This document shows positions 1-64,000 of a stretch of DNA of 64,000 bases, piece by piece. Origin of the DNA: a virus. The stretch lies in IMG/VR virus record IMGVR_UViG_3300044986_000731, positions 26,352 to 90,351 of that record. One strand, 5' to 3'. The notes beneath the pieces were generated by a model. That model did no database searches. It worked only from the letters and a program-made list of their open reading frames with translations, and was not told the DNA's origin. Position 1 is the first letter of the stretch; the number at the start of each line of letters is the position of its first letter. Both the position numbers and the translations under genes were made by a program.

Positions 1-1
1 A

Positions 2-241
2 AGGATCGTCGGCTGGGCAGCAAAGAACGGTGTCGAGGTCATCGACCCGGCCATCGACATCAGGTCTCGCCATCATCATTGGGAGCGGTCGCGACCGCAT
101 CGAGAGGCGTGCTTCGGCACGTACGGATACCCGCACCTGACGGGGCTGTCCTACACAGGACTAGTGCTGCTGCATGAGTGGATGTCCGACGTGCCGACGT
201 ACATCGGCGAAATCAAGGACACGAAGAAATGCCCACGGTGA
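2..241 (+). CDS. C-terminal fragment of an unrecognised protein (cut by the window start)
   Basis: The reading frame is open from base 2 to a TGA at 239-241 and gives about 79 residues. It includes a His-rich stretch (SRHHHWERSRPHREACFGTYG) and ends KDTKKCPR. It overlaps the next gene by 13 bases, like the coupled genes that follow, so it is probably the end of a real gene. I do not recognise the family. The visible part has no membrane segment. It may belong with the glycosyltransferase that follows, but that rests only on adjacency. Confidence 0.55.
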   Translation, partial: RIVGWAAKNGVEVIDPAIDIRSRHHHWERSRPHREACFGTYGYPHLTGLSYTGLVLLHEWMSDVPTYIGEIKDTKKCPR

Positions 242-1116
242 CATTCGACGACGTCGTGTCGCACGACCCGGACACGCTCCTGCCGCCCGACGAGGAGTTC
301 GCGGCCGAGTACGACTCACGAGTGGCAGCCGGCGAGGAGGCCGCGTCGAAACTCGATGTGTGCTTCACAGCGATCTGCCGCAACGCGATGCCGTGGTTGC
401 CGTTGACGCTCGACCGCGTGGCGAAGACCGCGAGCAAGTTTCGCTCGGCCAAGGTCTTCGTGTTCGAGAACGACTCGCAAGATGGCACAGACGAGTTCCT
501 GCGGCAGGCCGCAGCGGAGAACGACTGGCTCGAAGTCAAGTCGACGAAGAACGGGCGACCGCATCTGAACTACACCAAGTCATCCGAGCGGACAGTCGCG
601 CTTGCTGAGTATCGCAATGCGTGCCGCGAGTGGGTCGCCGAGCACTGCGGCAGCACGGACATCACCGTGGTCTTCGACACGGACCCGTGGGGCGGGTGGT
701 CGATCAGCGGCGTGATGAACACGATCGGCCATCTCGTCGACCCCGCGTACGAGTCCGCAGCCGGCATGGCGGCGTACTCGTGGTGTGAATGGGAGAGGCC
801 GCACTGGTACCGGCGAGATGCTTGCCACTACGACGCCTTCGCCTGTCGGTGGACGTGGTGGCGAGAGCATCTCGACATGCGGTGGTTCCACATGTGGCAC
901 CCTCCAGTGGGGTCGCCGCCGGTGCGGGTGAATTCTGCTTTCGGACAACTGGGGGTGTATCGCACGAGGAACTACGTCCTCGGGCGGTACGAGGGCGGTG
1001 ACTGCGAGCACGTCTCGCATTGGAAAACATGCGGCGGGGGCTGCTTCCTGAATCCATCCCAGAGGGTGGTTTCGTTCTGGGTGCCCCGGTCCGATGAAGA
1101 AAAACAACCAGCCTGA
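229..1116 (+). CDS. Putative glycosyltransferase (GT-A-like, CAP59-like)
   Basis: About 295 residues. An early strand reads CFTAICRNAMPWLPLTL, then VFVFENDSQDGTDEFL, the usual first half of a nucleotide-sugar-binding fold. A later strand ends in Asp-Thr-Asp (residues 150-152) followed by PWGGWS, a DxD-type metal and sugar-nucleotide site. This layout resembles CAP59-type and GT2-like transferases by eye. I chose ATG 229 because it overlaps the upstream stop; the frame is open earlier but that sequence looks random. The gene belongs with two other DxD transferases (12037-13161, 34097-34888) and the GDP-fucose genes at 55776-57659, which suggests glycosylation of virion or host surface. Donor and acceptor are unknown. 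Confidence 0.65.
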   Translation: MPTVTFDDVVSHDPDTLLPPDEEFAAEYDSRVAAGEEAASKLDVCFTAICRNAMPWLPLTLDRVAKTASKFRSAKVFVFENDSQDGTDEFLRQAAAENDWLEVKSTKNGRPHLNYTKSSERTVALAEYRNACREWVAEHCGSTDITVVFDTDPWGGWSISGVMNTIGHLVDPAYESAAGMAAYSWCEWERPHWYRRDACHYDAFACRWTWWREHLDMRWFHMWHPPVGSPPVRVNSAFGQLGVYRTRNYVLGRYEGGDCEHVSHWKTCGGGCFLNPSQRVVSFWVPRSDEEKQPA

Positions 1117-1486
1117 CGTCTGCACGGCCACATTTTCTCAGATGTGGCTCGCCGGGACTCCGACCCGGATCATCGCCGAGACGCTGAAGATCAGCGCAGA
1201 TCGCTGCGATGTCACAAGGAAAACCCTCGGGCTTCCTCCGCGTGAGTCTTGGCACGGCTCGAAAACAGGCCACCGCAAGGCCTACCTGCCGACGCCGGAG
1301 GAAATACGGGAAAAGTGCCTTGAGTTTCAGCGGGGCTGGAGCGACGAAGAACGGGAGAAGCGTCGGGTCGGCGCGAAGGTGCAGGAATACGAGATGCCGA
1401 TCATCTCGGAATCCTCGTTTCGAGTGTCGTCATTTTCTGACGACGCCCCCTCGATCGAAGACCTCGCCGACACTTCGGGTGGATAA
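1094..1486 (+). CDS. Small predicted DNA-binding (helix-turn-helix-like) protein
   Basis: 130 residues. Residues about 15-50 read like a helix-turn-helix: MWLAGTPTRIIAETLKIS, then a second helix and TRKTLGLPPRESWHG, as in phage regulators that use an R-x-x-LGLPxR pattern. The C-terminal half is charged (a GWSDEEREKRR helix) and then low complexity. It overlaps the glycosyltransferase end by 23 bases, so it is translated in the same chain. It could be a regulator or a terminase-like DNA-binding protein. No fold beyond the HTH is recognisable. Confidence 0.5.
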   Translation: MKKNNQPDVCTATFSQMWLAGTPTRIIAETLKISADRCDVTRKTLGLPPRESWHGSKTGHRKAYLPTPEEIREKCLEFQRGWSDEEREKRRVGAKVQEYEMPIISESSFRVSSFSDDAPSIEDLADTSGG

Positions 1487-1532
1487 GTCGCGGTCTTTAC
1501 TATGGATGTAGCACTCAAGGAGGAGCGCATCC

Positions 1533-1808
1533 GTGGACGACGACAAGACTTTCCTTCCCAAGGTCTCGATCTGGGAAAAAATCCGCCTGCTGCAAGAGTG
1601 GTCGCCTGCCGCGACCTACCTACAGGCGTTTCTGGCGACCGACGACCCACACCGACGCACGATCATCGTGTCGGATGCGTGCGAGTGGCTCGCCTCGAAG
1701 ACCGACACGACGCTCGACGACGAGTTCGTGCGGCATATCGCCGCCGTCCTCCGGTCGAACGAGGGCACGGCTCTCGTCAAGTGGCTCGCGGAGAGGGTGA
1801 ACGCATGA
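1533..1808 (+). CDS. Hypothetical protein, 91 aa
   Basis: Starts at GTG 1533 behind a strong ribosome site (AAGGAGGAG, spacing about 8), which decides the start. It is a soluble, mainly helical protein with no motif I recognise. It follows a 46-base gap containing TACTAT near 1498, a weak promoter candidate, and opens a new translation chain. Its stop overlaps the next start as ATGA. By position it is the first gene of the possible lysis cassette, but nothing in the protein itself indicates its role. Confidence 0.6.
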   Translation: MDDDKTFLPKVSIWEKIRLLQEWSPAATYLQAFLATDDPHRRTIIVSDACEWLASKTDTTLDDEFVRHIAAVLRSNEGTALVKWLAERVNA

Positions 1809-2038
1809 CCGAGCACGCACTGCGTCTCGTGGCCGGGACCGTCGGGGCCGTGATCGTGGCGTGGCCGAATGTCGCGTCGGCAGCGACGTGGCTCACGTCG
1901 AAGAAGACGGTCACGCCGCAGGACGACGCCGTGGCGGTCGTGGGAATCGCGAGGCGTTTGCAGGCAGCCGGCAACAAGAGCGGAGTCTCGCTGTGCCAGC
2001 AACTGCTCGCGGTCTTGCTGGAGGCCGACAAGCGATGA
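1805..2038 (+). CDS. Small membrane or secreted protein, 77 aa
   Basis: Starts ATG 1805, overlapping the previous stop by 4 bases. Residues about 7-28 are hydrophobic and end in an Ala-rich stretch (VASAATWL), so it reads as a signal peptide with an ASA-like cleavage site or as a single membrane anchor. The rest is a short amphipathic domain with one Cys. It overlaps the next gene by ATGA. Position next to other small membrane proteins suggests a role in lysis or the envelope; function is unknown. Confidence 0.55.
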   Translation: MTEHALRLVAGTVGAVIVAWPNVASAATWLTSKKTVTPQDDAVAVVGIARRLQAAGNKSGVSLCQQLLAVLLEADKR

Positions 2039-2499
2039 AGTGGGTGCGACTCGCCGTGGCCGGGCTTCTCATCGCGTACGCGAGCGGTGTGGTTCGCGTG
2101 CCGAAGCCGCAGGAGCCTGTTGTTCAGCCGCTGACGGAGATGCAGATGTCCGCGAAGACTCTCCGAGACATCATGTCCACGGTGCCCATGACCGACAGGC
2201 TCTGGGTGAAGACGATCTATACGAGCGCCGCGAAGGTCACCCGCGCTGACGGCGAGGAGGAGTCCCCGGAGATTCAGACGACTGAGTCTCTGCGAGACGT
2301 GCATATCGCGATCCTGAAGTTCGTGTGGAAGCACCTCGCCGGCAACGAGCCGGGCAAATACGCAGGGCTTGCCGACGCCGTGTCGACCGTGATCACGCAT
2401 GCCGTCGGCACGGACAACAGGCCTCTCACGCCAGAACTGCGAGAGAAGGCTGCTGAGGCGTTTGACGCGATCGCATGGGCAGGACTCGGGGAGGGCTGA
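2035..2499 (+). CDS. Membrane-anchored or secreted hypothetical protein, 154 aa
   Basis: Starts ATG 2035 (ATGA overlap). The N-terminus MKWVRLAVAGLLIAYASGVV is a typical signal peptide or N-terminal anchor with a basic start and a hydrophobic core. The remaining 130 residues are soluble and helical (MSAKTLRDIMSTVPMTDRLW and following). No catalytic motif is visible. It is immediately followed by the cysteine peptidase gene and may act in the same cell-surface process. Confidence 0.55.
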   Translation: MKWVRLAVAGLLIAYASGVVRVPKPQEPVVQPLTEMQMSAKTLRDIMSTVPMTDRLWVKTIYTSAAKVTRADGEEESPEIQTTESLRDVHIAILKFVWKHLAGNEPGKYAGLADAVSTVITHAVGTDNRPLTPELREKAAEAFDAIAWAGLGEG

Positions 2500-2504
2500 C
2501 CCCG

Positions 2505-3419
2505 ATGACTAAAAGACCCCAAGGCTGGGTGCCGAACCCTGCCGAGACGGAGCGGTTCGTCTCGCGGCTGCGATATCCGACGATGTCCGACGCGATGCCT
2601 GTCGGCAACACAGGGCAGGACGTGCTGCTCTATGTTCCCCTGCTCAAGGTCTGTCCGACGTACAGCCGCGTTGCTCAGGGTATTGGGTCGTGTGTCGGGC
2701 ATGGTTACGCCGGATGCGGGGACGCCTTAGCCTCGACGGAAATTGTCATCCACGGAGACCCGGAGGACTGGCGAGGTCGCATCCTCGAAGCGTCGATCTA
2801 CGCATTCTCCCGCGTGGAGGCGAGAGGGCGGACACGCGCGGGTTTGTCCGACGGCTCTTTCGGCGCCGCTGCATGCAAGGCCGTGATGCACTGGGGACTG
2901 CTCCATTACGACGTTGACTACGACGGCAATAAGTTCACCGCGTACTCGGCCGAACGAGAGAAGTCGTGGGGTGACACGGGAGTTCCAGACGAGTACGAGA
3001 AGTACTCGAAGCACCGTCTCATTCGCGAGACCACACTTGTACGAAATTTCAGCGAATATGCGCGGGCGTTAGGGTCGGGCTATCCGGTGTCAATTTGCAG
3101 CAACGTGGGCTTCACGTTTACCCGAGACTCAGAGGGCTTCTGTCGTCCTCGCGGGAACTGGAGTCATTGCATGGCCGGGATCGGCGTGAGGCATGGCAAT
3201 AGGCCCGGCGGATTGATCTGGAATTCATGGGGTCCATCGTCGAACTCGGGGCCTCACTATCCAGAGAACATGCCGTCGCCCTTTCGCGGATCGACCTTCT
3301 GGGTCGACGCTTCCGTTCTGGATCGCATGCTCGGGCAGGGCGATAGTTTCTCCCTGTCGAGTTACGACGGATTCCCGGCGCGAAAACTTCCTTCCGACTG
3401 GACAGGGGGCGTGCTGTGA
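2505..3419 (+). CDS. Papain-like (C1-type) cysteine peptidase
   Basis: 304 residues from ATG 2505, preceded by GGGGAGG at good spacing; an upstream in-frame ATG at 2475 lacks one. The catalytic signature of the papain clan is in order: QGIGSCVGHG with Gln58 and Cys63, WSHCMAGIGVRH with His221, and IWNSWGP with Asn240. The residue between Cys and His segments is long enough for the papain fold. There is no signal peptide. C1 peptidases are known among phage proteins, but their substrates are mostly untested. In this cassette it could be a lysin-like enzyme acting on peptide cross-links, or a protease of host or virion proteins. Confidence 0.75.
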   Translation: MTKRPQGWVPNPAETERFVSRLRYPTMSDAMPVGNTGQDVLLYVPLLKVCPTYSRVAQGIGSCVGHGYAGCGDALASTEIVIHGDPEDWRGRILEASIYAFSRVEARGRTRAGLSDGSFGAAACKAVMHWGLLHYDVDYDGNKFTAYSAEREKSWGDTGVPDEYEKYSKHRLIRETTLVRNFSEYARALGSGYPVSICSNVGFTFTRDSEGFCRPRGNWSHCMAGIGVRHGNRPGGLIWNSWGPSSNSGPHYPENMPSPFRGSTFWVDASVLDRMLGQGDSFSLSSYDGFPARKLPSDWTGGVL

Positions 3420-3709
3420 GGCTGATCGCCATCGCTCTGATCGTGTTGTGCTGCGGATGCCAGACACGCGAGGCCGTGACGCAGGCGGAACTCGCGGAGT
3501 GCTTCGCCGAGGCAGCCTACGCAGCCGTGTGTGCGAGGAAGACTCCGCCGGCTCCGCCGTCGCCAGATCAGTGCTGCTCGAAGTGCGGCAAAGATGGTCT
3601 GCCGCCCGGCAAAGTTCGCTCTGGAGATGGTCTGGCGATCGTTTCGTGCCCGTGCCCGGACACATGCAAATGCAAGGTGCCGCGTGAGCAGCCTCGACGA
3701 ACTCGCTGA
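3416..3709 (+). CDS. Cys-rich lipoprotein (possible outer spanin-like protein)
   Basis: 97 residues from GTG 3416 (GTGA overlap). The N-terminus MRLIAIALIVLCCGCQT has a hydrophobic core and a lipobox-like LCCGC, so it is a predicted lipoprotein. The mature part carries two Cys clusters (CCSKCGKDG, CPCPDTCKCK) that could bind metal or form disulfides. Rz1-like outer spanins are small Pro-rich lipoproteins, and this one has PPAPPSPD, but the Cys clusters are atypical. It partly overlaps the next gene, as spanin pairs often do. Confidence 0.55.
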   Translation: MRLIAIALIVLCCGCQTREAVTQAELAECFAEAAYAAVCARKTPPAPPSPDQCCSKCGKDGLPPGKVRSGDGLAIVSCPCPDTCKCKVPREQPRRTR

Positions 3710-4052
3710 TGACATCTGGCGAGACCTGCCGTTCTTCCGCCGGCAGTTGCTCGGCCGGGAGCGCGTCAAAGACATGGTGCTGATCGCCGTCGAGCAGTGT
3801 CCGCTCGACCTGTGCGGGCACGTCCAGCCCGGCTCCACCGAGAGCGAGGTACTGGTCGCAGCGTGGTCGCAGGACGTGAAGCGATCGTATTGCCTTCTCT
3901 ACACCGGAGACGAGGCGAAGTTCGGGCCTCTGTTCTGGATTCTTCTGTCTCCAGTCCTGCACTACGTGATCCAAAAGATTCTCGACTGGTACTTCGAGTC
4001 GCGGTCGAACCGTGCCCTGCTCCGACGTTGGCGAAAGGAACTAACCCAGTGA
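3684..4052 (+). CDS. Membrane-associated hypothetical protein, 122 aa
   Basis: Read from GTG 3684, in the overlap with the lipoprotein gene, after AAGGTG. The N-terminal part is helical and soluble (LDELADDIWRDLPFFRRQ). Residues about 75-100 form a hydrophobic segment (FGPLFWILLSPVLHYVIQKI), followed by a basic tail (RALLRRWRKE). It could be a holin-associated or spanin-like partner of its neighbours. No family is recognised. Its stop overlaps the next gene by 4 bases. Confidence 0.5.
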   Translation: MSSLDELADDIWRDLPFFRRQLLGRERVKDMVLIAVEQCPLDLCGHVQPGSTESEVLVAAWSQDVKRSYCLLYTGDEAKFGPLFWILLSPVLHYVIQKILDWYFESRSNRALLRRWRKELTQ

Positions 4053-4297
4053 GCGCATCGGACGTGTCAGAGGCAGTCAAGACGATCCTCGAACGGTGGG
4101 GACTGCCCACGCTGTTCTGCCTAGTCCTCATGTTCGTGATCAGGAACGACCTGATCATTCCGCTCGTCGAGCAGCATGGAGCGTTTCTCCGTGCCATCTC
4201 CGACTCGCAGAAGGAGATCGCCGAAGCCGTGAAGGATCAGACAAGACTCCTCTACGCGCTTCAGCCGCAACTCGCGAAGGAAGGAGCGAAAGAGTAG
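4049..4297 (+). CDS. Holin-like single-pass membrane protein, 82 aa
   Basis: GTG 4049 overlaps the upstream stop (GTGA) and has AAAGGAA just upstream. One membrane segment (LPTLFCLVLMFVIRNDLIIP) is followed by a charged amphipathic helix with Lys, Gln and Glu (ISDSQKEIAEAVKDQTRLL). This size and layout resemble BhlA/UviB-type holin-like proteins. The position, after a peptidase, a lipoprotein and other membrane proteins, fits a lysis role. Other small phage membrane proteins share this layout, so the call is tentative. Confidence 0.45.
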   Translation: MSASDVSEAVKTILERWGLPTLFCLVLMFVIRNDLIIPLVEQHGAFLRAISDSQKEIAEAVKDQTRLLYALQPQLAKEGAKE

Positions 4298-4618
4298 GTG
4301 GGCACTTACAACCAACTGCCGGGGCTTCTGAATCTCTCGCTGCGTCGCGGGGACTCGTTCGGCACCACAGTCGACTTCGACGTGAGTCTCGCGAGTCACA
4401 CCGTGGCTTCGTACCTGTCGTCGCCGATCACCGGCCAGACGACCGGGACCATGACGGCGTCGATCACGAATGCAACTGCGGGCGTCGTCGCGATCTCGAT
4501 GACAGACCTTCAGACGTCTTCGCTGCGAGTCGGTACGCATGGGTGGCGTCTGGAGTGGACAGCCCCCGGCGGCGTGAAGCGGACAGTCCTGTCGGGTCAT
4601 ATGGAGGTGACCAGATGA
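4298..4618 (+). CDS. Small tail/adhesin-associated protein, first copy of a duplicated module
   Basis: 106 residues from GTG 4298, directly after the previous stop. The protein is beta-rich: RGDSFGTTVDFDVSL near the start, SMTDLQTSSLRVGTHGWRLEW in the middle, and TVLSGHMEV at the end. It is clearly paralogous to 9829-10179, which has LSLTELQTQSLSLTGNYRWFM and RTVLSGTISV at equivalent positions. The pattern resembles N-terminal domains of BppU-like baseplate or adhesin proteins. Each copy is followed by a gene whose product starts with an SGG-rich region, so the pair behaves as one module. Confidence 0.6.
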   Translation: MGTYNQLPGLLNLSLRRGDSFGTTVDFDVSLASHTVASYLSSPITGQTTGTMTASITNATAGVVAISMTDLQTSSLRVGTHGWRLEWTAPGGVKRTVLSGHMEVTR

Positions 4619-4986
4619 GCGGCGTAAGCGCGACCGTTACGGGAGGCTCTGTCTCGGCTTCTGTCTCTGGAGGAAGAGTCGTCGCGAGCGTAGCCCTTCC
4701 TCCTGCGAGTGGGCACTCCGTGAGTGGAGGTACCGTCTCAGTTGGCGTGCCGAACTCGTTGGCAAACGTCTCGGTGTCGGGAGGGAGCATTGCGGCTGAA
4801 ATCTTCGCCGGAACCGGGCCGCAGGGACCGGCCGGGCCTGTGGGGCCTGCTGGAGGAGTGTCGTACCTCGCGGAACTACTCGACGTGCAGATCACGTCAG
4901 CGTCAAACGGCGACGTTCTTCGTTGGAACGGCATTGCGTGGACGGACTATGCAGAATCAGGACTCACAGACGGCGGCGCATTCTAA
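4615..4986 (+). CDS. Short collagen-like tail fibre protein
   Basis: 123 residues from ATG 4615 (ATGA overlap). The first 70 residues are Ser/Gly/Val-rich pseudo-repeats (VSATVTGGSVSASVSGG). They are followed by a short collagen-like stretch, GPQGPAGPVGPAGG, and a C-terminal segment (VLRWNGIAWTDYAESGLTDGGAF) of the kind that ends fibre N-domains. It is probably a trimeric linker or attachment protein. It resembles the N-terminus of the 10181-12061 fibre. Confidence 0.6.
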   Translation: MSGVSATVTGGSVSASVSGGRVVASVALPPASGHSVSGGTVSVGVPNSLANVSVSGGSIAAEIFAGTGPQGPAGPVGPAGGVSYLAELLDVQITSASNGDVLRWNGIAWTDYAESGLTDGGAF

Positions 4987-5004
4987 AAGCAAGAGAGGTG
5001 TAAC

Positions 5005-6438
5005 TTGGCGAATGTAATCAGGATAAAGAGGCGATCGGCGTCCGGCGGTGCAGGGTCGCCCGCGAGTCTTGCCAATGGAGAGTTGGCTTACAACGAATCT
5101 TCAGATATTTGCTACTACGGCTCAGGCACGGGAGGACAGAACGGATCGGCGACTACGATCGTCGCGATCGCAGGGCCGGGTGCGTATCTGGGGCTTTCGA
5201 GCGGCCTGACTCAGACTGCGGCCGGCACGTACACGTACACGGGAAGCGTGACGTTCTCCAGCACGGTTGCGTTGGGTGCATCGGCGACAGCCACGACCCC
5301 GGCGACGAGCGACAACTCGACCTCGGTCGCGACGACCGCCTTCGTCAAGGCTCAGAACTACATCACCGGCAACCAGTCGATCACGATCTCCGGAGACGTG
5401 ACAGGCACGGGCGCCACGTCGATCACGGCCACGATCTCGAACGACGCCGTGACGAACGCGAAACTCGCCAACATGGCGACCGGGACGATCAAGGGCCGAG
5501 TATCGTCTGGGACCGGAGACCCCGAGGACTTGTCGGCCTCGTCGGTCAAGAGCATTCTCGCCATCGTCAAGGCCGACATCTCGGACTTCGACACCGGAGT
5601 GCAGGCGAATCGGCTCGACCAGTTGTCGTCGCCGACTGCGTCCGTGTCGATGAACTCGCAGCGGGTCACGAACGTCGCTGCGCCGGTCGACGCAGGCGAC
5701 GCGGCGAATAAGGGATACGTCGATGCAGCGAGGAGCGGACTCGACGTCAAGCAGTCGGTGCGTGTCGCCACCACGGCGAACGTCGACCTGTCGAGCGAAC
5801 TGGAGAATGGAGACGTCGTCGACGGCGTCACGCTCGCGACGGGAGACCGGGTGCTCGTCCGAAGCCAGACGACCGGCTCGCAAAACGGCATCTACGTTGT
5901 GCAGGCCACGGGCGCTGCGGTCCGGGCGGCAGACTTCGACTCTGCGGACGAAGTCACGCCGGGTGCGTTCGTGTTCGTCGAGGAGGGATCGCTCGCCGAC
6001 TCGGGGTGGGTGCTGACGAACGACGGAACGATCACGCTCGGCTCCACGGCACTGACGTTCGCCCAGTTCTCAGGGGCCGGGCAGGTTGTGGCCGGGGACG
6101 GCCTGACGAAGACAGCGAACACCCTGAATGTCGTCGGGACGGCCGACAGGATCACGGCGAACGCGGACTCGATCGATATCGCGTCGACATACGCCGGGCA
6201 GTCGTCGATTACGACGCTGGGTACTGTCACCACGGGCGTCTGGTCAGCGACGACGATCGGTGTCGGAAAGGGTGGGACCGGGATTACCTCCACGCCGAAG
6301 GGAAGCGTGCTTGTAGCCAATACTTTGGATACACTCACTGCCCTCGACGGCGGAGGATCGTCCGACGGGATTCTCGCCTACACGGCGTCGAGTGACACGA
6401 TTGCGTGGGCAACGTCTATCGACGGCGGAGTCTTCTAA
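5005..6438 (+). CDS. Tail fibre protein
   Basis: 477 residues from TTG 5005 with GAGAGGTG upstream. The N-terminus (IKRRSASG, then PASLANGELAYNESSD) is the same attachment-type domain as in the next gene. The middle has the phage-tail repeat TTPATSDNSTSVATTAFVK and later NVAAPVDAGDAANKGYVDAA, both common in fibre shafts. The C-terminus (SSDTIAWATSIDGGVF) resembles the end of the 4615-4986 product. It is likely a trimeric receptor-binding or shaft protein. No enzymatic motif is seen. Confidence 0.75.
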   Translation: MANVIRIKRRSASGGAGSPASLANGELAYNESSDICYYGSGTGGQNGSATTIVAIAGPGAYLGLSSGLTQTAAGTYTYTGSVTFSSTVALGASATATTPATSDNSTSVATTAFVKAQNYITGNQSITISGDVTGTGATSITATISNDAVTNAKLANMATGTIKGRVSSGTGDPEDLSASSVKSILAIVKADISDFDTGVQANRLDQLSSPTASVSMNSQRVTNVAAPVDAGDAANKGYVDAARSGLDVKQSVRVATTANVDLSSELENGDVVDGVTLATGDRVLVRSQTTGSQNGIYVVQATGAAVRAADFDSADEVTPGAFVFVEEGSLADSGWVLTNDGTITLGSTALTFAQFSGAGQVVAGDGLTKTANTLNVVGTADRITANADSIDIASTYAGQSSITTLGTVTTGVWSATTIGVGKGGTGITSTPKGSVLVANTLDTLTALDGGGSSDGILAYTASSDTIAWATSIDGGVF

Positions 6439-6441
6439 GAC

Positions 6442-8937
6442 ATGCCGCAATTCCCGGTGCAGATCAAGCGGAGCGGAACGGCGTCCTCTGCGCCGACCTC
6501 GCTCTTACATGGCGAGTTGGCGATCAACTACAACGTCGCCGACGGCAAACTGTTCTGGAAGGACTCGTCGGACGTCATCCAGTCGTTCACCTTCCAGAGT
6601 TACGCGCTCGCGTCGCACTCTCACGATTCGTCCGGCATCACATCGACTGGCGTGACGAACGGCCACGTCCTGACGGCCAATGGAAGCGGAGGCGCGTCGT
6701 GGCAGGCACCGGCTGGCGGGGCGCCGTCAGGCGCTGCCGGCGGAGACCTGACGGGCACCTACCCTAACCCGCAGATCGCTGCGGGGGCGATTGTCACTGC
6801 GGACCTAGCCAATTCTGCGGTCACATACGCCAAAATCCAGAATGTCTCAGCGACAGACAGGCTGCTCGGGCGATCGTCAGCGGGGGCTGGCGTAATCGAA
6901 GAGGTGACCTGCACGAGTTTCGCGAGAAGTATTTTGGATGACGCTTCGGCGGCTGATGTCAGAACCACCATCTCGGTGCTTGCGACAAGCGGCGGCACGT
7001 TCACAGGGCCAGTAGAAATATCTACGGGCGCCACGAACAACAACTACAACGAAGGGCTGAGACTGACTGCCGCCAACAACGGATGGACCGGAATTACCTT
7101 TGCCGGCACAGGACTTAGCGGCGCGCCTACCAATGGATGGTTTGCGGCGAGAAACCCGTCCAATCAATTTATTATCTCACCAGCAGACAGTAACTCCACA
7201 ACCGGACTGACGCTCAACTCTGGTGGAAATGCGGCATGGCGAAACAACATCATGCTGCACGCAGGCAACTACAACTCCTACTCGCCGACGCTGACGGGAG
7301 GCGGGGCGAGTGGTACGTGGGCCATCTCCATCAGCGGCAGCGCCGCTCAACTCGGTGGCGTGACGGCTGCGAACTACTTCCGCGTGGACGGAAGTTACCC
7401 TAACGCCGACATGAACGTGCCGGTCGAGGGTTACTGGCACGTCGCGTCTAATGCGGCCAATCTTCCTGACGGGGCGCAGTACGGACATCGCTGGGACTAC
7501 GACCACGCTGGTGACGGCGTGTGGGTCGCGCAGTTCTACACGCCCACGTCAGGCGACGCCGGGATGTGGTTCCGCCAGCGTCGCGGCGGGACGTGGCAGA
7601 CGTGGCGGAAGTTTCTCGATTCGACCACCTACAACTCGTACTCGCCGACGTTGACGGGCGGCGGTGCCAGTGGTACGTGGACTATCAACGTGACGGGAAC
7701 CGCCGCCACAGCGACTCGCTCGACAATCCAAGACACGCGAGCGGCGCAGAGGACGCCCAACGACTACGACGATTTTCAAGCCAGTTACGAGTTCACGAAT
7801 CAGTTCACCGGCCTGCCCGATTGGCACACTGCATTCACGATGCAAGGCTGGCACAACGGATACGCCTCATGGCAAATCATTGGCCCCGCGTCCACGACGG
7901 CGCACGAGAACTTTTACCTGCGCAGCGGGATCAACACCACATGGAACTCCGTTCGCGCGATCCTTCATAGCGGGAACTACAACTCCTACTCGCCGACCCT
8001 CACGGGCGGCGGCGCGAGTGGTACGTGGGGGGTCAACGTCACCGGGACCGCAGCGAGCGAGACGCTGGCTACAGTGACTGGGCGAGGGGCGAGCACCTCG
8101 ACGAACATCACGACGACGGGCGCGATGTTCGCGAGCAACTGGTACCGCTCGTATGGAGCGACCGGGTGGTACAACGAGTCGTATGGCGGCGGCATCTGGA
8201 TGAGTGATTCCACGTATGTCCGCGTCTACAACAACAAGGTTTTCTACGCAGACAATTTTATTTGGTCTGGAACTGACGTTCGCGCCCCGATCTTCTACGA
8301 CTCGCAAAACACCGCATTCTATTGCGATCCCAACGGCACGAGCCGTATGTCGGGGATGAACATCGATAGTGTAGTAGTTCTCGGAGCGGACCTGTACGTA
8401 GGTGGGATAGGCATTGGGGGGACCACGTACAGTACTATCTCCATGAATGACGCGGATGAGGGCGCGCGGCAAATCCACTGCAACTCAAATCGAATTGGAT
8501 TCCTCACGCAAGCAGGCGGGTGGGGAGCGTGGTGCAACGACGACGGCAGTTGGGAGAGCGTGGGCCGTGTCACCGCAACGGAATTCTATGAGTCAGGCTT
8601 TGCGGGGAGGATTTTTGGCGCTAAGGCGTGGTGCATTCATTTTGGGAATACTAGTCCGACCTTGTTGGCGAACAGCAGCGGCAATGTCTCAAGCATTACA
8701 TACCGCAATACTGGCAGATATCGAGTCAACTTTTTGACGGGAATCCTTCCGACGGGTGCGGTTATGCTTGGAACAGCGTATGATGTTGTTAGTCCGGGCG
8801 ACAGTGCATCGGCAACAATGGTGAGAATAGGCCAGCGATACATCAGCAGCAGCCGATTGACCGGCATCGACTACGCGGTGTCAGTCGGCGGTGCGTATTC
8901 AGGCGCGCTAGATGTCGCTCTTATCGTTGTAGGGTAG
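6442..8937 (+). CDS. Long tail fibre with repeated and pyocin-knob-like segments
   Basis: 831 residues from ATG 6442. The N-terminus (VQIKRSGTASSAPTSLLHGELAINYN) matches the attachment domain of the preceding fibre. After a shaft (GGDLTGTYPNPQIAAGAI) come three copies of the segment NYNSYSPTLTGGGASGTW. They separate knob-like blocks such as WHVASNAANLPDGAQYGH with WFRQRRGGTWQTWRKFLDS, which is the pyocin-knob pattern. The C-terminal 250 residues are different and may be the receptor tip. The base composition of that end is visibly less GC-rich, which suggests exchange of the tip. Confidence 0.8.
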   Translation: MPQFPVQIKRSGTASSAPTSLLHGELAINYNVADGKLFWKDSSDVIQSFTFQSYALASHSHDSSGITSTGVTNGHVLTANGSGGASWQAPAGGAPSGAAGGDLTGTYPNPQIAAGAIVTADLANSAVTYAKIQNVSATDRLLGRSSAGAGVIEEVTCTSFARSILDDASAADVRTTISVLATSGGTFTGPVEISTGATNNNYNEGLRLTAANNGWTGITFAGTGLSGAPTNGWFAARNPSNQFIISPADSNSTTGLTLNSGGNAAWRNNIMLHAGNYNSYSPTLTGGGASGTWAISISGSAAQLGGVTAANYFRVDGSYPNADMNVPVEGYWHVASNAANLPDGAQYGHRWDYDHAGDGVWVAQFYTPTSGDAGMWFRQRRGGTWQTWRKFLDSTTYNSYSPTLTGGGASGTWTINVTGTAATATRSTIQDTRAAQRTPNDYDDFQASYEFTNQFTGLPDWHTAFTMQGWHNGYASWQIIGPASTTAHENFYLRSGINTTWNSVRAILHSGNYNSYSPTLTGGGASGTWGVNVTGTAASETLATVTGRGASTSTNITTTGAMFASNWYRSYGATGWYNESYGGGIWMSDSTYVRVYNNKVFYADNFIWSGTDVRAPIFYDSQNTAFYCDPNGTSRMSGMNIDSVVVLGADLYVGGIGIGGTTYSTISMNDADEGARQIHCNSNRIGFLTQAGGWGAWCNDDGSWESVGRVTATEFYESGFAGRIFGAKAWCIHFGNTSPTLLANSSGNVSSITYRNTGRYRVNFLTGILPTGAVMLGTAYDVVSPGDSASATMVRIGQRYISSSRLTGIDYAVSVGGAYSGALDVALIVVG
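7261..8028 (+). repeat. Three dispersed in-gene repeats in the tail fibre gene
   Basis: Near-identical segments of about 57 bases lie at about 7264-7320, 7624-7680 and 7972-8028. Each encodes NYNSYSPTLTGGGASGTW or close to it. The spacing is about 350 bases, so each copy heads one knob-like block. They are in frame and probably arose by duplication or recombination of fibre modules. Confidence 0.8.
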
Positions 8938-8942
8938 TTGCA

Positions 8943-9260
8943 ATGGCAGCAGTTATCGTCCACCCAGCGCCCGCTCCAGAACCCGGCGTGTGGGTCATTA
9001 TCCCGGCAACCGACTGCCCCCTCTCCATCGAGGAGATCGCAAGGAAAGACGTTCCCGCCGGGCTTCCGTACGTTTTCGTGGACACATCTGAACTGCCCGA
9101 CCCGGCGTATCGGGAGGCGTGGGATTGCGACTTCTCCGAGCCGGATGGATTCGGCATCGGCCACGAGGCGTGGTTTGCAGAGCAGGAGGCCAAGCGTGTC
9201 GAAAATGAGCATCAACCCGACGGTGGCGGCGGCGATAGACCAGCAGAACCACCGGCTTGA
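8943..9260 (+). CDS. Putative tail fibre assembly or accessory protein, 105 aa
   Basis: Lies 5 bases after the long fibre. The sequence has a pattern common in small phage proteins next to fibres: ARKDVPAGLPYVFVDTSELP, then YREAWDCDF. The C-terminus is Asp/Glu/Pro-rich. The position directly after a fibre and the pattern suggest a fibre chaperone or accessory protein. It overlaps the next gene by about 65 bases. Confidence 0.55.
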   Translation: MAAVIVHPAPAPEPGVWVIIPATDCPLSIEEIARKDVPAGLPYVFVDTSELPDPAYREAWDCDFSEPDGFGIGHEAWFAEQEAKRVENEHQPDGGGGDRPAEPPA

Positions 9261-9546
9261 AGTCGAGTCTTGGTTTGCGGACAGACTCGCGGAAGGCTAC
9301 GACGTTTCGGAACACGGGTTCCGTCTCGGCCTCAAGCAAGAGGACGTGACGCTGCTCACCGGCGCGTTCGTCCTTGCGAAAGAGGCGGCGGCGATTGGCA
9401 TGCCGGTGCCTCCGATCATCGACGCAGAAGGCAGGCCGCACACGCTCACGATCGAGCAACTTACTGCCGTCATGCTGGGATACGGGCATCATAGGGCGTC
9501 GCTGTCTGCCGAGTACGCATCGAGGCTCGACGAGGCGAGGCAGTGA
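9196..9546 (+). CDS. Hypothetical helical protein, 116 aa
   Basis: Read from GTG 9196 because AGGAGG at 9183-9188 gives ideal spacing; ATG 9205 is a weaker alternative. The protein is helical and acidic (QQNHRLEVESWFADRLAEGYDVSEH, KQEDVTLLTGAFVLAKEAAAIG). No family is recognised. It lies between a fibre-associated gene and a membrane protein gene, coupled to both by overlap. Confidence 0.55.
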   Translation: MSKMSINPTVAAAIDQQNHRLEVESWFADRLAEGYDVSEHGFRLGLKQEDVTLLTGAFVLAKEAAAIGMPVPPIIDAEGRPHTLTIEQLTAVMLGYGHHRASLSAEYASRLDEARQ

Positions 9547-9776
9547 TGGAGTCGCTCGCTCTGCTCGCCGCTGCGATCACAGCCACTGTGCTGCTTCTAG
9601 GCGCGATCGCATCCCTCCTGTCTGCCATCGGATGGAGGACTGCCGGCGCGATCGTCGGTGTGCTCGCGATGGTCGCAGCCGGCTCGCTCGGGTGGCGAGT
9701 TCCGCAGGCGTGGGCGATCTGGCTGCCGCCCCTGATTGCCGGTGCGTGGTCTTTCTGGCGGGGCCGCGACACTTAG
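9543..9776 (+). CDS. Small multi-pass membrane protein (holin candidate), 77 aa
   Basis: Starts GTG 9543 or ATG 9546, overlapping the previous stop. Almost the whole protein is hydrophobic, with two or three membrane segments (ALLAAAITATVLLLGAIASLL, AIVGVLAMVAAGSLGW, IWLPPLIAGAWSFW) and a short basic end (RGRDT). Its size and topology fit a class I or II holin. It is a second holin-type candidate besides 4049-4297, so one of the two may have another role. Confidence 0.5.
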   Translation: MMESLALLAAAITATVLLLGAIASLLSAIGWRTAGAIVGVLAMVAAGSLGWRVPQAWAIWLPPLIAGAWSFWRGRDT

Positions 9777-9828
9777 GGTCGATGTTTCACGTCCGGTAAC
9801 CTGATGGTGGTTCCCCGGAGGTGAGACA

Positions 9829-10179
9829 TTGGCGACCTACTCGGTCCTACCAGACACACTCGACGTAGTCTTCGTGCAGGGCGATGAACTCAGCCTGCTC
9901 TTAGACTTCGACCAAGACCTTTCCGGGTATGTTTTCGAGACCCGGATTATCGAAGTTCTGGGCGTCTCGGGCGGAAACGTGACGTCATATAACAACGTCA
10001 TGGTCTTCACGCAGACCATCGTGTCGCTCCCAGACGGACGCATCAATCTTTCGCTCACAGAGTTGCAGACGCAGTCCCTTAGCCTGACAGGCAACTATCG
10101 CTGGTTCATGCGATGGGTCGCGCCGGGGTTCATTACGCGGACTGTCCTGAGCGGAACCATCTCAGTGAGGAGTCCGTGA
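9829..10179 (+). CDS. Small tail/adhesin-associated protein, second copy of the duplicated module
   Basis: 116 residues from TTG 9829 with GGAGG at 9817-9821. Paralogue of 4298-4618: GDELSLLLDFDQDL, LTELQTQSLSLTGNYRWFMRW and RTVLSGTISV line up with the first copy. As there, it is directly followed by a fibre gene with an SGG-type start. It probably forms the base or connector of that fibre. Confidence 0.6.
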   Translation: MATYSVLPDTLDVVFVQGDELSLLLDFDQDLSGYVFETRIIEVLGVSGGNVTSYNNVMVFTQTIVSLPDGRINLSLTELQTQSLSLTGNYRWFMRWVAPGFITRTVLSGTISVRSP

Positions 10180-10180
10180 C

Positions 10181-12061
10181 ATGCCCGTGAGCGTCACAGC
10201 CGCGCCGTTGATCAACGTCTCTATCTCTGGAGGCATCGGGCCGGCAATTATCGTCGACGGCTCCGCGACGAGCGTCGTGGGCGTCATCGGCGTCAACCCA
10301 TTCATCGCCGGTCCGAACATCTCTCTGGCGACGTCGAGCCTCGGGATCACGATCTCGGCAGCGAATCCACCTGTTTCGAGCGTGCAGTCGAGGACAGGCA
10401 CGGTCGTCATCACGCTCGCGGACCTCACCGGGGCTGCGGCAGTCCACACACACGGGACTGCGAGCATCACAGGCCTGACCGCCGCGATCGTCGCGAACTC
10501 GCCGGTCTCCAGCGTGCAGTCGAGGACCGGAGACGTCGTCCTCACCCTTGCAGACCTCACGGGGGCTGCGGCAGTCCACACGCACGCGACGAGCGATGTG
10601 GTTGGTTTGACCACGGCGATCTCGGCGAACTCCCCCGTGTCCAGCGTTCAGTCGAGGACAGGGGCAGTGGTGCTGACCCTTGCCGACCTCACCGGCGCAG
10701 CGGCAGTCCACACACACTCGACGAGCGACGTGGTGGGGCTGACCACGGCGATCTCGGCGAACTCGCCCGTGTCCAGTGTTCAGTCGAGGACAGGGGCTGT
10801 GGTTTTGTCGCTCGCCGACTTTACTGGCGCTGCGGCCATTCACACGCACTCCACGAACGATGTTGTCGGGCTGACCACCATCCCGAGCGTCGTCTCGGTG
10901 AACGGCATCACGGGCAAGCCCACGATCGTGGCCGGAAATGGCGTGACGGTCAGCACGTCAGGGTCGAACATCACGATCGAGTCTGGCAGTGGGCTGCCGT
11001 CGCAGGGAGGAAACGCCGACAGAGTCTTGGCGACCGACGGCACGTCGGCAGTCTGGGCCACGAGGTACAGCATCGTCGACCCGGTGATCGTGCAGGGAGA
11101 TGGAGTCACGATCACACGGGACACGACGAGCGGAAGCATCACGATCGAGGCTGCCGGCGGGACGTCAGGTGTCACACTCGGCAGTGGCACGCCTCAGCCT
11201 CTCGGAGTGGCTGCCTCCGGGTCTAGTTCTCTTGCGTCACGGCAAGACCACGTCCATCAACTGCCGACGATCGCCGACATCACGGCGGCGGCTGCCTCGC
11301 ACACCCACCTCGCTGCGAGCGTGACTGATCTGACCACGGTCGCCAATGTCGTCTCTGTCAATGGGCAGACTGGCGTCGTGACAGTGACTGGCGGCTCGGG
11401 GTCTACGGCGGCTTCTGTATCGACCAAGACTCCAACCTTGAACCCGTCCAACGACTACGACGCAGGCACCACCGACGTCGTGCGAGTCGACCCGACGACG
11501 AGCATCACGCTCACAGGCCTCGCTGGAGGGGCGTCTGGCGTGGTGAAACTGCTCGTCAACGTGAGCACGAACGACGTGCTGCTCTCGTCGTCGAACACGA
11601 ACAGCAGTTCCACGAATCGGTTCTTGTTCACGGGCACAGAGCGAGTGCTCGGAGAGAATGACTCGGCGTCGACGTTCTACGATGCGACCAGTTCGAGGTG
11701 GAGGCTCGTCGGGCACGAGCCGGCCGGTCCTCCGCTGCTCTGGACCGGGGTCACGATCAACACAAACCTCAACAACTACTCGATGGGCACGGCGACAGTG
11801 CTGCTCGCGTATGTCGTTGGGTCGAGGCAGATCACGGGCTTTTCGGGCGGTGCCGAGAACAGGGCCATTCGAGTCGTGAATGCCTCGACGAACTCACTAA
11901 CGCTCGTGCACAACAGCAATTCCAGCGACCTCAGCAACAGGCTCCTGATCGACACGGGCACTGATCGCACCCTCGACGAGAACGATCAGGCGGAACTCCT
12001 CTACGACCCGATCACGATGCGGTGGAGGGTGACGCCGTGCTGCGGCCAGCCCAGCAGTTGA
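10181..12061 (+). CDS. Tail fibre with four tandem 44-residue repeats
   Basis: 626 residues from ATG 10181. After a short N-terminal region (INVSISGGIGPAIIVDG), four tandem repeats carry PVSSVQSRTGxVVLTLADLT followed by GAAAVHTH, a motif widespread in tail-fibre shafts. The middle resembles shaft segments (GNADRVLATDGTSAVWA). The C-terminal 180 residues contain two related Asn/Ser-rich blocks (NRFLFTGTERVLGENDSAS and NRLLIDTGTDRTLDENDQA), each followed by a YDxxxxRWR end, so a second duplication is present. It is likely a receptor-binding fibre. Confidence 0.75.
   Translation: MPVSVTAAPLINVSISGGIGPAIIVDGSATSVVGVIGVNPFIAGPNISLATSSLGITISAANPPVSSVQSRTGTVVITLADLTGAAAVHTHGTASITGLTAAIVANSPVSSVQSRTGDVVLTLADLTGAAAVHTHATSDVVGLTTAISANSPVSSVQSRTGAVVLTLADLTGAAAVHTHSTSDVVGLTTAISANSPVSSVQSRTGAVVLSLADFTGAAAIHTHSTNDVVGLTTIPSVVSVNGITGKPTIVAGNGVTVSTSGSNITIESGSGLPSQGGNADRVLATDGTSAVWATRYSIVDPVIVQGDGVTITRDTTSGSITIEAAGGTSGVTLGSGTPQPLGVAASGSSSLASRQDHVHQLPTIADITAAAASHTHLAASVTDLTTVANVVSVNGQTGVVTVTGGSGSTAASVSTKTPTLNPSNDYDAGTTDVVRVDPTTSITLTGLAGGASGVVKLLVNVSTNDVLLSSSNTNSSSTNRFLFTGTERVLGENDSASTFYDATSSRWRLVGHEPAGPPLLWTGVTINTNLNNYSMGTATVLLAYVVGSRQITGFSGGAENRAIRVVNASTNSLTLVHNSNSSDLSNRLLIDTGTDRTLDENDQAELLYDPITMRWRVTPCCGQPSS
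10370..10897 (+). repeat. Four tandem 132-bp repeats in the fibre gene
   Basis: Copies begin at 10370, 10502, 10634 and 10766, an exact 132-base period that keeps frame. Copies 3 and 4 are the most alike, which suggests recent expansion. Copy number could vary between relatives and alter shaft length. Confidence 0.85.
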
Positions 12062-13161
12062 TTGGTTCGCGAATCGTCTCCGTGTGCTCCCGCCTCGCGA
12101 GGGCACCTCTCTCTGGGAAGACGCTCTCGGCGAGGCAGCGTGTCGTCGACTCGCTCGGATGCGACGAGCGGCTGCCGCAATGGATCGCAGAGGAGGCCGA
12201 GAAGCGTGGATACTCGCTGTCAGACGACGCGATCTCTCGGATTATCGCCATTGCCAGCCGCCGCCGAGGTGGTGGCTACTGGAAGTCGAAGCGGCAAGAC
12301 CTCTCGGTCGTGATGTGCCACTACAACCCAGCAAGATGGGAGACGACTCCGAGACTGCTCTACGAGACATGCGAATCGGTCGTCGAGGCAGGCATCTCGC
12401 CTCTGGTCTTGCAGGTCACATTGCCCGGGCAGTCGCCCGCTGCCGTGCCTGATGGCGTTCAGAGCGTCTATTTCGAGAGCGATTCTGTGCTCTTCCTCAA
12501 AGAGAATCTCTGGAACATCGCCTACAGAATGACGACGACCCCGAAGGTACTTTTCCTCGACGGGGACGTGCTCTTCACTCGCAGGGACTTGTTTGACGCT
12601 GTGAGCGAGAGCCTCGACGAGAAAGACGTGATCCAGCCGTATGCGATCGCAACGTGGCTCGATCGCGATGGCAAGATCGACCTCGTCCGCGAGCCTTCGG
12701 TTCAGGCAATCGAGCGTGGCGAGCAGCCGCTCCTCGGAAGGTACCACCCGGGCTTCGCGTGGGCGATGACTCGCGAGTTCTTCGATCGCTGCGGGGGGTT
12801 CTATGAGCGGCACCCGATGGGCGGCGGAGACGCTGCTTTCGTGTTCGCGATGACTCCCGGCGTGCCGAAATTACCGAAGAGCGACTCGCACGCATTCGCA
12901 GAGACGCAGTCGTACAAGTCATATCGCGAGAAGATGCTCTCGCTGAAGCCGGCCGTCGGCTACATCGCAGGGACTGTGTATCACAAGTGGCACGGGACTC
13001 GCGAAAATAGAAAATACGAGGAGCGATACAAGTACATGCCGAGGATGGTCAACGGCGAGTATCCTCTCGCGAACCGCGAGGACGGGCTTCTCGTCTGGGA
13101 GTCGCGAGAGCACAGCGACCTCGCGTTTCGGTACTTCGTTGGACGTCAGGAGGACGGATGA
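12037..13161 (+). CDS. Putative glycosyltransferase (GT-A-like)
   Basis: About 374 residues from GTG 12037, chosen because GGAGGG lies 7 bases upstream; GTG 12022 is the alternative. It overlaps the fibre gene end. Residues about 90-110 (DLSVVMCHYNPARW) begin the sugar-nucleotide-binding half. KVLFLDGDVLF has the DxD motif at Asp175 and Asp177. Later come YHPGFAWAMTREFFDRCGGF and YHKWHG, typical acceptor-side features of GT2-like enzymes. It sits between a fibre gene and a methyltransferase gene, so it may modify the fibre or its receptor. Confidence 0.65.
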   Translation: MLRPAQQLIGSRIVSVCSRLARAPLSGKTLSARQRVVDSLGCDERLPQWIAEEAEKRGYSLSDDAISRIIAIASRRRGGGYWKSKRQDLSVVMCHYNPARWETTPRLLYETCESVVEAGISPLVLQVTLPGQSPAAVPDGVQSVYFESDSVLFLKENLWNIAYRMTTTPKVLFLDGDVLFTRRDLFDAVSESLDEKDVIQPYAIATWLDRDGKIDLVREPSVQAIERGEQPLLGRYHPGFAWAMTREFFDRCGGFYERHPMGGGDAAFVFAMTPGVPKLPKSDSHAFAETQSYKSYREKMLSLKPAVGYIAGTVYHKWHGTRENRKYEERYKYMPRMVNGEYPLANREDGLLVWESREHSDLAFRYFVGRQEDG

Positions 13162-13709
13162 GCACGTACACGGCGGACTGGTTTTCGTACTCGATTCCTG
13201 TCTGGAAGAACGTCGTCGTCCCGAATCTGCGTCAGGGAGCCGGAAGAAAGTTTCTTGAACTTGGCTCATACGAGGGGCGATCGGCCGAGTGGCTGCTCGA
13301 CAACGTCATGTCGCCGGGGGACGAACTGACGTGCGTTGATATCTGGAGATCAGACGACGCTGAGAAAAGATTCGACGAAAACGTCGGCGACCGAGTCAAG
13401 AAAGTGAAGCGAGACGGAACGCAGGCACTGCTCTCTCTCGTGCAGATGGGCGAGAAGTTCGACTGCATCTATATCGACGGCGACCACAACGGCCGGGTCG
13501 TCCTCGAAAACGCCGTGATCGCGTGGATGCTGCTGCCAATTGGCGGAGTCATGGTGTTCGACGACTATCGCTATGCCGTGCCCATGCAGTACTCGATGGG
13601 TTCGATCGACACTCGGTTTGGGATCGATGCGTTCCTCGACTGCTACACGCTGAAAATTCGCGTGCTGCATAAGACCGCGCAGGTTGTCATCGTGAGGTGT
13701 GAGCAATGA
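13158..13709 (+). CDS. Class I SAM-dependent methyltransferase-like protein
   Basis: 183 residues from ATG 13158 (ATGA overlap). The SAM-binding half is visible: KFLELGSYEGRSAEWLL (motif I region), LTCVDIWRSDD (acidic end of strand 2), FDCIYIDGDHNGRVVLENA and GGVMVFDDYRY. This is the pattern of the Methyltransf_24 group that acts on sugars or small molecules. Coupled to the glycosyltransferase upstream, it could methylate a glycan. The substrate is inferred only from context. Confidence 0.65.
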   Translation: MSTYTADWFSYSIPVWKNVVVPNLRQGAGRKFLELGSYEGRSAEWLLDNVMSPGDELTCVDIWRSDDAEKRFDENVGDRVKKVKRDGTQALLSLVQMGEKFDCIYIDGDHNGRVVLENAVIAWMLLPIGGVMVFDDYRYAVPMQYSMGSIDTRFGIDAFLDCYTLKIRVLHKTAQVVIVRCEQ

Positions 13710-14050
13710 TGAAAATGCTGCTGCTTCGCCCGTCGCAGGGTGTGCCGAAGGCACCTGACAGGATTCAGCCCATCACGGCGAGCGGGTGGTCTGGGCTTGC
13801 CGTGGAGTACGATCCTCTGACTGGTCCGGCGACGAGCGACGTGACGTTCACCGTTGGGGTCGCCGGGACGTTTCGTCTTGCCGGGTACACGCAGACAGGG
13901 TGGACGGTCAGGAAGAACGGAACCGTGCTCCACTCCGAGGCTGATTCTTTCCCATACGGGACTGTCGCGGTCGCGGTCGGAGACCTGATCAGACTGACAT
14001 CGTCGAGCGGCAACTTCGCAGCCGGCTACATCGAGGTCTGGATCGAGTGA
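13706..14050 (+). CDS. Hypothetical beta-rich protein, 114 aa
   Basis: Starts ATG 13706 (ATGA overlap). The sequence is a beta-rich domain with alternating Thr/Val (TSDVTFTVGVAGTFRLAGYT, GTVAVAVGDLIRLTSSSG) that looks like a small jelly-roll or C1q/TNF-like domain. It may be a small virion or fibre-tip protein. No family assignment is made. Confidence 0.5.
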   Translation: MMKMLLLRPSQGVPKAPDRIQPITASGWSGLAVEYDPLTGPATSDVTFTVGVAGTFRLAGYTQTGWTVRKNGTVLHSEADSFPYGTVAVAVGDLIRLTSSSGNFAAGYIEVWIE

Positions 14051-14367
14051 TGCCGAAGAGACTCGAATTCCATCGCGCGAAGAAACCCCGCTACCGCGAA
14101 GGACGCCCCTCGTCGTTCGCCCGGGGCTATGGAGGCCCCGAGTGGTCGAGCCTCCGCCGGCAGGTGCTCATCAGGGACGCATGGCAATGCAGGCAGTGTG
14201 GGAAGATTTGCGAAGATGGGGGAGATGCACAGGTTGACCACATTTTGGCAAAACGGGCAGGTGGGGCAGACTCGCTAGACAACCTCCAGACGCTGTGCAG
14301 GCGGTGCCACGGAAAGAAGACGAAATGCGATCTGAGGGGCCTAGCAGGCCCTGAGAAGGCCACTTAG
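14047..14367 (+). CDS. HNH endonuclease
   Basis: 106 residues from GTG 14047 or ATG 14050. The HNH core reads CRQCGKICEDGGDAQVDHIL, then DSLDNLQTLCRRCHGKKT, with two zinc-binding CxxC pairs, the HNH His at VDHI and the Asn at LDNLQ. HNH proteins beside terminase genes are common in HK97-like cos phages, where they assist terminase in cutting concatemers. Here it directly precedes the repeat-rich gap and the terminase pair. The N-terminus is strongly basic and may bind DNA. Confidence 0.85.
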   Translation: MMPKRLEFHRAKKPRYREGRPSSFARGYGGPEWSSLRRQVLIRDAWQCRQCGKICEDGGDAQVDHILAKRAGGADSLDNLQTLCRRCHGKKTKCDLRGLAGPEKAT

Positions 14368-14417
14368 GGTCTGGTGGCTATCCTGACACCCCTGAGACCA
14401 TCGGGCTTTATAGGCCC

Positions 14418-14633
14418 GGGACCAGCCCTCTCTCGTTTTTCGAGAACCTCTGGTCCCCTCTAAGTCCCTGTCAGCATTGGACTTACGACGACTGGGACCA
14501 AAAAATCGATTTTTTCGGGCGCGTACGCACACGGAAAAAAGTCGTGGTCCCTTGGTCCCCGGTCCCAGCAGCGCGTAAGTGCTTGATTTACAAGGACTTA
14601 GGTGGGGACCACCCAAAAAAGTTGACTGGTCCC
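14418..14633. repeat. Cluster of TGGTCCC/GGGACCA heptamers
   Basis: Copies in one or other orientation are at 14418-14424, 14451-14457, 14494-14500, 14545-14551, 14553-14559, 14605-14611 and 14627-14633, plus CGGTCCC at 14560-14566. GGACTTA/TAAGTCC is interspersed at 14461-14467, 14479-14485 and 14594-14600. Such clustered short repeats resemble iterons or terminase recognition sites. Confidence 0.7.
14500..14515. repeat. Perfect AT-rich palindrome
   Basis: AAAAAATCGATTTTTT is a perfect 16-base palindrome in an otherwise GC-rich genome. It abuts a GGGACCA copy. It could be an easily melted or bent element of an origin or packaging site. Confidence 0.7.
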
Positions 14634-14902
14634 TTTCATAAGGATGACAGATATCTTCCATAAGTGATTCTGGGGTCTGGAATCGAGGTCAGGAGGGGGT
14701 CGTTTTCGCGTGTGCACACGCACGCGAGCGCGAGACTTCGCGTGGTCCCTCTCACGAATCCTCTGTTTTTCCCGGGAAATACAAATCGCTTAGTACGCGG
14801 GCGTGATCACATACACACACACGCGCGCCTGCGAGGGGGTGGAGGAGGCAGGAGCGCGGGCAGGAGGCAGGCACCTGAGTGATCGCAGGGTCTCCTGTGA
14901 TC

Positions 14903-15059
14903 GCGCGGCAGCGCGGCAGGAACAAAATCTTCCTGCCGCGCTTCCTGCCGCGCATAAAACCCCGGAAAATGCGACACTTTCTCACGCGCGCGGCAGCGCG
15001 GCAGCAAAAACCAGATTTTTTCTTCGCGCGTGTCGCGAATTTTTTTCTTCCTGCCGCGC
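14903..15059. repeat. Repeated GCGCGGCAG / CTGCCGCGC arms with a strong hairpin
   Basis: GCGCGGCAGGAA at 14911-14922 pairs perfectly with TTCCTGCCGCGC at 14930-14941, leaving a 7-base loop. The right arm recurs at 14942-14953 and 15048-15059. The left arm core GCGCGGCAG recurs at 14903-14911, and twice more around 14988-15004. Several alternative stem-loops or protein-binding dyads are therefore possible. No T-run follows, so a simple terminator is unlikely. Confidence 0.7.
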
Positions 15060-15153
15060 CTCGCCCAGACACACAAAGCATCACGCGAGAAGCGATCGCG
15101 AAGGCGAGGCGACCTCGCAGAGCCTTTAGGTTTCGCGCGATCAAACTCACTCG

Positions 15154-15258
15154 TTTGCAGAACCTCCAAGGTTTTGCAAAGCCCTCGCGAGTCTCGTTTG
15201 CAGAACCTCCAAGGTTTTGCAAAACCTCGCGTTTGCAGAACCTCCAAGGTTTTGCAAA
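15154..15258. repeat. Three copies of a 27-bp imperfect palindrome upstream of the terminase
   Basis: The same 27-base unit lies at 15154-15180, 15197-15223 and 15232-15258. Its arms TTTGCAGAACCT and AAGGTTTTGCAAA are inverted repeats with one mismatch. The copies are separated by 16 and 8 bases rich in CTCGCGAG. The unit spacing of 43 and 35 bases is irregular, so it is not a CRISPR array. The exact conservation in non-coding DNA points to a protein-binding site, for example for terminase or a replication initiator. Confidence 0.85.
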
Positions 15259-15424
15259 GCCCTCGCGAGTCGCGAACTTTACGTGCGAAAGCCCTCTCGC
15301 GAGAATGAATGAGCGGGCCTACTCCCGGGGAGTGTCGCGTTTGTGCGCGAACGCAAACGCAAGCCCGAGCGTGCGTCGTTCCGTGAGCGCCCGCAGAATT
15401 TTGGACCGGGGTTTTCCGGCAAAA

Positions 15425-15889
15425 ATGGGCAGAACTCCCGCCCCGACCTCGCTCAAGGTTCTCCGGGGCAATCCGGGTCAGCGACCGCTGAACGCCGAGG
15501 AGCCAATTCCGCCCCCGGCCGACCCGAACCCACCCTCGAACCTCGCCGGCGTCGCTCTTGAGAAGTGGGACGAGATGGTCGACCTGCTCTCGAAGATGGG
15601 CGTGTTCACTGCCGCCGATCGGCAGCCGCTCCAGCGGTACTGCCTCATGTACGAGCAGTGGCTCGCGCTCGAAGCGCACTGCCGTGAGCATGGTTGGACT
15701 CAGGTGACGCAGTCTGGCTACAGCCAGATCACCGCCGAGGCCACGCTCATCAAATCTCTTCGGGCCGACATGCTCGCGATCGAGCGACAGTTCGGCATGA
15801 CACCCGCCGCACGTTCCTCGATCAAGGCTCCCGGTGCCTCTGCCCCCGAAAATCCTCTTGCCGCGTATATCTCGCGACGAGGCGGTTGA
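15425..15889 (+). CDS. terS: Terminase small subunit, P27 family
   Basis: 154 residues from ATG 15425. The opening MGRTPAPTSLKVLRGNPGQR and the Pro-rich PPPADPNPPSNL are the hallmark start of P27-type small terminases. They are followed by helices for oligomerisation (KWDEMVDLLSKMGVFTAADRQ) and EATLIKSLRADMLAIERQFGMTPAARS at the end. The frame is open upstream, but that sequence is the non-coding repeat DNA. The protein recognises packaging sites and loads the large subunit; the repeats just upstream are natural candidates for its target. Confidence 0.88.
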   Translation: MGRTPAPTSLKVLRGNPGQRPLNAEEPIPPPADPNPPSNLAGVALEKWDEMVDLLSKMGVFTAADRQPLQRYCLMYEQWLALEAHCREHGWTQVTQSGYSQITAEATLIKSLRADMLAIERQFGMTPAARSSIKAPGASAPENPLAAYISRRGG

Positions 15890-17453
15890 ACAAGGCGAGC
15901 CGTTCTACTTCGACGAGGACAAGGCCGCACACGCGGTCGGGTTCTTCGAGAAGTTCTTGATCCACTCGAAGGGTCGCTTCGCCGGCAAGCCCTTCACGCT
16001 CTTGCCGTGGCAGAGGCACGACGTCATCGAGGAACTCTTCGGCTGGATGAGGGTCGACAACGACCGGAGGAAGTACAGGGTCGGGTACATCGAGGTTCCC
16101 AAAAAAAACGGAAAATCGACCCTCCTCTCCGGCATTGGACTCTACATGCTGATTGCTGACGGCGAGCCGTCGGCCGAGTGCTTCGGGGCGGCGAATTCCC
16201 GCGATCAGGCTGGCATCGTCTACAAGCAGATGAAAGAGTTGGTGCAGGCCAGCCCCTACCTCTCGTCGATGCTGGAGATCGTCGACTCTCGCAAGACCAT
16301 CGCGTGCGTCCCGACGAACTCTTTCTGGCGTGTGATCTCGTCTGACGCCGGCCGTCAGGAAGGTCTGAATATTCACTCGCTCTGTTATGACGAAATCCAT
16401 CAGAGCCGCGACCGGGCGCTATGGGATGCGGTTCGCTACGGTTCTATCTCCAGAGATCAGGGCCTCGTTCTGGCGATTACCACGGCCGGCGTCGACCGGG
16501 ACTCGATCGGCTACGAGTTGCACTCGCAGGCGATCAAGGTCATGGAAGACCCCTCGTACGATCACCAGTTCTTCGCCTACGTGCGTGCTGCGTCTCAGGA
16601 CGACGACTACCGCAGCCCGGCCGTCTGGAAGGCCGCAAATCCTTCGTTCGGCGTCACGATGGACGAGGAGACGTTCAAGGCAGACGTGCTCGAAGCCGAG
16701 AGGTCCGGCGGCTCGAAACTCGCCGGCTTCCTGCGATACAGGCTCAATATCTGGGTGCACGGCGAGAACAAGTTCGTGAACCTGACCCAGTGGGACAAGT
16801 GCAAGGGCCGGTCCGGCCACCTCGACAAGTCCCGTGTCTGGTACTGCGGACTCGACCTCGCTCAGACGTGGGACGTGAACGCATTCGTCGCCGTCTCGAA
16901 GGCTCACGACGACGTCTACGACTGCCTGTTCAAGTTCTGGATTCCAGCCGATAACGCTCATCAACGCCGCGAGGAAGTGCCGTACGTGCTCTGGGCGAAA
17001 GACGAGTCGACCGGACTCGTGATGACGCCCGGGGACACCTGCGACTACGAATTCATCAAGCGAGACATACTCGCGTTCGCCAAGGAGCGTCAGGTCGCGA
17101 AGGTTCTCTGCGACCCGCACAACGCCCACTACCTCACGCAACAACTTCAGGCCGAGGGCCTGACAGTGCTAGGCTTTTCACAGTCGTTCGCCTCGATGAA
17201 CTCGTCGACGCGAATGCTGGAGACATTGATCAGTCAAGGTCGTCTGAGGACTCAGGACAACCCTGTCATCAACTGGATGGCCGGCAATGCGGTGACGAAG
17301 ACCTCGGCCGAGGGGTACATCAAGATCGTGAAGCCCGCATCTACCAGCCCGGCGAGAGTCGACGGAATGGTCGCGCTCGTGATGGCACTCGCTGGCGCCA
17401 GTGACGCCGAGGCTGCCGCCAAGACTCCAGAGCCGGAGATTCTCGTCCTATGA
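15834..17453 (+). CDS. terL: Terminase large subunit
   Basis: 539 residues from GTG 15834, overlapping terS by 56 bases; no later start is available. The ATPase domain has YIEVPKKNGKST (Walker A with Lys94) and LCYDEIHQ (Walker B). The nuclease domain follows, with YCGLDLAQTWDVNAFV as the first acidic strand and acidic or His residues at VLCDPHNAHYL. This pairing is typical of Terminase_1-type (HK97-like) packaging motors. The gene ends with an ATGA overlap into the portal gene. A run of eight A lies inside the Walker A codons. Confidence 0.92.
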   Translation: MPLPPKILLPRISRDEAVEQGEPFYFDEDKAAHAVGFFEKFLIHSKGRFAGKPFTLLPWQRHDVIEELFGWMRVDNDRRKYRVGYIEVPKKNGKSTLLSGIGLYMLIADGEPSAECFGAANSRDQAGIVYKQMKELVQASPYLSSMLEIVDSRKTIACVPTNSFWRVISSDAGRQEGLNIHSLCYDEIHQSRDRALWDAVRYGSISRDQGLVLAITTAGVDRDSIGYELHSQAIKVMEDPSYDHQFFAYVRAASQDDDYRSPAVWKAANPSFGVTMDEETFKADVLEAERSGGSKLAGFLRYRLNIWVHGENKFVNLTQWDKCKGRSGHLDKSRVWYCGLDLAQTWDVNAFVAVSKAHDDVYDCLFKFWIPADNAHQRREEVPYVLWAKDESTGLVMTPGDTCDYEFIKRDILAFAKERQVAKVLCDPHNAHYLTQQLQAEGLTVLGFSQSFASMNSSTRMLETLISQGRLRTQDNPVINWMAGNAVTKTSAEGYIKIVKPASTSPARVDGMVALVMALAGASDAEAAAKTPEPEILVL

Positions 17454-20400
17454 GCGAAGAGCGAGTTCTCTCTGACGTAGTCTGGACACCGGAACGCGGC
17501 TCTGCCGACCAGCCCGAAGTGCGGTCGATGTATTGGAACAACCTGCTCTTCGGCGACGACGGCTTCAACGGCCGGACCCAGACATCTGCGGATATCAGGA
17601 TCACGCCCGACACGGCCCTTCAGAGCACTGTCGTGCTCGCTGCGTGTCGCATCCTCGCCGAGTCGATCGCGAGCATGCCTCTCCACGTCTACCGCAGGAC
17701 GAAGGACGGCTACCGCGAGATCGCGAGCGACGTGCCGCTCTACAAGGTTCTCTCGTTTGCGCCCAACGAGTGGCAGACGAAGTTCGAGTTCTTCGAGCAG
17801 ATGGTGATGAACCTCACCCTGTGGGGTAACTCATACAGCCGCATTCGCTCGGGCAGGTACGGAGCCGTCTCGGCTCTCGACAACTTCCACCCGTCGAACA
17901 TGGAAGTTGAGCGTCTTGAGAACGGCCGACTGCGGTACTCGTACATGAACCCTGAGACCGGGCGAGTCGAGAGGTACTCGCAAGACGACATCATGCACGT
18001 CCGGTGGACGCCCGAGCCGAACGGCATCAAGGGCATGGTGCCTGTCGAGATCGCGAGAGAAGCGATCGCGCTGGCTCGTGCGTGCGAGATTCACGCCGGC
18101 CGGTTCTGGGCGAACTCAGCACGCCCGGGGATCGTGCTCCAGACGGACAGTTCTCTCTCGCCGGAGGCTGCCGAGAGGCTCCGCGACAACTGGGAGCGGA
18201 TTCATAGGGGAGTCGATCGAGCGAGCCGCACAGCGATCCTCACGAATGGACTCCGCGTCGAGCAGGTCGGATTCAACGCCGAGCAGTCCCAGTACGAGTC
18301 GACACGCCGCTTTCAGAGTGAGGAGATCGCGAGAGTCTACAGGTTGCCGCTCTCGCTCATTCAGGGCCAGTCCTCCGGAAGCATCGAGGAGAACGGTCAA
18401 GAGTTCGTCACCTACACGCTCGTGCCGTGGCTCCGACGCATCGAGTCGGCCATCTCGCGAAGCCTGATCTACAACGACGACGTGTTCTTCGCGGAGTTCG
18501 ACACGAAGGGCCTGATGCGGGGCAACTCAAACGCCCGCGCGGGCTTCTATTCGACGATGATCAACCTCGGCTTGATGACTCACAACGAATGCCGTCGCGC
18601 CGAGAACCTTCCACCCATCGGAGAGATCGGCGACCACCACCTCGTCGCGATGAATCTCCAGCCGCTCGAAGCGGCGACGAAGCCGAAGGAGCCGCCGCCG
18701 GGGATGCCGGGGATGCCGGGGCCACCGCCGGAGGCTGCCGGAGGCGTGCCGAGCCTGCCCGGGGTCAAGACTGGCAAGACTCCGACCGAGTCCGAGCAGG
18801 GCGAGGCCTCCGAGAAGAAGCCGGACGAGCCGCTCGTCGAGTACGCCGAGGGCAAGTTCGGCCGGGTCAAGCACGTCATGGAGGAAGGCACGCTCGACCT
18901 GAAGTCCGGCGAGAAGATCGAGGTCGAGCCGGGCAAGCCCGTGGCTCTCGTCGTCGACGAGGAGACCGGAGAAGAGGTCGGCGTCGAGGCGTCAAAACTC
19001 AAGCCAGTCGAGGAGAAGCCGGCCGTCGAGGAGAAGCGAGGCCTCACGCCACAGAGCGAGGCCCTGTACAAGTCGCAGGAAGAGATCGCGAGGAAGCACG
19101 GTCGGTGGAAGCAGGCCGACGCACACTACGTGCCACGCTCGCCGTTTGCCACCAAGGGCATGGTGTGCCGCAACTGCGTCTACTACGAGGACGGCGGCGC
19201 GTGCGAGATCGTCAAGGGTGGCATCAACCCGGACGGCATCTGCAAACTCTGGGTGATCCCGAGCGAGAAACTCGTCGAGACGCGATCGCCGGAGGAGGAG
19301 GCCCGCTCCGCCGACTGCGGTCGAGACGAGGGCGGCAGGTTCGGCTCTGGAAACAAATGCCAAGAGGACGGCAGCGGAGGTGGAGGCTCCGGGGGAGGAA
19401 TGTCGTCGCCGGCCGGCGGCGAGCCAGACAAGGTGTACGGGAGCGTATCCCCGGACGTGAAACTTCCGCCGCCTGTCCGCACGATCGACGCCGAGGCGTT
19501 GCTCGAACAAATCTCGAAGAACCCGAACGGATTCACGCTCGACCCGTACTCGGCTGAGTCTCCGTCCGACGGAATCATGGTGAGCGAGTTCAAAAACGAC
19601 TCGCGTCGCTCGGTGAAACTCAGTGCCAAGGACATCGTCACTAAGGAAGGGCGAGACTCGTTCGCAAACTGGCTGAAGTCAAACTCGGACGTGCTTCAGG
19701 GCTTCGAGGGCGAGCGGTTCGTCGGAGGGTGGAGAGCGGGCGACGACTTCTACATCGACATCAGCACTCGGTTCTCGCCGGAAGAGGCGGAGCGAGCACT
19801 GGAGGTCGGACGCGACTCGGGCCAGTTGGCTGTGTTCAACTTGGGCACGCTCAAGGAAACGTGGGTGCAGTACGACTCGGGCGACGACAGGAAGCCTCCT
19901 GAGTGGGACCGGGCGTTCGCACGCGCGAGGAAGGACGCTCAGGTCGATCAGGTCTACGGCGACGCTCCCGATCTTCAGGATGAGGACATCGCTGCCGACC
20001 TCTCGAAGCACGGCAAAAAGACCGTTCGGGCGTATAATCTCGCCGAGGAGACAGAGAATGGAACAGCCGCAGCGGTTCGACGTGCCGGCGAAGAAGAAGA
20101 GCCTGTTGGAGACGTACCGCGCGATGCGGACGTACTTCGAGAAGGTCGCGGAGAGCCAAGGCAAGACTCTCGATCCGTCGTGGTACGAGGACGGGCCGGA
20201 CCAGATGCCGCAACTGTACGAGGATCAGACGCCGCAAGACGGCTGATCGAGAACGCCGAGGCCGCATACCGAGCGGCGTTCGGCAGCACGCCCTTCCCTC
20301 GCGTGGAGTTCCGCGACATCGGCGACGCATACGCCTACTACTCGCCAGAAGACGACACGCTCTACGTGTCACCTGACGCAGGCGAGCCAGACGACTCAGA

Positions 20401-20656
20401 CGGCTGGACGTCGAGCGGCAACCCCCTGCTCCACGAGGCATGCCACCGCATCCACCGCACATCCGACGCCGACTCTTATCGAGACTCCGAGAGCGTCACG
20501 TTCACGCCCGAGCAGCGTGAACTGATCGAGGCCGAGGTCTCTCGGTACGCGGCAGTCAACGCCCGCGAGTTCATCGCGGAATACATCGCAGGACAGTTGT
20601 CTGGAAAGATTTACTCTCCTGATATCACAGCGATCGCAAGGTCGATCTGGCGATGA
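17450..20656 (+). CDS. Portal protein with long C-terminal extension (Cys cluster, CX13C tag, metallopeptidase-like domain)
   Basis: 1068 residues, far beyond the usual 400-500. Residues about 1-400 are an HK97-type portal (DTALQSTVVLAACRILAESI, PNEWQTKFEFFEQMV, and MINLGLMTHNECRRAENLPP at the end). A Pro-rich linker follows, then an acidic helix. A cluster C573-x2-C576-x8-C585-x12-C598 fits HiPIP-like spacing. The CX13C tag is at 623-637. A beta-rich module (FVGGWRAGDDFYIDISTRF) follows. The last 130 residues form a zincin-like domain with HEACH at 995-999 and Glu1044 in REFIAEY. Residues about 870-932 overprint another gene and read poorly in this frame. Confidence 0.88.
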   Translation: MSEERVLSDVVWTPERGSADQPEVRSMYWNNLLFGDDGFNGRTQTSADIRITPDTALQSTVVLAACRILAESIASMPLHVYRRTKDGYREIASDVPLYKVLSFAPNEWQTKFEFFEQMVMNLTLWGNSYSRIRSGRYGAVSALDNFHPSNMEVERLENGRLRYSYMNPETGRVERYSQDDIMHVRWTPEPNGIKGMVPVEIAREAIALARACEIHAGRFWANSARPGIVLQTDSSLSPEAAERLRDNWERIHRGVDRASRTAILTNGLRVEQVGFNAEQSQYESTRRFQSEEIARVYRLPLSLIQGQSSGSIEENGQEFVTYTLVPWLRRIESAISRSLIYNDDVFFAEFDTKGLMRGNSNARAGFYSTMINLGLMTHNECRRAENLPPIGEIGDHHLVAMNLQPLEAATKPKEPPPGMPGMPGPPPEAAGGVPSLPGVKTGKTPTESEQGEASEKKPDEPLVEYAEGKFGRVKHVMEEGTLDLKSGEKIEVEPGKPVALVVDEETGEEVGVEASKLKPVEEKPAVEEKRGLTPQSEALYKSQEEIARKHGRWKQADAHYVPRSPFATKGMVCRNCVYYEDGGACEIVKGGINPDGICKLWVIPSEKLVETRSPEEEARSADCGRDEGGRFGSGNKCQEDGSGGGGSGGGMSSPAGGEPDKVYGSVSPDVKLPPPVRTIDAEALLEQISKNPNGFTLDPYSAESPSDGIMVSEFKNDSRRSVKLSAKDIVTKEGRDSFANWLKSNSDVLQGFEGERFVGGWRAGDDFYIDISTRFSPEEAERALEVGRDSGQLAVFNLGTLKETWVQYDSGDDRKPPEWDRAFARARKDAQVDQVYGDAPDLQDEDIAADLSKHGKKTVRAYNLAEETENGTAAAVRRAGEEEEPVGDVPRDADVLREGRGEPRQDSRSVVVRGRAGPDAATVRGSDAARRLIENAEAAYRAAFGSTPFPRVEFRDIGDAYAYYSPEDDTLYVSPDAGEPDDSDGWTSSGNPLLHEACHRIHRTSDADSYRDSESVTFTPEQRELIEAEVSRYAAVNAREFIAEYIAGQLSGKIYSPDITAIARSIWR
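20058..20246 (+). CDS. Small gene nested in another frame of the portal gene, 62 aa
   Basis: ATG 20058 follows GAGGAG with 7-base spacing. The product begins MEQPQRFDVPAKKKSLLETY and contains YFEKVAESQGKTLDPSWYED, a plausible helical protein. Its codons have mostly G or C at position three, while the portal frame over the same bases does not and gives a low-quality Arg/Glu/Gly linker. Its stop overlaps CTGA, after which the portal frame regains sense as the metallopeptidase domain. Function is unknown. It could be a real independent small protein, or the sign of a former gene boundary. Confidence 0.65.
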   Translation: MEQPQRFDVPAKKKSLLETYRAMRTYFEKVAESQGKTLDPSWYEDGPDQMPQLYEDQTPQDG

Positions 20657-23600
20657 TTTTCCTAGAGAAGAAATACTCGGCTGCCGAGTATCGCAGTCTC
20701 GTCGAGGCTCGCGGAGACGGGCAGTGCACGGACAGTGATCGCCAAGAAGGCGGCAGGTTCGGCGATGGGAACGACTGCCAGAAGGAAGGAAGCGGTAGCG
20801 GCGATAGTTCCCAGACGAAAACGAAGTCCAAGGCGAAGTCCGGAGGCTCTGATGTCAAGGAGCCTCTCTCGTGGAGTCGCGGAAAGCCTCACATAACTCC
20901 GTTCGAGTCGGTTTCAAGCAACAACCCGACCCGGAGGTCTGAGGACGGAAAGAAGATTGAGTCCACGTCCATCGAAGGCGCCGTTGTCACTCAGGCAATC
21001 GCCGGAAAAGACGAGGTCGACCCAATATCTGTGGGCCGACACCTGCTTTCGGTTCAGGCAGAGCATCGCGGAAGGCCGATCGACACAACTGAAGAACTTC
21101 AGGGCGATGATTTCGAGTACATGGTCTCTGGTGTCGCTGCTCAGGTCGAAGCGGCTATGGCGAGAGGAGTGAGACCTAACTTTTACAGCCCGCAAGATCG
21201 CAAGGCCCAGATGGACGAGTACGCGAAGATTCAGCCTCTCATGCGAGGCGGAAGAACAGCGTCTGGATTTTGCATCGGCGTGGAAGGCCCGAACGGAGAG
21301 TGCGATCCGGGGAGTGATATATCTCCACAGGCTGAGTTCCTTTTCAGGGCCGCACAGGCTCTCACATCGCCAGAAGCAAACCCGTTCGAGAACATGCTCC
21401 GGGCGGACAAGGTATTGACTGCTTTCTTTGAGCAGCCGGACCCGGATAAAGCGAAACTTGGACTCGGACTGAGTATGCCCGGAGCCGGTGCCGGCGAGGC
21501 GATCAAAAACTTCTCTCGACTGCAAAAGATCATCGACAGGGTAGGGCTTGATGAGGCAAGGCGGCTTTTCTCCGAGCCGCCTCTCAGGGCCGGAGACTTC
21601 GAGAGATACTTTCTGGACAGGATACCGGGGACTGAGGGGGATCGTTACAAGGCAAACGACTACGCCGTCGACGAGGTCGTTCCTCTGTTCAGCATCTTTG
21701 GCCCGAAGGTTGGGCCTTTCTTCGCGAACAACACAGGAGACCTCGATGCGCTAACTGCGGACATCTGGTTCACTCGAACATGGGGAAGACTCTCCGGCGA
21801 GTTGATCGAGCAGACAAAGCCGTCGCTGGCAAAGACTCACGCTTCAAAACTCATGTCGATGACGTCAGAAGTTCCAAGAAAGGAACTCTCCGCAATAGGC
21901 GTGGACGGCAGGCAGTTCAGGACTGCCATCTCAGGAATGAAAAAGAGCGGCGTCATTCCGCAGACTGTGATTTCTTGGGCAGAGAAAAGAATCAAGCAGT
22001 ACTCAAAGGACGGGTTCCCGAGTCCGGAGAAAAAAACAGGAACGCAGGAGCGGTACGAACTCGACAGGCTTGCTATAGCAATCTCCAAAAATCAAACGAG
22101 AGTTCTCAAGACCCCAACAACAACCGTCATGCGGTCAAACATGATCCGCGTGATGAAGGAGGCGTCCGCTCGCACGGGAGTCCCCGTCGCGTACATGCAG
22201 GACATCCTGTGGCAAGACGAACAGGACGCTTGGGGGTCGCTCGGCTCTCGCACGACGACAACGCCGGGCGAACCGTCGCTTTACTCGGATGTGATCCGCA
22301 AGATCGTCGAGAACCCCCAGTACCGCGAAAAGCGACGAGCAAACAAGCGATCGACTGACGACGTCGGCGAGCCGCAGGAGTACGAGTACCTCACTGACCA
22401 GAAGGGTGGACTGGAGCAGTCGCTGTACGAGGCGTTTATTCAGAACTTGAGCGACGACGAGTTCGCAGACCTCGCCATCGACCTGCTTACTCGCAATGCC
22501 GAGAAGAACGACGAGCAGAGAAACTTCGCAGCCCTCGACGTCGAGCAACGCGCCGGCCTCGACTGCGGTCGGCAAGAAGGCGGCAGGTTCGGCCCGAAGA
22601 ACATGTGCGCCGCAGATGACGGCGGCGCGAACGTGACTGGTGGCGGAGCGACAGCAACAGCACCGACAGCACCGAGCACGAGATGGCAGTCCAGCAATCG
22701 CGGCATCGTCAAGTGGTCTGGCAGCAGCCTCGCGAAGGACAGCCCGATTAGCGGAGGCGAGAAACTCCGCTCTGTCGAGATCAGGAGGCCGAAGGAACTC
22801 GCCAAGGCGATGGGTGACGTCCTTCCTGAGTCAGCGACGCTAGACGACGTCGTGACGATCGGCGGTGGTGCCGTGCGAGGGTCTGACCTGATGGTCACTG
22901 GCGTCGGAGACACGATCTCCACGCAGATGACTACGCCCGTCGATCCTTCGGAGCCTGAAGGCTGGAGGGTGTACTCCGACGTGCACATGTCAGGCGCAGA
23001 CGGCGTGATCACCGCCGTCGATTACGGACTCCTCGAAATCTATCCGCCCGGAGCAGACGGCGATGATCCGTTCTATGACCCGCCGTCGCCGGACGACGCG
23101 GTCGTCAGTCGCATCACATCCATGATGATGGAGAGAATGACCGACTCGCTGATGACAGCAGAGAGGCTCGGTGCAGAGCAAGCAACGACGACGGCCATCG
23201 GGGATGGGCACTCTGACGCCCAGTGGAAGGGGTACCGACTCTGGCCGCAGTTCGGGTTCGACGGCCCGATCACTCCACGCACGGTGAGCATGATCGAGGA
23301 CGAGCCGGACCTGACGTTCCTCTCGGACGAAGCCAGAGACAAGTGGGACGCTGGCGAGCAACTCACAGTGCAGGACATCATCGCAACGCGAGAGGGCCGG
23401 CTCTGGTGGGACGAGAATGGATCGTCCACCGATATGTCATTCGACTTCAGCGACAAGTCATCGAAGGGCTACCGGCAGTTCGAGCGGATGAAGCGGCTCC
23501 TGCCGAAACTTCGCGAGCGAAACAAGAGCCGGAGTTGGATCGAGGCGTCCGAGTCTCGCAACTGCGCGAGAGAGGCGACCGGGCAGTTCGCCGACGGCAA

Positions 23601-26600
23601 CGAATGCCAAGAGAAGGGCACCGGGACTGCCGAGTCGCAAGACTCGTGGCGGGAAGATGGCGGCACCGTCCTGTGGGACAGCGAGCGGCCTCCTGTTCGA
23701 GGCGAACTCGCCTCGCTGGAGGTGCAGGGCGGAAGAGACGTGGCGAAGGCGATGGAGTCGGTCGGCGTCGACTCTCTCGATAAGGTCGTCTCGCTCGGAG
23801 GCGGCACGGCGAGAGGCGCCGAGGTCCGCGTCTCTGCGTACGGCACGCACACCGTAGCCGTGTCCACGCGAATTCCAATCGACCCGCAGGCCCCGCAGAG
23901 CGACGACCCGTACGAAGGTGCGGTGACATCCAGCGTGATGATCTCTCGCGGAAGGGACGGCAAGTCCACCCTGCACTACGGCAGCCTCTACACACCCATG
24001 TCGGTGTCGTCGGCCTCCGCCACGAAAGAGGACCGGCTTCGCATCGCGAGCCTGCTCAAGGAGCACTTCCTCGAATCGCTCTCGACCGCCGAGGCCGTTG
24101 GCATCTCGTCTGCGGACATGGCAGCAGCCGGAGACGCCGAGGACAAGTATTTGCAGGGCTACCGGCTCTGGCCTCAGTTCGGCTTCGACGGCGAGGTGCC
24201 GAATCTCTCGGAGGTGCCAGACGAGATCGTGCTCAGGGCAGCAGGCATCGACATCCCACCCGCAGGCTCAACTCGAATCCCTCATGCGACCGTGATCCGC
24301 AGCCTCCGCAGCCGCGTCAGGAGCCTCACGGTGCAGCAACTCATCTCAGTCCGCGAGGGCGATCGCTGGTGGGACGAGAACGGCACTGACGTCTCGCTCT
24401 CGCTCGATCTCACGGACAAGACCTCGCTGGGATACAAGCGATATCAGGAAGCAAAGAAGTCCCTCGCCCGCCTGAAGGAACGCAACAAGTCTCGCGATTG
24501 GCTCGATTGGCTCGACGATTTGGAGTCGCGAGACGCCGACTGCGGACGCGACGAGAGCGGGCGTTTCGGCACCGGCAACGACTGCGGCGCCGGCGACGGG
24601 CAGCCGTCGGCCAAGGAGGACTCCAAGGCCAGAGACGCACGAATCAAGCAGGCGTCAAAATCTCTTCCACAATCAATAGCAGCGACTGACGCAAAGTCTC
24701 TCGGACTCGCCGCTCACAAGCAGTTCTCTCCAGTTGGTGTATCGAAAAATTCAGACAATCTGCCGATCAAATCCGACGACGAACTTCGACGCGCGCTGCG
24801 CGGAATGACCGGACCGAAAGGAAGCCAAGTCCCGCAGCGCGACCTCGTCGGCGCGCATAGAAGGCTCGACAAGGGGCACCCAGTTGATCTCCGCATTGAC
24901 ATCAATGCGTTCGAGGATTTTGACACTTATGCCGTGACTGTGCACGAGCACGCAGGAGGCAAGGGGGTCGGAAAGCCAATTGGGTTTGACTCGCTCGTGC
25001 GGCTGGGAGGTCGGGTTTCGTTCTCGTCTGACGAAAACGTAGCAACAAAAATCGCAATGGGCATCGGGAAGACGCCGATTGCGACTGTCAAGGGAATGTT
25101 CGACCCTTCTCGCGACATACCGAGCGACATCGATTCGTGGACTCCCGTCGGATTTGATCCAAAGAAGGCCGCGTACTTCTACGACAAGAGGACAGGAGAC
25201 GAAGTCACAGGCGGAACAGACGCCGTGAGTGTTGGCAACTCGGTATTCGTCAGAGTCCCAGAGTACGCGAACCCTCCACGCAACGCCGCCCGTCAGTACC
25301 GCAACGCGGGCTTCTGGGGCCTCGAATCTCGCGACGCCGACTGCGGACGCGACGAAGGCGGGCGTTTCGGCTCCGGCAACAAGTGCCAAGAAGACGGCGA
25401 AGGCCCGGCCGCTGAGAAAGTGACGTGGTCTGCCGGCAGCGGCGAGCCGCCGTTCGAGGGCGCTGAGAAAGCAGCGAGCGTCTCGGTGAGCGGCAACAAA
25501 GAAGTGACCGATAGTCTGGATACGCTCGGAGTCGACAAGTCCAGCATCGTCGACCTCGCCGGTGCGGCCGGCGGATCAGTGTTCATTCGCCCGGCCCCGG
25601 ACCTCACCACGAAACTCCCCGGAGGCGTGCTTCCGGTCCTGATCAGTTGGGACCGTCCGTTCGGGGGCGTGGACTACGGCATCGAGGGATCGTCTGCCGT
25701 CGGTAAGAACGACAAAGGCGAGTCGATCCTGTACCACTCCACGGTGACCGTCGATCCACGCGCGAAGGACACGCCGGCGAAGAGGCACGCAGCCGCGACC
25801 GCCTTCTACTCGATGATGAGCGAGAGCGTGCAGGCCGCGAGAAAGGCCGGCATCTCCGAGGTGCGATTCAATGCGTCCGGAAGCAAGGTCGACAAGTCGT
25901 GGAAGGGTTACACGATATGGCCCCGCATGGGCTTCGACGCACCGCTCCCCGCCGACCTCAAGGCGAAACTACCCGAGACTCTCTCGCACGCGAAGAGCCT
26001 CCTCGACCTCCACGCCACGCGAGAGGGCACGCAGTGGTGGAGCGAGAACGGACGCGAGGTCGACGTGAGTTTCCGGCTCGACGACCCTTCGTCGCCGCAG
26101 GCCCGGATCATGTCGCGATTCATCAAGCGATTCTCGACCAACCGCCGAGACATGCCTCTCGGCGCCGGCGACGGCTGGCTCTCTCCGGCCGACCTCGCGA
26201 GGTTCGATGAGTTGTGGGAAGAGATATGGGACGAGGGTGATCTCGACGAGTACGAATTCGCCGAGTCTCGCTCGGCTGATTGCGGGCGAGACGTGGGCGG
26301 TAGGTTTGACCAAGGGAATCAGTGCCAAAGAGGGGCAGGGAAAGTGGCATCCCTCGCCCGGTCTGGTGCGAGCCACGAGGAACTGGTGTCTGCAATCTCT
26401 GAAGCCATCGGAACAAAGCGAGGTTGGTTCAGTGGCCCAGAGAAAGGCGAGTCGTCTCCGTCCGAGGTATGCGCTGCTCTCGGTCTCAACGTGGAGAACG
26501 ACTGGATCGTAGATCAGCAGCACGAAGAGGCGTCGCAGTCCGATAGAGAGGCAATTGCAAGAACGATCGCTGAGTGCTACTCGGCTGTCCAGTCCTCTCC

Positions 26601-27159
26601 ATCGCTGAAGGACGTCTCGTTTCACATTCAGACGGCAAGTTCGATGGCTAAATGGTCTGGCTTGCCTGCATCTGATTACGAGGGAACTCAGGGCACATAC
26701 TTCCCCGGAGACGATGCGGTTCATGTCGTAGCCGGAACAATGCCTCAGTATGTGACGCCTGAGTATCTTTACGAGACAGAGTACTCCTCCACTCCATCTC
26801 CCGCTCACACGCTCGTGCACGAAGTCGCGCATAAGGAGCACTACGAGAACGCCAGCCGCGAACTTGGAATGCCGAGGCAAGCCAACGCAACCGACGCGCA
26901 GTCGCTGCGATGGGCGAAAAAAGTCGAGTCCGCGATTGAGCAAAACTTAGAGCGCGAAGGAGAAAAAGACCCCGCATGGGCTGAGAGGGTTACGTCGAAG
27001 GTTCCGACCTTGGGGTTTTATGCGACAACCGACCCGTTTGAGTTTGTGGCCGAGTACTCGACGGCGGTGAAACTGGGTTACAAGAAAAACGATGCCGACC
27101 TCGACAGAATGTGCAAGGCACTTCTAGCACCAGTTCCCAGAAAGGAGAAGCGAGCATGA
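20653..27159 (+). CDS. Giant modular protein of six CX13C-tagged domains, with a C-terminal metallopeptidase
   Basis: 2168 residues from ATG 20653 (ATGA overlap). Tags start at residues 25, 638, 971, 1297, 1564 and 1877. Module A (25-637) contains YAVDEVVPLFSIFGPKVGPF and is unrecognised. Modules B, C and E are paralogues with GYxLWPxxGFDG near 862, 1172 and 1755, followed by REGxxWWxENG. Module D has AYFYDKRTGDEVTGG and VGNSVFVRVPEYANP, a pattern I associate from memory with phage polyvalent proteins. Module F has HEVAH at 2056-2060 and Glu2134 in FEFVAEY, a zincin pattern. No membrane segment or tape-measure feature is seen. The position suggests a capsid-internal or injected protein. Confidence 0.75.
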   Translation: MIFLEKKYSAAEYRSLVEARGDGQCTDSDRQEGGRFGDGNDCQKEGSGSGDSSQTKTKSKAKSGGSDVKEPLSWSRGKPHITPFESVSSNNPTRRSEDGKKIESTSIEGAVVTQAIAGKDEVDPISVGRHLLSVQAEHRGRPIDTTEELQGDDFEYMVSGVAAQVEAAMARGVRPNFYSPQDRKAQMDEYAKIQPLMRGGRTASGFCIGVEGPNGECDPGSDISPQAEFLFRAAQALTSPEANPFENMLRADKVLTAFFEQPDPDKAKLGLGLSMPGAGAGEAIKNFSRLQKIIDRVGLDEARRLFSEPPLRAGDFERYFLDRIPGTEGDRYKANDYAVDEVVPLFSIFGPKVGPFFANNTGDLDALTADIWFTRTWGRLSGELIEQTKPSLAKTHASKLMSMTSEVPRKELSAIGVDGRQFRTAISGMKKSGVIPQTVISWAEKRIKQYSKDGFPSPEKKTGTQERYELDRLAIAISKNQTRVLKTPTTTVMRSNMIRVMKEASARTGVPVAYMQDILWQDEQDAWGSLGSRTTTTPGEPSLYSDVIRKIVENPQYREKRRANKRSTDDVGEPQEYEYLTDQKGGLEQSLYEAFIQNLSDDEFADLAIDLLTRNAEKNDEQRNFAALDVEQRAGLDCGRQEGGRFGPKNMCAADDGGANVTGGGATATAPTAPSTRWQSSNRGIVKWSGSSLAKDSPISGGEKLRSVEIRRPKELAKAMGDVLPESATLDDVVTIGGGAVRGSDLMVTGVGDTISTQMTTPVDPSEPEGWRVYSDVHMSGADGVITAVDYGLLEIYPPGADGDDPFYDPPSPDDAVVSRITSMMMERMTDSLMTAERLGAEQATTTAIGDGHSDAQWKGYRLWPQFGFDGPITPRTVSMIEDEPDLTFLSDEARDKWDAGEQLTVQDIIATREGRLWWDENGSSTDMSFDFSDKSSKGYRQFERMKRLLPKLRERNKSRSWIEASESRNCAREATGQFADGNECQEKGTGTAESQDSWREDGGTVLWDSERPPVRGELASLEVQGGRDVAKAMESVGVDSLDKVVSLGGGTARGAEVRVSAYGTHTVAVSTRIPIDPQAPQSDDPYEGAVTSSVMISRGRDGKSTLHYGSLYTPMSVSSASATKEDRLRIASLLKEHFLESLSTAEAVGISSADMAAAGDAEDKYLQGYRLWPQFGFDGEVPNLSEVPDEIVLRAAGIDIPPAGSTRIPHATVIRSLRSRVRSLTVQQLISVREGDRWWDENGTDVSLSLDLTDKTSLGYKRYQEAKKSLARLKERNKSRDWLDWLDDLESRDADCGRDESGRFGTGNDCGAGDGQPSAKEDSKARDARIKQASKSLPQSIAATDAKSLGLAAHKQFSPVGVSKNSDNLPIKSDDELRRALRGMTGPKGSQVPQRDLVGAHRRLDKGHPVDLRIDINAFEDFDTYAVTVHEHAGGKGVGKPIGFDSLVRLGGRVSFSSDENVATKIAMGIGKTPIATVKGMFDPSRDIPSDIDSWTPVGFDPKKAAYFYDKRTGDEVTGGTDAVSVGNSVFVRVPEYANPPRNAARQYRNAGFWGLESRDADCGRDEGGRFGSGNKCQEDGEGPAAEKVTWSAGSGEPPFEGAEKAASVSVSGNKEVTDSLDTLGVDKSSIVDLAGAAGGSVFIRPAPDLTTKLPGGVLPVLISWDRPFGGVDYGIEGSSAVGKNDKGESILYHSTVTVDPRAKDTPAKRHAAATAFYSMMSESVQAARKAGISEVRFNASGSKVDKSWKGYTIWPRMGFDAPLPADLKAKLPETLSHAKSLLDLHATREGTQWWSENGREVDVSFRLDDPSSPQARIMSRFIKRFSTNRRDMPLGAGDGWLSPADLARFDELWEEIWDEGDLDEYEFAESRSADCGRDVGGRFDQGNQCQRGAGKVASLARSGASHEELVSAISEAIGTKRGWFSGPEKGESSPSEVCAALGLNVENDWIVDQQHEEASQSDREAIARTIAECYSAVQSSPSLKDVSFHIQTASSMAKWSGLPASDYEGTQGTYFPGDDAVHVVAGTMPQYVTPEYLYETEYSSTPSPAHTLVHEVAHKEHYENASRELGMPRQANATDAQSLRWAKKVESAIEQNLEREGEKDPAWAERVTSKVPTLGFYATTDPFEFVAEYSTAVKLGYKKNDADLDRMCKALLAPVPRKEKRA

Positions 27160-27290
27160 CTCAGGTCGTGAAGACAGACAAGAACGAGAGCACTGAAAGC
27201 ATTCGCAAGAGGCTTGAGAAGATCGGCGACCGGAAGGTTCCTGAGTTCTGGAAGAAGATGTTCACTGGAAAAAACGATGGCAAAGCCTGA
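27156..27290 (+). CDS. Small helical protein, 44 aa
   Basis: ATG 27156 overlaps the giant gene stop (ATGA) and has AAAGGAG at 27141-27147. The product starts MTQVVKTDKNESTESIRKRL and ends KKMFTGKNDGKA. It is one charged amphipathic helix with a Trp. It overlaps the next start by 14 bases, which supports a coupled real gene. Function is unknown; it may be a small head or scaffold helper. Confidence 0.6.
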   Translation: MTQVVKTDKNESTESIRKRLEKIGDRKVPEFWKKMFTGKNDGKA

Positions 27291-29343
27291 AAAATACGCG
27301 CACATCGACTTCAAGCCTCCCAACGGCGTTCGCCGCGAGGCCGAGTACGGATTGAAACTCCGCCGCGAGCACGGACGCGGAGGCACGGCCGTGGGCATCG
27401 CCCGCGCGAGAGACTTGTCGAACGGAGTTGAAGTCTCGCCGAGCACGGTGCGGCGGATGAAGGCGTTCTTCGATAGGCATGCGTCGGATGCGAAGGCGCC
27501 CGGTTTCAATCGCGGTGACGAGCAGTATCCCTCAAACGGGCTGATAGCCAACAAATTGTGGGGTGGCCCGAGTGGCTACTCGTGGTCAAAGAAGGTAGTC
27601 GCACAAATGGAAGCGGCCGACCGCAAGGCCGGAGACAGCCGCTCGCTCCGCCCGTACGGCTCGACGCACGGCATGAAACCGCGAGTCAAGGTCGTTTACG
27701 GTGCCCCCGGCTCTGGCAAGAGCGATTACGTGTGGGCGAAGAAACGCGATGACGATGTCGTCTTCGACTTCGATCGGATCATGTCTGCAATCTCCGGCCT
27801 GCCGTATCGCCAGCACAACAAGAGACTGATCTCTTACTGCACAGACATTCGAGCGCTTATCCTGAAAAAAGCGTTGTACGGAAACGATAATACGACGTGG
27901 ATCATCACGACTCGTGTGAACGATGACTTGGCTGATTCGCTCGGAGACATACCGGTCGAGTACATCGAGATGGAGGCGACGAAGGACGAGTGCCTGAAGC
28001 GGGTCAACGAGTCACCCGAGTGGCAACCAGTCATCGAGGAGATCAAACAGGTGATCGACGAATACTTTTCCGATCGCGAAGAGCAGCGTTCCGCAGACAC
28101 CCGCGCGGGCGTCGAGCGCCGGTACCTCGGCAACTTCTCGCAGACAGAGAAGGCCGACCCGGGCATGCTGCGAGTCGAGCGTCGCGCTGATCCGTCGACT
28201 GGAAAGCCACGGACGTACCTTGTCGGCTATGCGGCCGTGTTTCACAAGGACAGTTTGATGCTGGGTGATTTCATCGAGCGCATTCACCCGGACGCATTCC
28301 AGATTGTGAAGGACCGTCAGGACGAGGACGGAAAGCCTCTGGAAACGCGATGCCTTTTCAACCACAGCGCCGATCACCTCCTCGGCAGGTTCCCGACGAC
28401 GATGCGAATGACGGTCGACGACAAGGGACTGCGGTACGAGTGCCTGCTGCCAGAGTCTCGCGCGGACGTTGCAGAGTTGGTGGAAAGAGGCGACCTCAAG
28501 GGTTCAAGTTTCAGTTTCGTCGTGCACCCGGACGGTGGAGAGGAATGGAAGACCGAGGACGGGCAGTCAATTAGAGTCGTAAAAAAAATAAAGGCGCTCC
28601 TCGATTGTGGCCCAGTCACCTACCCGGCGTATGGCGATGCCAGCGTTGCAGTCGCGAAGAGAAGTTACGAGACGCACGTCATTGAGCGACGCAGTGACGT
28701 GAAAATGGCAGGAGCCAAGAAGACGAAGCGTCCTCGCCGGCCTGACGTGTCCTCTTCGGTCGACAGCCTGAAGGCTTTCCTCGCAGAGCGGCGAAGCGGC
28801 GAGTGCGGCCGTGACGAGTCAGGCCGGTTCGGCTCGGGCAACAAGTGCCAAGACGACGGCGGAGGAGACGAAGACTCTGATCCGCCTGCCGAGCAGCCCG
28901 CATCCGACAGCGGCAAGGGCGTCGCTGAGTTGTCTCCGAAGCCGAAGTCATCTCGCCCCAACTACATGGAAGTCTCCGGTCCGATGACCAAGGCCAAGGC
29001 AAAGGCCGCTCAGAAATTCATCGACGACGCGCGTCAGGGGCAACTCGAACGCGGCGGCAAGGACGGAGGTCAGTCCGACGACGGAGGTGGTGTGCAGACG
29101 TGGAGCAAGGGCGACTCGTATCCGTGGACGACGAAGCAGGTCGGCACCGACTCTGGGTACCTGCAAGCACAGCACCCAGACGGATCGAAGACTCAGAAGT
29201 ACACGTTCGAGCGTGGCGACACAAAGCCAGCACTGGACGCGCTAAACGCCGAACTGAAGAAGAAGGGCAAGAAGCCGGACACCCGTAGTCTGGTTACGCA
29301 CACTATCGCAGAGACCATGAAGTTCTTGCGGGAGCGACGCTGA
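27277..29343 (+). CDS. Fusion: DUF domain + P-loop ATPase/kinase + HK97 prohead protease (S78) + CX13C-tagged tail
   Basis: 688 residues from ATG 27277. Residues about 10-115 (PPNGVRREAEYGLKLRREHG, VSPSTVRRMKAFFDRH, NKLWGGPSGYSWSKKV) form a domain often linked to phage head proteins. Residues 139-270 are a P-loop domain with GAPGSGKS at 142-149 and VVFDFDRI. Residues about 300-480 are a prohead protease, with LFNHSADHLLGR (His363) and GSSFSF (Ser410-413) as likely catalytic residues. The CX13C tag starts at residue 510, and a Lys-rich C-terminal domain follows. Prohead proteases cut the capsid delta domain; the fused ATPase is unusual. Confidence 0.85.
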   Translation: MAKPEKYAHIDFKPPNGVRREAEYGLKLRREHGRGGTAVGIARARDLSNGVEVSPSTVRRMKAFFDRHASDAKAPGFNRGDEQYPSNGLIANKLWGGPSGYSWSKKVVAQMEAADRKAGDSRSLRPYGSTHGMKPRVKVVYGAPGSGKSDYVWAKKRDDDVVFDFDRIMSAISGLPYRQHNKRLISYCTDIRALILKKALYGNDNTTWIITTRVNDDLADSLGDIPVEYIEMEATKDECLKRVNESPEWQPVIEEIKQVIDEYFSDREEQRSADTRAGVERRYLGNFSQTEKADPGMLRVERRADPSTGKPRTYLVGYAAVFHKDSLMLGDFIERIHPDAFQIVKDRQDEDGKPLETRCLFNHSADHLLGRFPTTMRMTVDDKGLRYECLLPESRADVAELVERGDLKGSSFSFVVHPDGGEEWKTEDGQSIRVVKKIKALLDCGPVTYPAYGDASVAVAKRSYETHVIERRSDVKMAGAKKTKRPRRPDVSSSVDSLKAFLAERRSGECGRDESGRFGSGNKCQDDGGGDEDSDPPAEQPASDSGKGVAELSPKPKSSRPNYMEVSGPMTKAKAKAAQKFIDDARQGQLERGGKDGGQSDDGGGVQTWSKGDSYPWTTKQVGTDSGYLQAQHPDGSKTQKYTFERGDTKPALDALNAELKKKGKKPDTRSLVTHTIAETMKFLRERR

Positions 29344-31733
29344 TGCCGAGTCTTTCGACACAGGCCCGTATCGCGAGCCTGACGGCGTTTGCCGAGGCCC
29401 GAGCAGGCGACTGCGGGCGGGACAGCGGGCGGTTCGCGAAGGGGAATAACTGCCAGTCATCGGCTGCTTCGCCGCCACGGCCGAAGACTCTTGAGCAGGA
29501 GCGGATCGACGCTGCGAGAGACGAGGGCGAGGAGCCTGAGCAGGCCACGAAGGCTGACGTCACTGAAGACGTGAAGACGTACATCCGACTGTCCGGCTAC
29601 GGCTGGGCTGAGTTCGTGCGCAAGTCTCAGTCGCACAGCCCCGACACGATTCGCAATGCGAGGCACGCGAAGAACAAGGCCGTGCAAATCTACCGCGAAG
29701 AGGGCGCCGCCGGTTTCGGGCGATACCTCGAAGAGATCGGCCTGCGAAGTCTAAGCCCGACCGAGGCTCGCCGCATCAGGCCGATCAGGCAACGCCCGTC
29801 CCTGCCGGGACAGATGCGGCTGCCTCTCTCCGGTGACAACTGCGAGCGAAATCCGGGGGGCACGTTCGCGAAGGGCAATACGTGCCAAGAAGGCGCCGGC
29901 CTGTCGCGAGATGAGCAGGAGAATACTGGGAGGCTTTACGACAGACTGTCCTCGACTGAAGAGCCATTTATTACGCTGGGGCCGAGCGAGGCTGCCAAGA
30001 CTCCGGGGTTTGAAAAAGCCCATCAGGTGAGCGTAAGTAGCCCGAACGACGTATCGCGGATACTTCGCGAGAACAGCGTAAACACAAAGCAACTCGCCGC
30101 GCTTGGTGTCGCCACTGAGCCGGGCGCGAAAGTTACAGTGTCGGGATACGGAAACAGGCTTGTCGTTAGGTCAAATATCCCGGTCCCTATTTCAGCCGAA
30201 GAACTAGTCGCAGCCGGGGCTGTCAGCCCCGGACAATCCGCGCAGGAAAAGGCAGCAGAAGTAATCGCAGATACAGGCGCCCACATCAGCATTGACATGA
30301 CGCTTGGTGGCGTCGACAGCCAAATTCATTACGGACTCTTTCAGGTCAGCCACAGTATTCAAAACGCTATCGCCATGCACGCATCTGTTCAGGAGTCGCC
30401 AGACGGCCCTTGGACTGACGAGCAAAAGGCTCTTGCGGAACTGGGAAATAAAGCCAACCGTTTTTTCGGCGGCGCAATCATAGACCTCATGGGCCAGTCT
30501 CTTTTTGAGGCTGAAAAAGCGGGAATTCATACGGCCGAGACAAGCGCCGTTGGTCGTGGACGAGGGGGCGGTCAAGGAGCAGGTCGGGCCGACTCATTTA
30601 CTTTCAAAGGGTACTCGCTGTGGCCGAGGTTCGGGTTCGACGGCGAGATTCCTTCTTCTACTCAGATTCAGATCGACCCGATTCTGCGGGAAATTTTCGC
30701 GGAGGGGCCTGACTCTCCGAGGCGTCGCGTTCTCACTGAGGATGGCTGGGAAAAATGGCAGAGCGGCTCGATGCGTATTCAAGACCTCGTCGAGACTCCG
30801 CAGGGCGAACGGATGTGGCGAGACTACGGATCGTCAGCCCACATGTCTATCGACTTTCGCGACAAGGAGTCGAAGGGATACAAGAAATTCACAGAGGCAA
30901 AGGAAACGGCTTCTCGCGCGAAGCGGCGGCGAGAAAGACGCGACTTGTCTCAGTGGCTCTGGGACACTGACTTCCGCTTCGATCCCGAGATTTTCTTCGT
31001 CGAACGACGAATGACTCGGTTTCTCGAATCGCGAAACTGCGGCACCGGAGCCGGCGGCTTCCAGAAGGGCAACACCTGCGGAGGCGTCGCTGCCGACGTC
31101 GCCGCATCGGCAGCCGAGGGTGCAGTCACAGGCGCTGCCGTGGCTGCCGGCAAGACGGCGTTCTTCCCGCCGACCGTTGCGACGGGAGCCGCCGTCGGCG
31201 CTGCATACGGCGTGATCGGTGGTCTCTACGACGCAGCGATGTCCCCTACGCGGGCTGGCAAAGCCATCGCGGCTGTCGGCAGCACGGACGAGAAGGTCGC
31301 GACTCTCGTGAAAGGCCTCGGAGGCTCACCGAAGTCTGTGGCGAAGTCGAAAGACGGCAAGAGGCTGACGCTCGATATCAAGGGCAGCAAGGGCGAGTCA
31401 AAGTTCCGGGTCGAGATCGAGAAGGACTCGATCACCATCACGCCGTCGAAAGAAAAACTGAGCGACGACGAGGTCGAGACGATCAAGCAGGTGGCGGCTG
31501 ATCACTCCGGCAGAGAGGTGAGGGTCATCGTCGACAAGGTGCCTGTCTCGACCATGAGCAAACTGGCGAAGGCCGGGTTCCGAATCGGCGTGACGGTGAC
31601 TGGCGCAATGGCCGCAGGCCTGCTGGTCCCCATGATTCCGTCGGTGGCCGGCACCGCAATCGAGAAGGTGGGCGGTCTCGACATCGAGAAGTCCGGAGTG
31701 CTGAAGCCGATCGACAAGGTGTTCGGTCTGTAA
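29343..31733 (+). CDS. Modular protein with three CX13C-type tags and a GFDG domain
   Basis: 796 residues from ATG 29343 (TGATG overlap). Tags begin at residues 24, 167 and 566, the first and third with CX12C spacing. The first module has a helical YIRLSGYGWAEFVRKSQSHS segment. The second is a paralogue of the GFDG modules, with GYSLWPRFGFDGEIP near 426. The third is Ala/Gly-rich with likely membrane-active helices (VTGAAVAAGKTAFFPPTVAT and GVTVTGAMAAGLLVPMIP) around a small charged domain. It lies between the protease and capsid genes, so an internal capsid or injection role is plausible. No enzyme is recognised. Confidence 0.7.
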   Translation: MPSLSTQARIASLTAFAEARAGDCGRDSGRFAKGNNCQSSAASPPRPKTLEQERIDAARDEGEEPEQATKADVTEDVKTYIRLSGYGWAEFVRKSQSHSPDTIRNARHAKNKAVQIYREEGAAGFGRYLEEIGLRSLSPTEARRIRPIRQRPSLPGQMRLPLSGDNCERNPGGTFAKGNTCQEGAGLSRDEQENTGRLYDRLSSTEEPFITLGPSEAAKTPGFEKAHQVSVSSPNDVSRILRENSVNTKQLAALGVATEPGAKVTVSGYGNRLVVRSNIPVPISAEELVAAGAVSPGQSAQEKAAEVIADTGAHISIDMTLGGVDSQIHYGLFQVSHSIQNAIAMHASVQESPDGPWTDEQKALAELGNKANRFFGGAIIDLMGQSLFEAEKAGIHTAETSAVGRGRGGGQGAGRADSFTFKGYSLWPRFGFDGEIPSSTQIQIDPILREIFAEGPDSPRRRVLTEDGWEKWQSGSMRIQDLVETPQGERMWRDYGSSAHMSIDFRDKESKGYKKFTEAKETASRAKRRRERRDLSQWLWDTDFRFDPEIFFVERRMTRFLESRNCGTGAGGFQKGNTCGGVAADVAASAAEGAVTGAAVAAGKTAFFPPTVATGAAVGAAYGVIGGLYDAAMSPTRAGKAIAAVGSTDEKVATLVKGLGGSPKSVAKSKDGKRLTLDIKGSKGESKFRVEIEKDSITITPSKEKLSDDEVETIKQVAADHSGREVRVIVDKVPVSTMSKLAKAGFRIGVTVTGAMAAGLLVPMIPSVAGTAIEKVGGLDIEKSGVLKPIDKVFGL

Positions 31734-31748
31734 TCACGGAGGCACATC

Positions 31749-31922
31749 GTGCAATCAGGCGACAGGTGTCGCATCTGCGGCAAGGGCCGCATGACCACTC
31801 GCACCAGCAAGCCCGCTGGCGACAACCAAGTGCGATACCTGCGATGCGGGTGCTGCGGCGCTCAGGCGCGGTCAGTTGTCCCCGTCGACCGAGCGTGGCG
31901 TCGCGCGGAAAAAGTTGTGTGA
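31749..31922 (+). CDS. Small zinc-ribbon-like protein, 57 aa
   Basis: GTG 31749 follows GGAGG at 31738-31742. The product starts MQSGDRCRICGKGRMTTRTS and has a second Cys group in RYLRCGCCGAQARS, giving a CxxC...CGCC zinc-ribbon pattern. The C-terminus is basic. It sits alone between the tagged-protein genes and the capsid gene. Similar small zinc-ribbon proteins are common in phages, but their role is usually unknown. Confidence 0.7.
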   Translation: MQSGDRCRICGKGRMTTRTSKPAGDNQVRYLRCGCCGAQARSVVPVDRAWRRAEKVV

Positions 31923-32031
31923 AACAACTTTTTTTTGCTTTCGCCTTCTTGGGGGCGTGTGTGCGAGAGATGTAGTGTGAGGAAAGCCCGCCACAGGGGC
32001 GCTCACACACACCCGCAGGGACATACCAGTC
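31923..32031 (+). promoter_or_regulatory. Leader of the major capsid gene
   Basis: These 109 bases hold no gene. They start with a run of eight T after the zinc-ribbon stop (CTTTTTTTTGC). A GGCGTGTGTGCGAG / CTCACACACACCC inverted repeat follows, and then the capsid ATG. The imperfect stem around GTGTGTG could stabilise or regulate the capsid mRNA. The ribosome site is weak (CAGGGACAT). No convincing -35/-10 pair is seen. Confidence 0.4.
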
Positions 32032-33543
32032 ATGGACTCGTCTGCCAAGGTCAAGTCGCTCCTCGATGAACTCGCCGCCGTTCTCGCTGAGATGGGCGCG
32101 ATGCAGGACGAGGAGGCCCCCGCCGAGCGCATGTACGGCGAGGACGAGCCGAAGGAAGACGAGAAGCGGGAGATGCCCGAGGGCGAGGGCGAGGACGAGG
32201 ACGAGGACGAGGTCGAGGAGAACGGCTACGCCCCGAAGGACGTCGAGGACACCGAGGCCACTCCTGCCGAGGGCGACGACGAGAAGGAGCGGAAACTCCG
32301 CTGCCTCTGCTCCCGCGCGGAGAAACTCCGCAAGAGGATCACCTTCTACGAAGGCATCCAGAAGAAAGAACTCGAACTGCGATCGGTGCTCGATAAGGCG
32401 ACCCCGGCCGAGGTCGCTGGTTACCCCACTCGGGAGAAGCGGAACGTGCACATCTACCACAACCTGCCGGGCGCCGGCCGTCTGAAGAACTTCAAGGGCG
32501 CGAACGCCGAGGAGCGGGCTTACCGCGCCGGCCAGTACTTCCGCGCCACGCTGCTCGGCGACAAGAACGCCGCTCGGTGGTGTTCTGACCACGGCGTCGA
32601 GTCTCGTGCACAGTCCGAAGGCGTGAACTCGAAGGGCGGTGTGTTTTTGCAGGAGGAGGTTCTCAACGAGGTGATCGTCCTCACCGAGGAGTATGGGGCC
32701 TTCCCTGCGAACGCTCGAAACATCCAGATGAAGTCGGACACCCTCGTGGTGCCTCGACGGACTGGCGGTCTCAGCGCGTATTTCGTCGGGGAGAATTCGA
32801 GTATCCCCGATTCCGACGCTAGTTGGGATCGCGTGCAGATCGTAGCCAAGAAGGCTGCGGTCTCGAACCGCCTCAGCACCGAGGTGATGGACGACTCTGC
32901 GATTTCTCTCGGTGACTATTTGGTAGGCGAAATTTCGAGAAGCCTCAGCGAACTCGTGGACACCGTCGGGTTCGTGGGGACAGGGAGCGGTGACCACGGT
33001 GGAATCGTCGGAGCATGCACCAAGATCGTCGACGGCACGCATGACGCCAGCGTCGTGACCGCCGCCGCCGGCAACACCGGTGCCCTGACCCTCGACATCG
33101 ACGACCTGATCGCTTGTGCAGGTCGACTCCCGCTCTTTGCGAGGGCGAATGCCAAGTGGTATTGCAGTCCCGCAGTTTTCGCGGCCTCCGTGCAGCGGCT
33201 CGGCCTCGTGAACAACGTCGGACTCTCGGGTGGCAACACGGCTGCGAACCTCGCTTCGCCCGCCGAACTTCGCCTGCTCGGTGCCCCGGTGGTGTTCGTC
33301 CACACGATGAGCAACGTGATCGGCGCCGACCCCGGCGTGGTCAAGTTTCTCTACGGTGACCTCTCCATGTCGTCGATGTACGCGACTCGTCGCGGCCTGA
33401 CCGTGAAGAAGTCGGACGAGCGGTACATCGAGCAGGATCAGTCGTTGATCGTCTGTTCAATGAGGTTTGACTGCGTTACGCATGACTGCGGCGACCAAGT
33501 CAAGGCCGGACCGATCGTGGCTCTCAAGACTGCGGCTTCGTGA
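32032..33543 (+). CDS. Major capsid protein (HK97 fold) with N-terminal delta domain
   Basis: 503 residues from ATG 32032. Residues 1-120 are a coiled, very acidic scaffolding (delta-like) region (KSLLDELAAVLAEMGAMQDE, EGEGEDEDEDEVEENG). The HK97 core follows: SKGGVFLQEEVLNEVI (N-arm end), SDTLVVPRRTGGLSAYFVGE, KAAVSNRLSTEVMDDSAISL (spine and E-loop region), LVDTVGFVGTGSGDHGGIVG, and a C-terminal YATRRGLTVKKSDERYIEQD. Length and order are normal for a precursor cut by an S78 protease. An ESR triplet lies at 190-192, just before the GG, but this part of capsid proteins is often similar. Confidence 0.93.
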   Translation: MDSSAKVKSLLDELAAVLAEMGAMQDEEAPAERMYGEDEPKEDEKREMPEGEGEDEDEDEVEENGYAPKDVEDTEATPAEGDDEKERKLRCLCSRAEKLRKRITFYEGIQKKELELRSVLDKATPAEVAGYPTREKRNVHIYHNLPGAGRLKNFKGANAEERAYRAGQYFRATLLGDKNAARWCSDHGVESRAQSEGVNSKGGVFLQEEVLNEVIVLTEEYGAFPANARNIQMKSDTLVVPRRTGGLSAYFVGENSSIPDSDASWDRVQIVAKKAAVSNRLSTEVMDDSAISLGDYLVGEISRSLSELVDTVGFVGTGSGDHGGIVGACTKIVDGTHDASVVTAAAGNTGALTLDIDDLIACAGRLPLFARANAKWYCSPAVFAASVQRLGLVNNVGLSGGNTAANLASPAELRLLGAPVVFVHTMSNVIGADPGVVKFLYGDLSMSSMYATRRGLTVKKSDERYIEQDQSLIVCSMRFDCVTHDCGDQVKAGPIVALKTAAS

Positions 33544-33568
33544 TAACTCTCTCTCGGAGACTCTGAAC

Positions 33569-33994
33569 GTGAATCATCTGGAAGGCACCAAGACCGTCGC
33601 GAAGATCGCAACCGTGGCCGCTGACGGCGGCGCGTTCTCCCACGAGATCGACACGCTGTACAGCGACTACGTCTCGATCGACGTCGTTTACTCGACGTTG
33701 ACCGCGACTGCTGCGGCGTACTCGACGAGCCTGAAACTCCAGCAGAGCGACACGGCAGGGAGCGGCCAGACCGACATCGGCGGCGTGTTCACCGTGACGC
33801 CTGTTGCTGGCGTGACGACCGGCAACCACATCTGCCGGTTCAACGTCGACATGCGTGGCAAGAAGCGATACCTGACGGTCGTCGCCAACCCGGCGAAGCC
33901 CGCCACGGTCGCCAGCGTCGCGCGTCTCGACAAGATCGAGGACATGCCGACGACTGCGGCCAAGGCCGGCGTGAGCAATTACGTCAGCGGCTGA
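33569..33994 (+). CDS. Putative capsid-associated (decoration-like) protein, 141 aa
   Basis: GTG 33569 is chosen because CGGAGA lies 8 bases upstream; the frame is open earlier inside the capsid gene. The protein is beta-rich (IDVVYSTLTATAAAYSTSLK, GGVFTVTPVAGVTTGNH, KRYLTVVANPAKPATVA). Position directly after the capsid gene and a small beta-rich product suggest a decoration or stabilising protein. No family is recognised. Confidence 0.6.
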   Translation: MNHLEGTKTVAKIATVAADGGAFSHEIDTLYSDYVSIDVVYSTLTATAAAYSTSLKLQQSDTAGSGQTDIGGVFTVTPVAGVTTGNHICRFNVDMRGKKRYLTVVANPAKPATVASVARLDKIEDMPTTAAKAGVSNYVSG

Positions 33995-34096
33995 TCGCAG
34001 CACGCGAGACTCTAGGTCGAGCCAAGGACGGCTGGGCCACGGAGGGTCACAGCGGGCAGGGAAGCCCGAGCCGCCACCACGAGGCTCTGGGTACCT

Positions 34097-34888
34097 ATGC
34101 GCATCGTAGTCGGAAACGTCGAGCACGATATCAAGATCGCGGCCGTACTCTCGGCGCCGCGACTTGGTTTCATGGACAACTACTACTGCTCCGTGCAGGC
34201 GTTCACTCAGTTCCAGATTCCTATCACCAAAGGGACTGGCGCGTTCTGGGACCAGACCATGTCGCGGCTCCTCGACGAAGCGTCGAAGCCCGAGCACGGC
34301 AATACGTTCGTGATCACGATGGATTACGACAGCGTGTTCGAGCCGGAGTGCGTCTCTCGCCTCGTTTCGACGGCCCTGATCTCTGGATACGATGCCGTGG
34401 CGCCGCTCCAGACGAAGCGAGACGACCAGAAACTCATGTTCACGCCTGCCGGCATGGCGGGGCACACAGGCGAAGTCACGCTGCCGCTCGACTGGTGGGA
34501 GAAGCCCGCGCAGCCAGCCGACACAGCGCACTTCGGTTTGACGGTGCTGCGTTGCGAGGCGATTCGCCGAATGCCGAAGCCGTGGTTCCTCGGCACGCCA
34601 AACTCTCGCGGAGACTGGGGTGACGTCGGGGAGGGCGAGACTGCCCGCACCGACCCGGACATCCACTACTGGAGGCAGTGGCGGGCGTGCGGCAATACGC
34701 TCGCGATCAGCCCACAAGTCTCGATCGGCCACGCCGAACTCGTGATCACATGGCCGGATCAGCGTCTGAAGGCCATCCACCAGTACCCGACGCATTTTTG
34801 GCACGCTGGAGGCCGTCGACCGGCCGAGGCGTGGGGTTCCCCAGAGCACGCAGTTGCGTCGTCGAACAGACAGCAGGGAGGTAACTGA
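34097..34888 (+). CDS. Putative glycosyltransferase inside the head gene cluster
   Basis: 263 residues from ATG 34097. The GT-A-like pattern includes KIAAVLSAPRLGFMDNYYC, and VITMDYDSVFEP with Asp76-Tyr77-Asp78 as a DxD motif, then VAPLQTKRDD. Later TAHFGLTVLRCEAIRRMPKP and PDIHYWRQWRACG resemble the acceptor half of GT2-like enzymes. A 102-base gap with a GGGCAGGGAAGCCC hairpin precedes it. Placement between capsid and connector genes suggests it acts on head proteins, but insertion as a cargo gene is equally possible. Confidence 0.65.
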   Translation: MRIVVGNVEHDIKIAAVLSAPRLGFMDNYYCSVQAFTQFQIPITKGTGAFWDQTMSRLLDEASKPEHGNTFVITMDYDSVFEPECVSRLVSTALISGYDAVAPLQTKRDDQKLMFTPAGMAGHTGEVTLPLDWWEKPAQPADTAHFGLTVLRCEAIRRMPKPWFLGTPNSRGDWGDVGEGETARTDPDIHYWRQWRACGNTLAISPQVSIGHAELVITWPDQRLKAIHQYPTHFWHAGGRRPAEAWGSPEHAVASSNRQQGGN

Positions 34889-35130
34889 TGGAAGTGCGAA
34901 TGCTCCGAGACTGGTCGTATCACAAGCAGGGCGAGATCGTTGAGGTGTGGGAGCCGACGGCTCGAAACTGGATGCTCAATGGCATCGCGGAAGAGGTCGT
35001 CGTTCGCCCGCCAGCCCCAGAGCCGACCCCCGAGGTGCGTGACGTCGCCCCCGAGCCTGTCGTCGAGTCGGCAGAGGCACCTGAGCCGGACGACGTCGAG
35101 CGGGCTGATCGTCGCCCGAAGCGGCGATGA
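34888..35130 (+). CDS. Small head-associated protein, 80 aa
   Basis: Starts ATG 34888 after GGGAGG, overlapping the upstream stop. The first 45 residues form a small beta domain (MLRDWSYHKQGEIVEVWE, LNGIAEEVVVRP) like those found in small phage head proteins. The rest is a Pro/Glu-rich tail ending RRPKRR. It is coupled by ATGA to the connector gene. Confidence 0.55.
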   Translation: MEVRMLRDWSYHKQGEIVEVWEPTARNWMLNGIAEEVVVRPPAPEPTPEVRDVAPEPVVESAEAPEPDDVERADRRPKRR

Positions 35131-35753
35131 ACTCGTACTTCGTCTCCGGGGCCGGTCCGTTTCGGTACCGGTCGCTGACCGTAGCCACGCCACCGGTGAT
35201 CTACCCGGTGTCTCTGGCTGCGGCAAAGGCCCACCTGCGAGTCGACGAGGACTTCCTCGACGACGACGCCTATATCCAGACCCTGATCGCAGCCGCGACT
35301 GACCACGTTGAGGGCGTGTCTGATCGCACGCTGATCAGGCGTCAGTACCGCATGCGGTTCGATCTCTTCCCGGCATGGGACATCCCGCTGCCAAGGCCAC
35401 CGATCGCGACCGGCCCGATCGAGGTCTCGTACATCCCGTCGGACGGCGTTTACTCGCCTGTCTCGCACACGAACTTTCGCGAGGACCGAGACGCGACGCC
35501 GGCGGTCATCAGACCTCAGTGGAACGGCACATGGCCGACCGCTCGCGGTGCCGAGAACGACGTGACGGTGACCTATTGGGCGGGCTACGGCGAGGACACG
35601 ACTTCGTGCCCGACGCCGGCTAGGCACTGCATCTTGATGATCGCGTCGCACTGGTACTCGACGAGAGAGTCGGTGATCCAAGGCGGCATGAACCCGGTTC
35701 CGATGTCAGTCGAGGTGCTCCTCGGCTCGATCAACTGGGGGCAGTACCGCTGA
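35127..35753 (+). CDS. Head-tail connector protein (HK97 gp6-like)
   Basis: 208 residues from ATG 35127. The gp6-like helical core is clear: PVSLAAAKAHLRVDEDFLDD, then IQTLIAAATDHVEGVSDRTL, and the C-terminal CPTPARHCILMIASHWYSTR helix. This family forms the adaptor ring below the portal. Position and order (gp6, gp7, gp10, tail terminator) match HK97-like phages. Confidence 0.85.
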   Translation: MNSYFVSGAGPFRYRSLTVATPPVIYPVSLAAAKAHLRVDEDFLDDDAYIQTLIAAATDHVEGVSDRTLIRRQYRMRFDLFPAWDIPLPRPPIATGPIEVSYIPSDGVYSPVSHTNFREDRDATPAVIRPQWNGTWPTARGAENDVTVTYWAGYGEDTTSCPTPARHCILMIASHWYSTRESVIQGGMNPVPMSVEVLLGSINWGQYR

Positions 35754-36094
35754 TGGAAAGGCCACTGCGAGCCGGAGACTTGCGAGAGTCGGTGGTAGTC
35801 GAGCAGCCGACGGAGACGACGAACGACTACGGCGAGACCACGGCATCATGGTCAACGAAGGCCCGGCGGCGGGCGGCGATTCGCGGGCTTCGCGTTGACG
35901 AACTGATGATGGCTCAGGGCATGTATACGGTTGCGACGCACGAGGTCGAGTTCCGTTACGTCGACGGCCTGACGAATGACATGCGGCTGATTTGGACGAG
36001 CCGCACACCGTCGCGAACGCTCGACATTGTCTCGATCACGGAAGTGAACAATCGCGAGTACCACAGGCTCGTTGTCAAGGAGCAGGTGGGATGA
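35753..36094 (+). CDS. Head closure / head-tail joining protein
   Basis: 113 residues. LRAGDLRESVVVEQPTETTN, DYGETTASWSTKARRRAAIR and RTPSRTLDIVSITEVNNREY fit the Phage_H_T_join (HK97 gp7, SPP1 gp16-like) family. It closes the connector after DNA packaging. TGATGG overlap with the upstream gene and 4-base overlap with the next support one operon. Confidence 0.85.
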   Translation: MERPLRAGDLRESVVVEQPTETTNDYGETTASWSTKARRRAAIRGLRVDELMMAQGMYTVATHEVEFRYVDGLTNDMRLIWTSRTPSRTLDIVSITEVNNREYHRLVVKEQVG

Positions 36095-36507
36095 CGCAGT
36101 CGTTTGTACTGGAAGGCAGCGAGGCCCTTTTTGAGGCACTGCGTGAGATTCCAGAGAAACTTCCTGTCAGCAGCGAGACCGAGCGGACCGCCGCGATTCT
36201 TGCGGACAGGGTCAAGGAAAGCACTCCGCCCGGCTACAACAAGAAACTCGACCAGTCCGTCCTGTATGTCGCCGAATCTCCAGACGAGTACCTGATCGGC
36301 TACGAACGCGGAGTAGAGACGGCAGGAGGCCCGGACCTCGACAGCGTCACTCGCCCCCGCACCAGAGGCAGGAGCGTTCTGAGTCGCCCACGGCGTGAAT
36401 GGGTCGACACCGACAGGCTCGCGTCCGTGCTGGAGCAGACGTTCGAGGATTACGCCAAGGAAACCGTGAGGAGCCTCGCCGATGGCGTCGCCCGAGGTCT
36501 GGCTTAG
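36091..36507 (+). CDS. HK97 gp10-like head-tail protein
   Basis: 138 residues from ATG 36091, with AAGGAGCAGG upstream. GSEALFEALREIPEKLPVSS at the N-terminus and a Tyr-rich LYVAESPDEYLIGYERGVE strand, followed by a helical C-terminus, match the HK97-gp10_like group of neck or tail proteins. It overlaps the next gene by 26 bases. Confidence 0.75.
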   Translation: MTQSFVLEGSEALFEALREIPEKLPVSSETERTAAILADRVKESTPPGYNKKLDQSVLYVAESPDEYLIGYERGVETAGGPDLDSVTRPRTRGRSVLSRPRREWVDTDRLASVLEQTFEDYAKETVRSLADGVARGLA

Positions 36508-36889
36508 AAGCCGCATCGACGCTGCCACGACGGCCGGCGTCCATCCGCTCCTCGCCCCGCAAAACACGGCATTCCCAGTGGTCGTCTACCGACGCACGGG
36601 AACCCGCCGTGAGCGGGACATGATTGGAAACGTCGGTCGCCCGGTGGCGACGTTTTCCGTGTCGATGGTTGCCGAAACGTACACAGAGGTAAAGGACATA
36701 GCCGACTCTGTTCGTCTTTCGGTCGACAACTTTACGGGCACCCACCCGGGCGTGACAATTGTAAATACATCGCTTGTTTCCGAATCGGACAACATGGAGC
36801 GTCCGAACGAGGGGCAGGCGAAGCCACTGTACAGGGTCGATCAGGTCTACGAGGTGCGGTTTCACGAGAGCGTCCAAGGAGGGGCGTGA
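36482..36889 (+). CDS. Tail terminator-like protein (DUF3168 family)
   Basis: 135 residues from ATG 36482. The features are ASPEVWLRSRIDAATTAGVH, then FPVVVYRRTGTRRERDM, VSMVAETYTEVKDIADSVR, and a final YRVDQVYEVRFHES strand. This is the tail-completion pattern seen between gp10 and the tail tube gene in HK97-like phages. The protein probably caps the tail tube and joins it to the head. Confidence 0.75.
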   Translation: MASPEVWLRSRIDAATTAGVHPLLAPQNTAFPVVVYRRTGTRRERDMIGNVGRPVATFSVSMVAETYTEVKDIADSVRLSVDNFTGTHPGVTIVNTSLVSESDNMERPNEGQAKPLYRVDQVYEVRFHESVQGGA

Positions 36890-36892
36890 CAC

Positions 36893-37264
36893 ATGGCTTA
36901 CGAGTCTTCACAGGGAATCTCGTTCGTTTTTTCGGGGGACGAGTTCGCGCTCACCTCAATCAGCGTCAGCAAGGGCGCTGCCGAAGTCGACACGAGCGAC
37001 CTGAAGTTGGCGTACGGCTCCGAGCGCAAGTATCGCATCTCGCCGCTTCGCGACGGCGCGGAACTTCAGGTCGAGTTCTTCGGCATGAAACTCCCGCAGC
37101 AGACGGCGACCGGTGCGATTACGTGGTCGGTCGACGGCAGCGGAAGCAATGCGGCCTTCACGACCGGACTCCCGACGGTGGCTCTGTGCACGTCGGCGTC
37201 CGTGCAGGCTGCGGCCGGCGAACTCATCAGGGGTTCGGCGACCTTCCGTCTGACGGCCGGCTAG
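36893..37264 (+). CDS. Tail tube-like protein 1
   Basis: 123 residues. Beta-rich: QGISFVFSGDEFALTSISVS, then VDTSDLKLAYGSERKYRISP, and the C-terminal AAAGELIRGSATFRLTAG. It is in the normal tail-tube position and shares its C-terminal pattern with the next gene, so the two are paralogues. Either may be the main tube protein. Confidence 0.6.
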   Translation: MAYESSQGISFVFSGDEFALTSISVSKGAAEVDTSDLKLAYGSERKYRISPLRDGAELQVEFFGMKLPQQTATGAITWSVDGSGSNAAFTTGLPTVALCTSASVQAAAGELIRGSATFRLTAG

Positions 37265-37267
37265 TCC

Positions 37268-37720
37268 ATGTCGAGGATCACGTCTCAGGGCACGATAGTG
37301 GTCTGGGCGGGGGTCACGCTGGAAGCGACATCGGTCACGTACTCTGCGAGTGCAGGAGACGAGATCGAGATTACGTCGCTTGCGTCCAGTGTGATCACTG
37401 ATCCGAACAACTCGTATCGGAAGTACGTGCGTCGTGAGTACGATACGTGCTTCGCCGGCGAGGCTGCGGAAGTAACAGTAGAGTTCTTCGCGAAATCGGG
37501 CGCTAATTTGACTGCTCTTGTCGGACACAAGAGGCCTCTGTCTGTTACAATGCCCGGAGGAGAGTTCGGAGAGACAGTTACGACCATTTCAAACGGCGGA
37601 CTGGCCGACGTCAATCGAGCACATTCGTTCGGAATGGACGCGATCCTTTCGAGCCTGCAACTCACAGCGACCACCGGGGAATACGTCAGGGGGACGGCAA
37701 CATTCAGGATGACGGGGTAG
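37268..37720 (+). CDS. Tail tube-like protein 2 (paralogue of tube-like protein 1)
   Basis: 150 residues. ISSQG-type N-terminus (RITSQGTIVVWAGVTLEATS), EIEITSLASSVITDP, and the ending ATTGEYVRGTATFRMTG, which closely resembles the end of the previous protein. The order and size fit a tail tube or tube-capping protein. Its ribosome site is weak. Confidence 0.6.
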   Translation: MSRITSQGTIVVWAGVTLEATSVTYSASAGDEIEITSLASSVITDPNNSYRKYVRREYDTCFAGEAAEVTVEFFAKSGANLTALVGHKRPLSVTMPGGEFGETVTTISNGGLADVNRAHSFGMDAILSSLQLTATTGEYVRGTATFRMTG

Positions 37721-37733
37721 CAAGGCTGATAAC

Positions 37734-38078
37734 GTGGCACTAAGCAAGGCAGCCATTCTGGCTGCGGACGACAAGAAGTCGATCGAGATTGACGTCCCCG
37801 AGTGGGGAGGGTCGGTCCGGCTTCGCGTAATGACAGGCTCCGAGCGAGACCGTTTCGAGGCTGACTTCGTCGACGGCAAGAAAAGCGTCGAGATGGTCCG
37901 CGCGAAACTCGTCGCGAAGTGCCTCGTCGATGAGCACGGCGAGCGTCTTTTCACCGAGTCGGAGATTCCGAGCCTCAGTGACAAGTCTGCGTCGGTTCTC
38001 GACCGGCTCTTCACCGAGTGCATGCGGCTGAACCGCTTCTCGAAGGGCGACGTCGAGGAACTCGCGGGAAACTCCTAG
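37734..38078 (+). CDS. Tail assembly chaperone (gpG-like)
   Basis: 114 residues from GTG 37734. It has a beta N-terminal domain (KSIEIDVPEWGGSVRLRVMT) and helices (SEIPSLSDKSASVLDRLFTE), ending EELAGNS. Position between tail tube and tape measure genes is typical. A slippery heptamer three codons before the stop allows a longer product in the -1 frame. Confidence 0.75.
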   Translation: MALSKAAILAADDKKSIEIDVPEWGGSVRLRVMTGSERDRFEADFVDGKKSVEMVRAKLVAKCLVDEHGERLFTESEIPSLSDKSASVLDRLFTECMRLNRFSKGDVEELAGNS

Positions 38079-38371
38079 ACCGCCCCAGACGCCTGTTCGA
38101 GTTCCGGCTCGCGCTTGCGCTCGGGCGGTCCCATGCTGAACTTCTGGAGTCGGTCGACGCGGCCGAACTCGCAGAATGGGAGGCATATTGGACAATAGAA
38201 CCGTGGGGAGACGAGTGGCGTCAGGCTGCCCGTCTCGCCACGGCTCTATGCACGGCATGGGGCGCGAAAGGTCTCAAGGAGGAGGCCCTCATGCCGAGTC
38301 ACCGCAGGCGACGTCAGTCTGCCGCTGAGATGTTCGCGGAACTCTCCCGTCTCGGAGGAGAGAAGAAGTGA
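37734..38371 (+). CDS. Tail assembly chaperone frameshift product (gpGT-like)
   Basis: Predicted 212-residue fusion made by a -1 shift at 38066-38072. The upstream part is the gpG-like protein to Asn113. After the shift, reading continues from 38072 with LLDRPRRLFEFRLALALGRS, then AELAEWEAYWTIEPWGDEW, a typical T-domain sequence. That downstream part has no credible own start. In lambda-like and HK97-like phages gpG and gpGT are made in a fixed ratio and coat the tape measure during tail assembly. The end overlaps the tape measure GTG start. Confidence 0.8.
38066..38072 (+). promoter_or_regulatory. Programmed -1 ribosomal frameshift site
   Basis: The heptamer GGGAAAC is in phase as G GGA AAC, an X-XXY-YYZ type slippery sequence. 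The zero-frame stop TAG follows two codons later (38076-38078). The -1 frame is open from here to 38371 and encodes a recognisable T-domain. This fits the conserved tail-chaperone frameshift of siphoviruses. Confidence 0.8.
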
Positions 38372-41300
38372 CAATCGGCAGCATCTCAATCGCGTTCAAG
38401 TCGGACCTGAGCGACCTAGAGTCTGGCATCGAGAAGGCGATTGACCTCGTCGGCGAACTCAAAGACGCTGTCAAGGAGTTGCAGGACAGCGTCGGAGAGA
38501 TATCGAAGACGGCAGTCTCGGTGATCGTCGACAAGTCGTCGATCGAGCAGGCCTCGAAGGCCGTCGACGCCCTCCGCAAGAAGGCGAGCGACGCGAGCGG
38601 CGAGGTCTCAGTCACGGCAGAGGCCTCGTCTGTCGCGTCCGCCGCCACCGCCACCGAGGAACTTGGCGAGGCCGTCGCTGCAACAGGCGAGCAGGCGACT
38701 CGTTCGAGGTCGGCCCTCGCGTCGCTCGTCATCACGTCTGCACAGGTGGCAATCGCCGCACAGCAGGCTGTTGCGAGGTACGCGGACTTTAGGACAGAGT
38801 TTCTTGCGTTCGTGAGGACAGCCACCGGCGCCGAAACAGCCGCACAGGCAGTTGGAGTCGCAATTCGTGGCCTGCGAGGAGACGTCGACTCGTTGAGGGC
38901 GATTTTTGGAGCACTCGGCGCTGGGCTAGAGGGCGCAGTCAGCGGATTTCTGAGCGTCGAAAACGTCAACGGCCTGCTTCAGGCATCTCTCGGCGGAGTC
39001 TTGAGGCTGTTCGGGTTTACGGACGACGCCGTGAGAGCATCGATCGGAGTCTTGTCCGACTTTGTTACTCGGCAGGTCGCTCTTGCGGCAAGCAATAGGC
39101 TCGTGCAAAGGTCGCTGTCGTTGGTCGGGCAGGCTTACGACACTGCGGCAGACTCCCTTGCAAGGTTTCTGACCGAAACAGCGAGTGGACGCGCGGCTGC
39201 TTCTGCGATCGAGCGAGGCTTGCTGGTTGTCGTTAGGGCCGCATCGGAGTTCGATGCGCGTTTTGGCGAGGCCGTCTCTTCAATCGGAAGATTCCTCACA
39301 AGCAGCAGGCTCATTGGGAGCGTTTCTGCGACTGTTGGTTCTGCGTTCGACGCAGCGTCCAGCGCAGTTGGTGACTTCATCTCTCGCGCCATCTCATCAG
39401 CGTCATCCGTTGATGGGCTGCGGGAGAGGCTTAGTGCAATGCTTTCCGAGGCACTGAAACTGATCCCGTCGATGTCTGGAGTAACCGATGCAGTAGGGGG
39501 GTTCGTGGCATCGGCAGCGAGGGCTGTGCCGACGATAGCAAACATCGCCACGTCGCTCGCCAGCGTGCTCGACGTGTTCACGCTCGTTTCCGCAGCGAGC
39601 CGACGCGAGACCTCGATATTCGACTTCACAGCCGCAGTTGCGTCCACCGCAGCGATGTCGGCTGGCCTCGGCGCAGTTACCGGGGCGGCGACGTCTCTGG
39701 CAACAGGCGGGTCCGTGCTCGCTGGCGCGTGGGGAGGCGCAACGGCTGCCCTTTCCGGATTCGCGGCCATCCTCCCAGCAACAATCGCACTGTCGGTCGC
39801 CGCAGCCGTAGCAACAGGCCGCATGGCGGGCGAGTTGCAGCACGTCGGTCAGTCGGCACAGCAACTCGGAGACTTGTCGGACAGGTTCGAGCAGCCAGTG
39901 CAGGAGATCGAGAAACTTCGCATCGCGGCACAGAACACCAACGTCGACTTCGGATCAGTTGTGAAGTCGACGCAGGTCTTCCAGAGCAACCTCTCGAAGG
40001 TCAAGGTCGGTCAACTCGGCAGCCGGCAAGCCCGCGAGGCAAAAGCAGCATTCGACACGCTCGGCGTCTCTGTCGAGGACATGCAGAACAAGAAGCCGCA
40101 AGAGGTGTTCGCGGACGTCGCCAAGGCGATATCTGAAATCGAAGACCCGGCCAAGCGAACGCAACTCGCGATGGACGTGTTCGGCAAGGCCGGTCCGAGG
40201 CTCATGCCCCTGCTCAAGAACCTCGAACAGATCAACGAGGACATCAAGAGGCTCGGCGGAACGATCAGCGACGTGGACTTCAAGCGATTCACGGACGTCA
40301 ATCAGTCGTTCGATCGACTCAAGACAGCGTCCGGGGCGATGGCCGATGACCTGATGATTCCGTTCACTCGCATGCAAGAAGCGATGAACAATGCCAAGGC
40401 TGAGATCATCGGCGGGCTGGCGCCGGTGTTCGGCGAACTGGGGCAAATGATCGCCGACGTCTCGGCGCCGATTGCGGTCTTCATTGAAATTGTCGCACGC
40501 ATCGTTGGCACCGTGCTCCGTGTCGCGGCTGCGGTCGTCAAACTCGTCGCCGTCTTCCAGCCATTCGCGACCATTGCGTCAGTCGCTGAGATTGTTGGCG
40601 ATGAGTTCAACAAGATGTGGACGTACGTTGAGTACGCGGCGGATGTGTTCGAGGAATTCGCAAGCAGTGTCAAAGAGTACCTCGGCGACTCCGTCGAGTC
40701 CGTTCTTGCCGTTGGCGAAGCCATACGTGGCTTACTCAACTGGGTTACCTCTATCGTTGGTCTTGGCAATGTCTTTGGAGAACTCACGGTACCGATCCTC
40801 GCTGTCGCAGCAGCGTTTGCTTGGGCGCAAACATCAGCAGCCACTTACACCGCAGTAATGCAAATTGCCGGCGTGCAGTCTGTAGTCTCCGCAGTGACGT
40901 CCGCAGCGGCATGGGTGGCGTTCGGTGCAACTGTCGCCGCCGTGCTTGTTGTCGGCGCCGTGGTGGCGATTGGCGTGTACATCGCTGGCGTCATCACTGC
41001 GATGGCAACGACAATCGCCTCGTGCGCCGCGATGCACGTTGCGTGGCTGTTTGGCCTCGGCCCAATTGGACTCGCGGTCGCAGCGGTGGAACTGCTCATC
41101 GTGGCGATGGCAGGCATCTGGGCGCTCGGAGGGAGCATCGTCGACTTCTTCAGCGGTTTCGGTGAAGGCAAGAAAAAGATCGACGGCGCTCGGGCGAGCA
41201 CCGAGGAACTCGCCGAGGTCGTGGCCGAGAACGAGAAGCCACGGGAAAGCGGATTTGCCTCGGACATGGAGGCCCTGTCCGAGGCGACCGGCATCACTCG

Positions 41301-43917
41301 GCAGTCTCTGAACGAAACTTGGAACGGCTTCACGTCGAGCATGGGCAGTGGCTTCTCTTCTTTCGTAACGACTCTGGGCGAAGCCACGGGGGCCAGTGAC
41401 GAAGAGATCGAGGCGATGAAGTCGCGGATTGAGGCAAACGTCGCCGCAGTCGCAGACATCTTCGGCGAGGAAATTCCAGTACCAGACCTCGACGTGAGTC
41501 CATTCGAGACAGCAAAGCAGGTCATCGGAGATGCCCGCAACGAACTCGGCGAGTTCAGCATCCGTGCTGCGCAATTGGGCACACCCGGCGCCGACGCTGC
41601 CGCAGCGGCAACCGAGAGGTTCTCGGAACTCCAAAAGAGCCTCGGTGACGGCAAGATCAGTCTGGAGGAGTTTCAGAGCGAGTCCTCAACGCTCGCCAAG
41701 CAACTCGGCGAAGACCTCGAAGAGATCGCGAAGTCCAGCCCAGAAGAGACGTTGAAGCGAAACCTCGAAGTCTTCAAGGAGATGGACGCAGCCGCCAAGC
41801 AGGCCGCGAAGTCTGCGAGAGAGATCGGCGCCGACGTGATGATCGGCGACCAGTTGTTCCCTCGCTCCGAGGAGGTGAAGAACCGCGCGAAGCAGTACTC
41901 GCAGGAATACGCCGACGCACTCGACGACATCAAGAAGCGGCTCGCTTCTGGCGAGTTCCAAATCGAACTCGACCAGAAAAAGAAAGCCAACGAAGAAGAC
42001 TTCGCTGCCGGCAAGATCGACAAGGAGACGTTCACTCGCACCAAGCGAGAACTCGACACGTCGAGCGCCCAAGAGCAGGCCGGCATCGCCGCCGAAGAGG
42101 TGCAGCGGGAGTTCGACCAGAAGAACGCGAAACTGAAGGTCGAACTCGACTTCGCAGACGGCATTCGCAAGAGCCTCGAAGATGCGTTCCTGTCGCCGGT
42201 CGAGAAGTTCCAGAAGGAACTCGACAAGATCGAGAACAACACCGACCTGACCCCGGAAGAGAAAGAGAAGGCCGAGAAAGACCTGCGGAAGAAGGCAAGA
42301 GAGAACCTCGTTGGCAAGACGGCGACGGAGCAGTTCACCGACCGCAACCGCGACATCCAGCAGGGTCTCGCAGCCGGGCTGATCACGGACAGCGAGGCTG
42401 AGAACGAGGTCCGAAAGAACGCCGACGCGCTCGCTCAGTCGCTTGGCTTCGCCGTGGACCCGGCGAACGCGATGAAGAACGCCGTGTCGAACCTCGATCA
42501 GGCGCTGAAGGACGGCGTGATCTCCGTCGAGCAACATGCCGACGGACTGAACAAGGCACGCCGCAGTTTTCTCGAAGGCCTCGGAATCAAGACTGCGGCC
42601 GAGACTGTCGACGCCGAGAAACTCGGCGAACTCCAGAAGCAGCGAGACGCCGGAAACATCTCTCAGGAGGAGTTCGACAGGGGCAAGAAGTCGCTCTCTG
42701 ACAGCATCGTCGGCCAGTCCGCCGCCGACCGGATCGGCGAGCAGCGACGACGCATCGAGGCCGGAGTGGCGAGCGGCATCGTCGACAAGGATCAGGGAGC
42801 GGCTGCCCTCCGCAAACTCGACTCCGACAGGCGGTCGGCCGCAGGCATCGAAGACACGGCAGGCCAGCAGGTGCAGAGCGGCGTCGACAAGATCAACGAC
42901 GCCTTCGGCGTCACCGGCAAGACGATGGCCGAGATACAGGCCTCGCTCTCTCCGCAGGAGTTCGCCGAGTACCAGAAAGCCATCAAGCAAAACACAGACA
43001 AGGTGAAGGAGTCGCTGGGCGTCGAGAAGACGGGTGCACAGAAGTTCGCAGAGTCTCGCGAGAAACTCGATCAGGCCATGAAGGACGGCGTGATCAACGC
43101 CGAGGAGCGGGACAAGGCCCTAAAGAAGCAGCGAGACTCGCTGCTCTCGTCGCTCGGCATCGACAAGTCGCCTGCCGAGGACTTTCAGGACGCCGTCGAG
43201 AAGATTCGAGAGAACGCCGCCGAACTCTCGCCAGATGAGATCGCGAAGGGCCTGAAGGCCGCGAAGGACAAACTGCTCTCGGCGCTCGGCATCGACAAGT
43301 CGCCTGCCGAGGCTGCGAGCGAGTCGCTCAAGAAACTCAACGAGGCATTCGCTAAGGGCCAGATCACGCAGGAGGAGTTTGCCAAGGGCGCGCAGAAGGC
43401 CCGCGACACGCTGCTCCAGAGCCTCGGCATCCCGCTCGACCCGGTGAACGCGCTCCGTGACAGAATGAACGACCTTCAGGAGGCGTTCTCGCAGGGCCTG
43501 ATCACGCAGAAGGAGTTCGCGAAGGGTCAGGAGGAGGCTCGCCGCTCGATGATCCCCGGCGGCGAGGCGAAGTCGCCCGTCGAGCAATTCCGCGACGACC
43601 TCGACGCGGTGAACCGCGCCGTTGAGCAGGGCCTGATCAGCGAGCAGGAGGGTGCCGCGAGGAAACTCAACCTGCAAGCGGACCTGCAAGAGAACATGAA
43701 GCCCGCGCTCGACAACCTCCAGCAGGATCGCCGGCAGGTCGGGGCCTCCGACGTCCGCTCTCGCGAGGGCGTTGACACGTTCTTCCGCATCCTCCAAGGC
43801 AGAGACAACCCGTCTCTCAAGGCGCAACTGGAGATCGCTCGAAACACACGGCTCCTCGCACAGGCCGCTCAAGACCCAGACGCCGCGCCAGTCATTGCTC
43901 AACTCTCTGCACGGTGA
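38368..43917 (+). CDS. Tape measure protein
   Basis: 1849 residues from GTG 38368 with GGAGGAG upstream. The N-terminus has a coiled region (ISIAFKSDLSDLESGIEKAI). Hydrophobic blocks lie near 450-490 (GFAAILPATIALSVAAAVAT) and 845-925 (AFGATVAAVLVVGAVVAIGV and following). The region near 500-650 has the usual tape-measure core (KSTQVFQSNLSKVKVGQLGS, QLAMDVFGKAGPRLMPLL). The C-terminal third is made of charged helical repeats. Length sets tail length, so a long tail is expected. The protein is packed inside the tail tube and released during infection. Confidence 0.9.
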   Translation: MTIGSISIAFKSDLSDLESGIEKAIDLVGELKDAVKELQDSVGEISKTAVSVIVDKSSIEQASKAVDALRKKASDASGEVSVTAEASSVASAATATEELGEAVAATGEQATRSRSALASLVITSAQVAIAAQQAVARYADFRTEFLAFVRTATGAETAAQAVGVAIRGLRGDVDSLRAIFGALGAGLEGAVSGFLSVENVNGLLQASLGGVLRLFGFTDDAVRASIGVLSDFVTRQVALAASNRLVQRSLSLVGQAYDTAADSLARFLTETASGRAAASAIERGLLVVVRAASEFDARFGEAVSSIGRFLTSSRLIGSVSATVGSAFDAASSAVGDFISRAISSASSVDGLRERLSAMLSEALKLIPSMSGVTDAVGGFVASAARAVPTIANIATSLASVLDVFTLVSAASRRETSIFDFTAAVASTAAMSAGLGAVTGAATSLATGGSVLAGAWGGATAALSGFAAILPATIALSVAAAVATGRMAGELQHVGQSAQQLGDLSDRFEQPVQEIEKLRIAAQNTNVDFGSVVKSTQVFQSNLSKVKVGQLGSRQAREAKAAFDTLGVSVEDMQNKKPQEVFADVAKAISEIEDPAKRTQLAMDVFGKAGPRLMPLLKNLEQINEDIKRLGGTISDVDFKRFTDVNQSFDRLKTASGAMADDLMIPFTRMQEAMNNAKAEIIGGLAPVFGELGQMIADVSAPIAVFIEIVARIVGTVLRVAAAVVKLVAVFQPFATIASVAEIVGDEFNKMWTYVEYAADVFEEFASSVKEYLGDSVESVLAVGEAIRGLLNWVTSIVGLGNVFGELTVPILAVAAAFAWAQTSAATYTAVMQIAGVQSVVSAVTSAAAWVAFGATVAAVLVVGAVVAIGVYIAGVITAMATTIASCAAMHVAWLFGLGPIGLAVAAVELLIVAMAGIWALGGSIVDFFSGFGEGKKKIDGARASTEELAEVVAENEKPRESGFASDMEALSEATGITRQSLNETWNGFTSSMGSGFSSFVTTLGEATGASDEEIEAMKSRIEANVAAVADIFGEEIPVPDLDVSPFETAKQVIGDARNELGEFSIRAAQLGTPGADAAAAATERFSELQKSLGDGKISLEEFQSESSTLAKQLGEDLEEIAKSSPEETLKRNLEVFKEMDAAAKQAAKSAREIGADVMIGDQLFPRSEEVKNRAKQYSQEYADALDDIKKRLASGEFQIELDQKKKANEEDFAAGKIDKETFTRTKRELDTSSAQEQAGIAAEEVQREFDQKNAKLKVELDFADGIRKSLEDAFLSPVEKFQKELDKIENNTDLTPEEKEKAEKDLRKKARENLVGKTATEQFTDRNRDIQQGLAAGLITDSEAENEVRKNADALAQSLGFAVDPANAMKNAVSNLDQALKDGVISVEQHADGLNKARRSFLEGLGIKTAAETVDAEKLGELQKQRDAGNISQEEFDRGKKSLSDSIVGQSAADRIGEQRRRIEAGVASGIVDKDQGAAALRKLDSDRRSAAGIEDTAGQQVQSGVDKINDAFGVTGKTMAEIQASLSPQEFAEYQKAIKQNTDKVKESLGVEKTGAQKFAESREKLDQAMKDGVINAEERDKALKKQRDSLLSSLGIDKSPAEDFQDAVEKIRENAAELSPDEIAKGLKAAKDKLLSALGIDKSPAEAASESLKKLNEAFAKGQITQEEFAKGAQKARDTLLQSLGIPLDPVNALRDRMNDLQEAFSQGLITQKEFAKGQEEARRSMIPGGEAKSPVEQFRDDLDAVNRAVEQGLISEQEGAARKLNLQADLQENMKPALDNLQQDRRQVGASDVRSREGVDTFFRILQGRDNPSLKAQLEIARNTRLLAQAAQDPDAAPVIAQLSAR
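42200..43640 (+). repeat. In-frame helical repeats in the tape measure gene
   Basis: Repeats of roughly 40-60 codons share a pattern of Asp-Gly-x-Ile or Gly-x-Ile (DGVISVEQ, AGNISQEEF, KGQITQEEF), then Lys/Arg helices and LLSSLGIDKSPAE. Near-identical DNA occurs at about 43141-43180 and 43270-43310. Such repeats can expand or contract and change tail length. Confidence 0.75.
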
Positions 43918-43920
43918 CGC

Positions 43921-44892
43921 ATGCCCGAGAACGACTACACTACAGTTTGGAATCCGAACCTCCCCGGCATCGTGGACTGCCGCGAACTCTATCGAGGTCG
44001 GAGCCGCACCGCGAACCTCGAAGGGACGCCGACATACCAGCGAGAGTTCCTCGTCAGAACCGCGATCAACGCCCCAAACATGCGGATCGTCGCGGCCGCG
44101 CCCGGCCCCAACTGGCGAGACCCGTACCCAGACGACGCGAACTGCCGGCTCATCGATTCAAACGTGCGTCAGGACGGAGATTCGCCGTACCACTACAAGG
44201 TCACGTTCACGTACCGCTTTCTCGACGAGACCGATCGCATTCCGTGGCTCCGGCCGTCTGTGTTCTCGTTCTCGGGGTCGCTCGCCAGCGCGCCGGCGTT
44301 CTGGTACTTCCCGAACGCGAACGACAACGCCACGAAGCGAGTGATCACGAACACAGCCGGCGACCCGCTGTCTGGCCTCGATCGCGACGAGGGCGAGTTC
44401 AACGTCACGATCAATTACAACCAGAAGCCGCCGTTCAACTTCGCCCGCGCGCAACTCTACGTCGGTGCGATCAACTCTGACACATGGAGCGGTGGAGCAC
44501 CGAAGACTTGGAAGTGCATGAGCATCACGGCCAATCAGAAGTACGAGTTGATTCAGCCAGACGTTCCCGACGGACTGCCGGCCAAGGGCTACTACTGGGA
44601 GACGTCGATCACTCTCGGGTACCGCAACACGGGCTGGGACTTGCAGACGTGGGACGTCGGATTCAACGAGATCGTCGGCGGTCAGCGTCGCAAAATTCTT
44701 GCAGGCAGCGAGCCGGTGTCAGAGCCTGCGGCGTTGTCGAACGGAGTGGCGAAGACTCCCGGCCAGCCGCCTGACTTGCTGACATTTCGCATCTACCCGA
44801 TGGTGCCATTCACGGGCATCTTCGAGCCGATCCCGTCCACTTATCCGACCACTTTCCCTTACGACATTCTGTCGAACTACTACGGGTGGTGA
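43921..44892 (+). CDS. Putative distal tail protein, 323 aa
   Basis: Begins 3 bases after the tape measure stop. The protein is beta-rich with many aromatic residues (TYQREFLVRTAINAPNMRIV, HYKVTFTYRFLDETDRIPWL, TINYNQKPPFNFARAQLYVG, GYYWETSITLGYRNTGWDL). Position after the tape measure suggests a distal tail or hub role. No family is recognised. Confidence 0.55.
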   Translation: MPENDYTTVWNPNLPGIVDCRELYRGRSRTANLEGTPTYQREFLVRTAINAPNMRIVAAAPGPNWRDPYPDDANCRLIDSNVRQDGDSPYHYKVTFTYRFLDETDRIPWLRPSVFSFSGSLASAPAFWYFPNANDNATKRVITNTAGDPLSGLDRDEGEFNVTINYNQKPPFNFARAQLYVGAINSDTWSGGAPKTWKCMSITANQKYELIQPDVPDGLPAKGYYWETSITLGYRNTGWDLQTWDVGFNEIVGGQRRKILAGSEPVSEPAALSNGVAKTPGQPPDLLTFRIYPMVPFTGIFEPIPSTYPTTFPYDILSNYYGW

Positions 44893-44893
44893 G

Positions 44894-45283
44894 TTGAAGG
44901 CACGAGACCAACCTGTGAATCGCGGTGACCAACCTGTCACCTTTCGCCACAGCGACGCCCAGAGGATCGCGAACGCTGTCGCCGCGCACGAGAGCGGTCG
45001 CCGCGACAGGAAGTCAAGTCAGTTGCCGAGGGCGGCGGGCGGCGGAAGCGGCGGCGGCGTGACTCTCGTCACGGCGACGTTTCTCGGTTCGTGGTTTACC
45101 GGCCAATACAAACCGGTCAATTTCGATGGTCATCATTACAACTGGCAGTCAACGAACACAGCACTGTGCTTCAATCAGATCATGTCGTTTTACGGAAACG
45201 GAGCAACAACCCCCCGCGTGTGCATCGTGTCTCCGTCAACGTCCACCGCTTTTTACATGCTCGTGAATGGCGGTGATGTGTGA
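44894..45283 (+). CDS. Hypothetical distal tail protein, 129 aa
   Basis: Read from TTG 44894, which is weakly supported by sequence; a later start is possible. The N-terminal half is charged (VTFRHSDAQRIANAVAAHES) and the middle has a Gly-rich linker (AAGGGSGGGVT). The end is beta-rich with aromatic residues. It overlaps the next gene by 4 bases. It is probably a minor tail protein. Confidence 0.5.
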   Translation: MKARDQPVNRGDQPVTFRHSDAQRIANAVAAHESGRRDRKSSQLPRAAGGGSGGGVTLVTATFLGSWFTGQYKPVNFDGHHYNWQSTNTALCFNQIMSFYGNGATTPRVCIVSPSTSTAFYMLVNGGDV

Positions 45284-48200
45284 CTCGCTCGATTCAAGGA
45301 CAGACCGCCCACCATGTTGGCGGCGTGGCAACAGGAGTAGACGAGAGCGAGTTTTACGTGCCGGCGCTTTCCGGTCCGTCGAGAGTTCCGCAGGCAGACT
45401 GCGAGGAGTGGGCGAAAACTTCCACAAACGGTCACACGACTGTTGCAATAGACAAGCAAGGTCGGCTGTGGGGCTGGGGCATGCCGCCCGTCGGGGATGG
45501 AACTTTCTTCTACAGAGAAACGCCTGTTCTTCTGAGCAGCGATTCTTGGCTTGACGTCAGTGTCGGCCTTGCTCCGCAGGAACGCAGGACGGGCAACAGC
45601 AACGAAGTGAACTGGTCGGCTCTTGAAGGAGACGTCTCGGCAGCCCCTCGCCACTTCACGCAGCCGACGGCCGGCACGTACGTACTCGCGGTGAAGAGCG
45701 ACGGCTCGCTCTGGGGATGGGGAAGTAACTATCACGCCGTTTTGGGCAACGGAAAGTCAACTCCTGAAGTCAAGCAAACGTTTCTGAGATTTCGCGGCCT
45801 ATTGTCTTCGTCTATCACTCACGCCGAGATTGTGCCAGACTTCAACGGCTCTGGACCGGCAGACCCGGTTCTCTGGGACTCGGTTGGGTACGGCAGCGAC
45901 GTCTATGCGCCTCTTGTCGTTGGGGCCGTACGGGACGACGCGAATGCGCAGCCCGGCCATTTCACGGCGTCACCAAACCAGTCTGCGGTGCTGAGGGCAA
46001 ATGTCGAGATTTTCTTCAAACTCAGCGCATTCGCGGACATCCCATCGCAACCCATCCAGTCCAGCGGCGGAAGCGGTTACGCCGCTGCACCTTCGTTGAC
46101 CGTGTACGCGGTTGACTCACAGGGCCAAGAGGTTGCCCTAGATGCAAGAACGAAACAGGCATCACTCACCGCAGACATGCGATTTACCGTCGCCTCCGTC
46201 GCTGTGTCTGGTCAGACTCAGCCGTATCGCGGAGGCGCCGCGGTCGTCTTTCCGCGAGGCGTCGACGGCAATACGGCCGTCGCAGAATGCACGCTTGTCG
46301 ACGGAGTGGTCACCGCAATCACGGTAACAAACCCGGGTCTGTACCGCGAAGTCCCAACTGCGACTATCTACGGAACAGGCGGAAACGCCACTGCGACAGT
46401 TACCGCATCTGGGACTATTGTCGGAGTGAAGTGCGAGAGCGAGGGACTCTACTTCGACAGGCGAGACAGGCTCCGCATGAGGGCCACCGGAACGCTCCTC
46501 CCGGGCGGATCACACGCGACCTTCTCCTCGCTGACGCCGTGGCTGACGGGAAGATATACGGGAATAACGATCGAGAGCGGTGGCTCGGGGTATACGTGCA
46601 GCGACACGATTCGTCTTGGCGTGGATGCGGATTTCTATTTCAACACCCAAGGCATCACGACGAATGCGTCGTACAGCCCCCAGTGGCGTTTTGGCGGCGT
46701 TGATTTGAGGCACCCCTCGCGAATCGGCGGCGTTTCTACGAGCAATGCGTTTCACGCCAAGGGCTTTCTCTCGCCGTCTGGCGTTGCGTCAGTGTCATCC
46801 CCGCAGGTGGTCGACCTATCAGGGCACAACCCAGTCGCGGTTCCCGCCGGCACGTTTGTCGGATATGCCTCGACGATCGACCTTGGCGTTTCTTCGACGT
46901 GGTACTTGAAGTGGGACGGTCATCCGGAAAAAATTCCACTCAATGTTGCTGCCAACAGAAGAATCACAACCACTCAGCCAATCGCGGACCTGTACGGAAA
47001 AGGCATGCCGTTCATCTACGGCGAAGTGCATCAGTCGTATCGCAGCGGAGATGGAACGCAACAGGTACAAGTGCCGGGACTGATGTTCTACGACTCTGGC
47101 GTGACCTACTCCGGTCAGTCGTCCGCATATCGAATGCTTGATCCGATATGGGGAGGGACGCCAGTGCTGTTCGAGGACGGAGTGACACCGCCCAACACAA
47201 CGATAGTCAAGACTACGAACATTCCGCCATATGTTGTGTCGTGGCCTTTCTCTACCCAAAAGAATGTGCGGGTGAACTCCGGTATAGAGCGGCAGCCGTT
47301 CGAGATGTACTTGCGGGGAGGTGAGACACAGGGGCAGAAAGCGACGTTCGCACTCTCCGTTGAGAACCTATCTGCCGACGCAAATAGGTTCACGGTGTCA
47401 GTCACAAGCCCCGGAAGCGGATACACCACGGAGCCGGAAATTGTCGTGACTGACGTGCTTCCGTCTCCAACGCTCATAGACAACTCGCGGCAGTATCAGG
47501 CGGTCATCGCCGCCCGAAACGGAAATGTGGCGACGACCGCTTCCGCAGCGGACGCTATTACCGCGTGCTTCTCAATGGCCCTGTCTGGGGGGAAGGTCTA
47601 CGAATGGGGCCTGCAATCTCAAACTGGAACTCCGACTCCGACTCTTCGCGGATACCATCTTGAAATCAAGGCGACCAATGTCCCGGTGCTGTTCTCTCAA
47701 GGTTACATGAACGGTGGGCAATCGACCCCATACACAGGATTGGGGTGGTGGCTTTCAAGCGTCTATTGCAACAGGCAAGTGCCGTGCAATAACAGCCAAG
47801 TATACCGACGTAGCGGCGGCGACGGCGGGGTGCAAAGGACGTATGGGGAGGTCGATTACTTCAACTATACCGAACACTGGAATTTTCACGCCGACGCATT
47901 CATTGACCCTGCTTCTGTGAAAAAAGTCCTTTCAAACCCATACTACTCCGGCCAGACGCCGGGCCGTCGCTTCTTTGCAGGCTCCCTGTCGGCCGTCGTG
48001 CAGTCGAGAGAAGATGTCTTCGACTACGGCTCTGTTGCTATTTTTACGGTGAGATCGCCGGGGTGGGTTACTGTGCCCACTCTTCCGCAAACCCCGGAGC
48101 CGTGCGAGGCATACCTTCTCAAGCCGTCTGAGCCTGTGCAGTCTCTCGTGAGGCAGGATGACGGTACAGTGCTCGCGATGGGGAGCGATGGGGTTGCGTG

Positions 48201-51200
48201 GGTCTTGGACAGCGTGGAAGACAGATACAACTCCGTTACGAGCGGGTTCAATTCAAGAAATCTACCGAGCGCGAGCGACACCAGTGAGTTCTTGGGCGGT
48301 AAGTTTTCAACGAACGAAAAGGCTCACAATGTCTACAGCATGCTGCCTCCACATCAAGTCACGGGAAAGTCGACATCTTGGTCGTACACGATAGGCCCAG
48401 CCCCGAATTACGATGTTTCCATATCGCGAGAAGTCATTGACCTTCCGCCCGGGTACGGCGGCGTTTACTACGCCATTCCACCGAGGCAGGAGGGCGGCGG
48501 GTCGGACACAATCCCGCGATACATCAATGCGTTGCTGTTGCCGCGAAACACGACCGCCGACCCGTATGCCCTCGGCACCCCGGAGTTTTCCCTGAGCGGA
48601 GGCACGGTGGCGAACGCCGTGCGATTTGCGGCAAGGGAGCCGTTCGGCGGCAACGGTCTCCGTGTTCAGCAAACGAGAGTTACGACGTATACGCCTACGA
48701 CTCGGACCTCTACCGTTCACTACTTTGGCGGCAGAGTCAGCGACTTGGCATTCGATTTTTTTATACCGAACAACCCCGCTCCGGGGCCAGCCAATTTCCC
48801 CGGTCCGCTCTATCCAGAGACAGGATCGTCGCTGGCGACGTATTCGCTGACTGGAGTGGACTCCAGCGTCGCAAGTTACTACACGTCCTTGCCGACAATA
48901 TCGCTGACATGCGGTGGGCAGACGGCTGCCTCCGAGTGGATGCTCTACACGTTCAGGGCGAGGTTGTATTCATGTCGCAAGGTGCCCCTCATGCACCCAT
49001 CGTGCGAGTACACCGAATCTCGATTTGTGCAGAGGAAGAGCGGAACAAACAACTACTTCGTAACAAACGGCGTTCATCCGCTGAGGCGACAGTTTGTCTC
49101 GCTGCCTTTTACTCGCGTGTTTGGGAGTCTCTTCGCCGCCGGCGACAATCACCTCGCGAACTGGCGGATTACCAACCGTCGCGGCGAGCCGTTGCCGACT
49201 TACGTTCCGAACCTAGAAATTGACGTGACCGACGGTGGCGAGGGTTTCACGGAAATCCCAGACGTCGTTCCGAGCCACCAGCCGGATGGCGTTGCTTCTG
49301 TGACTGCTGTTCTGGACGGCAAGGTCACGACCGTGTGCGTCGAGAAGCCCGGAAGCGGATACTCATCCCCTCCCTCGGTCACGATATCCGGCGGTGGTGG
49401 CTCTGGCGCCGAGGCAGTGGCGACAATCGAAGGCCCGGTCGGGGAGTGCAAGGTGACATCTCCCGGCTCCGGATATACGTCCCCGCCGTACGTGACGTTT
49501 TCCGGAACAGGCTTCGCTGCGAGCGGGTCAGCCACCGTCAGTCTCGCAGGCGCCGTCGAATCGATCTCCGTCTCGGACGGAGGGAAGTATAGAACCGCTC
49601 CCGTTATTACGATCGTTCCCCAGAAGAGAGTCTCTTCTGTGTCGCTCGACAGCGGAGGCTCCGACTACACTTCTCCTCCGTCTGTCACTCTGTGCGCGAC
49701 AGAGAGCGGAAGCGGAGCCGCGTGCAAGACGACGATAGATGGAAAGGTCGTGAAATTGATTCTCACGTCCGGAGGGTCGGGCTACACGTCAGATGATGTG
49801 ACAATCAAGATTACGTCGCATGGCGCGCTTGGCAGCGGCGCGTCTGCCACTCCGGTAATTGACGAGGAGACTGGAGAGATCACGTCTCTCTCGATCGATA
49901 GCGGCGGAAGCATGTATCAGTCTCCTCCGAGCGTCTCGATCACTTCGCTTCAGGGTGCAGGGGCGGCTGCGGTTGCGCAAATCGCCGGCCCGGTCGCGAG
50001 CGTATCCGTGACGCAGGGAGGCAGTGGGTACATTCTGCCGCCAGCCGTTCGCTTTCAAGGCGGTGGCGGGAGCGGCGCGACGGCGACTGCGACTCTCGCC
50101 GACATTGGGAGCGGCGCGACGGCGACTGCGACTCTCAACGCTGGCGTGTCTTATATCACCGTCACGAAGTCCGGAGGGGGGTACCAGCACGCACCGTCTG
50201 TACGAGTATCCGGCGGAGGAAACAAAGCGGGAGACGAGTCGCTTGGGAAATTGTCTTCTGGTGAGATAACGCTTGCCCAGTACAACGCGACACCTTCCGT
50301 GACGGTCGCGCAGGCCCGCGTCGACGGCATGCTCAGGGGAGCCTCGGTCACCACGCCGTTCGCCGGCGAAGAAGACCCGTTCGTTGTGAACAACGCTGGC
50401 AGTCTCTACGCGAGCGGTGTGATTGAAACAAATAGTCATTATGGAGTGGGCAGGGTGCCCGCGCGCAACTTTGCGTACGTCGGAGGGTTCACTAGGCAAC
50501 AAACTGATTCATACAACTACGCCAATCCCGACACAGCCACCCTTTGGCAGTCCTCTGATTTGTGGCGAGACGTTCAGGGCATGTACGTCTTGCAGTCTCG
50601 TGCCGATGCTGGCGTCTTCACCGCTCCTGCGTGGCCTTCTGGTGGCCCGCTGGCTTTCGACACGCCAAACCGAAGCACACTTCTTACCTCTCGCTCCTTT
50701 ACCAAAAACCGGTTCTACCGACGACCGGGCATGATGTTCGACAACGGGCACGGGTTCTATGTGAACGAGATCGAAGGCGTGCGGACGGTCGGCTTGTGCC
50801 CGCGAATCCCAATTGTCGTCCCATTTCAGACTCGCACCCACACGGTATTTCCGACGGCACTGGCGATGCGGGCGGGTAGGTCAACAGGGACAAACCAGCA
50901 GAGGTTCGGGTACGCCCATCCTTCCTCCGGGGCTTCTCTTCAGTACACGGGCGCTGGCGCGCAAGTCTCGTGGCTCACGGATAGTTGCAGATGGCTCGCT
51001 CTCGACGACATTCAGGGCAAAGCGATCAAACTGCCAGTGCTGCTCGGCCAAATTCCAAACGCTTCGCTGGCGATCTTCATGCCCGAGGGCCTGCGGCTAT
51101 CGGACTTTCGCTTCTCCGAGCCTCCGGCTTTTTCTCTAGTCGACGTCGTGGGGACTGGCGCGTCGCTTCAGGCGGCTATCGATCAGTCGGGATACATCAC

Positions 51201-52254
51201 GTCGCTCTCGTTTACATCGCAGGGCACCGGCTACACGGACAGGACTGTCCTTCGGATGGACTCGTGCAGCGTCAGGAAAGTTCCCGCGTCCGCCTCGTGC
51301 GTCGTCGACCAGCAAGGGAGAGTGTCCCATTGCATCGTCACCAACCCGGGAGACGGCTTCGTTTCGCCGATTGCGGTCGTGCACGACGGAGGCGGAAGCG
51401 GCTGCGTAGTCTCGGTGTCTCGTCTTTTCGGCGGCACAGCCCCGTGTGGGATCGCGGCGATCCGCGTAGAAAATGGCGGCTCTGGATACAGCCAGCAGTC
51501 GCCCCCGTCCGTGTACATCTACGACGCCGTTGACGTTGACAAGAAAATACTGGGCGAGTTCAACGCAGCGGCCAAATCCTTCCCGCTGTACTCGCCGCCC
51601 AGTTCGAGGAGTTTTGAGTATCATTCGTCCGTCTATCCGACAGACGAGAGTCCGTACGACGACTTCAAGACGTTTGCCACATTCAGCGAGGCAACCGTAA
51701 TGAGAACCTATCCGTCGAACGGCCAAGAGATGGTCAGGTGGTATCCGTGGTTTCTGAACAACCGGCAGACTACTGTCCCGGCGCCGTGGAACAGTGGCAT
51801 TATCTCCAAGAACTACCGCGCCATGTGGGGCGGCAGTGGCAATGACCAACCCGTCTATGTAGGCGCCTCGTCCACTTTGCTTCGGCAGCGATATGAGACC
51901 TTAGAGTCTGCGTCGATGTTCAACCACAGGCTCGGACTAGGTCCGATTTTATTTTTCAGATACAACAATCAGCCCGGCGACTACTACATGCAAGTGTTCG
52001 ATGTGTTCGTAAGGTTTGACCGAATTCATTCAATCACGCACGTCAGCAAAATACATCCATCTACGTTCAATACAAACGGCCGCGGCGCGGGGGTGCCGTA
52101 CAACTCCCCTCCCGCTCTCAGTTTCTTCGGCGCCGAAAGATCGAAAGAGCCTACCGCCACGGTTACTATGCTTTCCGTTGATCCGCAGTCCGTCAGCGCC
52201 GACAGGACGTTTCGCGGCAACTGGAAGATCAGATACTTCGCTGGGAAAAAGTGA
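45280..52254 (+). CDS. Very large distal tail/adhesin protein with RCC1-like and GSGY repeats
   Basis: 2324 residues from GTG 45280. The N-terminal part has RCC1-like blades (TTVAIDKQGRLWGWGMPPVG and YVLAVKSDGSLWGWGSNYHA), and more appear near 900. Residues about 1300-1650 hold at least eight repeats of the form VTSPGSGYTSPPYVTFSGTG with SGAxAxATI, a beta-repeat common in large phage tail proteins. Scattered GSGYT units also occur near 250-450 and near 2000. It is likely a multidomain receptor-binding or tip protein. There is no catalytic motif. The gene contains a recent 39-base tandem duplication. Confidence 0.75.
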   Translation: MTRSIQGQTAHHVGGVATGVDESEFYVPALSGPSRVPQADCEEWAKTSTNGHTTVAIDKQGRLWGWGMPPVGDGTFFYRETPVLLSSDSWLDVSVGLAPQERRTGNSNEVNWSALEGDVSAAPRHFTQPTAGTYVLAVKSDGSLWGWGSNYHAVLGNGKSTPEVKQTFLRFRGLLSSSITHAEIVPDFNGSGPADPVLWDSVGYGSDVYAPLVVGAVRDDANAQPGHFTASPNQSAVLRANVEIFFKLSAFADIPSQPIQSSGGSGYAAAPSLTVYAVDSQGQEVALDARTKQASLTADMRFTVASVAVSGQTQPYRGGAAVVFPRGVDGNTAVAECTLVDGVVTAITVTNPGLYREVPTATIYGTGGNATATVTASGTIVGVKCESEGLYFDRRDRLRMRATGTLLPGGSHATFSSLTPWLTGRYTGITIESGGSGYTCSDTIRLGVDADFYFNTQGITTNASYSPQWRFGGVDLRHPSRIGGVSTSNAFHAKGFLSPSGVASVSSPQVVDLSGHNPVAVPAGTFVGYASTIDLGVSSTWYLKWDGHPEKIPLNVAANRRITTTQPIADLYGKGMPFIYGEVHQSYRSGDGTQQVQVPGLMFYDSGVTYSGQSSAYRMLDPIWGGTPVLFEDGVTPPNTTIVKTTNIPPYVVSWPFSTQKNVRVNSGIERQPFEMYLRGGETQGQKATFALSVENLSADANRFTVSVTSPGSGYTTEPEIVVTDVLPSPTLIDNSRQYQAVIAARNGNVATTASAADAITACFSMALSGGKVYEWGLQSQTGTPTPTLRGYHLEIKATNVPVLFSQGYMNGGQSTPYTGLGWWLSSVYCNRQVPCNNSQVYRRSGGDGGVQRTYGEVDYFNYTEHWNFHADAFIDPASVKKVLSNPYYSGQTPGRRFFAGSLSAVVQSREDVFDYGSVAIFTVRSPGWVTVPTLPQTPEPCEAYLLKPSEPVQSLVRQDDGTVLAMGSDGVAWVLDSVEDRYNSVTSGFNSRNLPSASDTSEFLGGKFSTNEKAHNVYSMLPPHQVTGKSTSWSYTIGPAPNYDVSISREVIDLPPGYGGVYYAIPPRQEGGGSDTIPRYINALLLPRNTTADPYALGTPEFSLSGGTVANAVRFAAREPFGGNGLRVQQTRVTTYTPTTRTSTVHYFGGRVSDLAFDFFIPNNPAPGPANFPGPLYPETGSSLATYSLTGVDSSVASYYTSLPTISLTCGGQTAASEWMLYTFRARLYSCRKVPLMHPSCEYTESRFVQRKSGTNNYFVTNGVHPLRRQFVSLPFTRVFGSLFAAGDNHLANWRITNRRGEPLPTYVPNLEIDVTDGGEGFTEIPDVVPSHQPDGVASVTAVLDGKVTTVCVEKPGSGYSSPPSVTISGGGGSGAEAVATIEGPVGECKVTSPGSGYTSPPYVTFSGTGFAASGSATVSLAGAVESISVSDGGKYRTAPVITIVPQKRVSSVSLDSGGSDYTSPPSVTLCATESGSGAACKTTIDGKVVKLILTSGGSGYTSDDVTIKITSHGALGSGASATPVIDEETGEITSLSIDSGGSMYQSPPSVSITSLQGAGAAAVAQIAGPVASVSVTQGGSGYILPPAVRFQGGGGSGATATATLADIGSGATATATLNAGVSYITVTKSGGGYQHAPSVRVSGGGNKAGDESLGKLSSGEITLAQYNATPSVTVAQARVDGMLRGASVTTPFAGEEDPFVVNNAGSLYASGVIETNSHYGVGRVPARNFAYVGGFTRQQTDSYNYANPDTATLWQSSDLWRDVQGMYVLQSRADAGVFTAPAWPSGGPLAFDTPNRSTLLTSRSFTKNRFYRRPGMMFDNGHGFYVNEIEGVRTVGLCPRIPIVVPFQTRTHTVFPTALAMRAGRSTGTNQQRFGYAHPSSGASLQYTGAGAQVSWLTDSCRWLALDDIQGKAIKLPVLLGQIPNASLAIFMPEGLRLSDFRFSEPPAFSLVDVVGTGASLQAAIDQSGYITSLSFTSQGTGYTDRTVLRMDSCSVRKVPASASCVVDQQGRVSHCIVTNPGDGFVSPIAVVHDGGGSGCVVSVSRLFGGTAPCGIAAIRVENGGSGYSQQSPPSVYIYDAVDVDKKILGEFNAAAKSFPLYSPPSSRSFEYHSSVYPTDESPYDDFKTFATFSEATVMRTYPSNGQEMVRWYPWFLNNRQTTVPAPWNSGIISKNYRAMWGGSGNDQPVYVGASSTLLRQRYETLESASMFNHRLGLGPILFFRYNNQPGDYYMQVFDVFVRFDRIHSITHVSKIHPSTFNTNGRGAGVPYNSPPALSFFGAERSKEPTATVTMLSVDPQSVSADRTFRGNWKIRYFAGKK
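50068..50136 (+). repeat. Recent 39-bp in-frame tandem duplication
   Basis: A 30-base segment starting GGGAGCGGCGCGACGGCGAC is identical at 50068-50097 and 50107-50136, 39 bases apart. It duplicates 13 residues (GSGATATATL plus three) inside the GSGY repeat region. Confidence 0.9.
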
Positions 52255-52255
52255 A

Positions 52256-52546
52256 GTGAGCAACTCCGACCATCACTTCCACCTCGCCGGATTCCGCTGG
52301 CTCTGGCGGTACTCGCCGCTGAAGGGCACGGCGGACGGCTGGACTGAGTTCGCGAAGCGGAAAGTCTTGATCGACTCAAGACTCAAGGGCCGCGCGAGAC
52401 TCGAAACCGAGTGCCACGAGGCGCTCCACGCGATCCTCGGCCCGGACATCGTGAGCGAGGAGTGCGTGACGGCGACGGCCAGAGACCTGAGTCGCGTGCT
52501 CTGGTCTCTCGGGTATCGGTTGCCTTCCGACTCAAAGTCTGGATAG
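52256..52546 (+). CDS. Small zincin-like protein (HExLH), 96 aa
   Basis: GTG 52256 follows 1 base after the giant tail gene. A zinc-binding motif CHEALHAILG lies at residues 53-62 (His54, Glu55, His58). LDSRLKGRARLETE precedes it, as in minimal phage and bacterial zincin-like domains. The C-terminus is helical (ATARDLSRVLWSLGYRLP). A third zinc ligand is not obvious, so activity is uncertain. It is the third HExxH protein in the window. Confidence 0.6.
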   Translation: MSNSDHHFHLAGFRWLWRYSPLKGTADGWTEFAKRKVLIDSRLKGRARLETECHEALHAILGPDIVSEECVTATARDLSRVLWSLGYRLPSDSKSG

Positions 52547-52580
52547 ACTGCCTCCGTCACCACCCCGGAGGGCATTCAGC

Positions 52581-53186
52581 ATGACACCGACAGCAGTCGA
52601 GGGCGGGCACGTCACGGACCTCGCCGCGTCGAACGCGATCATTCGCGACATCGTCGAGCGTCGCAACCAAGGCCGCGAGATCGACATCGACGAGGACGGC
52701 GAGGTCGCTCGCGACGTCGAGCAGGCAGTCGACATGGACGCATCGCCGCTGCCGTCCGACTCAGAGTGCGAGATGAATCCGAAGGACCGCATCGGCTCGA
52801 CGAAACTGCCTCTCCACCTGTTTCCCGACGCTGCCGTGGCCTACGGCTGCCTAGCCATGCTCAATGGCGCGCTAAAGTACGGTCGCGCGAACTGGAGGCA
52901 TTCAGGCGTCCGCGCGAGCATCTACGTCGACGCCACTCGGCGTCACCTAGCCGCGTGGCTGGAGGGCGAGGACTCCGACGAGGAGGGCGTGCCGCACCTC
53001 GGCGCGGCGATCGCGTGCATCGCGATCCTCATCGACGCGGAGGTGTCCTCGACGCTGATCGACGACAGGAACTTTCGCGGAGGCTACCTACAGGCGGTCG
53101 CCGACCTGACCCGTCGAGTCGCCGAGATCAAAGCGCGGCATGCAGACAAGTCGCCGAGGCACTTCACGATCGCCGACAATGAGTGA
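52581..53186 (+). CDS. dATP/dGTP diphosphohydrolase N-domain-like protein (DUF5664/PF18909-like)
   Basis: 201 residues from ATG 52581. The core pattern is NPKDRIGSTKLPLHLFPDAA, then LNGALKYGRANWRHSG, DATRRHLAAWLEGEDSDEEG and PHLGAAIACIAILIDA, the signature of the phage family annotated as dATP/dGTP diphosphohydrolase. It probably acts on nucleotide pools. The first 60 residues are acidic and extra. It is separated from the tail genes by a short gap containing GTCTGGATAGAC. Confidence 0.75.
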   Translation: MTPTAVEGGHVTDLAASNAIIRDIVERRNQGREIDIDEDGEVARDVEQAVDMDASPLPSDSECEMNPKDRIGSTKLPLHLFPDAAVAYGCLAMLNGALKYGRANWRHSGVRASIYVDATRRHLAAWLEGEDSDEEGVPHLGAAIACIAILIDAEVSSTLIDDRNFRGGYLQAVADLTRRVAEIKARHADKSPRHFTIADNE

Positions 53187-53529
53187 CGACATCCTCTCAG
53201 ACGAGGTCATAGCCGAGATGGAGATGGCCGCGAGGCGATTCTCTGGTGCGTGGACCGGGACGTCCGGCACGCTCGCTGCACACGTCGTCAACCTGATCAA
53301 GGCCCTCCGTCGATCCGAGGCAGCACGTCGCACGGCCGAGGCCCGGTGTCGAGCATCCGAGGATCGAGGTAGTACTGGACAGTCACACGAGGCGAACTGT
53401 GATCGAGCAGCCGAGTCGCGTCTCCGCCGCGACTCGCGAACCAAGTCGCGGCGGCTCGTCTCAGCGCATGAAATTTGTTCCGCCTGTCGTTCGGCAGCCC
53501 GGCCCGCTCGACGATCGATGAGAACCTAG
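53179..53529 (+). CDS. Small helical protein with a 3' end antisense to the integrase gene
   Basis: ATG 53179 overlaps the upstream stop. Up to about residue 65 (SDDILSDEVIAEMEMAARRF and AAHVVNLIKALRRSEAARR) it looks like a normal helical phage protein. From about residue 40 on it is antisense to the integrase 3' end, and beyond 65 the sequence becomes Arg/Ser-rich and random-looking. The original end may have been lost when the integrase segment was acquired. Confidence 0.5.
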   Translation: MSDDILSDEVIAEMEMAARRFSGAWTGTSGTLAAHVVNLIKALRRSEAARRTAEARCRASEDRGSTGQSHEANCDRAAESRLRRDSRTKSRRLVSAHEICSACRSAARPARRSMRT

Positions 53530-54172
53530 CCCACAGGTAGACGTAGGAGAGCGGCCAATCGAACAGGCGCTTCCCGGCGTTCGCCTTCGCGAGCACGTCG
53601 AGCAAGTCGCAGCACTCGGTCGACAGCGAGTGCAGTTTGTCGGAGCGTCGCCCCTTGCGGTGCTCGGCTGCGATCAGGAGATTCGGGCGGCAGTAGTCGT
53701 CTGCGGGGACGGCGAGCACAGCGCCGACTCTCTCGGCAGACTGCCAGAGAGTCAGCACCAGCGCGGTGTACCAGACTCTCGCCGGCACTGCGCCGATCGT
53801 CCCCGGCTCCGTCTGAGTCGCCGTGACGAGTGCCCGCAGTTGTTCGAGCGTCCACGCACGCGGGACTCTTCTGGGCACAGGCTGCGGCGGAACGCACGGC
53901 CGGACTGTCCGCAGGCCACGGTCGCACGCGAGCCTCGCGAGCGCGAGCAATTGTGTCCGCTCCTTCTCGGCCGTGAGCGGGCTACGCTCGCCGGCGCGAT
54001 GAATCAGGTAACGCGACACGGACAGATCGCTCAGGTCGTCGAGCGACGCTGGTCGCCCGAGCCACCGGCCGAATTGCCTGAGCGTGTTGCAATAGAGCCT
54101 CGTGGTGGACTCGCTCCGGCCCCGCAGTCGCAGGGGCGAGTAGTAGTCGCGGAAGAATTCTTCAAGCGTCAT
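53297..54172 (-). CDS. int: Tyrosine recombinase (integrase)
   Basis: 291 residues from ATG 54172, preceded by GGAG on the - strand. The N-terminal arm (LEEFFRDYYSPLRLRGRSES, TRLYCNTLRQFGRWLG) is a SAM-like core-binding domain. The catalytic domain has an Arg in the LWQSAERVGAVLAV region, HALRRAAATWFASRGG (His-x-x-Arg) and HSSPRVTVQYYLDP with the Tyr nucleophile. It suggests a temperate phage. It is one of only two convincing - strand genes here, the other being the small gene just upstream of it. Confidence 0.88.
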   Translation of the reverse strand: MTLEEFFRDYYSPLRLRGRSESTTRLYCNTLRQFGRWLGRPASLDDLSDLSVSRYLIHRAGERSPLTAEKERTQLLALARLACDRGLRTVRPCVPPQPVPRRVPRAWTLEQLRALVTATQTEPGTIGAVPARVWYTALVLTLWQSAERVGAVLAVPADDYCRPNLLIAAEHRKGRRSDKLHSLSTECCDLLDVLAKANAGKRLFDWPLSYVYLWARFSSIVERAGLPNDRRNKFHALRRAAATWFASRGGDATRLLDHSSPRVTVQYYLDPRMLDTGPRPCDVLPRIDGGP

Positions 54173-54231
54173 CGCACGTCTCCGTCGGGGAGTGTGCGGG
54201 TCCATCCGCCGGGCTATACCCCCACACACCA

Positions 54232-54420
54232 CTAGGTGGCGGGGGTCAGGCGTTCGTCCTGTATCGAATTTGTGATCTGGGCTAACCTGTCCAGCAGCCT
54301 CTGGCCGTGGTCGTGCATGCGGTCGAGCCGCAGAGGCACGCGGCCAAGGAACTGCTCGATCGCCTCTTGCAGCAGGAAAATTTGGTCGACTGAATCGATC
54401 GTGAGGGCCGTGTCGTCCAT
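54232..54420 (-). CDS. Small helical protein in the integrase operon, 62 aa
   Basis: From ATG 54420 on the - strand, with AAAGGA upstream. The sequence MDDTALTIDSVDQIFLLQEA and LRLDRMHDHGQRLLDRLAQI is helical and acidic. It lies 59 bases upstream of the integrase start and would be co-transcribed. It could be a small regulator of integration, but no family is recognised. Confidence 0.55.
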   Translation of the reverse strand: MDDTALTIDSVDQIFLLQEAIEQFLGRVPLRLDRMHDHGQRLLDRLAQITNSIQDERLTPAT

Positions 54421-54458
54421 GACGGTGATTCCTTTTGTGGTGTGTTTCCGACATGGGA

Positions 54459-54487
54459 ATAATCCTGTCCCCGCCATTCGAGTTCAA
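54459..54487 (-). promoter_or_regulatory. Candidate promoter for the integrase operon
   Basis: On the - strand TTGAAC and GATTAT are separated by exactly 17 bases, 38 bases before the start of the small gene. Each box matches the sigma70 consensus at four of six positions, so the call is moderate. A strong hairpin begins right at its upstream edge. Confidence 0.45.
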
Positions 54488-54575
54488 GCCCGGTCCGAGA
54501 AAAAAACTCGGACCGGGCCTTTGATCCGCGAAAAACGCGGACATACCGTTGGATGGCCCGACCCCTCAGTGGGGT
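54488..54575. repeat. Three successive palindromes between divergent genes
   Basis: GCCCGGTCCGAG (54488-54499) pairs perfectly with 54507-54518 over a loop of seven A. TCCGCG-AAAAA-CGCGGA lies at 54525-54541. ACCCC-TCAGT-GGGGT lies at 54561-54575. They separate the integrase operon from the excisionase-like gene. They could be operators, bidirectional terminators or part of attP. Confidence 0.75.
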
Positions 54576-54597
54576 TGGTAGTCTGGGAACACGAACC

Positions 54598-55029
54598 ATG
54601 CGTCGTCCAATCTCGGTCAGCGAGGCTGCCTCGCTCCTCGGCATCTCGTCAGTCGCGGTGATCAAGCGCATCGCCAAAGGTCAATTGCTCGCCGTGATGC
54701 TCTCGGACAAGGGCTGGATGGTCTCGCACGAGGCTGTGCTCGGCGAGGAGGTCGATGAGAAGGGATTTCGCCGGCTATGCGAGGGCTACATCTCCGTGCC
54801 CGAGGCTTGCGACATCGTGTGCGTCACAGACGGCATGGTCGGCAGAATGCTCGCAGCCGGCATCCTCGACGGATTCCGCCTCAACGAGAAGGCGTGGGCC
54901 GTGTCTCGAAAGTCCTGCGAGGACAACATCCGCGAGTACCTCGCGTCGAAGAAGCCCTCGGTCGGCCGCAAGCGTCGAGTCGGCGACTCTCGCCGCCCCG
55001 CGAAGCGAACGGCGAAGAAGAAGCGTTGA
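54598..55029 (+). CDS. Excisionase-like / tandem winged-helix DNA-binding protein
   Basis: 143 residues from ATG 54598. Two excisionase-like HTH units are visible: ISVSEAASLLGISSVAVIKR ending in GWMVSHEA, and SVPEACDIVCVTDGMVGRML ending in KAWAVSRKS. The tail is strongly basic (RRPAKRTAKKKR). It is divergent from the integrase operon across palindromes, the usual place for an excisionase or lysogeny regulator. The stop TGA is part of the next promoter's -35 box. Confidence 0.7.
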   Translation: MRRPISVSEAASLLGISSVAVIKRIAKGQLLAVMLSDKGWMVSHEAVLGEEVDEKGFRRLCEGYISVPEACDIVCVTDGMVGRMLAAGILDGFRLNEKAWAVSRKSCEDNIREYLASKKPSVGRKRRVGDSRRPAKRTAKKKR

Positions 55030-55053
55030 CCGTCGTTCTTGTGGCCGTACAAT
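55026..55053 (+). promoter_or_regulatory. Candidate sigma70-type promoter giving a near-leaderless mRNA
   Basis: TTGACC (55026-55031) and TACAAT (55048-55053) are 16 bases apart. The ATG of the next gene is at 55061, about where transcription would start, so the mRNA may lack a leader; no ribosome site is present. The TGA of the upstream gene lies within the -35 box. Confidence 0.55.
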
Positions 55054-55060
55054 CGCGGCC

Positions 55061-55279
55061 ATGCCCGAGAGCGTTGACCACCCGGCCCACTACAACTCGC
55101 ACCCGAGCGGGGTCGAGTGCATCGACATCGTCGAGCACTTCAACTTCAACATCGGCAACGCGATCAAGTACCTGTGGCGGTCAGGCCTGAAAGGCGACGC
55201 GATCGAAGACCTGAAGAAAGCCGCGTGGTACTGCCAACGGGAGATTGAGAGACGTGAAGCCTCGACCGAGTCTCGGTGA
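55061..55279 (+). CDS. DUF3310 family protein, 72 aa
   Basis: Starts ATG 55061. The sequence DHPAHYNSHPSGVECIDIVE, then FNIGNAIKYLWRSGLKGDAI and EDLKKAAWYCQREIERRE is the complete DUF3310 (SaV-like) pattern, a small phage family of unknown function. It overlaps the next gene. Confidence 0.85.
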   Translation: MPESVDHPAHYNSHPSGVECIDIVEHFNFNIGNAIKYLWRSGLKGDAIEDLKKAAWYCQREIERREASTESR

Positions 55280-55478
55280 TGCGATCGTGCGGTTCGTCTG
55301 CACGGTGTGCGTGTCCATCATCGTCATGTGCGGCTGCGGCGCCGCGCTCTCGTACGCATGGGCGAGATCAGCCGTCTCGGCGTTCGGCCTCCCTCCGCTC
55401 GACTGGCCGCAGGCCACGCACCTGATCCTGTCGCTGTGGCTCCTGAGCATGCCGCTCTCCGTGAATCGATCGAAATAG
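55254..55478 (+). CDS. Small membrane protein with two membrane segments, 74 aa
   Basis: GTG 55254 is chosen because CGGGAG lies at suitable spacing. Segments IVRFVCTVCVSIIVMCGCGA and ATHLILSLWLLSMPLSV are hydrophobic. The end is SVNRSK; its TAG stop is the first half of a TAGTCTGG element. Function is unknown. Confidence 0.55.
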   Translation: MKPRPSLGDAIVRFVCTVCVSIIVMCGCGAALSYAWARSAVSAFGLPPLDWPQATHLILSLWLLSMPLSVNRSK

Positions 55479-55491
55479 TCTGGATACGGTC

Positions 55492-56729
<1,238 letters not shown>

Positions 56730-56732
56730 GAG

Positions 56733-57659
56733 ATGACGATCGCAGTCACCGGTGGCGCTGGGTTCCTCGGCTCGCACGTCTGCGAGGAACTCACACTGCG
56801 AGGCCTCGATCACACGGTCGTGCGGTCGAGCATGTACGACCTCCGCCGGCAGGACGCCGTCGAGGCCTTCTATGACGAGGTGTCGCCGCGAGTCGTGATC
56901 CACCTCGCCGCAACCTGCGGCGGCATCGGCGCGAACCGCGACCACCCGGGACGGTACTTTTACGACAACGCGATCATGGGGCTGAACATGATCGAAGGCG
57001 CGAGACTCGCGAACATCGACCAGTTCGTGCTCGTCGGCACCGTGTGCGCCTACCCCGTGCTCTGCCCTGTGCCATTCGTCGAGGGCGATCTCTGGAGCGG
57101 ATACCCGGAGCCAACGAACGCGCCGTACGGCGTCGCCAAGAAATCGCTCTTCACGATGCTCGACGCCTACTCGCGAGAGTACGGCCTGAGATCGGCCGTG
57201 CTCATCCCGACGAATCTCTACGGCGAGCGGGATAATTTTGACCCTCGCTCCAGTCATGTGATTCCAGCGATGATCCGACGGCTCAAGACTGCGACCCCGG
57301 GCAGCCGCGTCGCGATGTGGGGCACTGGCGCCGCGACGAGGGACTTCCTCCACGCGGCAGACGCTGCAAGGGCGATCGTCTCGGCTGTCGAGCGTGGTCT
57401 CGGCGACCCTCTGCCAGTCAACCTCGGGAGCGGCACCGAGGTGTCAATGAGGAGTCTCGCCGCGAGGATCGCCATATTGTGCGGGTACGATACCTCGCTC
57501 ATCGACTGGGACTCGTCGCAGCCCGACGGCCAACCTCGAAGACTCCTCGACACGAGCCGCGCAAGTCGCGTGCTCGGATGGTCACCGCAAGTCTCGCTCG
57601 ACGAGGGACTGCGACGCACCGTGACGTGGGCATCGGAGAATCAGCCGTGGCACGAGTAA
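56733..57659 (+). CDS. fcl: GDP-L-fucose synthase-like epimerase/reductase
   Basis: 308 residues from ATG 56733. AVTGGAGFLGSHVCEEL is the NAD(P)-binding start. HLAATCGGIGANRDHPGRYF and the active-site LVGTVCAYP ... YGVAKK (Tyr/Lys) are typical of GDP-fucose synthases, as is ATRDFLHAADAARAIV. It epimerises and reduces the Gmd product to GDP-L-fucose. Together the pair makes an activated sugar donor for the window's glycosyltransferases. Confidence 0.9.
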   Translation: MTIAVTGGAGFLGSHVCEELTLRGLDHTVVRSSMYDLRRQDAVEAFYDEVSPRVVIHLAATCGGIGANRDHPGRYFYDNAIMGLNMIEGARLANIDQFVLVGTVCAYPVLCPVPFVEGDLWSGYPEPTNAPYGVAKKSLFTMLDAYSREYGLRSAVLIPTNLYGERDNFDPRSSHVIPAMIRRLKTATPGSRVAMWGTGAATRDFLHAADAARAIVSAVERGLGDPLPVNLGSGTEVSMRSLAARIAILCGYDTSLIDWDSSQPDGQPRRLLDTSRASRVLGWSPQVSLDEGLRRTVTWASENQPWHE

Positions 57660-57847
57660 GAAAGCGATCGACGGCGCAGACGTATCGAGACTGGCTCCAG
57701 CGCCGAATCCGCAACTCGGAAGTCATGGCCCGCGAAGGCAAATACATCACGACTCGCGAGGGCGCCGCCCAGCGGGCGAAGGCCTACCGCGAGGTGCTGA
57801 GAGTCATGGAGCGGTCGAGCCTCGACCTGCGGGAACGGGTGCGGTAG
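57647..57847 (+). CDS. Small basic helical protein, 66 aa
   Basis: GTG 57647 overlaps the fcl stop and has GGAG upstream. Very basic and helical (ARVRKRSTAQTYRDWLQRRI, AQRAKAYREVLRVMERS). Such proteins often bind nucleic acids. No family is recognised. Confidence 0.55.
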   Translation: MARVRKRSTAQTYRDWLQRRIRNSEVMAREGKYITTREGAAQRAKAYREVLRVMERSSLDLRERVR

Positions 57848-57884
57848 CCCGAAAACCCCTGTTTTTGGCCGAGTTACGGGGGTG

Positions 57885-57913
57885 TTGACACTAGCCGCGA
57901 CGTCGCGTATTCT
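57885..57913 (+). promoter_or_regulatory. sigma70-type promoter with embedded palindrome (ATPase operon)
   Basis: TTGACA (57885-57890), a 17-base spacer and TATTCT (57908-57913). The spacer contains the 12-base palindrome CGCGACGTCGCG abutting the -10 box. The ATPase start is 45 bases downstream. The same core CGACGTCGCG occurs in the spacers of two later promoters. Confidence 0.75.
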
Positions 57914-57957
57914 TTGGGGGTCAGTCGAGTCATGGTTGGCTCGACGACGAAACCCCG

Positions 57958-59247
57958 ATGAAGAAAGACGCACGACAAATGGCTACCGCAACCGCAACCC
58001 CCGCTTGGAAGTCCTACTCCGTTGGCTCGACCGTCGAGGTCAACGGCGTCGCATGGGTGATCACGGCCGTCGCGACTCGCCGCACCGAGCACGGTCGGCA
58101 GGGCCGCGTGTTCACGCTCGTCTCGCCGACCGGCGAGCGGGTCACGAAGTCCAGCCGTGGCATCACGCTGTGGGCGCAGAGCGGTGGCTCGCCCGCCGTC
58201 GAGTCTGAGGTCGAGACCGAGGTCGAGACCGTCGCCGAGGTGAGCATCGAGGCGGCACCGTCCGTCGCCGAGTCGTCGCTCGGCCGCGTGCTCGCGGAGG
58301 TGATCGAGCCGTACCTCGACTCGCGGGGCATCAAGGCCGGCATCGACCGCGACGAGGTGCTCTCCCTCGTCGACGAGCGGCTCGCCGAGACGCTCGTCAA
58401 GCGAGTGGTCGTCGAGGCTGCCGGCCGTCCGCCGGTGGACGTCGGGGTCCAGCACACGCGGTTCGACACGCTACTGTCGATCGTCGCGTGCCGTCTCAAC
58501 TGCTGGGTGCTCGGCCCTGCCGGCTCGTTCAAGACGTCGAGCGCCAAGAGTGTCGCCAGTGCCCTGCAACTGCCCTTCTATACGGTCGGCGTCGGCAGGC
58601 AGACGACGCAGTCGCAATTGATCGGATACAAGAACGCGGCCACCGGCGAGTACGTCTCCACGCAACTGCGTCAGGCGTACGAGCACGGCGGAGTGTTCCT
58701 TCTCGACGAGTGCGACGCCGCGTCGCCGGAGGTGTTGGTCACGATCAACGCACTGCTGGCGAACGGCCACTACGGCTTCCCCGACGCCGTGGTCGCGAAG
58801 CACCCGGACTTCGTGTTGCTCGCGGCTGCGAACACGACAGGGCAGGGTGCCAACTGGCAGTACGTCGGCCGGTGCCAGATCGACGCCGCGACGCTCGATC
58901 GGTTCGTGTTTCTTCAGTTTGACTACGACCCGACCTACGAGGCCGCAATCCTCGGCGTGCCGGTGTCGCTGTTCGACGGTCTGCCGCGTGTCTCGCCGCA
59001 GGTGTTCGAGGACACCTCCGACGCGGCTGCGGTCGAGACTCGCCGTCAGAACTTCATCCGAGCGGTCAATCGCGTGCGGGCGTCGATCAACCGCCTCGGC
59101 AAGGGCGTGAGGCACCTCGTCAGCCCGCGTGCCCTGTTCGCCGGGTCGGACCTGATCCGCCGTGGGTGGAGCGTGGAGGACGCGCTGGAGTCTTGCGTCT
59201 GGAAGGGCTGCGACGCCGACACGCGGAGCAAGATCGAGTCGAACTGA
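57958..59247 (+). CDS. MoxR-type AAA+ ATPase
   Basis: 429 residues from ATG 57958; ATG 57979 is an alternative. The first 150 residues are a small beta domain (KSYSVGSTVEVNGVAWVITA) and a Val/Glu linker. The AAA+ core has GPAGSFKTS (Walker A, Lys192), HGGVFLLDECDA (Walker B, Asp250-Glu251), ALLANGHYGFPD and VLLAAANTTGQGA (sensor 1). It has the MoxR/CbbQ look. Such ATPases usually work with VWA-type partners, and two candidate partners follow directly. Confidence 0.8.
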   Translation: MKKDARQMATATATPAWKSYSVGSTVEVNGVAWVITAVATRRTEHGRQGRVFTLVSPTGERVTKSSRGITLWAQSGGSPAVESEVETEVETVAEVSIEAAPSVAESSLGRVLAEVIEPYLDSRGIKAGIDRDEVLSLVDERLAETLVKRVVVEAAGRPPVDVGVQHTRFDTLLSIVACRLNCWVLGPAGSFKTSSAKSVASALQLPFYTVGVGRQTTQSQLIGYKNAATGEYVSTQLRQAYEHGGVFLLDECDAASPEVLVTINALLANGHYGFPDAVVAKHPDFVLLAAANTTGQGANWQYVGRCQIDAATLDRFVFLQFDYDPTYEAAILGVPVSLFDGLPRVSPQVFEDTSDAAAVETRRQNFIRAVNRVRASINRLGKGVRHLVSPRALFAGSDLIRRGWSVEDALESCVWKGCDADTRSKIESN

Positions 59248-59270
59248 CGCATAGTCTGGAAGCACTCACC

Positions 59271-59296
59271 GCCCCCCGGCAATCGGGCCGGGGGGC
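59271..59296 (+). promoter_or_regulatory. Strong leader hairpin
   Basis: GCCCCCCGGC and GCCGGGGGGC form a perfect 10-base stem with a 6-base loop (AATCGG). No T-run follows, so it is not a standard terminator. It may stabilise or separate the two mRNAs between the ATPase and partner genes. A TAGTCTGG element lies just upstream at 59252. Confidence 0.7.
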
Positions 59297-59319
59297 ACAA
59301 ACGCAAAGGGGACACCGCG

Positions 59320-60168
59320 ATGCAGACCACGACGACCAGCAATCTGCGACGAATCGACTTCGACTCGTTTGGAGAGTTCCTCTCGTTCGCCGAGGATCAG
59401 GTACCCGAGGCCGACCGGGGCCGGTACCGCGACACCGAATGCCGCTCGTGGTCGACCACGCACGAGAGGTTTCATGGCACGCGAACCTTCGCTGAGGCCC
59501 GAGACCTCGCCCGGCGTGGCTGGGCCGAGGGCGTCGCAAAACTCACCGAGACTCGCGAGCGTCTCGGCGGCACGCTCGCCCGCGCCGTGAGCACCGCTCT
59601 CGCGAGCGACACGGTCTGGGGTGTCGAGGGCACGTTCTTCGACATCGGCCGGATCGCGATTGGCGAGCCTGAGTGCTGCGGCTACGAGGCTGCCGGCGAC
59701 GTCGCGTCCACTCGGATCGTCGACGTTCGCATCAACGTGTCCTCGTCGGCCTGCTGCACCGAGGAGGAGTTCGTGGCTCGCGGAGCCGTGGCACTCGCCG
59801 TGATCGACACGCTGGAGAGTCTCGGAGAGCGGGTCGCGGTCACCATCGGCTCGTCAGCGAAGGCGAACAACGTCACCTACGAATGGACCGCTCCGGCCAA
59901 GTCTCCAGACCAGCCGCTCGACCTCGACAGGCTCGCGTTTTTCTTCGCGCACCGGTCGGCACTCCGCCGGTACGGATTCAGCGTGTACGAAAAATTGGGT
60001 CGCCCGGGCGGGGGCCTCCCGCAGCCGTTCGCCGGCGACCGCGAGTCTGGCCGGCACATCGACGTCCCGCACATCCTGCGTGGGGGCGGCAGGCTGACGC
60101 CGGCCGAGTTCGCGGCTCTCGTCCAGCGGCTGTGCAAGGAGGTCGGCGTGGAGTTTGAGGTCAGTTGA
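59320..60168 (+). CDS. VWA-like/DUF7192-like partner protein 1, 282 aa
   Basis: The N-terminal part has FDSFGEFLSFAEDQ and a TRTFAEARDLARRGWAEGV helix. The core is DTVWGVEGTFFDIGRIAIGE followed by PECCG, then VDVRINVSSSACCTEEEFVA, ARGAVALAVIDTLESLGERV, and LDRLAFFFAHRSALRRYGF. The alternation resembles a von Willebrand A fold with a degenerate metal site, as in phage DUF7192 proteins beside MoxR ATPases. It is probably a substrate or adaptor protein of the upstream ATPase. A paralogue follows. Confidence 0.6.
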   Translation: MQTTTTSNLRRIDFDSFGEFLSFAEDQVPEADRGRYRDTECRSWSTTHERFHGTRTFAEARDLARRGWAEGVAKLTETRERLGGTLARAVSTALASDTVWGVEGTFFDIGRIAIGEPECCGYEAAGDVASTRIVDVRINVSSSACCTEEEFVARGAVALAVIDTLESLGERVAVTIGSSAKANNVTYEWTAPAKSPDQPLDLDRLAFFFAHRSALRRYGFSVYEKLGRPGGGLPQPFAGDRESGRHIDVPHILRGGGRLTPAEFAALVQRLCKEVGVEFEVS

Positions 60169-60193
60169 CGCGACGTCGCGGCTACGCTAGAAT
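60165..60193 (+). promoter_or_regulatory. sigma70-type promoter with embedded palindrome (partner protein 2)
   Basis: TTGACG (60165-60170), a 17-base spacer and TAGAAT (60188-60193). CGCGACGTCGCG (60169-60180) overlaps the end of the -35 box. The -35 box contains the TGA stop of the previous gene. A leader GGTAGTTCGAGAACACTAAC is shared in part with the promoter at 62326. Confidence 0.75.
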
Positions 60194-60229
60194 CGGGGTA
60201 GTTCGAGAACACTAACCAAGGGACATGAG

Positions 60230-61078
60230 ATGAAGACACGAACGTACAACTTCGACTCGGTCGGCGAGTTCGCGGCGAAGTCGCTCGCGGCGGCGAGGGG
60301 GCCGTCGAGCGTGGGCAGCGAGTTCGCGGCGGAAAACCAGCGAGACTTCTACGGGACGAAGAGTATCAAGGAGGCGGAGGGCCTGTTGGCGAAGGGCTGG
60401 CCCGATGGCGCGGCGCGGATCGCCCGGCTCCGCGACAAACTGAACGTGGTCGTCCGCGAGGCTGCCGCGTCTCGGGTCCGCGACACGGTCTGGGGGGTGG
60501 AGGGCGAGTGGTGCGATGTCGGCCGCATCGCCATCGGCGAGCCTGAGTGCTGCGCTCGCGTCGACAGCGAGGGCGACGGCGAGACGGGCCGCGTGGTCAC
60601 GCTGCGCTACAACGCGGCCGTGTCCGGGTCCGTGTCCACGACTGCGATCGAGGCGAGAGGCGTTGCCGTGCTCGCGGCCGTCGACCTGATCGAGGCGAGC
60701 GGCGTCCGGTGCGAGGTGATCTACTCGCAGGGCAGCAGGGGGATGGGTCCAAATCTGGAATGCAACGTCGTGGTGAAGGCTGCCGACACCCCTGTCGACC
60801 TCGACCGCCTCGCGTTCGTGCTGGTGCACCCGAGTTTCTTCCGCCGGATCGGCTTCGCGTTCCTTGAAGGTCACGGTCACAAGCCGAGCGGCACGTACCC
60901 GGCCCCGCTCTCGGACGTCGGCAAGCGACCGGGCACGGTCGAGATCAACGAGGTCTGCACGGCGAGTGGCCTCGACGACGGCGAACTCGCCGAGAACGTC
61001 TTGAAGATCGCCGCAGCGTGCGGCATCGTGATCGACGAGGGCGTCGCGGAGCGAATCCTAGAGGAGGTGGCATCGTGA
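60230..61078 (+). CDS. VWA-like/DUF7192-like partner protein 2 (paralogue), 282 aa
   Basis: ATG 60230. Clearly homologous to 59320-60168: YNFDSVGEFAAKSLA, then GLLAKGWPDGAARI, VWGVEGEWCDVGRIAIGEPE, EARGVAVLAAVDLIEASGVR and VDLDRLAFVLVHPSFFRRIG. The equal length and order show an old tandem duplication. It has its own promoter, so the two paralogues may be differently expressed. Confidence 0.6.
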   Translation: MKTRTYNFDSVGEFAAKSLAAARGPSSVGSEFAAENQRDFYGTKSIKEAEGLLAKGWPDGAARIARLRDKLNVVVREAAASRVRDTVWGVEGEWCDVGRIAIGEPECCARVDSEGDGETGRVVTLRYNAAVSGSVSTTAIEARGVAVLAAVDLIEASGVRCEVIYSQGSRGMGPNLECNVVVKAADTPVDLDRLAFVLVHPSFFRRIGFAFLEGHGHKPSGTYPAPLSDVGKRPGTVEINEVCTASGLDDGELAENVLKIAAACGIVIDEGVAERILEEVAS

Positions 61079-61284
61079 TGATCACGTCGGAGCATCCGCT
61101 GCATGCCGCAGCGCGTGCGAGACTCGAAGCCAGCGACCGGCTGCGGCCGTACATCGAGTGGCTGCTTTATGACCCGGAGTCTGAGTCGCACTGCGAGTGG
61201 ATCGCCACCGGCGACGAGGACGAGATCGAGGACTTTGGCGAGACTCTCAAACTGGTGACCGAGTACCTAGCGGCGGGAGGGTGA
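61075..61284 (+). CDS. Small acidic protein, 69 aa
   Basis: Starts GTG 61075 or ATG 61078 after AGAGGAGGTGG. Acidic helical sequence (EHPLHAAARARLEASDRLRP, GDEDEIEDFGETLKLVTEYL). Coupled by overlap to partner protein 2. Function is unknown. Confidence 0.55.
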   Translation: MMITSEHPLHAAARARLEASDRLRPYIEWLLYDPESESHCEWIATGDEDEIEDFGETLKLVTEYLAAGG

Positions 61285-61288
61285 CGCG

Positions 61289-61507
61289 ATGATCCTGTGG
61301 AGACGATACGGCGCGGTGCACGTCGGCACGACCGACTGCGGCCTGCGATTCGAGGTTCGGCGTCGACGAGGTGATCGGTGCTACTCGCTCTCGACTCGCA
61401 CCGCCGCCGGCGGCGAGCGCGAGTGGTGCACCGGCTACCAGTCGGTGAGTGCGGCTCAGGTGGCGGCGTTGGTCACGGCTGCGTCCATCGTGAGGGAGGC
61501 TCGATGA
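61289..61507 (+). CDS. Hypothetical protein, 72 aa
   Basis: Starts ATG 61289 after GGGAGGGTG. Small beta-rich start (ILWRRYGAVHVGTTDCGLRF) followed by YSLSTRTAAGGEREW and a helical end. Overlaps the next gene by 4 bases. No family is recognised. Confidence 0.5.
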   Translation: MILWRRYGAVHVGTTDCGLRFEVRRRRGDRCYSLSTRTAAGGEREWCTGYQSVSAAQVAALVTAASIVREAR

Positions 61508-61953
61508 TGCAGACGTTCCTTCCGCACCCGTCGTTCGGCGACACAGCCGCATGCCTCGACTACCGACGTCTCGGCAAGCAGCGAGTCGAGGCGAAGCAAC
61601 TCCTGCTTGCTCTCGGCGTCGCCGTCGGCTCGCACCTGCCGAATTCTGGATGGACAAACCATCCGGCCTGCGGCATGTGGCGAGGCTTCGAGGGTGGCCT
61701 GTGCGAGTACGCAGTCGCGATCTGCGAGGAGTGGCTGCGTCGCGGCTACCGCGACTCCCTGCTGCCGCAGTTCGTCGAGGCGGGATCAAGACTCTCGCGA
61801 GTCTTGCCGCCGTGGCTGGGCGACCATGCGTTCCACGCGAGCCACCGGTCGAACCTGCTCAGAAAACTCCCCGAGCACTACTCGCGGTTCGGGTGGGCCG
61901 AGCCGGATGATCTGCCCTACGTGTGGCCGAGGGCCGGAGGTATTGCGGCATGA
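61504..61953 (+). CDS. MSMEG_6728-like protein (pyrimidine dimer glycosylase-like)
   Basis: 149 residues from ATG 61504. QTFLPHPSFGDTAACLDYRR, LGKQRVEAKQLLLAL, GWTNHPACGMWRGFEGGLCE and EEWLRRGYRDSLLPQF match a phage and actinobacterial family annotated MSMEG_6728, distantly related to T4 endonuclease V-like enzymes. Function is not proven; DNA repair is a possibility. It overlaps the next gene by 4 bases. Confidence 0.75.
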   Translation: MMQTFLPHPSFGDTAACLDYRRLGKQRVEAKQLLLALGVAVGSHLPNSGWTNHPACGMWRGFEGGLCEYAVAICEEWLRRGYRDSLLPQFVEAGSRLSRVLPPWLGDHAFHASHRSNLLRKLPEHYSRFGWAEPDDLPYVWPRAGGIAA

Positions 61954-62183
61954 ACACGATCGACCCAACAGAGCCGTACCACGACGTCCGACTGGGCCTG
62001 ACCGCCTTGCAGGCCGAGTACCTGCGACAGGTGCTCGACGCCGAGGCAGACAGCATCGCCGAGGAACTCGGTGGCCGCGAGGACGAGGAACTCGAAGAGA
62101 CAATCCAGTACCTCGAAGCGATCGTCGCAAAACTCGACCGCGCAATTGAAGAGGGGAGGAAGCAGCGATGCAGTGGCTCGTAG
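61950..62183 (+). CDS. Small coiled-coil-like acidic protein, 77 aa
   Basis: ATG 61950 overlaps the previous stop and follows GGAGG. Helical acidic sequence (LTALQAEYLRQVLDAEADSI, EDEELEETIQYLEAIVAKLD). Overlaps the next small gene by 16 bases. Function is unknown. Confidence 0.55.
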   Translation: MNTIDPTEPYHDVRLGLTALQAEYLRQVLDAEADSIAEELGGREDEELEETIQYLEAIVAKLDRAIEEGRKQRCSGS

Positions 62184-62329
62184 CCTGCCGCCTCGGCGGC
62201 AAGAATGTCGTGTTCGCGTTCCCGACCAAGGCCTCGGCGAGGGCCTTCGCCCGGGACTGCCGGGGCTGGGGCGTCGAGACGGCGATCGCCAAAAATACCC
62301 CTATTTCCCGGCGGAAACAGGGTACTTGA
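62168..62329 (+). CDS. Small protein, 53 aa
   Basis: ATG 62168 after GGGGAGG. The product starts MQWLVACRLGGKNVVFAFPT and contains TKASARAFARDCRGWGVE, a plausible small folded domain with GC-rich third positions. It overlaps the upstream gene, and its stop TGA lies inside the next promoter's -35 box. Function is unknown. Confidence 0.6.
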   Translation: MQWLVACRLGGKNVVFAFPTKASARAFARDCRGWGVETAIAKNTPISRRKQGT

Positions 62330-62354
62330 CACGACGTCGCGGGTAGCGTAGATT
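62326..62354 (+). promoter_or_regulatory. sigma70-type promoter with embedded palindrome core
   Basis: TTGACA (62326-62331), a 17-base spacer and TAGATT (62349-62354). CGACGTCGCG starts right after the -35 box. The downstream leader GGTAGTTCGGGGCCATCAAC resembles that of the 60165 promoter. The GTG of the next gene follows at 62394 with AAAGGAG upstream. Confidence 0.75.
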
Positions 62355-62393
62355 TGTGGGTAGTTCGGGGCCATCAACCAAAGGAGACTCCCA

Positions 62394-62786
62394 GTGAAGA
62401 CCTACCTCATCCACTTTCGCGGCCACGGCTCCCTGAGCGAGACCAAGACTCTCGATGCAACCGAGGCCGGGCTGACGGCCGCTGCTCGTGCGGCGGCTGA
62501 GTACTGGTGCCGCTCGAACCGGTCGCCATTCTGTGTCTACACAGTCGACAACGCATTCCCGCAAATCGGCGAAGACCTCGTCTGCACAGTGACTGTCGAC
62601 GTCGACGCCCCTTACACGGTGTTTGTGAGGGACAATCACTCTGGTAGGGATTTCGGCCACGACTTCCGAAGGAAGTGCGACGCCGAGTCGTTTGTCGAGC
62701 GTTGCCGAGAAGCCGGAATCAAGCACTTCGAGATCAATCTCGTGATCTGGCTGAAGAATAAGCCCCGCAAGGTGGCGACGAGGTGA
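62394..62786 (+). CDS. Hypothetical protein, 130 aa
   Basis: GTG 62394 with AAAGGAGAC upstream. Mixed alpha/beta sequence (KTYLIHFRGHGSLSETKTLD, GLTAAARAAAEYWCRSNR, EDLVCTVTVDVDAPYTVFVR). No motif is recognised. It is the first gene after the palindrome-containing promoter. Confidence 0.55.
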   Translation: MKTYLIHFRGHGSLSETKTLDATEAGLTAAARAAAEYWCRSNRSPFCVYTVDNAFPQIGEDLVCTVTVDVDAPYTVFVRDNHSGRDFGHDFRRKCDAESFVERCREAGIKHFEINLVIWLKNKPRKVATR

Positions 62787-62846
62787 CATCTACCCGGCGG
62801 CAACGTCGCTGTCGGGCAAGGCCACGAAACGAAAGGGAACGCAACC

Positions 62847-63107
62847 ATGACCTCGACCAACACGATCAAGTGGATTCGCCATGAAGTGCCCCGCAACTGG
62901 CAGCCGGGCACGACACTCTACTCGGCCTCCGGCCCGTTCGAGTGGGCTGGCGACTGTGCGTTCGAGATCGCATGCGGCAACACCATCGGCAAGCCGTACT
63001 CGCTCAGGCTCGTCTATTCGAGCGGAGCACGCGAGTTCGTCGGCGCGTTCGCGACGGTGAGCGGTGCGAAGCAGCGGGCGAAGAAGTTCGGAACGTGGCG
63101 AGGCTGA
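62847..63107 (+). CDS. Hypothetical protein, 86 aa
   Basis: ATG 62847 after AAAGGGAACG. Small beta protein with several aromatic residues (NTIKWIRHEVPRNWQPGTTL, YSLRLVYSSGAREFVGAF) and a basic end (GAKQRAKKFGTWRG). Function is unknown. Confidence 0.5.
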   Translation: MTSTNTIKWIRHEVPRNWQPGTTLYSASGPFEWAGDCAFEIACGNTIGKPYSLRLVYSSGAREFVGAFATVSGAKQRAKKFGTWRG

Positions 63108-63156
63108 GAGAACGACACCGAGACACGAACCCTCAGAGACGAAAGGAACCACGACG

Positions 63157-63375
63157 ATGCGACTGAACGAACAACGCGACACCCTGCTGGCTGCGGTTGA
63201 CGACGCCAGTAGGCTCATCCACGAACTGCGGTGCCGAGTCTTGCGCAAGACTACGCAGCCCTACGGGGACGGCTCCCGCAGCGATGTGGTCAACGTCAAC
63301 AGCGATGTCCTGCCGCAACTGGTCGAGGTGCTCGACCGGCTTCAGGGCGCGAGAGATCAGGTCACGTACGGCTGA
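63157..63375 (+). CDS. Small helical protein, 72 aa
   Basis: ATG 63157 after AAAGGAAC. Helical sequence (NEQRDTLLAAVDDASRLIHE, NSDVLPQLVEVLDRLQGAR). The stop is directly followed by a TAGTCTGG element. Function is unknown. Confidence 0.5.
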   Translation: MRLNEQRDTLLAAVDDASRLIHELRCRVLRKTTQPYGDGSRSDVVNVNSDVLPQLVEVLDRLQGARDQVTYG

Positions 63376-63404
63376 GTAGTCTGGAAACCCAAAGGAGCAA
63401 CCCC

Positions 63405-63833
63405 ATGAGCATCGAAATCAACTCACCCGAGACGGTCGCATCGCGGCACTTCACCCTCCCGGTAGACGTGCCGAATCCCGTCCACGACGGCCGCTGCCGT
63501 CACGGACTGCGAGGCGTGAAGGCGTTCAAGGCAGGCACCACGGTCTACGCAGTGGACTACGACCAGTCGGTGGTCGTCCAAGGCAAGAGGGTCGTGCGGT
63601 CTTTCACTGAGTATCGAGTCGGCCACGTCGTCCGCGAACTCGCTCCCGAGGCGCTCGCCGCGTTACTTGCGCCGCACGACACGCGAGAAGCCCGCCCGGC
63701 CTCGACGCTCGAAGAGGTCTCCGCCGAGGAGGGAGTGTCGGTGAACTGCATCTGCGAGTACGCGGTCCGCCGGCTTCTCGCCGATGGAGCGATCACGATC
63801 GCAGACGTCCAGCGTTTCTATCGAGAGTCTTGA
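63405..63833 (+). CDS. Hypothetical protein, 142 aa
   Basis: ATG 63405 after AAAGGAGC. The first part is a beta domain with HDGRCRHGLRGVKAFKAGTT and VYAVDYDQSVVVQGKRVVRS; the rest is helical (LAPEALAALLAPHDTREARP, EGVSVNCICEYAVRRLLADG). No family is recognised. Confidence 0.5.
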   Translation: MSIEINSPETVASRHFTLPVDVPNPVHDGRCRHGLRGVKAFKAGTTVYAVDYDQSVVVQGKRVVRSFTEYRVGHVVRELAPEALAALLAPHDTREARPASTLEEVSAEEGVSVNCICEYAVRRLLADGAITIADVQRFYRES

Positions 63834-63848
63834 GAGGAGACACATCCC

Positions 63849-64000
63849 ATGACCGGCCCCTGCATCGTCACGACCTATCGAGGACCGACCGAGACCCGAG
63901 GCGCGAGGATCATCTCACGGTGCCTCAACCTGCGATCGATGACCATCTCGTAAAACCACGAACTGTCGGCTACGGAGAATCACGCCCTCGCGGCGAGGGT
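63849..64000 (+). pseudogene. Small phage protein (GPTxxRGxR family-like), interrupted by an in-frame TAA
   Basis: ATG 63849 after GAGGAGA. MTGPCIVTTYRGPTETRGAR resembles a common small phage family starting TRYLGPTNTRGSR. A TAA at 63951-63953 stops reading after 34 residues. In the same frame, NHELSATENHALAAR follows, which fits the expected continuation of the family (S-Y-D/N-H-x-L...ENHxxAA), with the stop where Tyr is expected. The gene appears broken by one base change, or recoded. It runs off the window. Confidence 0.6.

What the first reader, a model, noticed from the sequence alone, without database searches (positions are those of the whole stretch)
19316..31733. Eleven-copy CX13C tag heading a series of diverse domains between portal and capsid genes
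Four consecutive large proteins (portal extension, 2168 aa, protease fusion, 796 aa) carry the same short motif, C-G-R-D-x-G-G-R-F-x-x-G-N-x-C-Q, at the start of each domain. The domains are unrelated: two zincin-like, four GFDG paralogues, a YFYDK domain, a beta-rich domain and others. The motif is more conserved than the domains it precedes. I infer a shared tag for capsid incorporation, chaperone binding, disulfide locking or processing, in effect a cargo-packaging cassette. I know of no described system of this kind.
Basis: partly seen in the sequence, partly recalled or inferred. Interest (0 to 1): 0.88.

Follow-up and report, generated by a model that had tools for sequence, protein, structure and literature searches.

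The report
Tagged, protease-released phage head cargo
Many uncultured phages string unrelated enzymes together between their portal and capsid genes, each starting with the same short two-cysteine tag placed just after what looks like a cutting site for the phage's own head protease, so the phage probably packs, cuts free and injects a set of host-targeting proteins.

Summary
In detail: 11 copies of C-x(12-16)-C ending F-x-x-[GK]-N-x-C lie in four ORFs between terminase/portal and capsid, none elsewhere in the window; the core occurs 10 times against 0.07 expected. It is not a local oddity. I recovered 296 distinct copies, plus 236 of a previously unnoticed sister tag (C-P-T-G-x-G-G-G-[IV]-D-N-S-C), in 283 viral loci. 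Wherever both portal and capsid genes were found, 87 of 87 tags lay between them. The tag occurs on three unrelated portal families and heads about 100 domain families (ADP-ribosyltransferases, GNAT-like, Zeta-type kinases, zincins).

The new point is what precedes the tag: E-x-R (or K), the residues found at the capsid delta-domain boundary of the same phage. Capsids with R have R before their tags; capsids with K have K. Loci fetched only for K-type tags had K-type capsids in 8 of 8 cases.

Best reading: polyvalent-type effectors released inside the prohead by the S78 protease, each keeping the Cys tag as its N-terminus. The tag's own job is unresolved. The logic resembles T4 capsid targeting; I found neither the tag nor this tagged polyprotein design in the literature searched. 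No experiment has been done.

The parts
15834..17453 (+). Terminase large subunit (context)
   Evidence: phrog_9 E=9e-143, PF20441/PF03354
17450..20656 (+). Portal protein (PF04860, res 61-386) with C-terminal extension: 4-Cys HiPIP-like segment, tag copy 1, GFTLDP-type region, HExxH domain
19316..19360 (+). Tag copy 1 CGRDEGGRFGSGNKC, preceded by EEEAR|SAD
20653..27159 (+). 2168-aa polyprotein: N-terminal propeptide, then six tag-headed segments
   Evidence: no Pfam/PHROG match
20653..20724 (+). N-terminal propeptide MIFLEKKYSAAEYRSLVEAR|GDGQ preceding tag copy 2
   Evidence: inferred cleavage after VEAR
20725..20778 (+). Tag copy 2 CTDSDRQEGGRFGDGNDC (x16 spacing)
20842..22539 (+). Cargo domain 1, all-alpha, no PDB match; part shared with ~3000-aa podophage virion-region proteins
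22564..22608 (+). Tag copy 3 CGRQEGGRFGPKNMC, preceded by DVEQR|AGLD
22690..23499 (+). GFDG (GNAT-like) domain 1
   Evidence: fold
23563..23607 (+). Tag copy 4 CAREATGQFADGNEC, preceded by EASESR|N
23647..24465 (+). GFDG (GNAT-like) domain 2
24541..24585 (+). Tag copy 5 CGRDESGRFGTGNDC, preceded by DDLESR|DAD
24586..25341 (+). YFYDK domain (part shared with a 995-aa podophage protein between portal and MCP genes)
25342..25386 (+). Tag copy 6 CGRDEGGRFGSGNKC, preceded by WGLESR|DAD
25405..26133 (+). GFDG (GNAT-like) domain 3
26281..26325 (+). Tag copy 7 CGRDVGGRFDQGNQC, preceded by EFAESR|SAD
26326..27156 (+). Zincin-like domain (HEVAHKEH)
   Evidence: sequence; no Pfam match
27214..29343 (+). 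Protease ORF: phrog_2859 domain (15-139), P-loop region (158-294), S78 prohead protease (332-487), then tag copy 8 and a C-terminal domain
28804..28848 (+). Tag copy 8 CGRDESGRFGSGNKC, preceded by AFLAERR|SGE
29343..31733 (+). 796-aa ORF with three tags; starts MPSLSTQARIASLTAFAEAR|AGD
29412..29453 (+). Tag copy 9 CGRDSGRFAKGNNC
29841..29885 (+). Tag copy 10 CERNPGGTFAKGNTC (no E-x-R directly upstream)
29889..30923 (+). GFDG (GNAT-like) domain 4
31038..31079 (+). Tag copy 11 CGTGAGGFQKGNTC, preceded by FLESR|N, heading a Gly/Ala-rich domain
32032..33543 (+). HK97-type major capsid protein with N-terminal delta-type domain
   Evidence: PF05065 E=5e-32
32599..32610 (+). Inferred capsid maturation site GVESR|A (residues 190-193)

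Best explanation
The region encodes head cargo: effector-type domains fused to portal and prohead protease or strung into large polyproteins, so that they enter the prohead. During maturation the S78 protease that trims the capsid delta domain also cuts these chains at E-x-R| (K| in other phages) directly before most tags, freeing the domains inside the head. Each freed domain then begins with the ~20-residue Cys-pair tag plus a Gly/Ser/Asp linker. Many stand-alone cargo proteins start with a short propeptide (often 8-25 residues) ending at the same kind of site, as in T4 internal proteins. The freed domains are ejected with the DNA to act on the host. The tag most likely acts after cleavage, as a common N-terminal handle or cap (possibly redox-switched) for holding or ejecting cargo. 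Shown by sequence: tag, position, site covariation, domain diversity. Inferred: actual cleavage, packaging, ejection and the tag's chemistry.
For: (1) Location: 87 of 87 tags lie between portal and MCP in loci with both genes; order TerL > portal > S78 > MCP, with 39 portal-fused and 21 protease-fused tag ORFs; in 20 whole contigs, 40 hits in 13 records, one strand per record, 0 control hits. (2) Site: E.R within 10 aa upstream 48% against 4.8% background; for sister tag B at fixed spacing E(-5) 72%, R(-3) 90%. (3) Covariation with capsid: R-type MCP main cluster 224 R / 1 K, K-type MCP clusters 18 K / 0 R, not explained by overall K/(K+R) of the ORFs; Fisher p=1.8e-5 on 70% clusters, 0.005 on 50% clusters; prospective fetch of K-type tags gave 8 of 8 K-type MCPs among newly fetched loci with an MCP. 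(4) Cargo: downstream segments match ART-PolyVal, ADPrib_exo_Tox, ART, Zeta_toxin, GNAT, ATLF, Mu_F, LPD1, Alt-like PHROG; window GFDG domains are GNAT-like. (5) Domain relatives without tag sit in podophage virion regions. (6) Propeptides. (7) Tag disordered in the model; Cys-poor cargo: 0.35% against 1.36% in TerL/MCP.
Against: No virion, protease or infection data exist; cleavage is inferred. Not every tag has the site: window copy 10 and the L108/L115 family (14 loci) lack a basic residue directly upstream in most copies, and loci without HK97-type head genes (mostly lambda/Mu portals) often show E-[LF]-x-D there instead (E.R 0.18 against 0.57). Many loci are close relatives, so raw counts overstate independence; the 8 prospective K-type loci are about 6 independent ones. 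Only part of the ~100 downstream families match known effectors. One apparent mismatch cluster (L135/L165/L155) I attribute to a second MCP paralogue aligned at the wrong residue, which is my judgement. No phage in the 50,697-record collection gave a convincing tag match, so hosts are unknown.
Confidence: 0.74

Rival explanations
1. The tag is the capsid-incorporation signal itself: it binds the inner capsid or scaffold and recruits each domain, and the E-x-R site is secondary.
For: Tags are repeated once per domain, also in stand-alone proteins, and found between portal and capsid genes.
Against: The tag is also kept where cargo is already covalently part of portal or protease (60 ORFs), and recruiting one polyprotein would need one tag, not six. 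In stand-alone proteins conserved propeptides such as MISARYASLLAFAQSR already sit before the site, the place of targeting in T4.
Confidence: 0.2
2. The tag is a redox latch: the Cys pair oxidises in the extracellular virion and opens in the host cytoplasm, controlling cargo folding, clustering or activity. This is a mechanism for the tag and can be true together with the best explanation.
For: Both Cys are the defining constants of two different tag sequences; cargo is otherwise Cys-poor (0.35% against 1.36%; 191 of 283 segments have none).
Against: Virion proteins can be Cys-poor anyway (the 1849-aa ORF at 38368 has one Cys); a Cys-less form heads one domain (L055); metal binding would look the same.
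Confidence: 0.3
3. The tag is a prime-side recognition element or flexible presenter for the prohead protease, with no role after cleavage.
For: Fixed spacing to the site, strongest in sister tag B; predicted disordered.
Against: The capsid protein has the same kind of site without any tag; the tag also occurs next to different upstream signatures in phages without HK97-type head genes.
Confidence: 0.2
4. The motif is a DNA-level recombination seam or a recent duplication that lets domains shuffle, with no protein function.
For: Domains are clearly shuffled behind a constant element.
Against: 70 of 112 fourfold sites differ between copies encoding the same residue; selection acts on the peptide.
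Confidence: 0.03
5. The tag-bearing domains are structural (head completion or scaffold) and not injected effectors.
For: Some downstream segments match Mu_F/minor head PHROGs; the Gly/Ala-rich last domain has no known activity.
Against: ART, GNAT, Zeta, PARP and zincin-type domains are enzymes, some of the class known to be ejected by T4 (Alt).
Confidence: 0.12

Closest known systems
T4 capsid targeting sequence / internal proteins (IPI-III, Alt) processed by gp21
   Same: Cargo enters the prohead, a short N-terminal propeptide is removed by the prohead protease at a site related to that in head proteins, cargo includes an ADP-ribosyltransferase and is ejected (PMC9026906).
   Different: Here the protease is S78 with R/K at P1, not cleavage after Glu; many domains are strung in polyproteins or fused to portal and protease; a Cys-pair tag would stay on each released domain, with no counterpart found in T4.
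Polyvalent proteins of phages and conjugative elements (Iyer et al. 2017)
   Same: Large multidomain phage proteins combining unrelated effector domains, including ART-PolyVal, LPD1 and zincins, some fused to MuF or portal domains and thought to be packaged (PMC5512222).
   Different: That paper's text has no occurrence of 'cysteine', and I found no repeated tag or portal-capsid polyprotein in the passages read; processing is attributed there mostly to zincin peptidases, not to E-x-R/K sites matched to the capsid site.
MuF polymorphic toxins of temperate phages (PMC5576092)
   Same: Variable effector domains attached to a head protein.
   Different: Built on the MuF head domain in temperate phages; only 2 of 123 downstream segments here match Mu_F, and the tag has no clear prophage counterpart in the one genome scan made.
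N4/T7-type ejected giant virion proteins
   Same: Domain 1 has relatives in ~3000-aa proteins of podophages lying near lysozyme and tail genes.
   Different: Those proteins lack the tag and are single proteins away from the portal-capsid block.

Membership tests
T4-type capsid targeting sequence system | Short N-terminal propeptide on stand-alone cargo, ending at a processing site | tested here: met
   Propeptides such as MPSLSTQARIASLTAFAEAR|, MISARYASLLAFAQSR|, MKGVTESR|
T4-type capsid targeting sequence system | Cargo site matches the head-protein processing site of the same phage | tested here: met
   R/R and K/K agreement with the MCP site, p=1.8e-5 on 70% clusters; prospective 8 of 8
T4-type capsid targeting sequence system | gp21-type protease cutting after Glu | tested here: not met
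   S78 protease; inferred P1 is R or K
T4-type capsid targeting sequence system | Cargo packaged, cut and ejected | not testable with these tools
   Needs virions
Polyvalent proteins | Several disparate effector domains in one polypeptide | tested here: met
   Several tag-headed domains per ORF; ART-PolyVal, GNAT, Zeta, ATLF, LPD1 among downstream segments
Polyvalent proteins | Phage with portal-terminase packaging; fusion to virion proteins | tested here: met
   HK97 (PF04860), lambda (PF05136) and Mu (PF06074) portals all carry tagged extensions
Polyvalent proteins | Zincin metallopeptidase processing the chain | tested here: inconclusive
   Two HExxH domains in the window without Pfam match; junctions fit the capsid site instead
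MuF polymorphic toxins | MuF head domain | tested here: not met
   No Mu_F in the window proteins; 2 of 123 downstream segments elsewhere

The most novel reading that the evidence does not exclude
A general phage delivery grammar: [site for the phage's own head protease]-[interchangeable Cys-pair tag A or B]-[flexible linker]-[any effector], shared by phages with three unrelated portals, in which the tag is a redox- or partner-controlled ejection handle that makes any domain behind it deliverable, so new effectors are gained in evolution by domain swap.
Probability: 0.4. Interest if true: 0.9.

Novelty: new variant of a known kind. Interest (0 to 1): 0.78.

Why it matters
It gives a simple sequence rule for finding probable injected phage effectors in metagenomes: look behind the tag. 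It ties them to capsid maturation through a cleavage site that can be read from the capsid gene of the same phage, and exposes about 100 families of probable early anti-host or anti-defence domains, most without annotation. If the tag is a portable delivery signal, it would be a general rule for loading phage heads beyond T4.

Tried and rejected
(a) CIGVEGPNGEC in the 2168-aa protein as a 12th tag: rejected; it lies inside conserved domain 1 and is absent from some homologues. (b) DNA seam or recent duplication: rejected by synonymous divergence. (c) K/R agreement as base composition: rejected, K/(K+R) is 0.40-0.63 in K-type clusters and 0.53 in the main R-type cluster. (d) Short-peptide tblastn of the tags against 50,697 phages: nothing convincing, but insensitive for short queries. 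(e) Whole-domain tblastn of GFDG and zincin domains against phages: no match. (f) Bacterial genomes: 5 chance-like hits for the R-type pattern; a phylum-wide check of other patterns could not be run, and three genomes gave none. (g) Fold of domain 1: confident model, no PDB match. (h) My first lambda-portal HMM was over-inclusive; redone strictly it found 7 loci, so Pfam counts were used for portal type, and most lambda-portal loci fall in the 'other' group. (i) Literature search for tag strings: no hits; the library lacks most subscription papers.

Full report
WHAT IS THERE. The window (part of a 90,351-base IMG/VR virus record) carries TerL, an HK97-family portal, a 2168-aa ORF, an S78 prohead protease ORF, a 796-aa ORF and an HK97-type capsid gene in that order. 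Eleven copies of C-x(12,13,16)-C ending F-x-x-[GK]-N-x-C lie in the four ORFs from portal to 796-aa, none elsewhere in six frames. The core DNA pattern gives 10 matches against 0.07 expected. Copies encoding identical residues differ at 70 of 112 fourfold sites, so the peptide is under selection. Among the four window GFDG paralogues the tag is 0.52 and the domain 0.29 identical.

HOW WIDESPREAD. Pattern scans of viral contigs and a relative search gave 288 distinct copies in two flavours, C-G-[RQ]-D-x-[GD]-G-[RK]-F-x-x-G-N-x-C and C-G-T-G-x-G-G-F-x-x-G-N-x-C. Of 87 non-redundant GFDG domains, 42 had this tag within 110 residues upstream. Most of the rest began with a different Cys-pair tag, [AG]-[FY]-C-P-T-G-x-G-G-G-[IV]-[DK]-N-[SD]-C, and one with a Cys-less form. 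A further scan raised the totals to 296 A-type and 236 B-type tags in 283 loci; where both portal and MCP were identified, 87 of 87 tags lie between them. Whole-contig searches of 20 records gave 40 hits in 13 records, one strand per record and no control hits. A scan of 84,980 species genomes with the R-type pattern gave 5 hits that look like chance.

PROTEINS THAT CARRY THE TAG. Tags are found in extensions of HK97-family portals (39 ORFs) and S78 proteases (21 ORFs). Among 51 tag ORFs from loci without such genes, 25 match the lambda-family portal and 5 the Mu-type portal. The common element is therefore position and tag, not the virion protein.

THE SITE BEFORE THE TAG. E-x-R occurs within 10 residues upstream in 48% of A tags against 4.8% at random positions; for B tags it sits at fixed spacing, E(-5) 72%, R(-3) 90%. 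In the same phages the capsid delta-domain boundary typically reads [E/D]-x-R|A...GG (window: GVESR|AQSEGVNSKGG). Some phages have K at the capsid boundary, and these have K before their tags. To test this, I fetched loci by tag pattern with K just upstream; all 8 newly fetched loci with a capsid gene have K there. Over all loci, the main R-type capsid cluster has 224 R and 1 K before its tags and the K-type clusters 18 K and 0 R (leaving out one paralogue cluster, below). ORF-wide K/(K+R) does not explain this (0.40-0.63 in K-type clusters against 0.53 in the main R-type cluster), and Fisher p is 1.8e-5 on 70% clusters and 0.005 on 50% clusters. Three clusters mismatch at 70%: one comes from a second capsid paralogue, which I judge misaligned; at 50% the other K-before-tag case under an R capsid is L110. 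The L108/L115 family (14 loci) has no basic residue directly before most tags. In loci without HK97-type genes the upstream residues differ (E.R 0.18 against 0.57; E-[LF] 0.30 against 0.04; Fisher p 2.8e-8), as expected if each phage matches its own protease, though I did not identify that protease.

CARGO. 123 non-redundant downstream segments were scanned; mutual-coverage clustering of all segments gives 105 families, 72 of them singletons. Pfam and PHROG matches include ART-PolyVal, ADPrib_exo_Tox, ART, Zeta_toxin, GNAT, ATLF-type, Mu_F, LPD1 and Alt-like ADP-ribosyltransferases. The GFDG domain, four copies here, is predicted with high confidence and resembles GNAT acetyltransferases (NatD, AtaT and others; best PDB E about 1e-3, so a fold-level match only). 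In that model the tag is disordered (pLDDT about 47-62) while the domain is near 94. Domain 1 is a confident all-alpha model with no PDB match. Relatives of domain 1 occur in ~3000-aa podophage proteins next to lysozyme and tail genes, and a YFYDK relative in a protein between portal and capsid genes, all without the tag.

MECHANISM. Shown by sequence: constant tag, constant location, shared and covarying site with the capsid, variable enzyme domains. From established knowledge: HK97-type proheads remove the delta domain by a phage protease before expansion (PMC3185693), and T4 packs, trims and ejects internal proteins through short propeptides (PMC9026906). Inferred: the S78 protease cuts before each tag inside the prohead, freeing domains that carry the tag as their N-terminus, and these are ejected. 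Many stand-alone cargo ORFs start with short propeptides (often 8-25 residues, some longer) ending in the site, very like the T4 logic.

THE TAG ITSELF. It is not needed for cutting the capsid, which has the site but no tag; it is retained where cargo is already fused to portal or protease, so recruitment is unlikely to be its only job; two different sequences can fill the place. This favours a role after cleavage. The Cys pair in otherwise Cys-poor cargo (0.35% against 1.36%; 191 of 283 segments have none) makes a redox or metal-bound loop plausible, but nothing here tests it.

KNOWN OR NEW. The logic is that of T4 internal proteins and the contents are those of polyvalent proteins, so it is a variant of known kinds. 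The repeated tag, its sister, the polyprotein layout and the match of cargo sites to the capsid site were not found in the papers searched. The library is incomplete, so this is not proof of novelty. Counts include related contigs from the same environments and should be read as distinct sequences, not independent events.

Noticed in passing
19166-19243: Portal extension carries a four-Cys segment CRNCVYYEDGGACEIVKGGINPDGICKLW, reminiscent of a high-potential iron-sulfur protein; a similar segment (PDAICKLWIIPDERL) directly precedes the tag in L111. No Pfam match.
   Followed up: partly
27214-28395: The protease ORF has, before the S78 domain, a phrog_2859 domain and a P-loop (YGAPGSGKSDYVW) region matching terminase small subunit/ATPase PHROGs; phrog_2859 also recurs in lambda- and Mu-portal tag proteins.
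   Followed up: partly
20842-22539: Domain 1 is a confidently predicted all-alpha fold without PDB match, with a conserved FSIFGPKVGxFFANN...RTWGR signature, partly shared with podophage giant proteins.
   Followed up: yes
L055, ORF 1-2610 (+), just upstream of the GFDG domain at residues 545-793: Cys-less tag-like sequence FDPNQPRENDGKFASKAGGGG in front of a GFDG domain; I recall similar DPxQPRDxxGRF strings in other phage head proteins (memory, untested).
   Followed up: no
L116, L125, L152, L160, L184, L194 (lambda-portal loci): A different conserved signature (KKKETELD, KKSKELED, KESELADN) sits directly before the tag, perhaps the site of another head protease.
   Followed up: partly
38368-43917: 1849-aa ORF downstream of the head genes with a single cysteine, possibly the tape measure.
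   Followed up: no
31086-31730: The last tag heads a Gly/Ala-rich domain (VAADVAASAAEGAVTGAAVAAGKTAF) just before the capsid gene; many relatives keep it in this place, often preceded by ARYASLLAFAESR|.
   Followed up: partly
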